Positions 1 to 64,000 of a stretch of DNA of 64,000 bases are shown piece by piece (position 1 is the stretch's first letter; each line of letters opens with the position of its first letter). The notes below the pieces were generated by a model that saw nothing but the letters and a program-made list of their open reading frames with translations, was not told where the DNA came from and searched no databases. Location: contig NC_058501.1 of the NCBI RefSeq assembly GCF_020382885.2, positions 18,410,001 to 18,474,000 of the forward strand, read 5' to 3'. Made by a program: the position numbers and the translations under genes. Source of the stretch: Scatophagus argus. Lineage: Eukaryota; Chordata; Actinopteri; Scatophagidae.

Positions 1-540
1 TTCCTCCTTGAACTTCTTGAGAAATTCAGTACTAGATGTTTTGAACTTGCATGCAAAACAGACAGATGTCAGAGAAGTCGGAAATGCATGAATTATTGTG
101 AATTCAACTGAGTGTTTTCTCTTTTCTTCCCTCACTCAGTATAATCTGCGCTGTAGTCAATCGCTTTGTTTCGGGGAAGGCACAGAGTGTCATCGTTCAT
201 TTAGCGCTGGCGCAGCTGCACTGTACCTGCAGTTGCCACCTAGGTGCGCAAGGATACACACTATCTTCACTAACCCTCTATTGGATCTTCACCGAAAACA
301 ATTTTTCATTCCGGGTCAATGAATTTGAACGCTTGTCAGAAATAAACCAGTGACACAAAAGAAAACAGAGCGATGTTTTGATCGCTGCCAATTTGACTTC
401 ACAGGGATGGGAATTGCGCACTTTTGATCACTTTGGATGCAGTGATCCCTCTACACTGTCACTCAACGTCGAGAAGTTGCCTTAACGCGCACACACACCT
501 GAAAGTTCTTCAGATCCTGCGCACCTCGGTTACTCAGTTG
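1..540 (+). promoter_or_regulatory. bcl3 upstream flank and probable 5' UTR
   Basis: This stretch lies directly upstream of the bcl3 start codon. I see no coding exon in it; the short open frames have no recognisable content. It is moderately CG-containing towards 480-540, as expected near a promoter, but I cannot place a transcription start. The frame of bcl3 exon 1 stays open upstream to about 424 without a better ATG. Confidence 0.4.
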
Positions 541-3500
541 ATGCCGAGGATCATGACTATGAACGGCGACCACCAGTCGGTCGCCATAGCACCGCTGGAT
601 CTGCGCACTACCAACCGAGAGCGTGGGAGCACCGGCTCGAGGATTCCGGACGGCACGAGTCGCGTCAGGGAAGCTCGTGTAACAGGCGGTTCACCGGCAC
701 CCCCTGCGTGCACAGGGACGGACAGTTTGGAAAAGTGCTGCCCCGCAGCCAGAGACGCACTGCCGGGCTCAGCAACCGGTGCTTCTCGCAAACGACCGGC
801 GGACAACTTTTCCAGCAACCTTCCCTTCAGGAAACGCTTTCAAGTCTCAAGCTTCAACGTTTCAACGCTTCAAGTCGAGCCAGAAACTCAAAGGCAGTCG
901 CCGGCTCCAACACAATGCAGAGACCGCTTCTCCCCTGCGGTAGATACGGACTTAACATTACGGGGAGATTTTGCCGGTCGAGATGAACGCAGAGTCGCAC
1001 CAGTGATTCCCAGGCTCGGTGAAGAGGCAGGACAGGGTCCAGATGGATACCCCATACGCTTTTTGCCGTTTGCTTACGGTAAGCGTTAATGGTTTGAAGT
1101 TCTCAACTTGATTATGTAAACAGTAATTTCAGAACTTTCTCACACTTTTGAGTTTTGCTTTGATTTCTATAAAGTTATCATCAGAAATATTTGAATAGTT
1201 GTTTTACCAGGAAACTCGGCTGTTGTTATGTGTGGACAAAATAATCCTGATTGGTGTACAGAACCTCTGTACACCCTGTTGGTGGTTATAGACACAATTT
1301 AGGTCAAGCCTGCAGAGGCTCTCCAAATTATTAGTGTTGTTTAATAGCCTATTTCATGACTGATGCTGCAGGTGCTTTTGTTTTTAAAACCGTACCAGGA
1401 CTCCCTCCCCGCCTTCAGTATGTTTGGTCACTCGTGTGTCACAGGTGGAATAAATGTCACCGTAGTCCCAGTTCATGCAGCTACTGCTGAATCAATGAGA
1501 TAATGTCCAGTCAGCAATTCTGCAGCCATTCCTCTTCAGTCAGTCTCCCACACTGGCAAAAATAGCTCACTCAACTCTTAACTGAATATGAAACAAAAAA
1601 AAAATGACTTGTTTGCAAGGTTACCCTTTTTGTTTTTCATGCATTTCCATCATTTTCAGTTTTTCTTCTTCCTGTCTGCCTCCCACCTGGGTTTCTCTCT
1701 TACTGTCTCTGCTTCTCTCTGTGTGTCCTGGTCAGGTCCCATCCCGCTGTATGGCGTGCCCCCCATCCTGGAGCTGAACCACACCCTGGCCCACCAAACT
1801 GAACACCTTCTGACCGCTATCTCTGTGGCCACGCATCAAGACGAGGATGGAGACACGTATGTTGCAGTGTTTAAAATGAGATGACACCTTCTTGGTGTGT
1901 TGTTTAATCATGCATACAGGATATCCATCCATCTGACGTGTCCAAGCGAAGATTACTACTAATTGTGCACCTCACGCGTTTTCATTATCAGCACATTTCG
2001 GTCTGTGTTGACTGTTGAAAGTTGGCACAATTAACAGAACTGAGATCTTACCACAATCTTAAATATTCATAAGATTTGCAGCAGATTGTGTACAACATGA
2101 GCATGAGATTAATAGTTAAGTTTAACATGCAAAAATGCCTAACTTCTTGGAAGTGATGTCTTTTGCAAACTTGCAAAATATGAAAGTTACTCCCACTTTA
2201 ACCTGCCTTTAAAAAGTTAAATGCTTCATAGAGAGGACAATATAAACTCTAAAATGAATGCATATTGTGTTTAATTGCTTTCTTTTAAAAGCTAAGACCT
2301 TTACTTAAAACATAACAAGAGTTAACTGAAAATATTTTGTAACTGCCATGGAAATCATTTGTGGAAGTGAATAGTAGAGCATACAAATGTTATAAAATCT
2401 CATTATTTTATCCCCAAACATTCTCTACAGTATTTTAACGTTTTTATTGATAACTTCTCAGCTAATAAAACCAATTGGCCTTTTTCACAGCAGACATTTT
2501 GACTTGTAGGAGCAGGAAATTCAAATGTCCCAGTAAAGACGCGTCAGTGTGATAGTGAACCAGCACGCACAATACCAGGACCCTGAAACTGAAGCTGCTA
2601 TAAATTAAATGCATCATTTAGTACTGTGACATGTTAAGAAGTCTTGCATGAAAAATTCCACTGAGATTTCAGCGTGTATCATAGCTGATGACAATGACAG
2701 ATTGTAACCTGCATATCCTCTCTGACATTTATGTACACTTCTTCATCTCAGGGGAAACTTTCACCATTGTCATAAAAAGTGAAGCCGAAATGGTCACATA
2801 AATAACAAGTGAATACAAGTGATTCACTGGGCTAGACCCAAACAACTTTAGTTTCAACAATTGATGGTCTGACCTCATAAACAAATCATCTGAAATTGCA
2901 CAACCTAGATGTGGGTTTTGAAAGTCTAGCATCATCTCAGTTTATTTGTTATGTGACTCACCTGGTTCTGCATATTGAACAGGTTACAGCCAGTGCTCCT
3001 ATTGTATCCGACCAAATTCTCTACTGTTGTTTCACTTCCTATGAGGGAAACTGGGTTAGTGTTCATCAGGAATGATTCACTAAGTTGGAATGGAGACTTT
3101 GATGTAACACGCTAAGCTGGAAACAAACCCGAGTCTCAACTGCAAAGAGATGCACAGTCAGTCTGGGGTGGGGGTGGGGGGGGGTCCTCCTCCAGAAAAA
3201 TAAAATTTCCTGGGGCCGTGGTCAAATTTCCTGCATTTCTACATCCCTATCTCTTGCCAGCTGCAATAGTCTTGATTAGTTGAGTGCTTAGGGTGTTATG
3301 CAGACCCAAAACGCGTCAAGAACAGTCAACAAGTGGGTGGATAGGGACAGGAAATGATTCTGTGAAGAATGCCTTTTTCATAAAGAAAATCTGGGGAGTT
3401 CTACAGTGGGTCGAAAGATGAGTGTAAAAGTGAGCTGACAGCTGAAATCATATTTAAATTATATTTAAACAACCATTATGCAGCTGAAAATGGCGGTTAT

Positions 3501-4186
3501 TCTGAGGATTAGCAGGCGGCAAATTTGTCTGAGACAGGCTATTAACAGTAATTGGACAAAATGACTGAATGGATGTAGTGGTAAAATGTAAGATGGGTAA
3601 ACTGTAAAGGTCTGCTGGATAAACTGTCCTGTGTTAGGTAATGGTAAAAACACAAAATGGTGAGTAAAGCCCATGTTGTACTGATGCATGGACGCATGCA
3701 CCCACCTGAACATTTTCTCTGACCTGAGACCCACACCTGCCACCTCAACCAGTCCTTTTTGAATTGTGTCGAGCAGCACAAATTTTCCAAGTGATTCCTT
3801 TATTGTGCGCTGAACTTTATTCTAATGATTATAAAGGCCTCTTTCAGTCACTTCAAATGCCTCCATGGGTGCAGTAGGGTTCGTCAGTCACCACACAAAT
3901 ATGGTGGGACATTTAAGCAGCAGAACGAAAAATTGCAGCTAACAGTGGAAACTCTCCAAAGGGAGCAGAATTAACCTTTAACCTTCTGAAAGCTCTGATG
4001 GAGCTTATTATGCATCAGTTTCTCAGTTTGCTCCAGATAATTTCACATCCACCTTCTATACCTCTTATCTGTCTCGCTCGCGGGGGAGCTGGAGCCCATC
4101 CCAGCTGACTGCGGGCGAGAGGCGAGGTTCAACCCGGACTGGTCACCAGTCAATCGCAGGGCTGACGCACAACGACAGACAACTGT

Positions 4187-4217
<31 letters not shown>

Positions 4218-5723
4218 GAGGGGCAATGTTAGTAGTAGCAAGTTAATCTTATGTGCATTGGGACTATGGGAGGAAGCTGGAGTACCTGGAGAAAACCCAT
4301 GTAGGCACAAGGAAAACATGCAAACTCAGACCAGGGCCCAGACCAGGATTTGAACCTGGAACCTTCTTGCTGTGAGACGACAGTACTAACTTTTTGTTTT
4401 AATCATTATTGGTAAATTATTAGCATTTATCAGTTGTGAAATGATCATTGACAGAGATTGCTTAAGTTTAATCAACTGATTGCAGGGACCGTATGATGTT
4501 AAGTTTATTTTTAAAAAGGCTCCACTTAATCCACTGCTCAAGTGCTTACGGGTATGTTTAAGTACGTGTGTGTGTGTTTGTGTGGCATAACCTGTGATTT
4601 TAGGTCGCCTAGTCTCTCGGGGTGCAGGATGGGGGATGGGATTGAGAATACTGTACACAGGACACTGGAGGTGTTTTTAAGACCACATGAATGCAAATAT
4701 TAAACTTTAACGCATGGTTACTTGAACACCCACCCACACATTAACTGAAAAGTCAGACTGATACAAGAGCACACACGCACACACACACACAGTCATGTGA
4801 CTAAAAACATAGTGCATGTCCAAGAATTAAATGGCACTTTAATGTTGTGGTTTCAAAAAGTATCACTATCATTTGCATTCATTTGGCGAAAAACTCGTGA
4901 TGACCAACATTTGGAGCCAGAAGTCCCGTGATATGTCACAGCTGCTTATTGTCCCATATCTGCTTCAGAGACTCATAATCAGTCAGTCAGTAGGACATAC
5001 GTGCTATTAACAGATAGTGGTGAGGAAATGAGAAGAAAGCGATATATGTTGTTTTTTTAATGCATTTAAAACTAACGGCCTATCGTCTGATATTATTTTT
5101 ATTTTATCTCCACTTGTTGAATCATTACAGTACATTTTACAATACTTTACATATGATGTTGATACTCTTCTCAGCATCTTATGTTATCCACATTTACAGG
5201 GTAGACACAAAAAAAAAAAATCCAAAAATCCAAAATGAAAAACTGATGTGAACATTATTACCTTATTGGCAGTGACTTAATGCAACAAGGCTGCAGTGCA
5301 GAGACTTTTGACAAATTCTCGCCCGTTTGTAATGACGCTGAGAGTGCATCTGGCATATGTAGTATCTGCTTTTCACTTTGTGGTTGTTTGAAACTGTGTG
5401 AATTCTGCAGAAAAAAATCTTTCTCAGCCCCCCTCCTTTTTTCACGCTGTCTGTATGTACATGAGCGTGTGCGTGCGTGTGTGTGTCTATGTGCATAAGC
5501 TTACGTCAATGGGATGTTCGTCCTCTGTTCTCAGCGCCTGTGAGCCCCTTAGTTTCGGGAAAACTAGTGAGTGCTGAGTTTTTAAACATGATTGTGGTTT
5601 TTCTCAGGTGTTTCTGTCTCTCTCTTTTCTTGTCTGTGTTTTTAAATGAATGGGCTCGAAAAACCCAAACATCCGCTCCTAACTTCCTCATTTACCGCTT
5701 TCTCTCATCTCTCTCTCTCTTTT

Positions 5724-5772
<49 letters not shown>

Positions 5773-8700
5773 CTGTGTTATTCATATTGTCATTTGTGCA
5801 TGTGTGCCATAGATGTGTAGAGTTTACAGCTCCTACAAATGAATTCCTGCATGCTTCCAGTCAGTCAGAGCATTTACCTGCACACCAACACTGTTAAATG
5901 CAGAGTCTGACAGACGTCTACAGCCACACAAACTTTTGTAAAGCTATGCACAAGCACAGTAGTGCTTTGAACTAAATGCTAACAACAGCCATGGTAACAT
6001 GCTCACAGTTACAGTGCTGACATCCTGATGTTTAGCATCAGGTAATGTTTGATATGTTCACCGTTCTTAGTTTAGTCTGTTAGCCATGTTAACCTTTGCT
6101 ACTCGATAATAAACAGAAAGTTTAGTTAAGGTAGATGGAAACGTCATTTTTTTAAGACATTTTCACAAAAGTATACAGGAAAAGGCAAATGCATTACAAT
6201 TGGATACACACACATACAAACATTCACCAATAGCAACAAAGCTGCCATGGAAGATGCTGGCCTGTCCATCAGGAACAGTTTAAGTGCCTTTCCCAAGGAC
6301 ATCTCAACATGTGCACAGGAGGAACCAGAGATTTGTGGACAACCTGATCTACCCTCCTGAGCCACAAAGGTCTTGGACAAATAAACCATTTTGGCATGAT
6401 GAAAATTCAGGGCATCACCAAAGTTAATAAAATTCAATTTGATGGGGACAGGAAGGTGTGAAGCAAATTCCATGGCAATCAGTTTAATAGCTGTGGTGAC
6501 ATTTTGCTCAAAACCACAAAATGCTGACCTCATGGCAGCGCTGCAGGAAATGTCAGGGGATCAACAAAGTCATTAGGATTCATCTTCTGAGCACCATGGA
6601 TCTGACCTGTTTAACTAACACCATTGGAGTGTAGTATGAGGCAGTGTGTGCTGTGTCCTGAAATACATTTGGAAGACCAAATGCTTCTGCTATTTGCAAT
6701 ATTCTGCATTATCCAAGCATTGAAGTCAATTGCTAATTGCTTTCAAAGTAACTGTCTAGATTAAAACTTACTGTTAAATGTACTTTTAATGCACGTTTGA
6801 CTGTTGTAGATACCTATATGATGAGTGAATTCTCTGAAAAAGAAAACAAATCACACATAACAGTGAACTGTGAGATCAGACACATGAATATGTTTAACCC
6901 ATCGCCTTTTGTGATGAGCACAGATGTGACGTAAGCTGTCACTTCTTGTTAACTGGACTATGGTGCATCTGTTTATCTTTGTTATTCACACACACACATT
7001 GCACATTGACACATCACCTCATTGCTCAGCTGGTCCACAGACCACAAGCTTCAGCCTGATCATACAGTTAGGCTACGCCCTCACCTTATATACCAAAAAG
7101 GATACCGCACAATGCTGCCTTCACTCAGTGCATTCTTTTTTTTCTCGCTGTCTCTTTTCTCTGTCTCTCTCTCTCTCTATCTCTGTCTTTCTCTCTCTGT
7201 CTCTCTCTCTCTCTCTCACACACACACACTTACACTGGAACTGTGTGTTAATGCTGCAGGCTTGGGACTCCTGCCTGCGTCAGTGCTGCTGTGCTTGGGG
7301 TTATCTGGGGCTGTGGTCTGCCCCACTTCCAGGAACTAGAAACAGTACAGTTTCATCTTTAGAGAAAAAGTGAGAGATGGATGGAGATGTGAAATATTAT
7401 AATAAGAGAAATAAAGTCATTTTAGGCCTATATGAAGGCAATTTCTGATACAGGAATTGATCTCAATGCTTAGAAACAAGATACAAACAAGCTATAGTGT
7501 TTATCAAAATGCAGGGCTCACAATGACAAAATACTTCAGAAGTCATACCTGAACAACCTGCAAACACAAACATGTGTATATTCAAAGCTTTTATTCTGGG
7601 GAGGTCAACCACATTCTGACCTGCTGGCCTTTGAGCAGGTCCACTGAAACATTTGGAGTTAAGGGCCTTGCTCAAGAGCACCTCAGTGGTGTCAATGAGA
7701 GGACGGCGAATGGTGCCTTTCGCTATCCATACCCACATTTCTCCTGTTAGTCCAGGGGACAGTAATGACAACCCTCCATTTGCAAGTTTGTTTCTCTAAC
7801 CTTAAGGCCACCACTGTGCACAAATTGACTGCAGCATGACACTGCAGCATGACTGGTCACTCCACCCACTGCAGGGGCTTTTTAAAGACTGATGCCATGT
7901 ACAGTAAATATAGCAAATATATCTTTTTTGATACACATTTGTTCCCTGTGCTGAGCTCAGTTACAGGAATAGGGACCAGCTGAGGAAAGAACCGCCACGC
8001 TCAGTCTCGTTCCAACAAACAGTTCTGCTTTTTCTGCTGTTCGCTCTAGTGTCAGGAGCAAATCATATGATTGTTTATTGCTGTAGCAGTTCCAGCTTGT
8101 ACTTGCACATTTTTTTGTTTGTGTATTTGTTTAGTTGTTTAAACTTGCTTTGTCGGTTTGATATCTGTGCTTGCTCATTCATGTGCAAGAATAACGCATG
8201 CACACAACTTGCTTTTCTCTTTGGGCAATTTTTTTAAAAAAATGTTTAGTTATATACATAGACATAGCAGAGCATGTCTGCAACCAGCAAGTGAAGGTTG
8301 GCCTATACTTTTCCTTCAGCTGAACAGACCACAGACATTATCCTGTCCATACTTGCCTTCGTTAAGTTGTCAAAAAATTTGAACATTTACACTGTTAATA
8401 TATAGATTATATAAGCCGTCTGATATTTATGTGGCTGAATGATATGATCAGTGTAATGTGATACTATGATAAGGCCGATAGATGAATAAGTGAAGAACCT
8501 TTCCCCGAACCACACATCAGTTTTGGGGTTTGTTGAGTGCAAATTTAGCACTATCACAGGATTTGCTCAGAGAGGTCGCTAATCAGAATTTTTTTTCAGG
8601 CAGGAAATTACCATCACTAATGACTCCATGTCAATGGGACACATTGCTGAAAGGAAGTGCTGCAATTGCTGTTGTCACTGTTAGAACTTATTCTCTGACC

Positions 8701-11700
8701 TCAAATTCTGTGCAAGGGTACTTTTAGCTTCTCAAGAAGTGTCCCCGTTTCCTGTCAAACAGTTCTACTGTATAGATCTGATTGTGACTTATTCTTTGGA
8801 TGAAATGACAAACATACACCTTAATGACTGCATTTTAACAGCATACAGAACAAGATAAAGAACGCTGACATTGTTACTGACAACAGGAAGTGACAGAAAA
8901 GCAGCCTGGCTCTTACTGGAAGCTATTTCTTCAGACAGAACGAAAAAGAAAAAATGTGAAAACTGCATCACTTTTTTTCTGCAGCATGCCCTTCCCCCCA
9001 GGTTTTCTGCTTTTCCCTGTCCTAAACTTTGGCCCGAGTTGATTCTTTCGCTTCACGTAGAGACCACAGATCGTGGCTTCCCCTTCAGTCTTGATAAGGG
9101 TGTGATAAGCATAGTGTGAGTCATTCTTGAACAACTGTGGAGCTTCTTGGTACAACTGTCAGAGGGATAATTTAGATGTGATTTTGCTGCTTCTGATCAC
9201 AAAGAAAATGTGTGATTTTTCATCCAAAGTGAGTGATATGAATGAATCATTTAAATAAGTAGTTGGAGTGCTTCTTAGCTTAGAACAGCCAGAAACAGGG
9301 TTAAGACTGACCTGCCTGGCAACCTGCTGAGATTTAAAGAACTCCCTGCTCCATGGCCACAAATAGTTCACCTATTGATCTACATAAAACCACAAGCTTT
9401 TTTTTTTTTTTAAAAAAAAAAAAAAATACAGATTAAACAACAAAATATAACAGTCAGTCTAGAAGCTAAGCTAAGCTAACTGGCTGCTGGCTATGGCCTT
9501 TACTGGACCGCCCTGAGAGTGCTATTAATCTTCTTATCTTGGTCTTGGCATGGGAGAAAAATTTCCCAATAGTTTTTCACTGACTTTATATCTACCATGT
9601 GATTTTTAGTACACTGGGGTTAACATTTAAACTTTGAACAAAACTCAAACTGCCATCGCTCATGCAGGATATCCTCACAATTACATCACTCCAACATGCT
9701 AAAATGAGATGACATGCCATTGCATGGGTTAAATAATATTGAATAGATCTTGCACATACTGTAAGTATAAAGATTGTCTCTGTCTCAAGTCACGCTCTGA
9801 TCAGTTGAAAGATCAATCATTTTCCACTTAATCCAAGAAAATGTTTCCAAAATGCACAGTGTCAGTGGGTCAGGATGTCAGAAAACCCTGTGACCCAGTT
9901 ATTTGTCCCCTTTCAACTGTGTGGAGTTCTTTATACGGCTGTTTTTATATTCATTACAGAGCTCTCCATATAGCTGTGGTGCACGGGCAGCTGGCTATCG
10001 TCTACAAACTGATCCAACTCCTGCTGTTGGATCGCAGAAGCCTTGATATCCACAACAACCTTCGTCAGGTAAAACAAATACATTTTAAATACACACTTCA
10101 CACAGTCACATTGCTGTCCATTAAAGCAAGCATGCACGCATGCATGCACAGACTGTCCGAAGGACATGGCTGATAGTTGTACAAGGTGAGGTGCCAGCAT
10201 GTAGAAATTCACGATGCTGGTGATAGAATTAAAAACTCTGGTTAAGATGAAAGCTTCTTTATTATGTGACTCATGTAATATGAATATGTAGGGCAGTAGG
10301 AACATGTAGGGACATACTGTATATGGCACTGCATCACATGAAGACACTTCACCTTGTTTTGTCCAGTAGAAGGGCCCCTGCGGGGGTACACTTCATCATG
10401 TTTCCTTCCCTTGTAGGACACCATCGAAGGCACTTATCTATGTTTTGCCCCCTGGAAGGGCACCTTAGAAGGCGCTTTGTTGTTAAACACCCCCCACTGC
10501 CTTTGGGTCCACCAGTGTACTGCTCCTATCATGATAAATACATTTAACATCTGTGGTGAAGTTTTGTCTCTCTTTTTAAGATGTGGCACCCGTCCAATCC
10601 ACAGAAAGATTTTTTTTGGTGTTTCATTTCTATTTCTAAAACACGCAAAAGAGGTCTCAGCATTAGTCAGTGCAACCTGATGACAGATAGATGTCGAATA
10701 GAGGTTCCACTGGGGGACTTCTGCCCCGTCAACCACAGTATGCTAAACACAGTCCCCTGCCTTACCCTTCTGATAACAGTAACATGGAAAAGAATGAAAG
10801 AGGAAGTGCCTTGGTTTCCTCCTTGCGTTGCACTGTGTTATCGCATACGCTTACAGTCACGGCGGCTGATGGTTATACACTGGAATTTACCCTTCCTGGT
10901 TTCTCCACCTGTACTTGCCACAGGCCAAAGCCATGCACATGCTGGGAAGGACTAAGTGTGTTTTCCAGCATTCTATTTTATTTTTTTGCATGGTTTTCTA
11001 GTACTCACTTTCCCTATAGGAAGGGATTTTTCAGGGTTTGCATGTTGGATTTACCACATTGTGAAACTCAGAGGACGGAGCCAAGATGATTAAGATGAGT
11101 AAACAGAGACTCCCATGAACTCTCATGAACCTTGTGCTCATGTCTCGAGTTTTTAAGGTTTAAAACCACATACGTAGGCTGGAAAATCACCTAAGTTGCA
11201 AACATGTCATCTTTAACATGTATTTGAGCATATCATGCTTTTTTTTTCTCTGATATGAAGAGGCTGACGCTCTTTGTCCAGGGCAACTTTGGCTATTTAC
11301 AATGATATTAATGGACAAAGAACTAGTGGTGAGTGGTTTTTCTTATGAAAAGTGACTGTGCCTGCACATACTAACGTCAGAATAAGGGATAAGAGAAGGT
11401 GGTACTTTACTGGAATGTAAGGAATGGTCTGAGTGTTTCCCAATCCAGGGCTGTCCCGACAAATGGTCTTGAGTCCACACTTCCACATTCTCTTTCCCTC
11501 TGTTGTCTCCACCTCTTGTACTACATTCTGCCAGCTTTCTGTCTTTCATCCTGTGATAGAGAAAGCACCTGAGCTATGTAGAGCTTTAGTTCTCAAGACT
11601 GGGGTTTCACACCACACAGGACACCACGGGCTCACTTACCAGAAATAACGCCGGTGCTATCACTGGTTGTTGTCTTTCCTCATCGCTGAGGCTTGACAGC

Positions 11701-12547
11701 ATAGGTTTTGTGATATCCTGTGTGTAACAATGCATGCAGTCTCTCTTTTCGCACACTGACATGTATTATGCTATAAGCAGTTGTAACCAAAAAGGGAGAT
11801 TTTCAGGCACAGGTCCCGTCACAGTCATTTGCCTACCAGATTGTGTGGTTTTAGCTGAATACCATACATAAAGAACAGGCTTATGAAAATGAGGCCAGGG
11901 AACTTTTTTCAAAACATTAAGTTTACAAGACAGATTTGAACACACTTTCTGGCATTGGCACTTCCCAGAGACCAAGAAAGAAAGAAAATAAAATACAGCC
12001 TTTCCAATATTGATGACAAATCCTGAGTTTCTGTGGTTAGGCATATGGAACTTTTTGACAGAGTGTTACTATCAGTACTGTTACTGAACCATAATGTGAG
12101 TGTCAGTGCTTGATTTGCCTTCCACTCTCTGAACTGCTCTGATGGTAGAGACAGCTGTTTGATACTCCCACACTGGCCATGCTATCAGTGCAGCTACACA
12201 AACACACATTATAGTAGTCTGTTTTTTTTTTCTGCTCTTGCTGCAGCTTATGGTGTATTGTGTGTCATTGCCACTAGTGGAGTTTGGGGACCCAATCCCT
12301 GGGGGCCACCCACGCTAAAATATGCAGCAATGATCATGTGCTTCATATTAAAAACATCCACTAAGTGTAACTGCTGCAACACGATATGCAGATGATGTGT
12401 AATAATTCAGCAACGGCTTCTTTAAAGACAGGTATGTAAATGGACGTGTTCAGTGTGGAAATCTTTGTATGCAGATTTATGTCAGTTCACATGATTTTTT
12501 TTTTTCAGTTTGTTTACGTCCATGCTGGTGGCATGCCATTTAATCTA

Positions 12548-12578
<31 letters not shown>

Positions 12579-12757
12579 CGCACACAAGCGAGACGTTTGT
12601 GTGTGTTTGTGTGTGCTTTAGTGTCCTCATTCCGAGAAATCACATGACCACCACCACCCCACCCCCCACCCCCCGTGCGCGCTTTGGGCTCTTTCTCAAC
12701 TTGCGCTGACGGTAGTTTACAGGGACTTTCCCTTCCTTCCTGCGCGTGTCTCTTGCT

Positions 12758-12794
<37 letters not shown>

Positions 12795-15700
12795 GTTGGT
12801 CTCCCTTTCTCATATCTCTCGCTGCGTATATCTTAAGAAAATTTGACTGATGTTATCAGCATAACTGTCATCAAGACTGACGTAAGAGCATGTGATGTTT
12901 ATTTGTGCAACAGGACTGGCTGTACCCTCTAGTGTTAACAGCAGAAGAACAGTCTCTGTCTCTTAGTGTTGCCTTCTACCTTTCTTTGTGTTTGGCTTTG
13001 CCTGCAGCCTGAGGCTGTTCTTCATGCACAGAAACCTCCCCTTTTTTTTACCTTCCTTCATGATGATCTGCCAATTTTGCAGGAATGCAAGTGTTTGAGG
13101 ACAGACTGAGGGGAAAGAAAGGGGATTTTCCCTAGTTATCCTGTCTTTCCCCTGGACTCCCCTCTGCCATTTCCATTTCTTCCTCATTCTTCTACTGCTC
13201 CACCCTGATCCCCCGCTCACTCCATTTCCACCCTTCCTCTTATCTTTGCTGGATCTCTGTTTTAGTCACTCTGAAATCCTTTACAGGAAGCTGCAGCTCG
13301 ATTCTGCCATCTCTGCTCGGCCTTTAAAGGCCTCAGTGTGTAAGGTAATATCTTAAACTCCGTAAATGAGTGGAGAGGATAAGACCATATGAGTTTCATT
13401 AGTGCTATATGTGGTCAAAATTGTAGTATAGCTGTGTTTAACAATTAATACTGATTCTAGGAAGTTCAAAGAGCAAACTCTTTACAGGGGAATGTGATTG
13501 TGCGTGTGTGTGTGTGTGTTTTGTCCGTAAGTGTGTGTGCGTGAGTCATCAGATTCAGGGAAACAGGAGCTGAAGGGAGGAACACTGGCATTGACACACT
13601 GAAGGAATTCCACAAAGACACTCTCCCACTGATAGACTATGTTTTATAGTTTTTACTGGAAGCTCTAGAGTACACACACACACGCGCATGCATGCACACA
13701 TACACATGCAATAGTAATACAGCAAAAGTGAAACTTGGAGAAACTATCTGTTCCTGATTGTCATATTTATTGTGTAACTTGAATAAAAGCTAAAAAAGCC
13801 CAGGTTAACAGATTTCCCTTTATGATTCACCTATTGCATTGCTTAAGCTACACAGCAGGTTGTCATTGACTTGTTGGCCAGAGCTGACATAATTATCAAC
13901 AGGATGATGTAGGCTGACCTCACCCAGTGAAATATCCTACATTGCTCAAGTGGTTTCATTCATTTCTATATAGCTTCATCCAGGCAAGCACCCAGTGAAG
14001 TATGTCTAAATTTTTGTTTTTCCTGTCCTTAGGGACTGCTTGCCTTTCAGAACAGGTTCTTCCTCATGCTGAATTAATGATGCAGTCTTATGCCAGGTTT
14101 GCTGCTGTTGTGGTGTTTGCTCTGTGACATATGGTGCAAAGGTCTTAACAGTCAGCCACTTGGATTTGATTGTTAACAACTGATTTTGGCGTTGTGTGTG
14201 CACGTGTTTGTGTGCAAGTGCAGACAAGCACGTAATGCTTGGGCCTGCATCTCATGCTGTGATATGTAATAATGATAATAATGTTTTAGCAGACATAGTT
14301 TCTTGTCTGTTTAGTTTAGGCGTTGGCCCTTTCTTATGGGCACTGTTTCATTGTCTCTGACCTTGAACCTGTAGAACAGGTTAGAGACAAAAGGAGACGT
14401 TTATTAGAAAAAAAAAAATGACATTGTTCTTCCAGCCTCATTCACGAGAATGTGGTGATTTTAAGATTTTGTCAATTTGTACCATGCCACATTTCTTGAC
14501 TTCCATCATGGATCTAATGTCTGTCTTTCTGTCTGTCTGACAGCAGAAATCTTAAAAATGTGTAAATTATGCTGATTCACTATCAGGTAGAGCCTTCGAG
14601 GTCATTCCACCCTCACGCCTGTATGGTAACTGAGCAGCTACAGCCAGTAGCTAGTTGTCTTAATTTATCATACAGATTGGAATCAGTGGGGAACAATTAG
14701 CATGGCTCTGTCCAGAGGTTACAAAATCCAGCACGGAACCTGGAAATACTCCAGCAAATGGCCCCTGTAAAATGGTGAATTGTTTTTGTACCCGTGTGTG
14801 TGTGTAGGTTGGGGGGGGGGTTCTTTTGTGGCTATGGACCTGAATGCACTGTTTTTTTTTTAACTGTAAGTTTTGCTCTCATCCTCCTCCTTAGACCCCC
14901 CTTCATCTGGCAGTGATAACCCAGCAGGCAAAAATGGTGGAGACTTTGGTGAGAGAGGGGGCCAACCCCGCTGTCATGGACCGTAACGGCCAAACGGCGA
15001 TTCACCTCTGCTGCGAATACAACCAGCCTGACTGTCTGTCTATTGTTCTGTCTTGCTTGTCATCCCTCACATGTCTGGAGATCAGAAACTATCAAGGTAA
15101 GTTGTCGTATACTGAGGAAGTTCCTTGGTATAGATTGAATGGAAATGTTCTTGACAAAGAAAGATCTAGGATGACTCATTATTTCAGGTCATTAAGTTAT
15201 TTAATCTGACAAAGCTTTGTGATTGTCAGTAACCATTTCCTCCTCAGTGATTTCCCTGTGATTAATTTAATGAATACATCTAAAGTCATTCGGATTTAGT
15301 AAACACACAAAAATCAAGTTTTGGGCAACATTATCAGCTGTCTTTTTCTTTGTTTTCCTTGTGTTTGTGACCCAGTTTGCATTTACATCTAGTGCAGACA
15401 CTTACTAAAGTTTAACTTAGAATGCATGTACAAACAGTAAAATGGTTTAACAAGTGAACTACCATCATTGTTTTAACCAGACCATTCAGAGTGCTATAAC
15501 AAAATTAATTGCAAAAAGATTATGATGATACTTCCTCCATGCAACAACCACATTGACTACCTTCCCAGTGTTTTTGTGCATAATAGTGTGTTTGGGGGGA
15601 TGTGAGAATGTGAACCCTTGTTCAGGTAGGTTGGTTGTTTTGGTTGTGTGGGTGGGCAGAGAAGAGGACATGTCCTTCCTCTGTGGTCTGGTGTAGTGTC

Positions 15701-16047
15701 ACATCTCAGATTTCCATAGCATGCCTGTCATGTCACAGCATAAGAGGCATTTAATGCTGTGAAAGTAACAAGTGTGGGTACAGCAGAAAGCCCTCAGAAT
15801 ACACATAGGCTCCTCTGTTGACAATATTATCTTAGAGGGGCTGAGTTTGTATGCTGGGATCAGATCTAATACCATTACAGCTCCATCAAATGCAAATTTA
15901 GCTATTATAATTTTAATGTTATAGATTAGAGAAGTCACATCCAGGCAAGACTAAGTGAAAGGGGGAAAAAACTCTTATATCTCATCAATTCCCACATCTC
16001 TTCTCAGGTTCACTGCACTGGTTTCCAGTGTGTGATATATAGATAGG

Positions 16048-16091
<44 letters not shown>

Positions 16092-17973
16092 ACTATGATT
16101 TCATTTTTTAATTGCTATGAAATGGTATGAGAATATCAATGTGTGTTTCAGTTCTTTTTTGGTTAATTTACTTCTCATGTAACGTCCTTCAAATTGTAAG
16201 GAAAGTAATTTTCCGTTATGTATAATATGTGCTATATACTGTCTTGCTGTGCCTTTGATAATATATACTGTGTGAGAAGGTCCTATATTGTTTGTACAAA
16301 CAGGTTGGCGTGTGTTTGCATTCGTTCCATGTAAAACTCAGGATCTTCTTTGTCCCTCTTCTCAGGTTTGAGTCCTCTCCATCTAGCTGTGCTGCGTGGT
16401 CACAAAGACTTGGCCAGAATGCTGCTGGATGCAGGAGCTAACATCAATGCTATGGTCAGTCCCTGTGTACTGACTCAGCACTGACTAAGTTTCATAACAT
16501 CACAAGTTTTACATTTACTGTCTGTTCATCCTCTCAACTTTTCCCATGGTACTTTTTTTTCTCTATTAAGGATATCAAAAGTGGCCAGAGTCCTCTCATG
16601 CATGCGGTGGAGAGCAATAATGCAGACATGGTCCACTTCCTCATTGAGGTAATGAGGGTGTATGTGCAGGGAGGAAGGAGGGGAGGAAAGTGTCGTGACT
16701 CAGCTCTGTTTGATAAATTTGGTTTTGTCTTTCCAACTCAAGCTGCATGATGAGTTTGTCATTTATTTTTAGGTTATAGATAAGACCTTCAAAGCACTGC
16801 AGCAAAGTATTTGTAGTATAGCATTATTATCAGAGCTGAGCAGATGTGTTGTTCATGGGCAGAATTTCTTTTTATGCATTTTCTCTACTTGATCTTGTTA
16901 CCCTCTCCATGGATCTATTATCTGCATCTACTCTGGCTGTCTTTATGAATCACATCTGTGGCATCTTCTTCTGTTTTTCTGCTACAGTGTGGCTGTGATG
17001 TCAACAGCCAGTCATACAGTGGGAATACAGCCCTGCACAGCGCCTGCGGCCGAGGTCAGGTGGACACGGTGCGGCTGCTCCTGAAGAGTGGAGCTGACAG
17101 CAGCCTCAAGAACTACCATAATGACACCCCTGTGATGGTGGCCAAGAACCAAAAAGTGAGCATAGAGATGACAGAGAAAGAAAATATGCATTATAAAATG
17201 GATGTTGCTGAAATTCCACTTAAATTGTACTGTTTTTGTTTTTTGGGGTTTTTTTTTTTAGCTATTTTTGTGGTTGTAAGTTGCTGATTCAGGACAATTC
17301 AGATAGTATCAGAAGAACAAAAAAAAGATTGCGAATGAATTCCTTGTGACTATTAAAACTTTCAGTCACTTGCTGTAATTTTATAATGGAAAATCCCATT
17401 CATTTACTTCGTCAGTTACGTCAGAAAAAATGTAAACAGTTGCAAAATCTACTTGACTCAGCTCTGCTTTGGATAGTATGAACAAATGGTTGGAGGGACA
17501 AATAGAAAGTAAATGTGTGCATTCTCCCCTCTAGAGGTCATGCCTGGTTGGTGCAGTGTTTTCTCCACCAAGATTATACTCTTGTGGTTCAGGAGTTGTT
17601 GTTTTTTCCGATTCCTGTGGCACAGTTCTTGTAGACAAAGTTGTAACAGACTGTAAATATTTCGCAGATAGCAGATGTGTTACGAGGAAGAGGCTCCAAT
17701 CAGATAAAAGTTCAAGATCAGCACTGTGTGTCTGTCTCACCTCATGGGAGCAACTTGACAGAAAATGGTGAGAAAATGCACACAAGTACGCACTCAAATA
17801 CACACAATTACTAAAATCACAGTGTGTCATTTGTACTTTTTGCCTCCCCTTTAGGGTCCTCATCTCCCAGCCACAGCCGTGGATGTTCACCTTTGACTAC
17901 ACCACACGCCCCTCTTCACAACACCTCCCAACCTCCAAAGACTCCATCTGCGCTTGTATTGCCATTTTCCTAG
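541..17973 (+). CDS. bcl3: B-cell lymphoma 3 protein (BCL3), atypical nuclear I-kappa-B
   Basis: Nine coding exons: 541-1078, 1736-1856, 9960-10068, 14895-15096, 16366-16454, 16571-16648, 16988-17155, 17668-17767, 17855-17973. The frame is continuous, giving 507 residues (human is 454). BCL3 is a nuclear I-kappa-B protein that binds p50/p52 homodimers on kappa-B DNA and acts as co-activator or co-repressor. The product starts MPR, like human, followed by a conserved LDLRT and by basic clusters RKRP and FRKRF (about residues 81-100, candidate nuclear signal). Seven ankyrin repeats run from about residue 213 (DEDGDTALHIAV) to 445 ([10 protein letters not shown]), including the family string [10 protein letters not shown] and [10 protein letters not shown] Ser/Pro-rich tail of about 60 residues follows. 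ATGs at 553 and 559 are in-frame alternatives; 541 is preferred because of the MPR match. Intron 2 is about 8 kb and repeat-rich. Identification is from recall of human BCL3, without a database search. Confidence 0.95.
4058..4394 (+). mobile_element. L2-type LINE 3' tail fragment
   Basis: This stretch of bcl3 intron 2 carries the text typical of a very abundant fish repeat. It has a GACTGGTCACCAGTCAATCG block, an internal CA run (4186-4210), an ACTATGGGAGGAAGCTGGAG block, a GGAGAAAACCCATG block, and an ending of the type CTTGCTGTGAGACGACAGTA. I recall this as the 3' end of an L2/Maui-like LINE. It is diverged and has no coding capacity. Confidence 0.65.
5725..5767 (+). repeat. CT microsatellite
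   Basis: A perfect CT run in bcl3 intron 2 inside a wider pyrimidine-rich tract from about 5600. Open frames through it give serine-leucine runs and are artefacts. Similar runs lie at 7160-7231 and 12761-12796. Confidence 0.9.
5955..6120. repeat. Teleost TTAGC-rich interspersed repeat, copy 1
   Basis: Text of the type ATGCTAACAACAGCCATGGT, ATGTTTAGCATCAG and TTAGCCATGTTAAC matches a short interspersed repeat very common in fish introns. Related copies are at about 45020-45170, 53580-53730 and 55740-56370. The class of the element is unknown to me. Confidence 0.5.
6130..6560. repeat. Degenerate fish interspersed repeat in bcl3 intron 2
   Basis: Contains the common fish motif of a GTGCCTTTCCCAAGGACATC block followed by AACCTGATCTACCCTCCTGA, heavily diverged. 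A related motif (GGGCCTTGCTCAAGAGCACC) recurs at 7640-7770. No coding capacity and no clear ends. Confidence 0.4.
7160..7231 (+). repeat. CT/CA microsatellite
   Basis: Imperfect CT run that passes into a short CA run at 7217-7230. It lies in bcl3 intron 2. Confidence 0.85.
7600..7770. repeat. Second diverged copy of the TTGCTCAAG-type repeat
   Basis: The stretch around 7660-7690 has the TTGCTCAAGAGCACCTCAGT signature of the same family as 6130-6560. The 102-codon minus-strand frame across it is chance translation of repeat DNA. Confidence 0.4.
9200..9620. repeat. Teleost AGCTAAGCTAAC-type interspersed repeat
   Basis: Carries the motif AAGCTAAGCTAACTGGCTGC and the downstream text around CTTCTTATCTTGG, which is typical of an abundant fish intron repeat. 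A run of 14 T (9398-9411) meets a run of 15 A (9412-9426) within it, giving a perfect A/T palindrome. Confidence 0.5.
12552..12578 (+). repeat. GT microsatellite in bcl3 intron 3
   Basis: Perfect GT run followed by GCGCACACA. It lies just upstream of the kappa-B site cluster. Confidence 0.85.
12722..12731 (+). promoter_or_regulatory. Consensus kappa-B site in bcl3 intron 3
   Basis: GGGACTTTCC, identical to the classical Ig-kappa/HIV kappa-B decamer. Mammalian BCL3 is known to be NF-kB-inducible through intronic elements, so a kappa-B site in an intron of this gene is plausible autoregulation. A second match lies 400 bp downstream. Binding is inferred. Confidence 0.5.
12878..12885 (+). promoter_or_regulatory. 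ATF/CREB-like site
   Basis: TGACGTAA between the two kappa-B sites of bcl3 intron 3. It matches the ATF/CRE-type consensus. A single 8-mer is weak evidence alone; the clustering is what makes it worth noting. Confidence 0.3.
13122..13131 (+). promoter_or_regulatory. Second kappa-B consensus site
   Basis: GGGATTTTCC fits the GGGRNWYYCC consensus, on the same strand as the first site 400 bp away. Confidence 0.45.
13542..13548 (+). promoter_or_regulatory. AP-1 site
   Basis: TGAGTCA, a perfect AP-1 heptamer, downstream of the two kappa-B sites. It completes a site cluster of about 0.8 kb in bcl3 intron 3. Confidence 0.35.
16041..16090 (+). repeat. GATA tetranucleotide microsatellite
   Basis: About twelve GATA units with one early GGTA interruption, in bcl3 intron 4. 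Confidence 0.95.
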
Positions 17974-18790
17974 CTCACGATATCATCCAGTGCGACTCGC
18001 AACTACCTCTGCGCAGCCAACTTACAGTGACTCGAGTGCTGAAAAGAACACAGAGAGGACATCAAGCCAATGAGATGACAGACCAACGAAAAACAGAACC
18101 TGAAATTAGGCTTCCTTAGAAGCTGGCCTTCTTTTCCTGGATCCCACAATTCCATCACAAACACCAGTAATAGTTGGTGTCCCCCCCCGTGGGAGTTGCT
18201 GGGATGGTGATACTGGGACAAAAGTGCCAAAAACATGTCTGTTCATCCAGTGGCTGCTGTGGGCACTTCCCCAATGGATGGTAGCAAACTGTTGACCTTA
18301 CAAGCTGCTGCAGTGTTGAATCGGATTTCTCTACATGGACCAGAAATGTGCCACTTCATACAAGCAAGAGAGAGCCTAAAGAACTGTTTTGAGACTGCCT
18401 AGAGATGTCAGTAGATGATGGACCAAAGCTCATTGAAGTTCACTTTTTAAAGTATTTTGGTCTTTACTTTTTGATAGAGGAAAGTAGAGACATGAAATGA
18501 AGGGATAGAGAGAGGGGGATTACATACAGCAAATGTCCCCAAAAGGACTTGAACCGTAAATGTATTGATAACCTTATTCTTTGAAAAATTGTATCCATTT
18601 TGGTTACTGTAAGGTTTGACAATGTAACTGCACCTGCTTAACATTACTGTCAAATGCCCTCTTTCTGCTATTTTAATAACCTATCCACAGTGCGTTTAAG
18701 GTCTGTTTGTTTGCATATGTGTATTGTTTTATCACTGTCCAAAGATGTAGATATTTTTTTATATAAAATCTGATTAACAGATTGTAACGT
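17974..18790 (+). other. bcl3 3' UTR region
   Basis: Follows the bcl3 stop codon. No coding exon is visible and no canonical AATAAA was found before the ddx6 promoter, so the cleavage site is not placed. The short open frames here are not supported by anything else. Confidence 0.5.
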
Positions 18791-18851
18791 TTGGCTTGTT
18801 TTTGTCAGCGTGTCTCACAGTAGCCTGTGTGAATTTGAAAGAAGAGTTGTG

Positions 18852-18960
18852 ATTGGTCAGTGGGAGGGTCTTTGGTGCAAACAACCAGCCCCAAAACGAA
18901 CGCGCGGCCATGTTGAATTTACGAAATTCTGAAAGGAGAGACAAAAGAGTGATAACTTAG
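18852..18960 (+). promoter_or_regulatory. ddx6 core promoter region
   Basis: An inverted CCAAT box (ATTGG, 18852-18856) is followed by a CG-containing stretch (ACGAACGCGCGGCCATG) with no TATA box. This fits a housekeeping promoter about 1.7 kb upstream of the ddx6 start codon. A non-coding first exon could end at a GTAGCA or GTAAAG donor near 19067-19090; the exact end is uncertain. Confidence 0.45.
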
Positions 18961-19953
18961 TGGATTTCTCGAAACAGCGAGTATTTACCAAACTTTACCT
19001 AATTGTCCATATAACGTTAAGCAACGACACAACGACAAAGTCTTTGGGTGGATGTAGCAAAGCGAAGGTAGCATCTTTCTCCGACTGGGTAAAGAATAAT
19101 TTCTCAAACTTATTGATTAAAAGTACCGTTTATGTTAACACATACTGGCTACGCTAACACTAGCATGCTAACTTAATCGTCTGAGCAGTTTAAATAAAAG
19201 TGTTGAAATAAGTGTGAACAGAAAGTGTTCGGAAATGTTTGTTTTGTGCACCTCGTTTCTTGATTGAATTTGAAACATGGCCTCTCTTACAAACACAATC
19301 GAGACCAAACGTTTTGTTAGCTTGTTAGCAGGAGAGTCGAAGCCACGTTGCTATGAATAAAGTTTTAACACTGCTGGCAGGCGTACTAATTGATTTCTAT
19401 TAAGATATCACCGCTTTCGGTCGGTGTGGACGAACTAATCATGAAAGGAGAGACACATGGGACAGTGATCCAATAGATGGCTTTACTCTTTTCACCAAGG
19501 TTGGACGTTCTGTGGCTAACTGGTTAGCTAACTTTGAATATTGTTTGGTCTGCCCTCTGATTTGATTTTATTTTCTTTAGCCTACAACTGTTGTTAAGTT
19601 TAGCATGATGTTAGCTTTTACCTGTGGCATCACAGCAAAGCCGCACTCGCAGTTATTAAATGCTATTATTTGTCAGTATTCGTTGTAGCTGTTGACTTAT
19701 ATAGTTTAACTTTTAAAACTAGTTGTGTAGTTGTTGTTGATGACATTTGATGGGTTTGCTAAACGTGGCTTTGTTTGTGTTCGAGTTAATCAAAGAGCCG
19801 TTGCTAATGCACACCTCTAAAGTGTATGTTCATGATCTCCAGTGGTTTTTGAGCAAAGTAAGTTTTGATTGCTCACTGTTGGGTGTACTGTTATTTTTGG
19901 TTCACTTGCTAACGTTTTAACATAACCACCCATGGTTGTTTTTTGCCTGTCAG

Positions 19954-20625
19954 GTAACCTGGATTTTCTGATAGAAGACTTTGCAGACTGCCATCTCAAC
20001 TTCTCCTGCAGAAGTAAAGGAAACTGTAGCAAGTTAATTGCAGACATTTACAGAGCGCTGTCCATATTGAAGAAAATAATTATCTTTGGAGCTAGTATTA
20101 AGCCTTAACAAGGACATCTGAAGACTTACGTCGTCAAAAGAATAAATCATAAGAATAGTCTGAGAGGTGACCGAGCAGGTCATATTTTGGGACTTGCTAT
20201 TTTGAATGTATAAACATAGCACTTGGATTTAACAAGCCAAGATACCCGAAGAACACAGAAAAAATTCTGGTCTGGATAGTCATTACAGCAAGGATGAGAG
20301 CACTCTGACAAACTTTAAAAGACGATAGGAGATTCTTTTGGTCACTTTTGATTTATTTATTCATATGAATGTTAATTTCTCCCTTTTTTGGAGAGTTGTC
20401 TTGTATATAGACAGAATTCACACGCAGACTTCTTCTTTTCAAGAGGTCTGAACGTCATATTGTGTACACATACATCCTTTAAAGAGGGACTCTACAAGAA
20501 AGTATTATTTTTTTTGTCAGCTTTTAAGATTTATTTTATTTTTTCATACGGGAGCATTAAGTGAAAAGGATCAGTGAAAAAGACACAAATATAACACATT
20601 CTGAAGGAAATTGTCAGTTGAACAC
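19954..20625 (+). other. ddx6 5' UTR in the first coding exon
   Basis: A pyrimidine tract and CAG end at 19953. From there to the start codon at 20626 no further intron is needed, so the exon probably carries about 670 nt of leader. Inferred from the splice consensus only. Confidence 0.4.
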
Positions 20626-24812
<4,187 letters not shown>

Positions 24813-27020
24813 GCGGACTGAATGAACGGTCAGTTGTTCAAACAGCTTAAAAAACAACCATGGTTGAATACAAGCCAGCTTTGTATAGTTGGGGTTTCTC
24901 TGCTCTTCTTGACACCTTGTCTTCACATTTCAAATTTCAGCTGTGTTTTTCTGACACTGAAAAGAGTATTGAGTTCCAGTTATTTACTTCACTGCCCAGC
25001 TTTATACTGCCATCCCAGAAATTGACTGGTATCCTTCCGGTCATGTTTTTTTAAACTTTCACTAGTATGCTGTAGATGTAAAAATACATTATTTGTAAAA
25101 TAGGTGAATGATTGCTATGATAGAATTTTAAAATACCCTAGTTAACATTGAGTTCATGTGTATATGAATCAGAGCAAATAAATTAGCTCCCGGAGTATTA
25201 AAATGCTGGAGACCTCTGAGCACTCCAACCTATGGGTTCTCAACTTAAGTCCCACTTCTGATAAAACAAAAAAAATCTAAGGGCCACTTCCCCAAATAAA
25301 TGATGGAAAAAAAAAAAGAAAGGATAAACTGCGCTGACAGGATTTCACTACTTTCAACATAGTGTACTTTCAGCTTAGCATTACTACCTGCTGTTATAAA
25401 TCCAGATTTAACCTACTCACGGTCATTTTTCATCACCACACATTTTGTAGATTTTTGCAAAGCAGGGTTGTCTTCAATATCATTTTTTTCTTTTTGAAAA
25501 CGGGTCCACCACCGGTGTCGCTGTATCCAAATGAATGTGGCTAGCTTAAAAATGGGGGAGGATTAAAATTAAAAATTTTAGCACATTTAGATATGAGAAT
25601 AACTAGTTTTGTAAATTACCAATTATCAAACCATTCAGTCTACCCCCTGCCTCTGTGGCACTGTAATTGGTGTTCTTCTGAGGTCCTCTAATTGAGCATG
25701 GCTGCTCTAGTTCGAAGGAGAGCAAATACTAGCAACCTGGCTAATGGATAATATCCTCTTTCATCAAGAAGATTTACCTAAGTATTACAGGATTTGAAGG
25801 TGAAGGTTCAACAGTTGTCCTCCTCGACCTGCATAACAGCAGTCAACGTAGATTTGGACTGAACTGATCAGTCCACACAGCCAGCTGTCTTGCTCTGCAG
25901 GTTGGCTAAAGCTGTGACTCGTTTACGTGGTGGTTATCAGAAATTCTGACTTGGCTTTTTTTGCTTGTTTGTCAGGAGAAACATGGCGCCTGGCATTCTT
26001 CGCACAATGTTGGCTACACATCACACAAGATTCCAAGTGAAGACTTATGATTCCAACTTTACCACCAGAATTGCCTATTTTACATTTCTTTTCCGTTCCA
26101 GTTTAGGTTTACAGCAATGTCCAGTTCTGTCTGTGCATAATTATACTAGTAAGCTGATATCTTCTCTACTGAAAACTGCCATTTTAATCAGTTTACCTTT
26201 CTGTCATGCTGCCAGAGATGGTCACTGTACATGTGTTTTGGACTATTAGTTAAGTGTGTCATTGAACTGAGCCGCTCTAGACAATAGATGAAAATTGTTA
26301 ACTTTCTTGTACTTTGCTGTGAGAATGAAAATGTGAAACCACAGGTAGATGTAAATCAAAGAGCAGTCTGGTGACTCTGACCCTACCATCCAGTCATTTG
26401 TTCTCTAGTTCTCATGAGCCTATCTCCTCTACCCTCAGTTTTCTTTGTCTGAATACCTTAGAACTTATAATGGTTATTTGTTACTGTCGCCATCTTGTCC
26501 ACTTGAACAGGATGATGACAGACAGGGCCATTTGCTGATTCCCTTGAATTTTGCCTTCATACTCCTGGGGTGTGCAATTTGTATCACCCAGTGAGATTTA
26601 CATGAACTGTCATTTCCATAGTCTGTCATTTATATCCCATTTCTGACATTTGGTCTGAACAGCTGAACCATTTGACCATTTCTGCATGTCTTTATGCATT
26701 AAGTGGTTAATTAGATATTTGCATTAGCGAGCAGGGGTACCTGATTGTGTGACCACTTGGTGTAGTTATTTTTTGAAGCTTTGGCCACATTAGTCTTGTT
26801 TGCCCACCAACCTAATTGCGGAGATTTGGGGATTCAGTTGTGTATTAATTCAATAGGGAACCAAAGTTGTAAGGAAAGGAAATACATCAGAGTATAAATG
26901 GCTTTAGAAAACAACTTGACCTCAATGTTTAAAAGAGCTGATAAACAGTGTTACTGACAATAAGAGTCTGCTTTTTGTATTTAAAAAGGTTTAACAAATA
27001 AAATATTTAAAGATGACTGT
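24813..27020 (+). other. ddx6 long 3' UTR with two poly(A) signals
   Basis: No coding exon was found. AATAAA occurs at 25177-25182 (proximal) and 26997-27002 (distal). DDX6 mRNAs are known for long 3' UTRs, so the distal site is plausible. The T/A-rich text up to about 28350 could be further UTR or intergenic. Confidence 0.5.
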
Positions 27021-28400
27021 TATGTCATTGATGCTTATACTGAAGTATAAAGCACAGATCCATTAAATCAGTATTATGAAATTTCTTTGATCCCTTTAAA
27101 GCCATAGTAACAGGCAGTATTTTCTCAGGTCTTTTCTCAGTAATTAACAAGACGGAACATCGGGGACTTATTTAACATCGTATTGAAACCGGTCAACTTG
27201 TTCATTCTCTTCTTGACATAGTTTCTGTGTCCCGCCTTCCCTACAAAGTGCCTTAGTTTAAGGTCAGACTTCTATACTTCCCAGGCTCTTGTCCCAAGTT
27301 TGTATAGTAGGTAAAATGGCACATAAACATTTCCTCATTATTTAATTCATTTGGAAAGGACTCTTACAGTCGAAAGGGATTTGTAGTCTTCCTTATTTGT
27401 CGTTCCAAACTATAAGTATGACCAGTGAGGACTGTTCTCGTTGGCTGAGTGCATTACAGCTGTGGACTTCTTGACTTCAGTGCAATGTTACAAAAGATAT
27501 TTATCTAAAATTTAAAACAAGCTGTGAATTTTCCTTTCTTTGTACTTTGACTGACCATTACACTGAGGCCAAGCACCAACAGGGAAGGGACCATTGTGTG
27601 GACTCTTCTAGTACCTGAAGTAGTTATTAAAACTGAATGTCTGATTTGAGTGCTCTTTTTTTTTTGATGATTTATTTCGGTTCCCTAATTATTTAGGCCC
27701 AGTGCAGGCAACACTTGTGCCAAAACATGTCATGTGATTCACAAATGAGAACATTTTCTGCATGGATTTGTAACCTGTGATCATTTGTCCCATCTCTGCA
27801 TTCTGGTGAAAGAAAAAGCTGTGACTTGATCAGATTCTTTGTTTAGTAGAAAGGCAGATGGCCAAGAATGTTCTGTTATGTCCGTCAATGCCAGCACCTC
27901 GGATGAATTAAAGTCCAAATGAAGAAATTGTCTTTTGTATGTGTGCACTTACTGAGCCATTGTTTTTCTAGGCTGTGATTGGATTAGAATTACTTGCTAT
28001 TTGGTGGACACTTTATGTTTCAGGTTAGTGAATGATTGGGATTTTCCACAGTATTCTTATCTAATTAACTTTATTATTCCTTAGAAAAGCAGGACCATAT
28101 TTGAAACCACAGTTCTTTTTTTGCCTTCAATTCCGTAATGCATCTTTTGCATAATATTCATCTTGCATTTTATGAATTAGACCATCTGTTAAATACAGTT
28201 AGTGTAAATTGCCGTTCTCATGATTAAAAATTCCGCAAACAAGCGCATGCATTTCTACATTAATTTATGAGACCTAATGCTTTACATTTATATAATTTTG
28301 TAAATGTAATCATACGCAACTTCCCTCGAAATAGGTGTACCCTTGGAATGTCATTCAGTAGAAGATTGAATGGAACGAGTGTTAAGCGAATGAATTCTGT
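27021..28400. other. ddx6-tomm40 intergenic stretch
   Basis: I see no gene, RNA gene or clear repeat here; the text is A/T-rich with no long open frame. Confidence 0.5.
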
Positions 28401-28403
28401 CAT

Positions 28404-28582
28404 ACGTCACAGGAGTGGGCTGTCCCAGTTGTAAATCCAGCCAATAGTGGTTGAATTTAGATGTACATTAGCCAATCCATGAATGAGTCACTGGGAAAGG
28501 GCGGGTACTTGTCAAACTACGGTCACGGACGTTGCCGTGAACTTTGCCGGTGTTGAACTACCCCTGGACACAAATCGTTAGC
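28404..28582 (+). promoter_or_regulatory. tomm40 promoter and non-coding exon 1
   Basis: A CRE-like ACGTCA (28404-28409), two CCAAT boxes (28441-28445 and 28472-28476) and a GC box GGGCGGG (28499-28505) sit in order. They precede a probable untranslated exon ending at 28582 before GTGAGT. This is a TATA-less housekeeping arrangement. The next exon starts at 29184 after CCCAG and carries the ATG. Confidence 0.6.
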
Positions 28583-28745
28583 GTGAGTAGCTAAACCATA
28601 ATATTGCATGGTTACTTTTATAATAAGAGAATAGTTGATAGTTTAAATTCTTCACCTGTCGTATTTCTAGTTACTGTGTCCTGCATATATAGACGAACAG
28701 ATCTCGTGGTCGGCTGCACATGGCTACCTAGCCACCCAGCTAACC

Positions 28746-28765
28746 AGCCAACCAACCAACCAACC
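28746..28765 (+). repeat. CCAA simple repeat
   Basis: A short run of CCAA units in tomm40 intron 1. Confidence 0.7.
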
Positions 28766-29200
28766 CTGCTAGCTTGTATTAGCCTTCACGGGTTAAATAT
28801 TGCTAGCGTATAGTTTCGCTGGCTAATCTATGTTAGTGTGGTCTGTGGCAAACTACAATATTCAGTTCTGTATTTCTCGTGGTTACCAGGTTGTATTGTT
28901 ATCTGTTACACTTGTGGAGAGTCTGACTAAACTGGGCCTTAGCTACAACCAGCCTGCTGTTATGCCACGATAGTAGGACAGGTTCTCACTGTAGCAAGCC
29001 AAGTTAATCGTAGCTGCATACAAATAAGTGAGCAGACGTTTCTCGAGCTAACTGAGCTCACACTCCCAAAAGACTCGCACCTTTTTCAGGCATTACCTTA
29101 ACAGCTGGCAGCCCGCAGAAGTGTAATTATATCATACTGATATAATTAATAAATTATTCATTCACTACCCGTCTCTTTCCCAGTCTGTTAGTCTCAGAGT

Positions 29201-32200
29201 ATGGGCAGTGTGTTGGCTGCCGCCTCCCCCAGTCCTGCCCCAGCTGCAGCTGGTCAGGGGGTCCCAGGGTTGGTGTCAGTCCCTCCAGGGTTCACTATGC
29301 CCTCAGTGTCTTCCGTCCCTCCAACATCTGGATCTGGTCAGGACACTACAGATTCTGATTCTGCACTCCCAAACCCGGGCACGTATGAGGAATGCCACCG
29401 CAAATGTAAAGGTTAGAAAATCTGTTAAATTACTTCATGCACATCCCACACAATTCATGACTGATGTAGTTTATTTTTTACACATTTGTTTAACTGTTAA
29501 GTAATGAACATGATCTTGTAATAATCACATTATTGTTGTCATATTGTAATGGCCTTTAATATTTATCGGGTGTTGTGGTGTTCTGTTTCAGAGGTGTTCC
29601 CTCTGCAGATGGAAGGGGTGCGGTTAGTGGTCAATAAGGGCCTGAGTAATCACTTCCAGGTCAGCCATACTGTTACCCTCAGTACCTTGGGTGAATCCGG
29701 TTATCGATTTGGTTCAACCTACGTAGGGAGTAAACAGACTGGACCAGCAGAGGTAATGATAATTTCACATCACTTTAACAAACCCCTAAAATGATATTTT
29801 GAACTTTAGGTTGTAAATCTCCATGCTCATGATATAATATTTGATATTGTCTGGTGTTTCTTATTTTAGTTTTAGTTGCGTCTTTGCGTCATGAATTTCC
29901 TTGTGAATTTCCCCCAGTGCGGGACTAACTAAGGCCTATCTAATCTTATCTTATGAAGGGAAAAAATGTATTATCTACCCCTAATTGCACAGCCAGCTGG
30001 TCAAAGCCACTGGTCTTGGCTGCTTTTTGGCCAAGAGCAATGGCAGGGTTTGATGTTATCCACATGACTTTAAAGTTGAAAAATGTGCTTTGTTCCTCTT
30101 AGTCATTCCCTGTCATGGTTGGAGATATGGACAATACTGGCAGTCTGAATGCCCAGATCATCCACCAGCTCACGACTGCTGTGCGCTCCAAAATAGCCAT
30201 CCAGGTATGTGCACTTACAAAAGGAACAGCCTTCCAGATCTTGCGGGGGGGTTTTTTTCCCCAGTTTTTAAGTGTCACGGATTTGTCTTTCCAGTCTCTG
30301 AATTTTTGTTCCGCTTTTTGTGTCTTGCAGACTCAGCAGCACAAGTTTGTGAATTGGCAGTGTGACATGGAGTATCGCGGTGAGGACTTCACCACTGCTT
30401 TGACAATTGGAAATCCAGACGTACTTCTTGGATCAGGTATGATTATTTTCGACAAAATGTGTTATGACATACGACATATGAAATACTTGCTGTGATAGAT
30501 AGCTGTGCTGCAGCACTAGCGAGCTGTGCTGGACAAAACTCAGTTTAATCTTAGCCAAAAGTAATCCATTAAACTAAAACTATTAAGAATTTTTCTGCCA
30601 GTTTTCACTGTATGGGAAACTTATGCCATCTGCAGTTATTTTGATAACTGATCATCATGTTTGAGCAAAAATCCAGTTGTACTTCCAACTCCAAAAAATT
30701 GTGAATTGTGAATACTTAATATCTGTAGGCTTTAAAGTGCTCTTCGGGCCAAACAAGCAATTTAAATTCATTTTTGTCAACATTTTTCCATCATCAAACG
30801 ATTGTTAGTCGGAAAGACAGTGCTTTGGATGAGTCCTTCTTAGGGCCACATAAGATACACTGAGGATTAGTGACAGGACTAAAATCCTGTAGAACCTCAG
30901 ATACAGATAGACAAATGTTTTGGAAATAGTGGCAATGGCTAAAGAAATGCTACAGACTGATGAGACAGTATAATGGATATAATGGAGGCTCTCTTGCTAC
31001 TTTCTCCTCAGGCATTTTGGTGGCCCACTATCTCCAGTCTGTCACACCAGCCCTGGCTTTGGGTGGTGAGTTAGTGTACCACAGGAGGCCAGGGGAGGAA
31101 GGGACCGTCACCTCCCTCTTGGGCCGGTACACAGGTAAAATCCACACGCTCAGATTCAAATTTGTTCAATTTTGTTTTTGTTTTCTTTCTGATCTGATAT
31201 TTACATACCAAATATAGTTTGCTTTAAGTTACCTGTGTGATATTAAAATGTTTACATTATGTTTTTTCTCCTCAGGTGACAACTATGTAGCTACATTGAC
31301 TTTGGGAGGAGCAGGAGCCCATGCTACATACTACCATAAAGCAAATGATCAGGTACCTAACACTGTGTGCGTGGAAGTATTTCTGTGTCCATCATGGTCT
31401 GTTGCTCAGAGGCAAACAATGTTTGTATAAATTCTACACATTTGCTAAAAGGATGGGCTCATATTTTTTCAAGTAATTCTTGATACAATGAAACTTATGT
31501 GACTGTGAACCCATCCATGCATTTGGAAAATACCCACTTTTTATGTCCTGCTAAGATTTTGGAATATTTTCCACCCGCAGAAGCCTGTGGATTTGTTCAC
31601 CTTTTCTTACACAGACGAGAGAAAAAATTCTTTTCATATACAAATTGACATGTGAGTAGTGTATTTAAGAATTTCTCTTTTCTCATACAGTTGCAGATAG
31701 GAGTTGAATTTGAAGCCAGCACAAGGATGCAAGACACTACAACATCCTTTGGTTACCAGTTGGACCTTCCCAAAGCTAACCTGCTCTTTAAAGGTAAATA
31801 AATACGGTACATGTATGAATACAACCATAGCTATAGAAATTAAACAGTGTTTTACACCTCTAGTCTGCTGACTTTTTTTTTTTTTGATTATTTTCTAAGA
31901 TTAATACAATTAATAGAAGAATTAATACAAAATATAACCAGCTGATAAATTATGATATATTGTACAGATTTAGATACTCACAAGAATATAAAGTAGATAA
32001 AATGATCTCTGCCTTTATTGGCTAAAGGTGTTTTTTTTAAACAAATACTATGTACTGTTTTGAAATCGTCAGTCTGCAGAAGTAGTACTTTTACTTTTAG
32101 GCACTTAAAGTATATTTGATGATGATGTTTACACTCTCATGTACTTAAGAACATATTTGAATGTAGAACTTTAAGATGTAACAATGTATTTCTATACTGT

Positions 32201-32406
32201 AATATTGCTACTTCTTAGTCATGTAAAATACCTGAGCACTTTTTCAAACACTTTTCCTCTATGCAGGCACGGTTGACAGTAACTGGGTGGTTGGGGCAAC
32301 CCTAGAAAAGAAACTGGTGCCACTGCCTCTCACACTGGCCTTAGGAGCTTTCCTCAACCATCGCAAGAACAAGTTCCAGTGTGGCTTTGGTGTCACCATT
32401 GGCTAG
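29201..32406 (+). CDS. tomm40: Mitochondrial import receptor subunit TOM40
   Basis: Eight coding exons: 29201-29411, 29592-29752, 30103-30204, 30331-30436, 31012-31134, 31276-31352, 31691-31793, 32267-32406. They encode 340 residues in frame (human 361). TOM40 is the beta-barrel pore of the outer-membrane TOM complex through which nearly all nuclear-encoded mitochondrial proteins enter. The first 57 residues are Ala/Pro/Ser-rich, as in human but shorter. The barrel begins near [19 protein letters not shown]. Family strings seen include [34 protein letters not shown] and [17 protein letters not shown]. The protein ends [11 protein letters not shown], the C-terminal beta-signal for SAM-complex insertion (human KFQCGFGLTIG). 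The ATG at 29201 opens the first long frame after the exon 2 acceptor. Confidence 0.97.
29895..29956 (+). mobile_element. LINE 3' tail (Rex1-like)
   Basis: GTGAATTTCCCCCAGTGCGG and then repeated CTTAT/TATCT units resemble the 3' end of a Rex1/CR1-like fish LINE. It lies in a tomm40 intron. Only the tail is present. Confidence 0.5.
32060..32240. repeat. Teleost ACTTTTACTT-type repeat
   Basis: AGTAGTACTTTTACTTTTAG, then TGTACTTAAG and TACTGTAATATTGCTACTT, resembles an abundant fish intron repeat. A related fragment in inverse orientation is at 37560-37680. It lies in the last tomm40 intron. Confidence 0.4.
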
Positions 32407-32747
32407 AGGTGCGGGGGCTGTGTGGAGTCAGCTCAAAGGCCACAGCTTGGACCGGCACAGAGACACACAGGAACCTGGACTAAGTTTTAGAAATTGGATT
32501 CAGAGACTCTCTTACAACTGTGAGTTCTGGGGCAGCAGAGAGACAATGTCAACTACCAAGGAGCCAGGACTAGCCAAGCCATGCTACATTCTGTAGCACA
32601 AATGTCTTTCCTTTATGGTGTATTGGATATACCCAGAGGCTAGAGAGATGTACATCAGAGGGCATCAGTGATGCATGAGATCATGTGATGTGAAAATCAA
32701 AGTAAGTGGTTAGAAATAATATATGGTGATCATGTATGATGGATTAA

Positions 32748-32753
32748 AATAAA
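32748..32753 (+). terminator. tomm40 poly(A) signal
   Basis: AATAAA 342 nt after the tomm40 stop codon, followed by T-rich text. It probably marks the end of the transcript. Confidence 0.6.
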
Positions 32754-33149
32754 TGTGATTACTTTTTGTAAAATTGGATGTTGTTATTGCTTATAGAGGA
32801 ACTGGGTGCAAAGTTCAAAACACCTATCAGTGAAGTATAATGTAGCCCAATGTAATGCCCATGCAATAGTGCTTCACATGTGAATCTCATCCTGGGTAGT
32901 CTTTACTGAGACTGTCAAAGTGATGCTGATTCAACTGTCCCCTCCACCCAGCATACAAAATAACACAGCTTACACTATATTACCATCCTGAAAATACCAC
33001 CAAGTTTCCCCTCCTCACAAATAACCACAATATAAAGCTGCTATAATCAGTAGTTTTACTAACAAGTGATTAAATAAAAAGGGTAGCACATCCTAAATTT
33101 TCAAGTGAAGAAAGACAAAAAGAAAATCCACATTTTACTTTTATTTGGC

Positions 33150-33216
33150 TTACAAAAAAGATAAATTCTTACACGTCTTGGCGCAGTCTTTTCTTCAGAG
33201 TGTCAAAATGCTGAAA
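33150..33216 (-). other. Possible terminal exon of an unknown minus-strand gene
   Basis: On the minus strand a pyrimidine tract and TTTCAG end at 33217. They are followed by 13 codons (HFDTLKKRLRQDV), a stop, and an AATAAA about 20 nt later. This combination looks like a last coding exon with its poly(A) signal. I recognise neither the peptide nor a preceding exon, and the CACTG element begins 334 bp upstream. It may be chance. Confidence 0.25.
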
Positions 33217-34227
33217 CCAAACAGAAGTGAAAAGTGAACATTTTGACTTGGAAATATAAGACATGTTATCTAATAATATATTTTTAAATATTCTCGCTGG
33301 ATTTTGGCTTTAGCATTCTACTGAGAAGCTTAATGTTGAAGCACAATCTCTTTTCTGATTGATTTAATTAACTGACTAAGCATAGTGCGAAAGGGGCCAC
33401 AGATTGATGAATCATGATTGATGATACAGCATGCAGCTATTCTCAGTAAAACACTGACAGGACCACTTAGTGCTACTTAACTTAGTGGGGTCCAAAACCA
33501 GACCGATGAAAACAGTGAACAAATGAATGCTAATATTTTTCATCTGCTGCACTGAAAAAAAGAATAGTTGGACCACATTAAACGAACTGCTTCAATTGGT
33601 AACAAGCAATTGAACCGAGTTTATCCAACTTAATTTTAAAGTTATATTAACTCTGCTGATTCAGATCAGATATACTTAAATATTTGATTTTTTTTTTCAA
33701 ATGAAATGTCTGCAGTGCTTCAACTCAATTGTAAAGAAAGTCAATTTAAATTCTTTACTTTTTCCAACTTAAGTATTTGCCTCATTCAAAAATATATTCT
33801 TTACAACCTAAAATCACGGCTTCAAAGAATGCAATTTTTGTTGTAATGGCAATGCATAAAGATAGTTTGTAAATTATATGAAAAATACTATCTGGATGAT
33901 TACAAATTTATATCAGACACAAAACTGCATTTTGTTACTTTGTTAACTTTGCAATTGGCAGCAACTTTTGCACCAAAAAGTAAACAATCATCCCAACAAT
34001 GCGTAACCAAATGTCAGCATTTTCTTATCAGTAACTGCTCTTGCTTAAGAGTCAAGTGCTATGTAACTTTTTGTTTCAAAAAACCTGAAAAGGAAAATCT
34101 CTCAAATTGAGGGAAACACTTTTTATACTTGAAACCTATTAAGATTGTGTGAAAGGTATTTATCCCCCTGGTACAAGCAAAGGGCAACATCCAAAGAGGC
34201 TCAAAAGGGTCCATATTCAAACACAGT

Positions 34228-35097
34228 CTACAATGTGGGACAGATCTTAGAAGATCTCTGAACTTTGTGGGACATTTTGTGTGGCTCAAGCTGCATGAAC
34301 ACTTTCTGGAACACTTCAAAAATGTAGAGGCTTTAGATAAGCTAGGTTGAGTATGTACACCAAACCTAGAAGAAGAGCACAAGCTGAGGCGACTGAAGTC
34401 AGGTCATGCAACACCTCCACTCCCTCGATGACAATGCCAATGTCTGCTGGAGGCTCTTGCAGTCCTTCCGATTAACAAGCACTGCTATGGTAAGATGCTC
34501 CACGTCCCTCTGGACATCTTCGGCACTGCTGTCCTAAAGTAGAGTACACAGCACAAACAAAAAGTCACTTTTCTACACAATTACCTGAAATAAATGCCCT
34601 GTGTGTAGACTGAGAGAGAAATACAACTCATGATAAGACAAGTCAAAATATTAAGATGCAAGGATGAGTCATGATGAAGGGCAAGACATTTATATAGTCT
34701 GATGATTTTCTAATGAACTATTTAGACATGTTTTGAACGTTAAATTATGCAAGTGTGCAATCCCACTAACGTCTCTACTGTGTCACTTGGACTTCTGGCA
34801 CATCCTCATATTTGATATTAGTGTAGAATAAGGCTGCTGCTTTTCACTAAGCCAGCAATCTTTTATCCCAATCCACTATACTTTCACAGTTTCTCAGATA
34901 ATGCTGTTAGCCAATCAGCATGGCTGTTAAATGGCAGTTAAGTGCTAAATAAATAACATACAAATAACCAATCTGTTGTTTATTTGAAAAGGTGAGAAAC
35001 TTACAACATTTTGACGAATAAGGTCAACTGCATTTTCTCCCAAGAAGACAATGAGAGCTTTCAGGACACATTCCCTCTGAAGATGGATGTCATCAGC
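34228..35097 (-). pseudogene. 3' part of an uncharacterised multicopy teleost protein gene
   Basis: Two minus-strand exons. The first, 35005-35097, is framed by CAG and GTAAGT and encodes 31 residues starting ADDIHLQRECVLKALIVFLG. The second runs from 34533 (after TTTAG) to a stop at 34228-34230 and starts DSSAEDVQRDVEHLTIAVLV. From recall, teleost genomes hold many copies of a protein whose C-terminus contains GIILEGAVV, LFGLTYALHLDYPK and a final VQ-LK helix. Here GIVIEGVEVLHDL, LLGLVYILNLAYLK and EVFQKVFMQLE align with these, but two single-base frame changes (near 34470 and near 34345) separate the blocks, so this copy looks dead. N-terminal exons were not found; inserts occupy the place where they would lie. 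Function of the family is unknown to me. Confidence 0.5.
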
Positions 35098-35109
35098 CTG
35101 GAACAACAT

Positions 35110-35341
35110 TATCATCATTAAGCCTGTGAATATTCTCATTCATCCAGGTCATGGTTATCTCAAGGAAATTCAATCGAATGCAACTGGACTTAGTTATTGG
35201 TCTTTGAAGACGTTTCACCTCTTATCCAAGAGGCTTCATCAGTTCATGCTCGCTTGACTAGGCTGGGACTAGTCCCTAAACGTCTTCAAAGACAAATAAC
35301 TAAGTCCAGTTGCATTCGATTGAATTTCCTTGAGATTATCA
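35110..35341. mobile_element. Penelope-like tail in palindromic arrangement
   Basis: The text from 35115 is the reverse complement of the 3' tail seen at about 59990-60095 (CCAGTTGCATTCGATTGAA, ATGACCTGGATGAATGAGAA). At about 35281 the same tail starts again in plus orientation. Arms of roughly 60 bp (35147-35207 and 35281-35341) therefore face each other, separated by about 73 bp with the GAAGCCTCTTGGAT-type core. It lies within the CACTG element next to the broken gene's exon. Confidence 0.55.
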
Positions 35342-35719
35342 TCATTACTATTTTTCCAAATTTCCTAATACATGTATCCAGTGGCGAATGGTGCTGAAAT
35401 TGATTGGGTGGGGAAACAAATAGATTATAGCCACAGTGTTCACAGTAAGAGGCCGCATCACATTCTGGCTCCATTAACACAGGTGGATGCCATTCTAACC
35501 TGCCAATGTGTCCACAGGGTATTTAAGACTTGGTCTTAAGACTTGTCCTAATCCAGCTGTCATTACCAGTCTTGTGCAGTAGATAGACATTTTATGATCG
35601 TAACATGAATAAATACACAGGGTGAGAACAACTGGATATTTAACATTTAAACTTGGAAAGTTGGAAGCAACAAAATGTCATATTCAACACAACATCTCTT
35701 GTAACATATAAAACATCAC

Positions 35720-36440
35720 ATCACATTGGACTTAAACTGTCAGAATATTGAAAAGGCATAGGTGTGTGTGCGGCCGGGGGGGGCATTCGGCTTCACCTGA
35801 TCGGCGCTCTGGGTGGGAGGCGTGCGGTCGCGGGCAGAGCGACCAACTGATCCAAACATTTTTGCCCGACACGTCGCGCGATCTTTCTTATGCTAGCGAT
35901 GTGCCGAGGCTAAAAAAGGTTGGGAAACACCGGCTTAGATCAATTTAGCGTGTCAGCGAGACACAGGCAACGCACCCCCCGCATTCAACATTCACGGTGG
36001 TCGTAATTTAAAACAAACCTTTTCACATCCACGTGTTACGAAAAAATTGCGATGTCTGGTGCGGATAAAAGACATACTACACAATAGGGATATCAAGCTT
36101 TCAACATTCATTAATGCATTTAAAAACGGCGGACTGAACGTACATAAGTAAAATAGGCATAGGCAAACCCTTTGGCTCCGGCGTTGATCTTCCTTTAATT
36201 ATTACCTCCTGATTGGATTGAAAATTCAGTTTAGAAAACTGTTTGAGTTTAGATATGTAATCCTCCATTTTGAAAGTAAGGCCAGACGAGAGGAAAAAAA
36301 TAAACGGAAGGCTGCACTTGACTTGCTAACTCTAGATTGTAGCTTGTTTTCACTTATTCTGCAGTCGAGGAGTCGCAAGATGAATCCCTGGGATCACGAG
36401 TGCCCCCTACCATGAGGCAGGAGAACTGCATGCCTCACCT
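35720..36440. repeat. GC-rich nested insert of unknown class
   Basis: The composition shifts abruptly to CG-rich text (GGCCGGGGGGGGC, CACGTCGCGCGATC) within A/T-rich surroundings. A phrase AAAAAGGTTGGGAAACACCG resembles words seen near ends of some hAT-like repeats. I could not find both ends or a coding region. It probably explains why 5' exons of the broken gene are missing. Confidence 0.3.
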
Positions 36441-37002
36441 AGTGCCTTTTCACGGCTGTTTTATGATTGCTCAATATAAGAAACACGTTACACACATACA
36501 GTTGTTGACAAAAAACACTGTACATTATATAACCAGCTAAACTATGGAAATTCAGTTCATATAGCAAAAATGTTTGAACATTTTAATAGCTACGTACAGA
36601 GAGAGAGCAATATGGTCTCACTGCCTAGCATGCCAGCAGTTAGCCGAGTCATTGCGCAGTCATTTGCTGCCTCACCGCACGTCTTTTCTCAGTATTTGAA
36701 CGGTAAATGTGACAATTCAGCGACTTTTAATAAAAGAGAATTAAAACTGTTGAAGTTAAATGGAAAACCATTTATTTTTTCATTTTACATTTCTTTCCGT
36801 GATGACAGGTGAGGTACGGCCTCTCCTGCCTCCCTTGAATGCATGTCACTTAACTTGCTAACGGTAGCTTGCTGTCTTGTCCTGGCTCTTTTCCAATAAT
36901 AAATGGAACAACGTTGAACTATTTGACATGAATCCGGCTACATCATGTCACATGTAATATCAAGCCAAAGCGTAATTAATTCATTTTGTCTTATACTTAC
37001 CG

Positions 37003-37145
37003 TTTCTCAAGTTTCCGCAGCAGCTAAGTCCTCCGACAACAAAAAGGCGGTCAACTCCCATCAGAAAAACCTGCTGGACGTGAGGACACTGGACGTGAAA
37101 CGTCTGTCGTGGTGACGTGTGACGCGATGACATCAGGGGCAAACA
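37003..37145 (-). promoter_or_regulatory. Candidate first exon and promoter of the element-borne gene
   Basis: Read on the minus strand, a CG-containing stretch (TCATCGCGTCACACGTCACC) runs to a strong splice donor (AACG followed by GTAAGT) just inside the right end of the CACTG element. It has the orientation expected for the first, untranslated exon of the gene broken at 34228-35097. No expression evidence. Confidence 0.3.
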
Positions 37146-37296
37146 GGTGCAAAAGCTAAAATTTTGCACAAATTATAATTGCAAGTTGATTAAACTCACA
37201 AAAGTGGATTGTCATAAATAAAGTAGAAAGCTGATTGAAATTAATTCAAAACATAACTTTACTTCAACTACAGCTCAAAAACTCTTTTTTTCAGTG

Positions 37297-38803
37297 TGGG
37301 TAAATGAAGCCAAACAAGTTTGGCATAAGTGAAGGTAATAATGTCAGTGTTGTGTGTATGGCTTGTTTCTGCTGACCCCAATTTATCATTATTTTTAGAT
37401 CTGTCAATGCTAGTTTAATCAACGCGAACACTTTTACGACTGCTGAGACTGAGAGAGAGAGACCTGAATGCCATCTTTGTTTATGCTTGGTCTGAGTAAG
37501 TAGTGGTATTTGAAACTTTAAGTCAAAGTACCAATACAACAATTTGAAAACACCCCAGGCCAAGTAAAAGTCCTGCATTCTTACTTAAGTAGAAGTGCAA
37601 GAGTATTGGTGACAGCTAAGGAGTAAAAGTTTCAGTATTTCTCTCAAACGTAGTCGAGTAGAATCAAATTATTATAAAATGGAGACTTGCTCATGTACAG
37701 TATGGTAGATGTTCTTATTACATTCTTTCACTGGGATAAAATGGTGTGTTTGAATACTTGACACTGACCTGATATTCTGATCATCTTGCTTCAGCTTATG
37801 GCGGATATAATTTTCACGTCGAGTCACTGCTGTCAGCCCTCCATGACGCTAGTCGTCAGTCAGCACTGGGCACATCAGCCTCCAGTCTCAAAACCAGATC
37901 TTCTTGTGAGCCTTGCTCAGCTTGGGACTTTAGTTGAGACTGTGATGACACTCTGTCATCAGGCTGGCATGTATATTGTGACTGGCTGATTCTTTTCAGT
38001 TGATGTTTGCACACTGTTTGTTTGTGTTTGTGTCAACCTCCTGTAACTATGAGGCTGTCTGGGCAGAGTTTTTGTTTTGGCGTCTGCTGACATTAACTAT
38101 GAGATTATTGTGGTGGTTGACACATTTTTGGGAGGCTTGGGTATTAGTATTATTGCAAATTGTTGATTAATGGATTGATTTAGCTATTAGCCTGTTAATT
38201 AATGGCTGTAGTCTCCATAAATACAAAAAAATTCTTTGAAAAGTATTTATTTTAAAAGCATCAGAAAATTCCATACTTCAAGATCCCTGACAATAGACCA
38301 CCACTTTTTGAAAAGATTTATCCTCACAATAAAATCAAAATACTAATAAGCAACATCTGATGACCAGAAACAAAACCATGGAAAGGTTGATGTGAAAAGA
38401 AAAGACTGAAATGAGTCTTTTTTTTTCACATCAACCTTTCCTTTTTGAAAACCAGTTACAAAGCAAAGTATTTCTTTAAAGGACGACAGTACTATAAGAG
38501 ATCAAACAAAAACGTCCAAATTCATGACTAACGCTAAAAAGATAATCCAAATATATCTTGTCACAACAAGAAAAATATAGCCACACCATGTGTTTATTCG
38601 TCTTTATGCTGCCATAAGTTGTGACTCAGAAAATACCCGAATATAGAGTATCTTCCAATATTTATTTACCAATTGCACTATTGTCTTTTTATTGGTTGAT
38701 TATATAGGTAGTGAAACAAGAAATGAAATTTAGTAAAAATTGAAAACTGCTCAATTACTCAAATTTTCTGGCCCTGTCCAAGTGTAGATGGGAGGTGACA
38801 CAT
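37297..38803. other. Stretch without recognised genes left of meprin copy A
   Basis: Holds a fish ACTTAAGTAGAAGTGCAAG-type repeat (37560-37680) and the left edge of the duplicated meprin unit, which is recognisable from about 38060 by its match to 46060 onward. It also holds an 18-bp inverted repeat (38380-38398 with 38424-38442). Possible minus-strand poly(A) signal for copy A at 38661-38666 (TTTATT on plus). A 68-codon plus-strand frame at 37786 is unrecognised. Confidence 0.4.
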
Positions 38804-41800
38804 TCAAGGTAACAAAAGCATCAGTGCCAGCAGGAGGGTGAGGACAGGTGAAGCCACCGAAGCAGGTGAGAAGCCAAAAATGCTGCAGCAGGAACAAAGG
38901 AAGGGATTAAATAAAATGATAGACAACAATGAGTTTTGGCACATGCCTAACAGTGGCCTGAAAATAGACCCTTAGTTACAAAGCTTGTTGTGGTAGAAAC
39001 AGAAAGTTTACGTAACTAATTAACCTAAACAGCGTCAAACTAGGCTTTTCAAGCCTACTGCATTTACAGCTAACAAATTATTACAACTGTAAAATATGTG
39101 AGTAAATTTGTCTACCTGCCATCCGTTGTTTGAGGAGGTGGAAGGACGGTGGTGGTGGGTAAGATCCTGTAAAATGAACGGTGCCATTTGAAAAATCTTA
39201 CAGTGGTGCTAAAATCGACATCTTTATCATATTTTAAAATGAGGGCTGAAAAAGTACTTAGTTTGATGTCTTACCGTGATGAGCAGGGGGCTCTATCCAT
39301 ATGGGCCGGAGGGCGCACAATCTTCGCTGGGCGGACTTTAGGACATGGTAGAACACTTCCATTGACCAGAGGAGTGAGATCTAGCAAAAGAAAAAAGTAT
39401 CAGTAGAGTTCTACAGCTAATCTTCCCCTCAGGTGTGAAGTGATTCAAACATTTTTGAACAGGTTTGTTGAAACAGAACATCTAAAAGCACATCTCACAG
39501 TAAAAACATGTTTATCGGCCTGCCTTGAAAACTGAAGACGAAAACGGCACTGCCTCCCTTGAGGAACTCTCTGGATTTCAGTTCATCTAGAGATGCAAAA
39601 ACGGCTCTGCCAAGCTGAGGCCCGGCATAGCTGGTCTCATTATTCTCATCTGTAAATGGAGTTCCAACCTTGCGAGGATCATCCCATAAATAGGAACCTT
39701 CACAGAACAAGAAAGGTAAATAACCACAGGGGAAATACTGTTAAAATGGTAGCTTTTCATTTTGTAAAAGGCTTTCTTTAGGTTTTTTTGTTTATGTTAT
39801 CTTACCAGTGCTGGATACGCTTAGGTCACTGGTGATACTCCTTTGCTTGGACATTTGCTGCTGGATGTTGGGGTTCTGGTCCAACATTTGGAATGTGACC
39901 TGCCTTTGTGGGCATGGCCACTCCAGCTGGTCATCATATTTACCAGACAAGAGTTGCACATAGGCTCCAATTTGTGTCTTGTAGAGCAGAATCCCAACCA
40001 AGTAAGAATAGCCCCCTGTGGAGTACTGCCGTGAACTGGATATAGTGGTTCCAAAATCACTAGAACTCAAAAGGTTCTCTAACTCATCGACCTGTATGGT
40101 CACATGTGGACATTCGGTCTCGGACAGATTGATGTCATCAATTGAGAAGCCGCCTGAAGAGTTTCCAGCTCCTTTACGAACCTCAAACTCCACCTGGAAG
40201 TGTGTGGTGGCATTCAGGGAGACATGCTGCAGCTGCCAGTAAGACGTTTGTCGACCTGAAGGAAGAGTTTTGTGATGACTAAATTGCTCGTATATTAATG
40301 AGTGCATGTGCAGCTTTCAAATATTCACAGTTCATCAGTTTTCAATCCCAAATGTCAAACAAATTATACCAGATAATTATTTGGCTTCATATTACCAGTG
40401 ATCTGGTCAACCAGGCGGCGGGTTCCTGTATTGTCCCATTCATCTTGAAACTCTCTGATCCAGATGTTGAGCTGGTCCGATGGACTCCCACTATGGTAAT
40501 AGTAGAACTGGAGACACTGGACATGACACTCCTGAGTGACACTCATCCTCTTGATCTCCAGCCAGGCCAAGTCTCCCTCTCGACCTGATGCTGTGCTAGC
40601 ATGCATGAAGTAACCTGGTTGTTCACCTAAAATGTTGTAGTTCAACATTAATGTGTGTTATATGAATTTACGTGAGATTTACAATTTTCCAAAAGGTATT
40701 TGTCCCATTTAAAAGTTATGACAAACTTCCTCTTTTTGGACAAATTGATCTAAATGTCAAGATATAGAGGACTGTTATTCAATTTTATTTTCACTTATTG
40801 TTTTCTTTTTGGGTGGGTGGGGGGGTATTTTACCCTTTTTTAAGATATCTGACAGTTGAAAGATGACAAGAAATGACGGGAAAGAAAGAGGGAGCAGTGA
40901 ATACTGTTGGCTGAAAGGGAACAGGGAATACTGTTGTTCATGGACACCGAGCATAGCACCACAATCATTTCATTAACAATAAACAACTCCAAAATTTTAA
41001 TTTTGAAATCCTACCATGATAACTACTATTACCACTGGGCAGTGTGGTGTGGTCAGAGCTGGGACCCCCGTTAACTTGTGTTACCATTTCCCAGCCAGGG
41101 CCTCCGTCTGAACAGCGATTCATTTGACACATGGACCCCTCAGAGAAGCCGCAGTACATCTTAAATGTGATAGTCGAGTCTGTAGAAGTAAATGAAGAAC
41201 AAGGTTGAGGATTGTTACAAGAGCTGTGGAATTAAAGCTTCTCAGATTATTAAAGTCTATAGAAGGTGTGTTATAACTGCAATTCAAGCATAGGGTGTAC
41301 GTCGTGATGTATTTTGTTCTTTATGATATTATTAATAAGGTTGGCTATACTTTACTTTCTTTGTTTCATTATGACTTTTTTTCATTTAGTACACACAGGT
41401 ATAGAGACGATTCCAAAAATGTTCATGTGCTAGAAATACTGCTGACACAATGACTTGACAGTTTTAGTAAGTGAAACAAACAATCCCAAAACATTCTTAC
41501 AGGTAGGTGGTGGCCCCTTTAAATTCAAACCACTTACTGCATTTGTAGAGGAGGTTCAGTTCCAGGACATCACTGGGACTCACTTCCAGTCTCTGACCAA
41601 TAATATCCTGAAATTTTGGATCTTTGGTGATCAGTGTCGACCCATTGCCATTGCTGAATGCATTTTGTCTGTAGTGCATAACTGACCAGAAGTCGTATGC
41701 AACTCCGTTGGTGGTGCTGTCTTCACTGCTAACTTTGTCAAAGTTAGACTCCCTACCTAAATGACACATACAAAAGCAATGATCAACTACAGCATATTGT

Positions 41801-44371
41801 AGTGGTTAAAGTATAATTCTCTTGTTATTGAATACATAATAAAATCTAACTCAGCCCATCATTTAAACAAAAGGAGTCAGTCTTGTACACATTGATCTTT
41901 TGCCATACCAAGCCATAAAGTAAGTAAACATTGAACCAACACAAACCCTAATTAAGATATTAAGAAATTGTTTCTAGGAATATTGTATCTATTAATGGTT
42001 TAGGCATTAATAAATGTATTTTTATAAAAGTTTGTTAAACTGCCTGAATTTGTAAATACTTTTGATAATCCTGTTTTGGGGTCATTACTAAACTGATGCT
42101 GTGTACCTATGTTTGCGCTTCAACACCTTAAAAAAAAAAAAGTCTTAATTAAACCTTCTTGGATGTTCTCAAATATGACGGTCACATAATTATCTCTGTC
42201 ATATCTGGACTGTTCATGGAAGAAGCCAAGAGCATGGAGGAACTCATGTTCAACAGTGGAAATCTCATCACAGAACCTCCCGATGGAGAGTTGCTGTCCG
42301 TTGGGTTGTGATTTCCCAATATATGAAAAACATCTAGAACACAAAAAGCACTCATCAGTAACAGTCACTTTTATATATTAATATCATGCTTTCCCATTTG
42401 TCAAAGTCTGTGAGTAGGAATGGTCTGTATGACCAAGAGTGTTTATATATGGCCAAGCACATTATGTCTGAATGTTTAACGTAAAGTTAGTTGTTGTGTG
42501 CATAAGTATGAAAAGAGAAAGATAAAGATGAAAAACATTGAAAACAAAACATAAAGAAAACAAATACAATACATACCCATCTAACTTTTGGACAGAAATG
42601 TAATAGTCCTCAGAGTCCCTTTGTTTGAAGTCAATGCATGACTTCAGCCTGAATTGCTCAAAAGCTCTCAGGATGACTCCTTTAGCATTCATCTCTTCCG
42701 TTGTTTGTAAGAGTTGTATTACAGGGACAAACAAAGAAATGGCAATTTAAACACTTTAATATGAGGTAATCCTGCTTGGACATTATTTGAGGCACTACTC
42801 TCATTAGATACTAATCAGCTTCAGGTAAAGTTCAAGATCAGTAGAGCGTTGTTCACTTCCACATGCTGATCATTGTCTCTAAATCTTGCTAAGACAAAGA
42901 TCTCCTACTTAAAGAGCCGACATATTATGCACAATCATATTTACCAAGGCTTTTTTCCAAAACATATGGCACTGGGGATGTCCATAGATTGTTGGCATCA
43001 ACAATGGCACTCCTTTGTATGTTTGGTGGCTAAGATATATAAGAAATATTTTGGGTGACACAAGAAATTCTGTACATGTACATGCATGTTTGTCATTTTG
43101 ATATTTTACTACAGAAATGCTAAACTCACCTTCAGAATGTCATCAAGTAATGCTCCTAAGATAGAGCACAAAACGTGAGTCTTATTTAACAAAGTAATCA
43201 GTAATACATAATAATGTGAACAACACTGTGAAGCCATAATAAAGTTACTCTGTCATATGCAAACAATACCACCTCCTGTTATGTTGATTGATGATGATGA
43301 TTAAAATTATTTTTAACTCTTTTTATTTTAAACTTTATTTAACTTTACCATTGTTTGCCTCTGTTATGTCCTTTTCCTCACCAACATCTACAAAACAGAT
43401 GAGAAGCTGCTTTAAAAACTGACACTTGTTGATTAGAAATAATTTTAATTAATTTTAGGTAATAAAATTAAGAATATTAAATAGTGCAACTTACTCACTA
43501 TTGCTGTTCCATTCTGTAAAAAAAAAAAAATCATATTTGATCACTTCAACATACAAAATGATGTAACTGTCAGATTTATAACATGAAATACAAGTAACCA
43601 CATGACTGTTTTATATTTGTTGTTCATTGATCAGCATTCATTACTTCTCTACTTGCTGATCAATCTGTAAAACGTACTCAGAGTTGAAGTTTAAAGTCAG
43701 ATGGTTGCTGTGTGTTTCCATGATTCCACAGTTTATCAAATGTGTCTTAATAGTTTTAAGTTCAAATTTCAGATTTAATACTGCATTAAGCTATTGTTAA
43801 TGAAATTTTTTAAGATAATATAATCTTTTACTGATTTGGGTGTTACGGCAGCACAAGGACAGAATGAGTATAGGTAAATGTATGAAAAAGTAAATAAATA
43901 ATTAACCTCAAAATCAAAATTAATTAATTCTTTAGTGCGACTCAGCCATTGTTGGCTGTGTGTCTGAGGGGAATGAGACGGAGTACAGGTCACTCATCGT
44001 GGATTACTTTGTAAATTGTTAATTTATTTTACCTCTATATTTTTTTGTAACTGTTTTTGCACACTTTTTGCACTCTTTTTCTGTTCTTGTGAGCTGCCAC
44101 GACAAGTGAATTTCCCCACTGCGGGATCAATAAAATTCATCTTATCTTATCTGTTATCTTATCTTAAACTAGGAACAGAACATCAGAAACTCAACATTAT
44201 AGGCAATACCATAGATTAGAAAATCAATGGCATTTTATTTTAAGTGTAGCGTGAAATACATCACAGTTTGACTGAACGTACAAAATTAATGACTTCTGCC
44301 TTACTTACTGGTTTTATGAAGAAAGCTGACAAGACCGCCAAATTCACAGCAAGGAAAACAAGGCTTGTCAT
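38804..44371 (-). CDS. mep1b: Meprin-beta-like metalloprotease, copy A
   Basis: Fifteen minus-strand exons: 44305-44371, 43499-43513, 43349-43387, 43130-43155, 42945-43029, 42577-42694, 42155-42333, 41538-41756, 41015-41179, 40396-40626, 39806-40255, 39524-39697, 39275-39380, 39116-39166, 38804-38882. They give 667 residues (human MEP1B 701) in an unbroken frame. Meprins are secreted or surface zinc endopeptidases that process matrix, cytokine and mucin substrates. Domains: signal peptide (MTSLVFLAVNLAVLSAFF); short propeptide; astacin domain with zinc motif [12 protein letters not shown] (146-157) and Met-turn SVMHY (201-205), all ligands present; MAM (about 250-430, SIDDINLSE); MATH (about 432-589); Thr/Pro stalk; hydrophobic C-terminus from 642. 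No EGF domain or cytoplasmic tail is seen. The exon 12 donor is GC (see findings). Exon 2 is only 15 nt. MEP1B rather than MEP1A is favoured by the SIDDINLSE and WPCP strings. Confidence 0.9.
43885..44168 (+). mobile_element. LINE 3' tail (Rex1-like) in copy A intron 1
   Basis: Contains TTTTTGCACTCTTTTTCTG, GTGAATTTCCCCACTGCGGG, AATAAAATTCATCTTATCTT and repeated TTATC units, the signature of a Rex1-like LINE 3' end. The matching intron of copy B (about 52600-52680) lacks it, so it inserted after the A/B duplication or was lost from B. Confidence 0.6.
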
Positions 44372-44486
44372 CCTCGTTGTGTGGACCAAACTTAAATAAT
44401 ACGACAGGAATGAAAACACATGAGAAATTCAAAGCTAGATATGCTTTTAAAGAAGTGCAATTAAGCTACTATGCATTTAAATACTC

Positions 44487-44560
44487 ACCTGTGTTAACCG
44501 TCTTCTAGCCTGTGTGTCTCTCATATGAGAGACTACAGCTGTGACACAAGAGTGTTATGC
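44487..44560 (-). promoter_or_regulatory. Copy A untranslated exon and promoter
   Basis: On the minus strand a leader ends GGTTAACACAG before GTGAGT at about 44488. The ATG exon acceptor (TTTAAG) lies at about 44396. At the position where copy B has TATAAA, copy A reads CATAACAC (about 44553-44560), so the TATA box looks lost. Confidence 0.45.
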
Positions 44561-45785
44561 AGGTATGATAATGTCCCGTCGGAAAACAGGTTTTCGCACC
44601 ATAGAGAATAGCAATCATTCATGTCACGTCAATGTTTCCAGTGCTGTCAAGACAAAAATCTTTTTCATTGTCAGGACCTTTGCCGGTGCAGGCCACGCCA
44701 GGTTGTCATCAGAAGGATTTTGAAAATTCTTTTACTGCCAGAGAACAGCAGATAAATTTAGATTTGACTGTCTTGCTGTGTTACTTAATCTCTGGGTTAA
44801 CTCCTGCTCTTGCCAGCAATGCACACTACCCAGACAAGTTAAACATTCTGCAAACTACTTAGCATAAGCCAGTCTTTACCTTTTGTCTAATTTTAACATA
44901 CTATTATTGAGAGCATGTCTGAATAAAAGCTTTTTTATTTTGTGCACCTCCAGCAGATTAAATGAAGAATAAACACAAGAGAAATGTCTACTTCCATGTA
45001 TGTGGCATGTGTATGTGTGTGAGGTTGTACTGAACAGTCATCATGCTAACATACTCAACAAAACAAAGATAGTAACGAGCTGATATTTATTAGGCATACT
45101 GCTTAAGATGTTCATTAACATGTTAGCTTGCTATTTGCTAATTAGCACTAAACAAAACTACAGATGAGGCTGAAGAGTTTTTTTCAGTCATTTGTTCATA
45201 AGTATTAACTATTGGACAAATTACAATTTTGACTCGATGATAGTGCTCAGAAGAAATGTCAGTCATTCAACAAAATGAAAGTCATTGTCACATTTCATGA
45301 CATTCTATGGAAAAATTATCAGAACCACAACATGTGAACCTCATGATGGCGCCAGAGAAAAAGTCAGGTCAAAAAAACACCCCGAAAAACATCACAATCT
45401 GTGGGATTCACACTCTGGAGACCATCAACATTTGTACATAATATCACAGAAATCCTTCCAACTCCACTTGTGTATATATTTGGATACATACTGCCTTGAT
45501 GATGATAGAGATGATGAAAATATTATGGAGATCCTAATATATATTTTCAAACTGGAGGAATGGGAAGAATAATTAATAATATTTGTTGGAGAGTTTCTAT
45601 ATAAGGAGAGCCTTGGAGGTGGACAACACATTGCTCCCAGGAAGTTATTCCTCCATGTGGATGAGAGTAACTGTTTCATATGTTTATCAGATATGTTATA
45701 CTTTTTTTCCCTAAACCTATGGCATATGAGTCAGCAGTATGATGCAGCAGGATGATTTAGAAGTGGAAGGAAATTTTATGCACGA
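44561..45785. other. Intergenic part of the first duplicated unit
   Basis: No gene. It matches 53040-54125 in scattered blocks, for example AGGAAGTTATTCCTC at about 45640 and 53840, and AGTGGAAGGAAATTTTATGCAC at about 45762 and 54103. A TTAGC-rich fish repeat lies at 45020-45170. The 95-codon plus frame at 45285 is not recognised. Confidence 0.5.
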
Positions 45786-45937
45786 TCGCAGATAACTATC
45801 GTAGTCATTACTTGTCAACAGTCTCTCAAAGTCACTAATTTGGCAGACTCAATGTGGACATTCAGAATTAGATAGAATGATGTCATCAATGGAAAAGCCT
45901 CCTGAAGACTCTTCATTTCTTTTACGCACCTCAAACA
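45786..45937 (-). pseudogene. Relic of a C-type meprin MAM/MATH exon
   Basis: On the minus strand this matches copy C at about 55489-55640 almost base for base, including the shared CTCCTGAAGACTCTTCATTT block on the plus strand. It spans the end of the MAM domain ([11 protein letters not shown]) and the start of MATH. No neighbouring meprin exons remain. It abuts an L2-type tail at 45938-45992. Confidence 0.75.
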
Positions 45938-45992
45938 TGAGGACATGAGGCGACAGTGCTAACCACTGCACCACCGTGCCACCCCTGCAGAA
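45938..45992 (+). mobile_element. L2-type LINE 3' tail fragment
   Basis: ATGAGGCGACAGTGCTAACC and ACTGCACCACCGTGCCACCC form the extreme 3' text of the repeat also seen at 4058-4394. It sits at the broken edge of the meprin relic. Confidence 0.6.
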
Positions 45993-46139
45993 AAATTCCA
46001 TATTATTATGAAATACATTTTGAATTATTAACATTGATGCATTTATATTATTTTATATATGAGAGTTTTTGATTTGGTGTCTGCTGGAATTAACTGTGAG
46101 ATTATTGTGGTGGTTGACCAATTTCTGGGTCTCATGTTC

Positions 46140-46565
46140 AAGAAATGAAGTTAAGTTTATTTAATCAGTCTTTGTCTCATGTCTGTGTTGTCTTGTGATT
46201 TCCTGCTTTATTTTGTCACTACTTCCTGTCTGTGTCTAGTCTGACATTAGCTTTGATTTTTCCCTTTGTCTGTTTTCCCTCCTTTGGGATTACCTGTCTT
46301 CACCCTGATTGTTGCCAGCCCTCGTCTCTCTTTGTCCTGTGGCAGTTCGCCTTTCCATTGTGTCCATGCCATTGCCATTGCCATTGCTAGGGTCAGGTCA
46401 TGTTATTTTGTTACTTTGCTAGCCTAGCTTCAGTCTAGTGAGTTTTTGTTTCTTAGTTTTGTGTAGGTTTTTTCCTCTTTGAAGAGAGATTTTCAGTTTG
46501 TACTTTTTTGAATAAAAACTTTATTTTGAGAGTCGTGCGTTTGGGTTCTGGTCCACAGTTCAGTC
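46140..46565 (+). repeat. Dispersed repeat, possibly a solo LTR fossil
   Basis: Starts near TGTCTCATGTCTGTGTTGTC and ends near AATAAAAACTTTATTTTGAG and TCGTGACA. It has T-rich internal text and a poly(A) signal, the look of a fish terminal-repeat fossil. There is no coding content. Copy A's flank lacks it at the equivalent place (about 38120), so it arrived after the duplication. The family is not determined. Confidence 0.35.
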
Positions 46566-47411
46566 GTGACACTGGGAGCAGCATCTGCTTTAGGATTATT
46601 TCAAGTTGTTGTTGTCTTGAATTTCCCTCGGGATCAATCTATGTATCTCGTTCAATGGAATGATTTAGCTATTAGCTTGTTAATTAATGACTGTAGTCTC
46701 CATAAATACTAAAAACAAGTCTTGCTTTGAAAAGAATTTATTTTAAAAGCTTAAAAAAAATTCCATACTACAACCCTGAACCCTGAAATCAGACCAACAC
46801 TTTTTGAAAAGACCTAAAATCAATAAATCACAATAAAATCAATATACTTAAGAGCAACATCTGATGACCAGAAACAAAACCATATCGTTTTTCTTTCATT
46901 TTCAATTATGCTTTTCCTGTGAATCAAGAACTGCCATACTGGGTTGGCTATAAAATTCCATGTCCTGCTTTTAGCCTACAGTATATAAACATTCTCAATA
47001 CATGAAATTAAGGGCTCACATCAACCTTTCCTTTTTGAAAACCAGTTAGAAAGCATTTCTTCAAAGGATGACAGTACTATAAAAGATCAAACAAAAAAAT
47101 GTGCAATTTTAGACTAGAAATTGATTAAATCACAATTATACAGATATATACTGTCACAATAAGAAAAGTATAAGCATAGTATGACAGGCATATGTCAATT
47201 TCTTATTCTGCTTTAGGTTGTGTCGCCGAAAATACCCTGCTATACGGTATCCTCCAGTAGTTATACCACCGTTCCCTTTTTATTAGTTCATATAAGCAGT
47301 GAAACCAGAAAACAAATGAGTAAAAAATATAAAACTTAGTTACTCAGCCAGCGGCAAATTTGCTGGCCCGGTCCATATTCAGAGGTGAGATGTGTGTGTG
47401 ACATGACACAT

Positions 47412-50400
47412 TCAAGGTAACAAAAGCATCAGTGCCAGCAGGAGGGTGAGGAGAGAAGAAGCCAACGAAGCAGGTGAGAAGACAAAATTGCTGCAGCAGG
47501 AACAAGGGAATGGATTAAATAAAATAATAAACAACAAGTTTTGGCACATGCCTAGCAGTGGCCTGGAAAAAGACCCTTACCACAATTAGTTGCAAAGCTT
47601 GTTCTGGTTTATGTAACTAACTAGCCTAAACAGTGTCAAACTGTATTTACAGCTAACAAATTACTCAAAATTAATGTGCGGAAATCTGTTTACCTGCTGT
47701 CCGTTACAGTTGGAATGGGGGTGGTGGGTAAGATCCTGTAAAATGAATGGTGCCATTTGAAAAATCTTAAGCCAGTGCTAAAATTGACATCTTTATCATA
47801 TTTTAAAGTGAAGGCTGAAAATGTACTTAGTTTGATAACAAAATGTCTCACCGTGGTGAGCAGGGGGCTCTATCCATATGGGCTGGAGGATTCACCATCT
47901 TCGCTGGGCGGACTTTAGGACATGGTAGAACACTTCCATTGACCAGAGGAGTGAGATCTAGCAAAAGAAAAAAGTATCAGTAGAGTTCTACAGCTAATCT
48001 TCCCCTCAGGTGTGAAGTGATTCAAACATTTTTGAACAGGTTTGTTGAAACAGAACATCTACAAGCACATCTCACAGTAAAAACATGTTTATCGGCCTGC
48101 CTTGAAAACTGAAGACGAAAACGGCACTGCCTCCCTTGAGGAACTCTCTGGATTTCAGTTCATCTAGAGATGCAAAAATGGCTCTGCCAAGCTGAGGCCC
48201 GGCATAGCTGGTCTCATTATTCTCATCTGTAAATGGAGTTCCAACCTTACGAGGATCATCCCATAAATAGGAACCTTCACAGAACAAGAAAGGTAAATAA
48301 CCACAGCGGAAATACTGTTAAAATGGTAGCTTTTCATTTTGTAAAAGGCTTTCTTTAGGTTTTTTTTGTTTATGTTATCTTACCAGTGCTGGATACGCTT
48401 AGGTCACTGGTGATACTCCTTTGCTTGGACATTTGCTGCTGGATGTTGGGGTTCTGGTCCAACATTTGGAATGTGACCTGCCTTTGTGGGCATGGCCACT
48501 CCAGCTGGTCATCATATTTACCAGACAAGAGTTGCACATAGGCTCCAATTTGTGTCTTGTAGAGCAGAATCCCAACCAAGTAAGAATAGCCCCCTGTGGA
48601 GTACTGCCGTGAACTGGATATAGTGGTTCCAAAATCACTAGCATTCAAAAGGTTCTCTAACTCATCGACCTGTATGGTCACATGTGGACATTCGGTCTCG
48701 GACAGATTGATGTCATCAATTGAGAAGCCGCCTGAAGAGTTTCCAGCTCCTTTACGAACCTCAAACTCCACCTGGAAGTGTGTGGTGGCATTCAGGGAGA
48801 CATGCTGCAGCTGCCAGTAAGACGTTTGTCGACCTGAAGGAAGAGTTTTGTGATGACTAAATTGCTCGTATATTAATGGGTGCATGTGCAGCTTTCAAAT
48901 ATTCACAGTTCATCAGTTTTCAATCCCAAATGTCAAACAAATTATACCAGATAATTATTTGGCTTCATATTACCAGTGATCTGGTCAACCAGGCGGCGGG
49001 TTCCTGTATCGTCCAAGTCATCTTGAAACTCTCTGATCCAGATGTTGAGCTGGTCCGATGGACTCCCACTATGGTAATAGTAGAACTGGAGACACTGGAC
49101 ATGACACTCCTGAGTGACACTCATCACCTTGGTCTCCAGCCAGGCCAAGTCTCCCTCTTGACCTGATGCTGTACTAGCATGCATGAAGTAACCTGGTTGT
49201 TCACCTACAATGTTGTAGTCCAACATTAATTAGAATCAGAAAATCCTTTATTTATCCCCAAGGGGAAATTCTTTTTTTTATGTGTGTTTTATGAATTTAT
49301 GTAAGATTTACAATTTTCCAAAAGGTATTTGTCCCATTTAAATGTTATGACAAATTTGTCGTGTTGAGACATGTTTTCTGTTATCCATTTTTGTTTTTTG
49401 TTTTTTAAAAAAAAAAAAAAAATTGGGGCGGCGAGGTACCCTTTTTTTTATAGATATCTGACAGTTGAAAGAAATTAGGGGAAAGAAAGAGGGGTCAGGG
49501 AATATTGTTGGCTGAAAGGGAACAATAGGGAATATAGTTGTTCATGGACACCAACCGCGGCACCACAATCATTTTAGTAACAATAAACAACTTCAATATT
49601 TTGTTCTCAATATTTTAACATTAAAAAGAGAATCTTACCATGATAACTACTATTACCACCGGGCAGTGTGGTGTGGTCAGAGCTGGGAGTCCCGTTAACT
49701 TGTGTTACCATTTCCCAGCCAGGGCCTCCGTCTGAACAGCGATTCATTTGACACATGGACCCATCAGAAAAGCCGCAGTACATCTTAAATGTGATAGTCG
49801 AGTCTGTAGAAGTAAATGAAGAACAAGATTGAGGATTGTTACAAGAGCTGTGGAATCAAAGCTTCTCAGATTATTAAAGTCTATAGAAGGTGTGTTATAA
49901 CTGCAATTCAAGCATAGGGTGTACGTCGTGATGTATTTTGATCTTTATGATTTTATCAATACGGTTGGCTGTACCCTACTTTGTTTGTTTCATTATGACT
50001 TTTGTTTCATTTAGTATACACACGTACACAACAGTTTCCAAAAAATGTTCCTATGTTAGAAATACTGCTGACACAATGACTTGACAGTTTTAGTCAGTGA
50101 AACAAACAATCCCAAAACATTCTTACAGGTAGGTGGTGGCCCCTTTAAATTCAAACCACTTACTGCATTTGTAGAGGAGGTTCAGTTCCAGAATGTCACT
50201 GGGGCTCACTTCCAGTCTCTGACCAATAATATCCTGGAATTCTGGATCTTTGGTGATCAGTGTCAGCCCTATGCCATTGCTGAATGCATTTTTGCTGTAG
50301 TGCATAACTGACCAGAAGTCATATGCGACTCCGTTGGTGGTGCTGTCTTCGCTGCTAACTTTTGCAAAGTTAGACTCCCTACCTAAATGACACACAAAAG

Positions 50401-52858
50401 CAATGATCAGCTACAGTATATTGTAATGGTCAAAGTGTAATTCACTAATTTTTGAATAGACAACAATCTAATCTGACTTAGCCTATCATTTAAAACTATT
50501 TAAAACTAATAAAAATAATACATATAATAAATGCTTTTATAGAATATTATATCTGTTAATGGTTTAGGCATTAATAAATGTATTTTTATATAAGATTATT
50601 AAACTGACTGATAATGAAACTGAATTTATAAATACTTTTGATAATCCTGTTTTTAGACAATTGCTAAACTGATGCTGTGTCCCTATGTATGCACCTCAAC
50701 ACCTTAAAAAGGTTAAAAAGCCTTAATAAACCTTCTTGGATGTTCTCAAATATGACGGTCACATAATTATCTCTGTCATATCTGGACTGTTCATGGAAGA
50801 AGCCAAGAGCATGGAGGAACTCATGTTCAACAGTGGAAATCCCATCACAGAACCTCCCGATGGAGAGTTGCTGTCCGTTGGGTTGTGATTTCCCAACATA
50901 TGAAAAACATCTAGAACACAAAAAGCACTCATCAGTAACAGTCACTTTTATATATTAATGTCTTGCTTTGTCATTTATCAAAGCATGTGAAGAGGAATGT
51001 CTGTGAGTAGCAATGGTCTGCTTTTGCAAGATTTGTTTTTATATTTGTCAAGCAAGTATGCATACAACTTCACACTGAGAACAATGCTAAATCTCACCCG
51101 TTCAACAGTCATCTGCTTGCGTATGTATAGGCTCGTTTATATACAGAAATGCCCCCCAGAATGTCACATATGGCCAAACACATTATGTCACAATGTCTTA
51201 ATGGCCCTGATATATAGTTAGTTGTTATGGAAAAAAGTATGATAAAAAGATGAAAGACATAGAAAATTAGAAAGACAAAACAAATACAATACATACCCAT
51301 CTAACTTTTGGACAGAAATGTAATATTCCTCAGAGTCCCTTTGTTTGAAGTCAATGCATGACTTCAGCCTGAATTGCTCGAAAGCTCTCAGGATGACTCC
51401 TTTAGCATTCATCTCTTCCGTTGTTTGTAAGAGTTGTATTACAGGGACAAACAAAGAAATGGCAATTTAAACACTTTAATATGAGGTAATCCTGCTTGGA
51501 CATTATTTGAGGCACTACTCTCATTAGATACTAATCAGCTTCAGGTAAAGTTCAAGATCAGTGGAGCGTTGTTCACTTCCACATGCTGATCATTTTCTCT
51601 AAATCTTGCTAAGACAAAGATCTCCTACTTAAATTAATATTGTGCACAATCATATTTACCAAGGCTTTTTTCCAAAACATATGGTACTGGGGATGTCCAT
51701 AGATTGTTGGCATCAACAATGGCACTCCTTTGTATGTTTGGTGGCTAAGATATATAAGAAATATTTTGGGTGACACAAGAAATTCATACATGCATGTTTG
51801 TCATTTTGATATTTTACTACAAAAATGCTAAACTCACCTCCAGAATGTCATCAGTTAATGATCCTAAGATAGAGCATAAAAAGTGAGTCTTATTTAACAA
51901 AGAAATCAGTAATATGTAATGATGTGAACAACTCCATGAAGCCATAATAAAGTTACTCTGTCATATACAAACAATACCACCTCCAGTTACATTGATGATG
52001 ATGATGATTAAAATATTTAACTTTACCATTGTTTGCCTCCGTTATGTCCTTTTCCTCACCAATATCTACAAAACAGATGAGAAGCTGCTTTAAAAACCAA
52101 CAGTTATTGATACGTCGATACGTGTGCAGCCTGTTACAGACGCTCCCGATCTTTCTCACTGTTTTCTACTATTTTATTATTATTTCGCGACTCCTTTTCT
52201 GATTAATTTTAAAATTTTTAGAAATTCAAATTAAGAATATTAAATAGTACAACTTACTCACTATTGCTGTTCCATTCTGTAAAAAAAAAAAAATCATATT
52301 TGATCACTTCAACATAATTGTCACATGTAACATGAAATACAAAAAAACCACAAGACTGTTTTATATTTGTTGTTCATTGATCAGCATTCATTACTTCTCT
52401 ACTTGCTGATCAATCTGTAAAACGTACTCAGAGTTGAAGTTTAAAGTCAGATGGTTGCTGTGTGTTTCCATGATTCCACAGTTTATCAAACGTGTCTTAA
52501 TAGTTTTATGTTCAAATTTCAGAATAAATATTACATTAAGCTATTGTTAATGAAATTTTTAAGATAATATAATCTTTTAATAATTTAGGTGTTACAGCAG
52601 CACAAGGACAGAATAAGTATATAAAAAATAAATGAATAAATAATGGAGTGTGCATAAAATAGGAATAGAACATCAGAAACTCAAAATCACAGGCAATACC
52701 ATAGACTTGAAAATCAATGGTAGTATATTCGAAGTGTAGCGTGAAATACATCACAGTTTGATCATACAAAAATTAATGACTTCTGCCTTACTTACTGGCT
52801 TTATGAAGAAAGCTGACAAGACCGCCAAATTCACAGCAAGGAAAACAAGGCTTGTCAT
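47412..52858 (-). CDS. mep1b: Meprin-beta-like metalloprotease, copy B
   Basis: Fifteen minus-strand exons matching copy A one for one: 52792-52858, 52262-52276, 52027-52065, 51838-51863, 51660-51744, 51297-51414, 50732-50910, 50164-50382, 49639-49803, 48974-49204, 48384-48833, 48101-48274, 47852-47957, 47694-47735, 47412-47490. They give 664 residues. It differs from A by three codons fewer in exon 14 and by scattered substitutions, for example CDGISTVEH against CDEISTVEH just before the zinc motif. The astacin ligands ([17 protein letters not shown]), MAM, MATH and the C-terminal hydrophobic tail (SLLTLLLALMLLLP) are all present. It has a TATA box that A lacks. Both copies appear intact, so two near-identical secreted or surface proteases are expected. 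Confidence 0.9.
49231..49277 (-). mobile_element. Short LINE tail insert in copy B intron 9
   Basis: TTAGAATCAGAAAATCCTTT and ATTTATCCCCAAGGGGAAAT read as the inverse of the common fish LINE tail that ends in a GAATTTCCCC-type block. Copy A lacks it at about 40649, which marks it as younger than the duplication. Confidence 0.5.
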
Positions 52859-52974
52859 CCTCGTTGTGTGGACCAAACCTAAATCATACGACAGGAATGA
52901 AAACGCATGAGAAATGCAAAGCGAGATATGCTTTTAAAGAAGTGCAATGAAGCTGCTATGCATTTAAATATTCA

Positions 52975-53046
52975 CCTGTGTTAACCGTCTTCTAGCCTGT
53001 GTGTCTCTCATATGAGACACAGCTGTGACAGGAGGTTTATATGCAG
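52975..53046 (-). promoter_or_regulatory. Copy B untranslated exon and TATA box
   Basis: Minus-strand TATAAA (53036-53041 on plus as TTTATA) lies about 30 bp before a leader that ends GGTTAACACAG at a donor near 52980. The leader shares the CTCATATGAGA palindrome with copy A. Confidence 0.55.
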
Positions 53047-54248
53047 GTATGATGTCCCGTCAGAAAACAGGTTTTAACATTTCAGGGAATCATAATTAAG
53101 TCATTGTCACAATGGTGTTGAGTGATGGTTCTTTCGGTTCCCTTGCCAAGATAAAATTTCTTCTCATTGTCTCACTCTGTCAGTGGAATTCATATCAGAT
53201 CAGATTACATCAGATTTGAGTGTCTTGTAATATTGTAATATTATTTCAACCCACAGTCAACTCTTGCTCTCTGTTAGGCAGTAACACACTGTCCCCGGAC
53301 AAGTTAAATGATTTTAAACGTTCTGTAAACTACTTAGCACAGACCAGTCTTTAACTTGAGGCTAATATTATAATTATAATATTATTATAATATTAACACT
53401 AACATTTCCTCTGAGCACCATCACCAGGTCAAAACTGCATTATATTATATTATATTATAATATAATATAATATTATTATTATATTATAATAATAATATTA
53501 TTATAATACTATTGAGAGCTTGTCTGAATGAAGGTTGTTTTGTGCACCTATGGCAGACTAGAGAAGAGTCTACTGCCATGCCAATAGGGGATGTCAGCAT
53601 GGCAACATGCTCAAAGTGAAGATGCTAAGCTGATGTTTACTGGCCTGACTGCTTAACATGTTCATTAACATGTTAGTCTGCTGACATCTGCTAATTAGCA
53701 CTAAACAAAACTACAGATGAAGCTGAAGGGTTTTTTTTCAGTTAGTTCATAAATATTTGACAAATTGCAGTTCTGTTCTCTATTTGTATGAGAGTTTCTG
53801 CAGAAGGAGAACCTCAGAGGTGGACAGCACAATGCTTCCAGGAAGTTATTCCTCTATGTAGATGAGAGTAACTCTCTCATGCACTTATCAAATGTCTTAT
53901 AGAAGTATGAAAGTTTTTTTTGTTCTTCTGTGTTGAATGGTTTATTGTTTGCTTTGCTTTGTATTACATTCTACTTAATTCCCATTTGATTTTATAAAAA
54001 ATAAATAAATAAAAAACTTCACCTTTATGTTTTCACTGTTGTGGAATTTTTACTCTGCAGTGTCACAGCTCCAAAGGGATTTTTGAGTCAGCGGTTTGAT
54101 CAACAAGTGGAAGGAAATTTTATGCACACTTACAGTGAGAACATGTAACACACACAAAATACTGAAAATCTGAAATATCTGTTTACGACTGATTTAGTTT
54201 GTTTTAGTAATTCCATATAACAATTTGAATCATACAAATCTTTTGGCT
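53047..54248. other. Intergenic part of the second duplicated unit
   Basis: No gene. It includes an A/T-rich palindrome (53440-53508) and a TTAGC-type fish repeat (53580-53730). The stretch that copy A's flank matches ends at about 54125. Confidence 0.5.
53440..53508. repeat. TTATA/ATAAT self-complementary repeat
   Basis: Alternating TATTATAT and ATAATATA units form a long A/T-only palindrome able to extrude a cruciform. Smaller runs of the same kind lie at 53365-53395. Confidence 0.8.
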
Positions 54249-57200
54249 CTATGACAGCAAACATAAGGAGGCTTGGAGAGGATGGTGATCCTGTTGTATG
54301 AAAGAATCCTCAATTCTTGATGTGTGTTTCCTAAGAAAAACATAATAAGAGATGGTGGCAAAATACATCCAGAACAATTCCACCACTTGAGCAAAGCACA
54401 ACTTACCATAATGAGGCCAGCCCTCACAGGAACAATGTTAATTTAGTGTGATTCAACTTTGTCCAACCCTAAGAATCAAAAACTCAGTGAATGTGTTCTT
54501 TACACATTGTAGATGAATGTACACTAACTGAAGATTTCAGAATTATTTGGCAAAAATATATGACTTTAATGTTATATATTGATTAAATATGTGACTTGTC
54601 ATATATTTATATGTCATATATTTCCGACAGCTTATTTCATAAAGTCTTCTGAACTTACCCTGTGTTACATGGGCCTTTGTTATAGTTGTTTGGGTAGGTA
54701 GATTCATATTTGCTTGGCCAATGTTTTGGACAAGGCAGAGAGCTTTTATGCTGCAGACTGGAAATATCTGGAGACATTGTGTATTAATTTGAAGGCAAAT
54801 TTTAACAAGAAAATTCTCAGCCAATAAAGCTGAATAACTGCATATTAAAGAAAACAAGAAACACAAATAGAAGATTCATGTATTAAAATAAAAACTAAAA
54901 ATGGCATTTTCAAATTTTCTTCATTGAAAATGAAGGAAAACCGTTATTCAGATTAGGACGAGACATATTAGCTCACCTGTCAATGAAAAGAGAAAGACAG
55001 CAGTGCCACCCTTCAAGAAGTCTCGGCTCCTAATTTGCTCCAAGGAGAGAAACGATATCATCCCATAGGCTGGGTTCACATATAAAGATTCTCCATTACT
55101 TCTAGTAAGTCTTCCCACAAAACGAGGGTTGTCAAATGCAGCTTTAGAAAAATATAAAGCATATTTCCTTACAGATATACAATAGTGCTGAGAGTATAAG
55201 AAATAGTTGTATTGATAGATCATTGTATGAGACAAGCACTGGGAATATCTCTTTGGTAAACTCACTTGATGATGGAGAAGTAGTTAGACTTAAGTATTTT
55301 GACATCTGCTGTTGAATGTGTGAGTTCTTGTCGAGCATGATGAAGGTCAGCTGCCTCCATGGGCAAGGCCATTCCAGTGTTGAATCATAGTCACCTGACA
55401 CCAAACGGAAATACACTCCAAAAAAGGTTTCTCGCAGAGCAATTAAAATCTGGTAAGCATAACCTTCTGTGGAATACACACGAGGACTGAGCAGATAACT
55501 GTTGTAGTCACTGCTTGTCAAAAGTCTCTCAAAGTCATTAATTTGCCACACATGATGTGGACACTCAAACTCAGATAGGTTGATATCATCAATGGAAAAG
55601 CCTCCTGAAGACTCTTCATTTCCTTTACGCACCTCAAACGCAACCTGAAAAGGCTTAGCAGCATTCAGGGAAACTTTGTGAAACTTCCAATCATAGGTTG
55701 GTTTACCTGAAGAGGAAAAAATACATTTACCAATTACTGCTCACGGTAATGTCACCACTTTGGTCTACATTGAAATGTATCAACTACTAGTAGGGTTGCC
55801 ACTATATTTTGTACTGACATTCCTACTGAGTCATAATGACTTTGGAGAGCCTGTGACCTTTCCATTGGTGCCACTGCTGGTGGCACTAAGCATAAAAATC
55901 AACATTTTTGATTTCTAGTGAAATGTTTCAACAATAACTGGACGGGTTGCCTTGAAATTTGGTACAACATATGTGGTTCTTGGAGGATAAACCCCAATAA
56001 GTGATTGTATGACTTTATGCGAGCTGCACCACAAAGTTAACACCTAACATTTCGGGTAAAATGTCTCGATCACTATTGAATAGATTCATTTGTAGAAATT
56101 TATGTCCCTCCTCAATATGACTTGAAATATTTGCGATCCAGTGACTTTTCATCTAACATAATAATTAGGTCAAAATGTTAATTTGTCCAGTACCTATAAA
56201 ACATACGACTTTCTCTTCATCCACAGCTGTAACCTGGTTTGTGGTAGTTAGCATGTGTTAGCAGGCTGACATGTTAAAGTAAGATGGTCAACGTGGCAAA
56301 AAATTATTCCTGCTAAATTCAGCATGTTAGCATTGTACACAGCCTGACAGAGTCATAGCATGGCTGTGGACTTTTAACATTGGTATTTCTTTTTTTCTAA
56401 AAGCGTTTCATGTTTTCCGCACCAGTGATCTGATCCATGAGGCGAATATCTCCTTTAGAGTCCTCCTCATCCTGGAACTCTCTGATCCAGATGTTGAGCT
56501 GGTCTGACGAGCTTCCGCTATGGTAATAGTAGAACTGGAGACACTGGACATGACACTCTCTAGCTGGGGTCATCCTCTTGGTCTCCAGCCATGCTAAGTC
56601 TCCCTCTTGACCTGATGCTGTGCTTGCATGCATGAAGTAACCTGGGGAGCATTTACATTTGACATTTTTGAGTTAGTTATTAATGCAATCCTCATTATGT
56701 TAGCAGTTTGCTATTGAACTATAGAATGTTTCATTTGCTGGGACAAAGCTTCAGACAGTTATTTGTTTCAGATTTTTTACCTTTATCTCCAGACTTTTTG
56801 AGGTTGGTGTGGTCAGTAAAAGGCTCTCCAGCAGCAGCACTCAGTCTCTCCCAGCCTTTTGCCAAACCTTTTTCACAATGGCTCATCCCACAGATATCAA
56901 CACTGGAAAAGTCGCAGTACTCCATAAAAGAAACCGACGCATCTGCAGTTATCCAATAAAAAAATCTGCATCATGATACTACAAATTTAAGCACAGCGTT
57001 TTTGTGATTCTTAAAGAGATGCATTTTCAGCATCGAGAGGTCAGTCATGACTTACTGCAGTTATAAAGGCGATTCAGTTTATATACATCAATTGCACTCA
57101 TTTCGATTCGCTGGCCAATTTTGTCCTGATACTGGGGTAGCTTAGTGACAACTGTGTTTCCTGAGTTTTTAGAAAAGACATCTTTGCCATAGTGCATCAC

Positions 57201-58717
57201 TGATAGGTAGTCATATGGAGTATTAAAAGTTTTACTTTGATGTGGGCTTAATTTCACAAAGTTTTGCTCGTATCCTGTGGATGAAATACATACACAATCA
57301 GGCATACAATAGTAAAATACAAACAATAAACTTAATGAATAATTAATGCACAGCCAATCTAATATTGCTTTTAAATATTATAATGCAAACAATATTTGAG
57401 GAACATTTTAAAATATGCGGATATCATTTTACCATGCTTGATGTTTTTCCAGATAATGGTTACGTAGCTGTCTCTGTCATACCTTGATAGTTCATGATAA
57501 AAGCCCAGAGCATGGAGAAACTCGTGCTCTACTATACCAAGACTATCACATCTGTCACCAATGGAAACAACTTGCCCGTTTTTAACAACTTTTGAAACAA
57601 AAGAATAACACCTGCAGAAAGAAGAATGACACATAACAGTGGAAGGCCAGACTGCCACAATGGCAAATTAGTATGTTACGTTTAGAAAGGAAAAACAAAC
57701 TTACCCTGGATTCTTTCTCACTGAAAGGTAGTATTTCTCAGACTGTCTGGGTCTGAAATCAATACATGTCTTCAAACGGAAATGTTCAAAGGCCTGCAAA
57801 ATGACTCCTTTTGCGTTCATATCTGTGGTCATAGGCAATATATAGAGTCATAACAAACATGTTCAACCATGTCAATGTCATTGTTTGTGCCTCAGCACTG
57901 TACATATTTGATTGGCTATCACTCACCAAGGCTGTCTTCTAATACATAAGAAACAGGGTTGTCCCACAAATGTTTTCTATTCAAAATGGCATTCCTGGAG
58001 ATTCTTCTTTTAGTCTGAATTTCCTTGGGAAAAGTAAAGGTATTAAATAAACAGAAAAAAACAGCCTAGCAAAAAGGTAAGATAGGACACGATATCGCTT
58101 ACTTCCATAATGTCACCATCAAAATAATCCAAGCCTGGTGGGTAAACAAGAAGATGATTCTGTTACTGGAACAGCAGCAATCATAATATGTTGCTGGATA
58201 TTGTTACTAGGTGTGGCAGGTTATTTATTTTTCTTTGCCAGTGTCTCTCATTTGCAAAATCTACAGTATCTGTTTGTTCTCACCTATAGTGTGTTTATAT
58301 ACTTCCAGTTAAGGCAGTATCTTATTTATATGTTCAAAAATCATTGCTAACTAAATTCTGTACTCCATCTTACCTTTGTTTATTTCAGTTATGTCCAAGT
58401 TCTCATCATCAACCTCTTAAAAAAAAATAAAACACAGAAATATTCATGCTTTTACAGAAGCTTACACTGTCTCTGTAAATTTTGCTATTTTCTCTTATTA
58501 TGAAAATATTTGATCTCCATTTCATTGAAAAGAAAGTCTTACCTATCAGCAATGGCTTGAGAGACTAGAAATGAATAAGTCAGGGGTCATGACAGCATCA
58601 AACTGGATTAAATTTATAGACAAATAGATGCAATTTTCTGTAACAATAAAAAGACACATATGTACTTACCGAGGCAAGTTGAAGTATGCTCAGCACAACA
58701 ATAACGCACTTGCACAT
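54249..58717 (-). CDS. mep1b: Meprin-beta-like metalloprotease, copy C (3' end uncertain)
   Basis: Thirteen well-supported minus-strand exons: 58670-58717, 58543-58564, 58374-58415, 58103-58134, 57927-58014, 57705-57822, 57433-57611, 57056-57274, 56781-56942, 56423-56641, 55266-55706, 54977-55141, 54659-54767. They give about 614 residues in frame. Signal [16 protein letters not shown]; acidic propeptide; an FDGD motif (exon 4), the zinc-blocking aspartate switch of astacin zymogens; TKRR before the mature domain; zinc motif [12 protein letters not shown] and Met-turn SVMHY; MAM; MATH ([12 protein letters not shown], close to human meprin beta CPHHIWHI). Exons have the same phases as A and B. 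Beyond 54659 the tail is unclear: a 16-nt exon at 54407-54422 and an end as far as 54249 are possible, but no GPI-like or transmembrane tail was found. Confidence 0.85.
55740..56370. repeat. TTAGC-type fish repeat in copy C intron 10
   Basis: Text such as TTAGCATGTGTTAGCAGGCT and CAGCATGTTAGCATTGTACA is the same repeat class as 5955-6120. Absent from the matching introns of A and B. Confidence 0.5.
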
Positions 58718-58860
58718 GTCTGGGAATAATTTCTCAAAGTGGTAAAGAGTAGTAGAAATAAATCTAATACTAATTTAAATTCCTCCCAAATAAATATCCC
58801 CAGTTGTAGAATATAGAGTACTTCTGTTTCCCAAGGAATTCTTAAACAATCTACAGATCT

Positions 58861-59560
58861 ATGAATGTATCTAAAACTGCACTTCTGCTGACAAATGAAA
58901 GTACTGACTCATCTATGATAGCAAACTTGTCCTTCCACAAGCGCACAACTTCATCAAATATTTTAGCCTTTAGGCTTATTAAACACATTATTGTTTGCCA
59001 AACATTAAAGCTACGGGGCCCAGAGATGAGAAAGACCTTTTGTAAACAAAACTGTACAATGGAATCAGGGGAAAAGAAACATTTTAAAAATGTGCTTCAC
59101 TGCAAGTTTAACAAGCTGTCACTCCTTCTTATCTTTATGTACTCTGTGGTACATGTCTCCCAACCAGTTGATCTAGTTATATTGACAGCAGTTAAAGTCA
59201 CGTCACATGTACCAGTGTATTCCTTTTATAGGTTAGCCTGTTGCAGAAACCAATAATCTCTGAAGCATGCTGGCTTTTAAGCCAGGTTTGACCTGTTCAT
59301 ACTAGACTGCTACAGTACAGTGTAAAGCATGTAAATGCATTGACATCATCAATTGTTTATAACATGTTTTATTGACTATAGAGATTTTGGATGGATTCTA
59401 TTATAGAAATAAATGTAAAAAAAATGTTACTGTGTGCTGTGCTGTGGGGGAGATTTATCTTAGACTCGGTTCATGGAAGTTTGTATGAGGATTATATTCA
59501 TTATGCAACCACTGAATGTACTGGTACATGTTTCTTTATAATGCAATATAATACAAACTC
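58861..59560. other. Gene-free stretch upstream of copy C
   Basis: A 131-codon plus-strand frame starts at 58861 and has no recognisable motif and no splice context. I regard it as chance. Nothing else is seen. Confidence 0.4.
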
Positions 59561-59599
59561 CCTCCTTATTCATGTTCTCTACCAACATCCAAAAGTCTC

Positions 59600-60100
59600 A
59601 CGAGCTGCACTGTCTTTGTTTTTTTTCACATAGAAGTCATCTATATGAAATTAAAAAACCATCTCTCAACAGAGGAGGAGGTCTGAGACACCACCTATCT
59701 CTAATTTACAATGCTGCCCTTTCATCTCTTCCCAGGAGATTCAACAACTTAGCCTCTTAGAACAACTGCCATTCACAAAGGGCCCCATGTGACTCGACGA
59801 CTGTCGACTGAAACCAACTTTACCATCCCCCAACGACTGTCGTTTGGCACAATGGGGCACTACACGAGCCTATGACACCACTGGCCATGTGAATGCCTCC
59901 ACAGAGGTTAAATACCTGGGTCTCCACACCAGCTAGTTGGACTAGTCCCAGCCTAGTCAAGCGAGCATGAACTGATGAAGCCTCTTGGATGAGAGGTGAA
60001 ATGTCTTCAAAGAGAAATAACTAAGTCCAGTTGCATTCGATTGAACTTCCTTGAGATAACCATGACCTGGATGAATGAGAATATTCACAGGCTTATGTGG
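59600..60100 (+). mobile_element. Penelope-like retroelement 3' fragment
   Basis: A frame at 59640-59758 encodes KKPSLNRGGGLRHHLS and YNAALSSLPRRFN, which I recall as the C-terminal end of the GIY-YIG endonuclease part of fish Penelope-like elements. It is followed by the tail with AGCCTCTTGGATGAGAGGTG and CCATGACCTGGATGAATGAG. Only the 3' end is present. The same tail forms the palindrome at 35110-35341. Confidence 0.55.
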
Positions 60101-60202
60101 TGTCAGATTAGTACTATGGAGTAATCTGTTTGAATCCGTAAAGGAGGAAATGACAATGATGTGAAAGATGAAACCCTCTTGACAAGTCTCTCTGTAGTAG
60201 AC

Positions 60203-60665
60203 TTGCACATAGGTAAAACTTGTTGTTGTTTTAAGTCAAATACCATGTATCATGTTTCACATTTGTGCAATGGTTGATGTTCTCATTGTATGGGGTTTGA
60301 CAGAACCCACCTCTCTATGTTAAAAAAAAATGTTCATGAGATGTACATGAACACAAACAAATCTGCTAAAGTTAGAACCATTTTAGTTATTGCACTTGTA
60401 AGATTACTGTATTTGTGTTATTATTAATATTATAATTTCCTATTTGAAAGTGAAACATGATTTTCTACAACATAATACAACCCAGAGACACAATCAGGCT
60501 TAAATAACATTGATATCCTGATAATGACTTTGACATCCTCACGTCTCTCCATGTGAATGTTTTCTGTTCACTCCTGTCACATGGCAGCTGAAAAAGAAGA
60601 GAAAAAAGAAGTTCAAAAAAGAAAAAAGTAAAAGAATCAAAACTGGATCGATTCGAATATACATT
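60203..60665. repeat. Left copy of a 0.45-kb direct repeat
   Basis: From GACTTGCACATAGGTAAAAC to the stretch before ATATACATTTTT this matches 63566-63985 closely. The left copy has about 50 bp extra around 60470-60510 and 60550-60575. It includes ATGTTCATGAGATGTACATG, an imperfect palindrome. No coding content is recognised. Confidence 0.85.
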
Positions 60666-61535
60666 TTTTGTTTATTTATTCTTTGTGTAAATGTGGTTAA
60701 GCTATTTTCAAGAAAAGGTGTACATTTAGAATGTAGATTGAGTTTGAATGGTCACATGACTTGCTGAACTGGACAAGCAGGGCTGCATGTTGCCTTTCTT
60801 TTACTCTTTCCCAGGTCCTCCCTCTTGACTTTGCAAAGTTCTCTGTAGTAAAACTAAATCAATAACTTTGTAAGGTAAAGCTGACCTTTTCAGGGTGTCA
60901 TGGGCAGGTTTCCAGACGTCAGGGCCACTGGGGCTATCAGCAAGACAAACGTGGCTCCCGCAGACTGACTGGGGAAAATGGGAACAAATGGTACATGTTA
61001 CACCACAGTTGTGTTTAAAATTACAGTGGTTTCTACAGTTGCAGAGGTTGAAAAGTTTAAGCAATCATTTTATTCTGCTTAATATGATTGTAAATTGAAC
61101 ATATTGAACATTCTGTTTTACACAATTAGTCTGACAGATCTTATAACAGACTCACTGAAAATGATATCAGTGAATCAATGGCTGTAGCAATTGTTATAAC
61201 CACAGACCTCTTTTGATATCAAACAACAATCACATGCAATCAATAACACAAGGCATGATAATGTACTGGACTGGGAACATGAAAACAATGGCGCAGTTTG
61301 CTAACGACAAAGGAGGCGTTACAGCAGTGTCCACATTCTTTGGAATACATTGTTCACAAAGCTTTCAACATACTCATTTTAGAATTTTCTTTGCATTTGC
61401 TTTGTAGTTGCATCTCCTAAAATTGGTTTTAGCCAGGTTCACGTGGCTCAAGTTGAACGGTCCAACTTGTCACCTTATGCAAAACCAATAATAACATATG
61501 TTCATGCGTCATTATTTTGTAAAATATCTTCTTAC
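60666..61535. other. Stretch between the direct repeat and meprin relic D
   Basis: A minus-strand frame near 60880-60990 encodes FPQSVCGSHVCLADSPSGPDVWKPAHDT in two readable halves. It has a faint look of the start of a meprin MAM domain (VCG, SG, W). It is too weak to call; the rest shows nothing. Confidence 0.25.
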
Positions 61536-62585
61536 TGCAGCTGTAAAGCTTTTGGAGCTTCAGAACATCATAAGGGCTCATTTCTAGACACTGACCAATC
61601 ATGGTACTCTGATACCATCGGATGACTTTGGATCCACTGGCATTAGAAAAGACATCTTGACTATAGTGCATAACAGATATATAGTCATACATTGTTCCAA
61701 CAGTGTATGATAATTAGTGTAATAATTTAGTCTGGACCAAAGGATGACTCATGCTACCACTCACAGAACCCACCTGCTAATGTGGCTAAAAACAACACAT
61801 ATTAGCATACATTTACATGAGGAAAGTGAGGCCCACACTGGGTTCACACAAAAACCAAGTTACATTATAACAGATATAGTCACCAGAGTCACAAGAGAGT
61901 AGGTTAATAATACTACAGCAACATAACATTCTATGCAATTATGTCCAGTGTTACAGAGAACCACACATTGTCTTTGATGACTGCAGTGTAGTTTGGCTCA
62001 TCATCCAAGGGTCTGAAGTTTAGCTGTAAGCGGTCAAACACCTGTGGAATCCATTTGGTAATCATGTCCATATTTCAAGGTGAGCAAGCAGAAGTGTATG
62101 TGACAATAAAACAAACAAGTTCATCGAGTTTATTTTCATTTCACTTTCCTATTCACACACGAGTAAAGCCAGACAATGTTGGTCTACCCCTCCCAGCACA
62201 TATGGGACGGGTACTTCCCGTCTCAACTGATTTCCCAGAATGACATTCCTGTCATAGCCCTTTGAAATCATAGAGGAGAAACAAGAAGAGTGATCTCTGT
62301 GTTAACATTCTCATGGTATTCTTCAGTTGTATCACAAATAACATATGCAATACAATTGTATAACAATACATACAATAGTATGACAGAAAAGGTGCTCACA
62401 GTTATTGGCAGAATGTCTCCCTCGTGCAGATTTAGGCCTAAACGAAAAACATATTTTATTATTATTATTCTCTGCAAATACAAGTGGCAAAAAGTAACAA
62501 TTTGAATCATGTGTGGATCTTTAAACATATCTTTGCTTATTTCAACAATATCCAGATGTATTCCTACATCTGTTTCTGATAAAAC
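61536..62585 (-). pseudogene. Degenerate meprin-like copy D
   Basis: Minus-strand blocks in the order expected of meprin exons 3, 4, 5, 6 and 8. They are: about 62525-62580 (ETDVGIHLDIVEISKDM), about 62405-62445 (GLNLHEGDILPI, containing the EGD aspartate switch), about 62165-62255 (RNVILGNQ and VPVPYVL), about 61985-62070 (FDRLQLNFRPLDDEPNYTAVI) and 61536-61695 (MYDYISVMHYSQDVFSNASG to KLYSCSKK, with the Met-turn and a donor at 61534). The zinc-motif exon was not found between 61700 and 61980, and part of exons 6 and 8 is missing, so no active protease can be made. Its propeptide resembles human meprin beta more than copies A-C do. Confidence 0.7.
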
Positions 62586-63512
62586 ACAAGAGAGCAGCAG
62601 GTAAAAGAAACCAGGTTCAGTTTGTTGGATAAGAGTGACATAAATCTTTCCATAAATTGCCATAAACATGGATCACACACCTTTGTGAACACAAATGGAT
62701 TATTTATAACATTAACTACAAGCGTCAAATCAGAGAAAATGTCGCCAAATTTCTTGTTTTGACTCAATTATTCTCAATTTCTAATCATCTCTCTTTGCCT
62801 GCTTTGCATCATCTCCAGTACTTCAAACAGATCAAAGAGGCGGAGGACACATGCGGGAAAATGTGAGATAAATGATAAAGTATCTGATCACTGCAGTCAT
62901 GCTACAAGCGCCATCTGAAATCTGAAACTAAAATGAATGCATTGTGTTTTCATTTACTGAGGTGGATGCCTCTTGCAAAATCACATTTACCAGAAGAAAC
63001 AAAAACACATTTTCTGATTTTCTGTTTAGACAAAGGAAAACATTTTCAGGTTTCAGTTTTTTTTAAATATAGGAAATATAAATGTTAGATCGCTCAAAGC
63101 TACACTTTTTGGAGAACTAATAAAATAAACTGCATAAAGAGTGCTTGCCTTTGTTTGTAAAATGATTACCTTACCCTACCTTTGTACAATTACCGTAACA
63201 CATACTGGCAAGAGAAGACTTACTGAAAATAAGCACTCTGCCCGCACATCTAGGCTCATAATAACAAAGCTTGTACATCACACCTGACATTAAAAACATA
63301 CCAGAGAGCTCATTTATCATCTCTGTCACAATGCATGGAAATACCAAAGAGCTGCGTACATACCAAGGCCACGTACGACATTCTGCCTGTTTGACACTTG
63401 CATGCACGTACACACAGATAATCTCACAATACGTTTGTCTACACAGTGAAACGGAATCAGACAAAACATCAGTGCAGCTGATTAAAACACTAAAAAAATC
63501 TGTGCCGACTTA

Positions 63513-63553
63513 CCTGTCATTGGAGAATCATCATCCTCTCTCACGAGAACCTA
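63513..63553 (-). other. Possible exon of an unknown minus-strand gene
   Basis: On the minus strand TTCTAG is followed by a short open stretch (VREDDDSPMTG) and a good donor GTAAGT. It could be an upstream exon of copy D or the edge of a gene continuing beyond 64000. Not recognised. Confidence 0.25.
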
Positions 63554-63565
63554 GAACCTAATTTA

Positions 63566-63985
63566 AAAGACTTGCACATAGGTAAAACTTCTTGTTGTTT
63601 TAAGCCAAATACCACGTACCATGTTTCACATTTGTGTTTTGTTGATGTTCTCATTGCATGGGGTTTGACAGAATCCACCTCTCTATGTTAAAAAAAAAAA
63701 TGTTCATGAGATGTACATGAACACAAACAAATCTGCTAAAGTTTTGGTTACCATTTTAACCATTTTAGTTATTTCACTTGTAAGATTTCTGTATTTGTGT
63801 TATTATTAATATTATAATTTCCTATTCGAAAGTGAAACATGATTTTCTAAATAACATTGATATCCTGATAATGACTGACATCCTCACGTCTCTCCATGGC
63901 AGCTGAAAAAGAAGAGAAAAAAGAAGTTCAAAAAAGGAAAAAAGTAAAAGAATCAAAACTGAATCAGTTTGAATATACATTTTTC
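63566..63985. repeat. Right copy of the 0.45-kb direct repeat
   Basis: Matches 60203-60665 in the same orientation, 3.36 kb away. Differences are scattered substitutions and two deletions relative to the left copy. The window ends inside or just after it, so its full extent is unknown. Confidence 0.85.
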
Positions 63986-64000
63986 TCATGTTGTCTTTCC

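Follow-up and report, generated by a model that had tools for sequence, protein, structure and literature searches.

A decayed copy of what is very probably a two-gene EnSpm/CACTA-like transposon in the genome of Scatophagus argus

The 3747-bp sequence described here very probably derives, by internal deletion and decay, from a cut-and-paste transposon of EnSpm/CACTA-like type with two genes, and the coding remnant that it contains would be part of the second gene (ORF2) of the element. In an initial annotation this remnant had been presented as a host-like gene of unknown function; since full-length copies carry ORF1 followed by ORF2 on one strand, the "host-like gene" is read here as ORF2 of such a transposon, and this protein appears to belong to the transposon itself because its relatives elsewhere in the genome are bounded by ends of the same type. 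The family constitutes a mobile DNA element endowed with inverted ends, 2-bp duplications, the gene order ORF1 → ORF2 and two conserved proteins.

The window, i.e., the whole stretch of 64,000 nt that was analysed, corresponds to positions 18,410,001–18,474,000 of the forward strand of contig NC_058501.1 of Scatophagus argus (assembly GCF_020382885.2) and is fish DNA; in it a Porin_3 gene, which we take to be tomm40-like, ends at 32406 and is followed on the minus strand by Astacin/MAM/MATH genes that are presumably meprin-like. The features of the window copy (hereafter W) are listed below, K16 (C16) and K19 (C19) being two of its relatives.

33548..33549, unstranded: left copy of the target duplication, TG (flank comparison)
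33550..37296, minus strand: element copy W, 3747 bp, apparently an internally deleted CACTA-like transposon (exact termini; both ends align with the ends of K19)
33550..33563, plus strand: left terminal inverted repeat, CACTGAAAAAAAGA (exact; homologous left ends in K16 and K19)
34229..34533, minus strand: last coding exon of ORF2, with two frameshifts (protein 74–81% identical to the K16 and K19 copies)
35005..35097, minus strand: penultimate coding exon of ORF2, 31 open codons, phase 0 (frame reading and family match)
35121..35334, unstranded: palindromic repeat, inserted at a later time between direct repeats of 13 bp (35108–35120 and 35335–35347)
35762..36851, unstranded: interior stretch without a match in K19, of which 36072–36155 matches K16 at 89% (alignment)
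37001..37140, minus strand: predicted CpG-rich promoter and non-coding first exon, with the donor GAGAAACG/GTAAGT at 37001 (conserved in K19)
37283..37296, minus strand: right terminal inverted repeat, CACTGAAAAAAAGA as its reverse complement (exact; homologous right end in K19)
37297..37298, unstranded: right copy of the target duplication, TG (flank comparison)

Relatives in the genome, their ends and their duplications

The coding part of W finds at least 108 matched stretches in the genome assembly, a lower bound set by the scoring of 150 out of 167 candidates. The 30 best loci were fetched and, two of them being W itself, 28 were left for an analysis of the termini. In 17 of the 28 the homology between near-identical sisters stops within 15 bp of a CACTG/CACTC-A-rich terminus; on the 3′ side of the gene the stop is near CACTGAAAAAAA, CACTGATAAAAA or CACTCAAAAAAA and close variants of these, in six groups of dispersed, near-identical copies (L017/18/19/23; L020/21/35; L032/33/34; L024/25; L037/38/39; L029/31). 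Two further loci, L010 and L011, reach the left end once extended, so that a terminus is found in 19/28, and within 1.5 kb no confirmed end was seen in the other nine (L013, L015, L016, L022, L026, L027, L028, L030 and L036). A CACTG-A motif, as yet unconfirmed, is present at L028.

The far end was sought in 16 copies and reached in 13 (W, K19, A8, A18, B22, B7, B5, C6, C14, E1, E12, D13 and D15, the right ends of the D copies having been read by eye), K16, G2 and G13 being the copies that were not completed. Identical 2-bp flanks are found in all 13 complete copies (TA in nine, TG in three and AA in one, K19 having its own TA/TA duplication) and identical 3-bp flanks in none. The left end is invariably CACTG, whereas the right end is CACTG in 11 copies and CACTC in two. 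That homologues of the W exons are framed by inverted, CACTG-A-rich termini and by short target duplications, as had been supposed, is thus borne out by these loci and copies. The length is 3.7 kb for W, 3.85 kb for C, 4.3 kb for B, 8.0 kb for E, 8.9 kb for D, 9.2–10.0 kb for A and 11,679 bp for K19; within sets A, B, D and E the copies are at least 99% identical along their length.

In the case of B22 (the C22 copy) the rejoined flanks match unbroken copies of a repeat, without gaps at the junction, in five alignments displaying 83–96% identity (with L052, L035 twice, L036 and the window itself). This empty site fits a 2-bp duplication, the second duplicated base being C, not G, in all five unbroken sites. 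As to the remaining 12 copies, the fetched sequence contained no convincing unbroken site, K19 yielding a 66% match and A18 and W nothing beyond their respective ends. The heptamer AAGTAAA or its complement occurs 19 times in the 14 ends of seven copies, a count to which the closely related W and K19 do not contribute independently, and the best 7-mer in each of 200 shuffles reached a median of 9 and a maximum of 12; on the strength of this enrichment AAGTAAA is a candidate binding site.

Outside this genome, no confirmed homologue of the family was found in viral or prokaryote contigs, and searches of viral contigs with the DNA patterns of the left end, first exon and palindromic repeat returned nothing. 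The single match to a prokaryote contig, one with long bacterial-type frames, was rejected as due to chance.

Two genes on one strand

The A, D, E and G copies contain two genes on the same strand, G13 retaining a mere piece of the first. ORF1 is 887–939 aa long from the first Met in A, D and E, the G2 frame being 889 aa, and comprises on its N-terminal side a Cys/His pattern that by eye resembles C2H2 fingers, followed by a domain with a sub-threshold match to Transposase_21. The zinc-finger Pfam matches in ORF1 are weak and all under cut-off, with none at E ≤ 1 for ORF1 of E1; residues 357–485 of this same protein, the one full ORF1 scanned, match Transposase_21 with E = 7.4e-4 and 19.2 bits, the curated Pfam cut-off being 28.6. 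The acidic, CxxC and H motifs of ORF1, which we take to be catalytic, are strongly conserved across three subfamilies; for ORF1 compared between subfamilies, dN is 0.32–0.44 and dS is saturated.

ORF2 consists of a PB1-like N-terminus, a conserved centre and a conserved C-terminal domain, the last corresponding to the coding part of W. A PB1 match was obtained with three out of four ORF2 N-termini (best E = 9.4e-4), one member scoring under the cut-off, and comparison of the C-terminal domain with Pfam and PDB gave nothing convincing. Identity between subfamilies is only ~40%, with dN of 0.48–0.61 and saturated dS; within groups the numbers are too small for more, and the pair C6 v L035 looks near neutral.

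The pairing of the two genes was analysed with 46 of the 140 ORF1 stretches (about one per locus) and 103/108 ORF2 stretches. An ORF2 lies within 12 kb downstream and on the same strand at 20 of the 46 ORF1 loci and, when the loci have frames of 888–940 aa at least 54% identical to the query, at nine out of nine, the distance being 2.7–4.6 kb; these nine loci represent five sets of copies, the query's own set included. Of the 17 ORF1 loci having frames >800 aa, the other eight, 33–43% identical to the query, gave no ORF2 match within 12 kb downstream, nor was ORF2 found in the 5–6 kb read behind two of these eight. On account of these eight distant loci, ORF2 as searched is confined to one clade, a diverged ORF2 being one that could be missed since the ORF2 query was W's own C-terminus.

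The well-preserved relatives are 8–10 kb long, with CACTG-A-rich inverted ends and a 2-bp duplication that is mostly TA or TG. By analogy with known CACTA biology their ORF1 would cut and join the ends, and ORF2 may play an accessory part comparable to that of TNPA in maize; it would bind the ends or partners and help or regulate transposition, perhaps acting at the enriched subterminal motif AAGTAAA.

Since many ORF2 copies have no transposase nearby, ORF2 acting in trans as a regulator or repressor is a serious competitor of this mechanism; in this case derivatives devoid of the transposase would be the main source of ORF2, which would act as a repressor or decoy and not as a helper of transposition. 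Sets B and C, which are dispersed and have retained zinc-finger-like and ORF2 parts but no transposase core (in set B a zinc-finger-like exon is joined to the C-terminus of ORF2), speak in its favor, but ORF2 is kept beside the transposase too, in 9/9 well-preserved loci of the clade, and we regard this possibility as unlikely.

The existence of many ORF2 copies in elements lacking the transposase core (sets B, C and W) could also be taken to mean that ORF2 was captured from the host and travels with the transposon as cargo, extraneous to its machinery, all the more so as a PB1-like domain, such as that of ORF2, is also of host type. Against this stand the position of ORF2 behind ORF1, on the same strand, at every one of the nine loci just mentioned and the fact that the ORF1–ORF2 order spans subfamilies whose ORF2 proteins are so divergent and yet conserved among them, which makes the cargo hypothesis quite improbable. 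Accordingly, of the two possibilities put forward in the initial annotation, cargo or self-serving protein, the second is the one retained, whereas of the "host-like gene" what survives is the multicopy family and, most likely, not its host nature; ORF2 is most likely the transposon's own second gene.

The window copy and its decay

The exact 14-bp inverted termini previously noticed are indeed present at 33550–33563 and 37283–37296, and the flanks have 2 bp in common (TG/TG), a longer repeat being absent. By its length of 14 bp alone this pair is unremarkable, since 40 first-order Markov simulations contained, per simulated window, on average 2.98 exact inverted pairs of this length at distances of 200–8000 bp; 18 such pairs are listed in the real window, 10 of them CA-repeat pairs. 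The pair is remarkable once CACT[A/G] is required at both outer ends, the expected number of such pairs 300–10000 bp apart being 0.01 and a 14/14 pair occurring in 1/100 third-order simulations; furthermore, each end of W is the best partner of the other within the 10 kb scanned on its inner side. In the 570.7-Mb assembly the exact 14-mer has 65 occurrences vs. 50 for its backwards control, which makes it useless as a tag by itself, so that it is the protein family, rather than the 14-mer, that bears the finding; to judge from a reading of the genome list by eye, no place other than the window has the 14-mer as an inverted pair within 10 kb.

That the ends are due to chance, or to two separate small insertions, is a hypothesis that might appeal to the frequency of chance pairs and to the lack of subterminal similarity between the two W ends above that of random pairs, but its probability is negligible and the two-insertion version fails because both ends of W align with the two ends of one 11.7-kb relative, K19, itself TA/TA-flanked, which upholds the original view of a single element. 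In this alignment W 33547–33745 on the left and 36852–37306 on the right match the ends of K19 at 81–90%. Opposite 35762..36851 of W, K19 has ~5.3 kb in which the transposase and the N-terminal part of ORF2 survive in broken form, and near its left end ~4 kb absent from W.

The minus-strand exons and the CpG-containing first exon proposed from the first reading of the window were found in their places, the last exon carrying two frameshifts. The donor at 37001 is among the window's best, ranking 32 of 7626 with a weight matrix of assumed base frequencies. The stretch 37000–37149 has 11 CpG (o/e 1.01), and 35800–35949 is richer, with 15 CpG (o/e 1.32). The predicted promoter/first-exon stretch (37001–37140) is kept in K19 together with its donor, and the left end of W matches also K16. 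The palindromic repeat, of which a related copy exists at 59939–60095, is missing from both K16 and K19.

To judge from its sequence, W is a dead, internally deleted derivative, unable to make either protein because ORF1 and the N-terminal part of ORF2 are missing and because of the palindromic insertion and the two frameshifts; in the course of its decay it would thus have lost the first two and gained the others. W's own coding pieces have no match in Pfam and PDB, and the window gave nothing at the gathering threshold of Rfam. A hAT-like insertion with an 8-bp duplication inside W was also considered and rejected, the six weak candidates being no better than those of seven control regions.

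Position among known elements and significance

Three properties of the family are those of EnSpm/CACTA elements, namely left ends of the CACT[A/G] type in 13/13 complete copies, a repeated subterminal motif and, in one clade, a second encoded protein, and the element would function in the manner of CACTA transposons. For CACTA in plants and EnSpm in fungi the reported target duplication is of 3 bp, whereas here it is of 2 bp in 13/13 copies and of 3 bp in 0/13. The 2-bp duplication is that of the TRC group, the ends of which are CCC and not CACT. Because both the 3-bp duplication of EnSpm/plant CACTA and the CCC ends of TRC are lacking, the element is called EnSpm/CACTA-like and filed in neither group.

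With En/Spm and plant CACTA elements (Tgmt*, PMC2613891) the common traits are CACT-type inverted ends of ~13 bp, subterminal repeated motifs and a transposase, of tnp2 type by a sub-threshold match in the fish element, accompanied by a second protein, which in the plant elements is TNPA-like and binds the subterminal motifs and in the fish element would presumably do so. Unlike the plant elements, the fish element has a duplication of 2 instead of 3 bp and CACTG instead of CACTA ends, and its second protein has a PB1-like N-terminus and a C-terminal domain without a recognised relative. With SmTRC1/TRC (PMC1636069) it shares the Transposase_21 domain, by its sub-threshold match, 2-bp flanking repeats (reported in 7/14 copies of SmTRC1/TRC, for which tblastn matches in Danio rerio are also mentioned) and a second tandem ORF; the difference lies in the ends, which for the TRC elements of the three species studied there start with CCC, the inverted repeats of SmTRC1 being 54 bp, and for the fish element are CACT. 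EnSpm-N6_DR, a zebrafish element of 346 nucleotides, is described as a non-autonomous, EnSpm-type element of fish (PMC3485254), the likeness being one of description.

The element had been supposed to be undescribed. Inasmuch as its transposase places it near EnSpm/CACTA, through a sub-threshold profile match, it is not wholly so and its superfamily is known; the part that holds is the link of ORF2 to CACTA-like elements, which is absent from the matches listed (titles and beginnings of abstracts) in open-licence PubMed Central, an entry in Repbase being possible. No paper was found there with the letters of the termini either.

A broader proposal, which we put forward tentatively and as possible rather than probable, is that this large fish protein family represents a new class of CACTA accessory protein, in which a conserved C-terminal domain is combined with a PB1-like domain for interaction, that the transposase-less derivatives spread as carriers of trans-acting regulators and that a transposon control system would account for a large share of the "uncharacterised" proteins in fish proteomes. 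In any event, a multicopy family having no convincing match for its C-terminal domain gains an origin, such genes in the Scatophagus argus genome being, very probably, transposon genes and not host genes. Furthermore, since recent and nearly identical copies of a CACTA-like lineage with a well-conserved second protein are now available from an animal, the role of the second CACTA protein, an old question, may be approached outside plants.

The second ORF1 group and two insertion sites

In the S. argus assembly, ORF1 transposases with long open frames (815–936 aa, with 33–43% identity to the protein used as ORF1 query) form a second group at the eight loci listed below, downstream of which no ORF2, the second gene of full-length elements, is detectable.

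Second-group ORF1 loci (sequence number:position)
C6:14307198
C21:12587784
C11:15117220
C15:6197191
C16:1250048
C16:1319751
C9:4958459
C7:21635519

The rejoined insertion site of the 3.85-kb copy on C6 (L020+L043) is, in this one case only, a palindrome, TTGGAACTAGTTCCAA. The repeat that received the C22 element, a copy of the 4.3-kb set, has a copy also in the window (4279–4390, 83% identical).

Interiors lacking the transposase core or a counterpart

The 4.3-kb elements L017+L040, L018+L041 and L019+L042, located on three chromosomes and 99% identical, lack the transposase core but retain the C-terminus of ORF2 together with the zinc-finger-like exon; a fused protein comprising these two parts is possible. 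The window copy contains, within a stretch having no counterpart in the 11,679-bp C19 relative, the following fragment:

36104–36325, minus strand: candidate transposase N-terminus

A Pfam search with this fragment gave no match; we take it to be reminiscent of the N-terminus of fish hAT/ZMYM-like transposases.

Neighbouring genes and the element end

38065–45936 and 46062–53901: tandem duplication of a meprin-like gene region, main blocks 86–90% identical
33172–33216, minus strand: a possible terminal exon; it reads ...HFDTLKKRLRQDV at its end, is preceded by a good acceptor and has AATAAA at ~33145

An older copy of the meprin-like region lies to the right of the tandem pair. The possible terminal exon is outside the transposon copy (33550–37296) and might belong to an apolipoprotein-like gene adjoining tomm40. 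Read outward, the CACTGAAAAAAA end of the element constitutes, with its 16 pyrimidines, a splice-acceptor-like site (33551, minus strand) that ranks among the two best of the ten acceptors listed in 33000–37500; element ends of the CACTGAAAAAAA type could splice into neighbouring exons.
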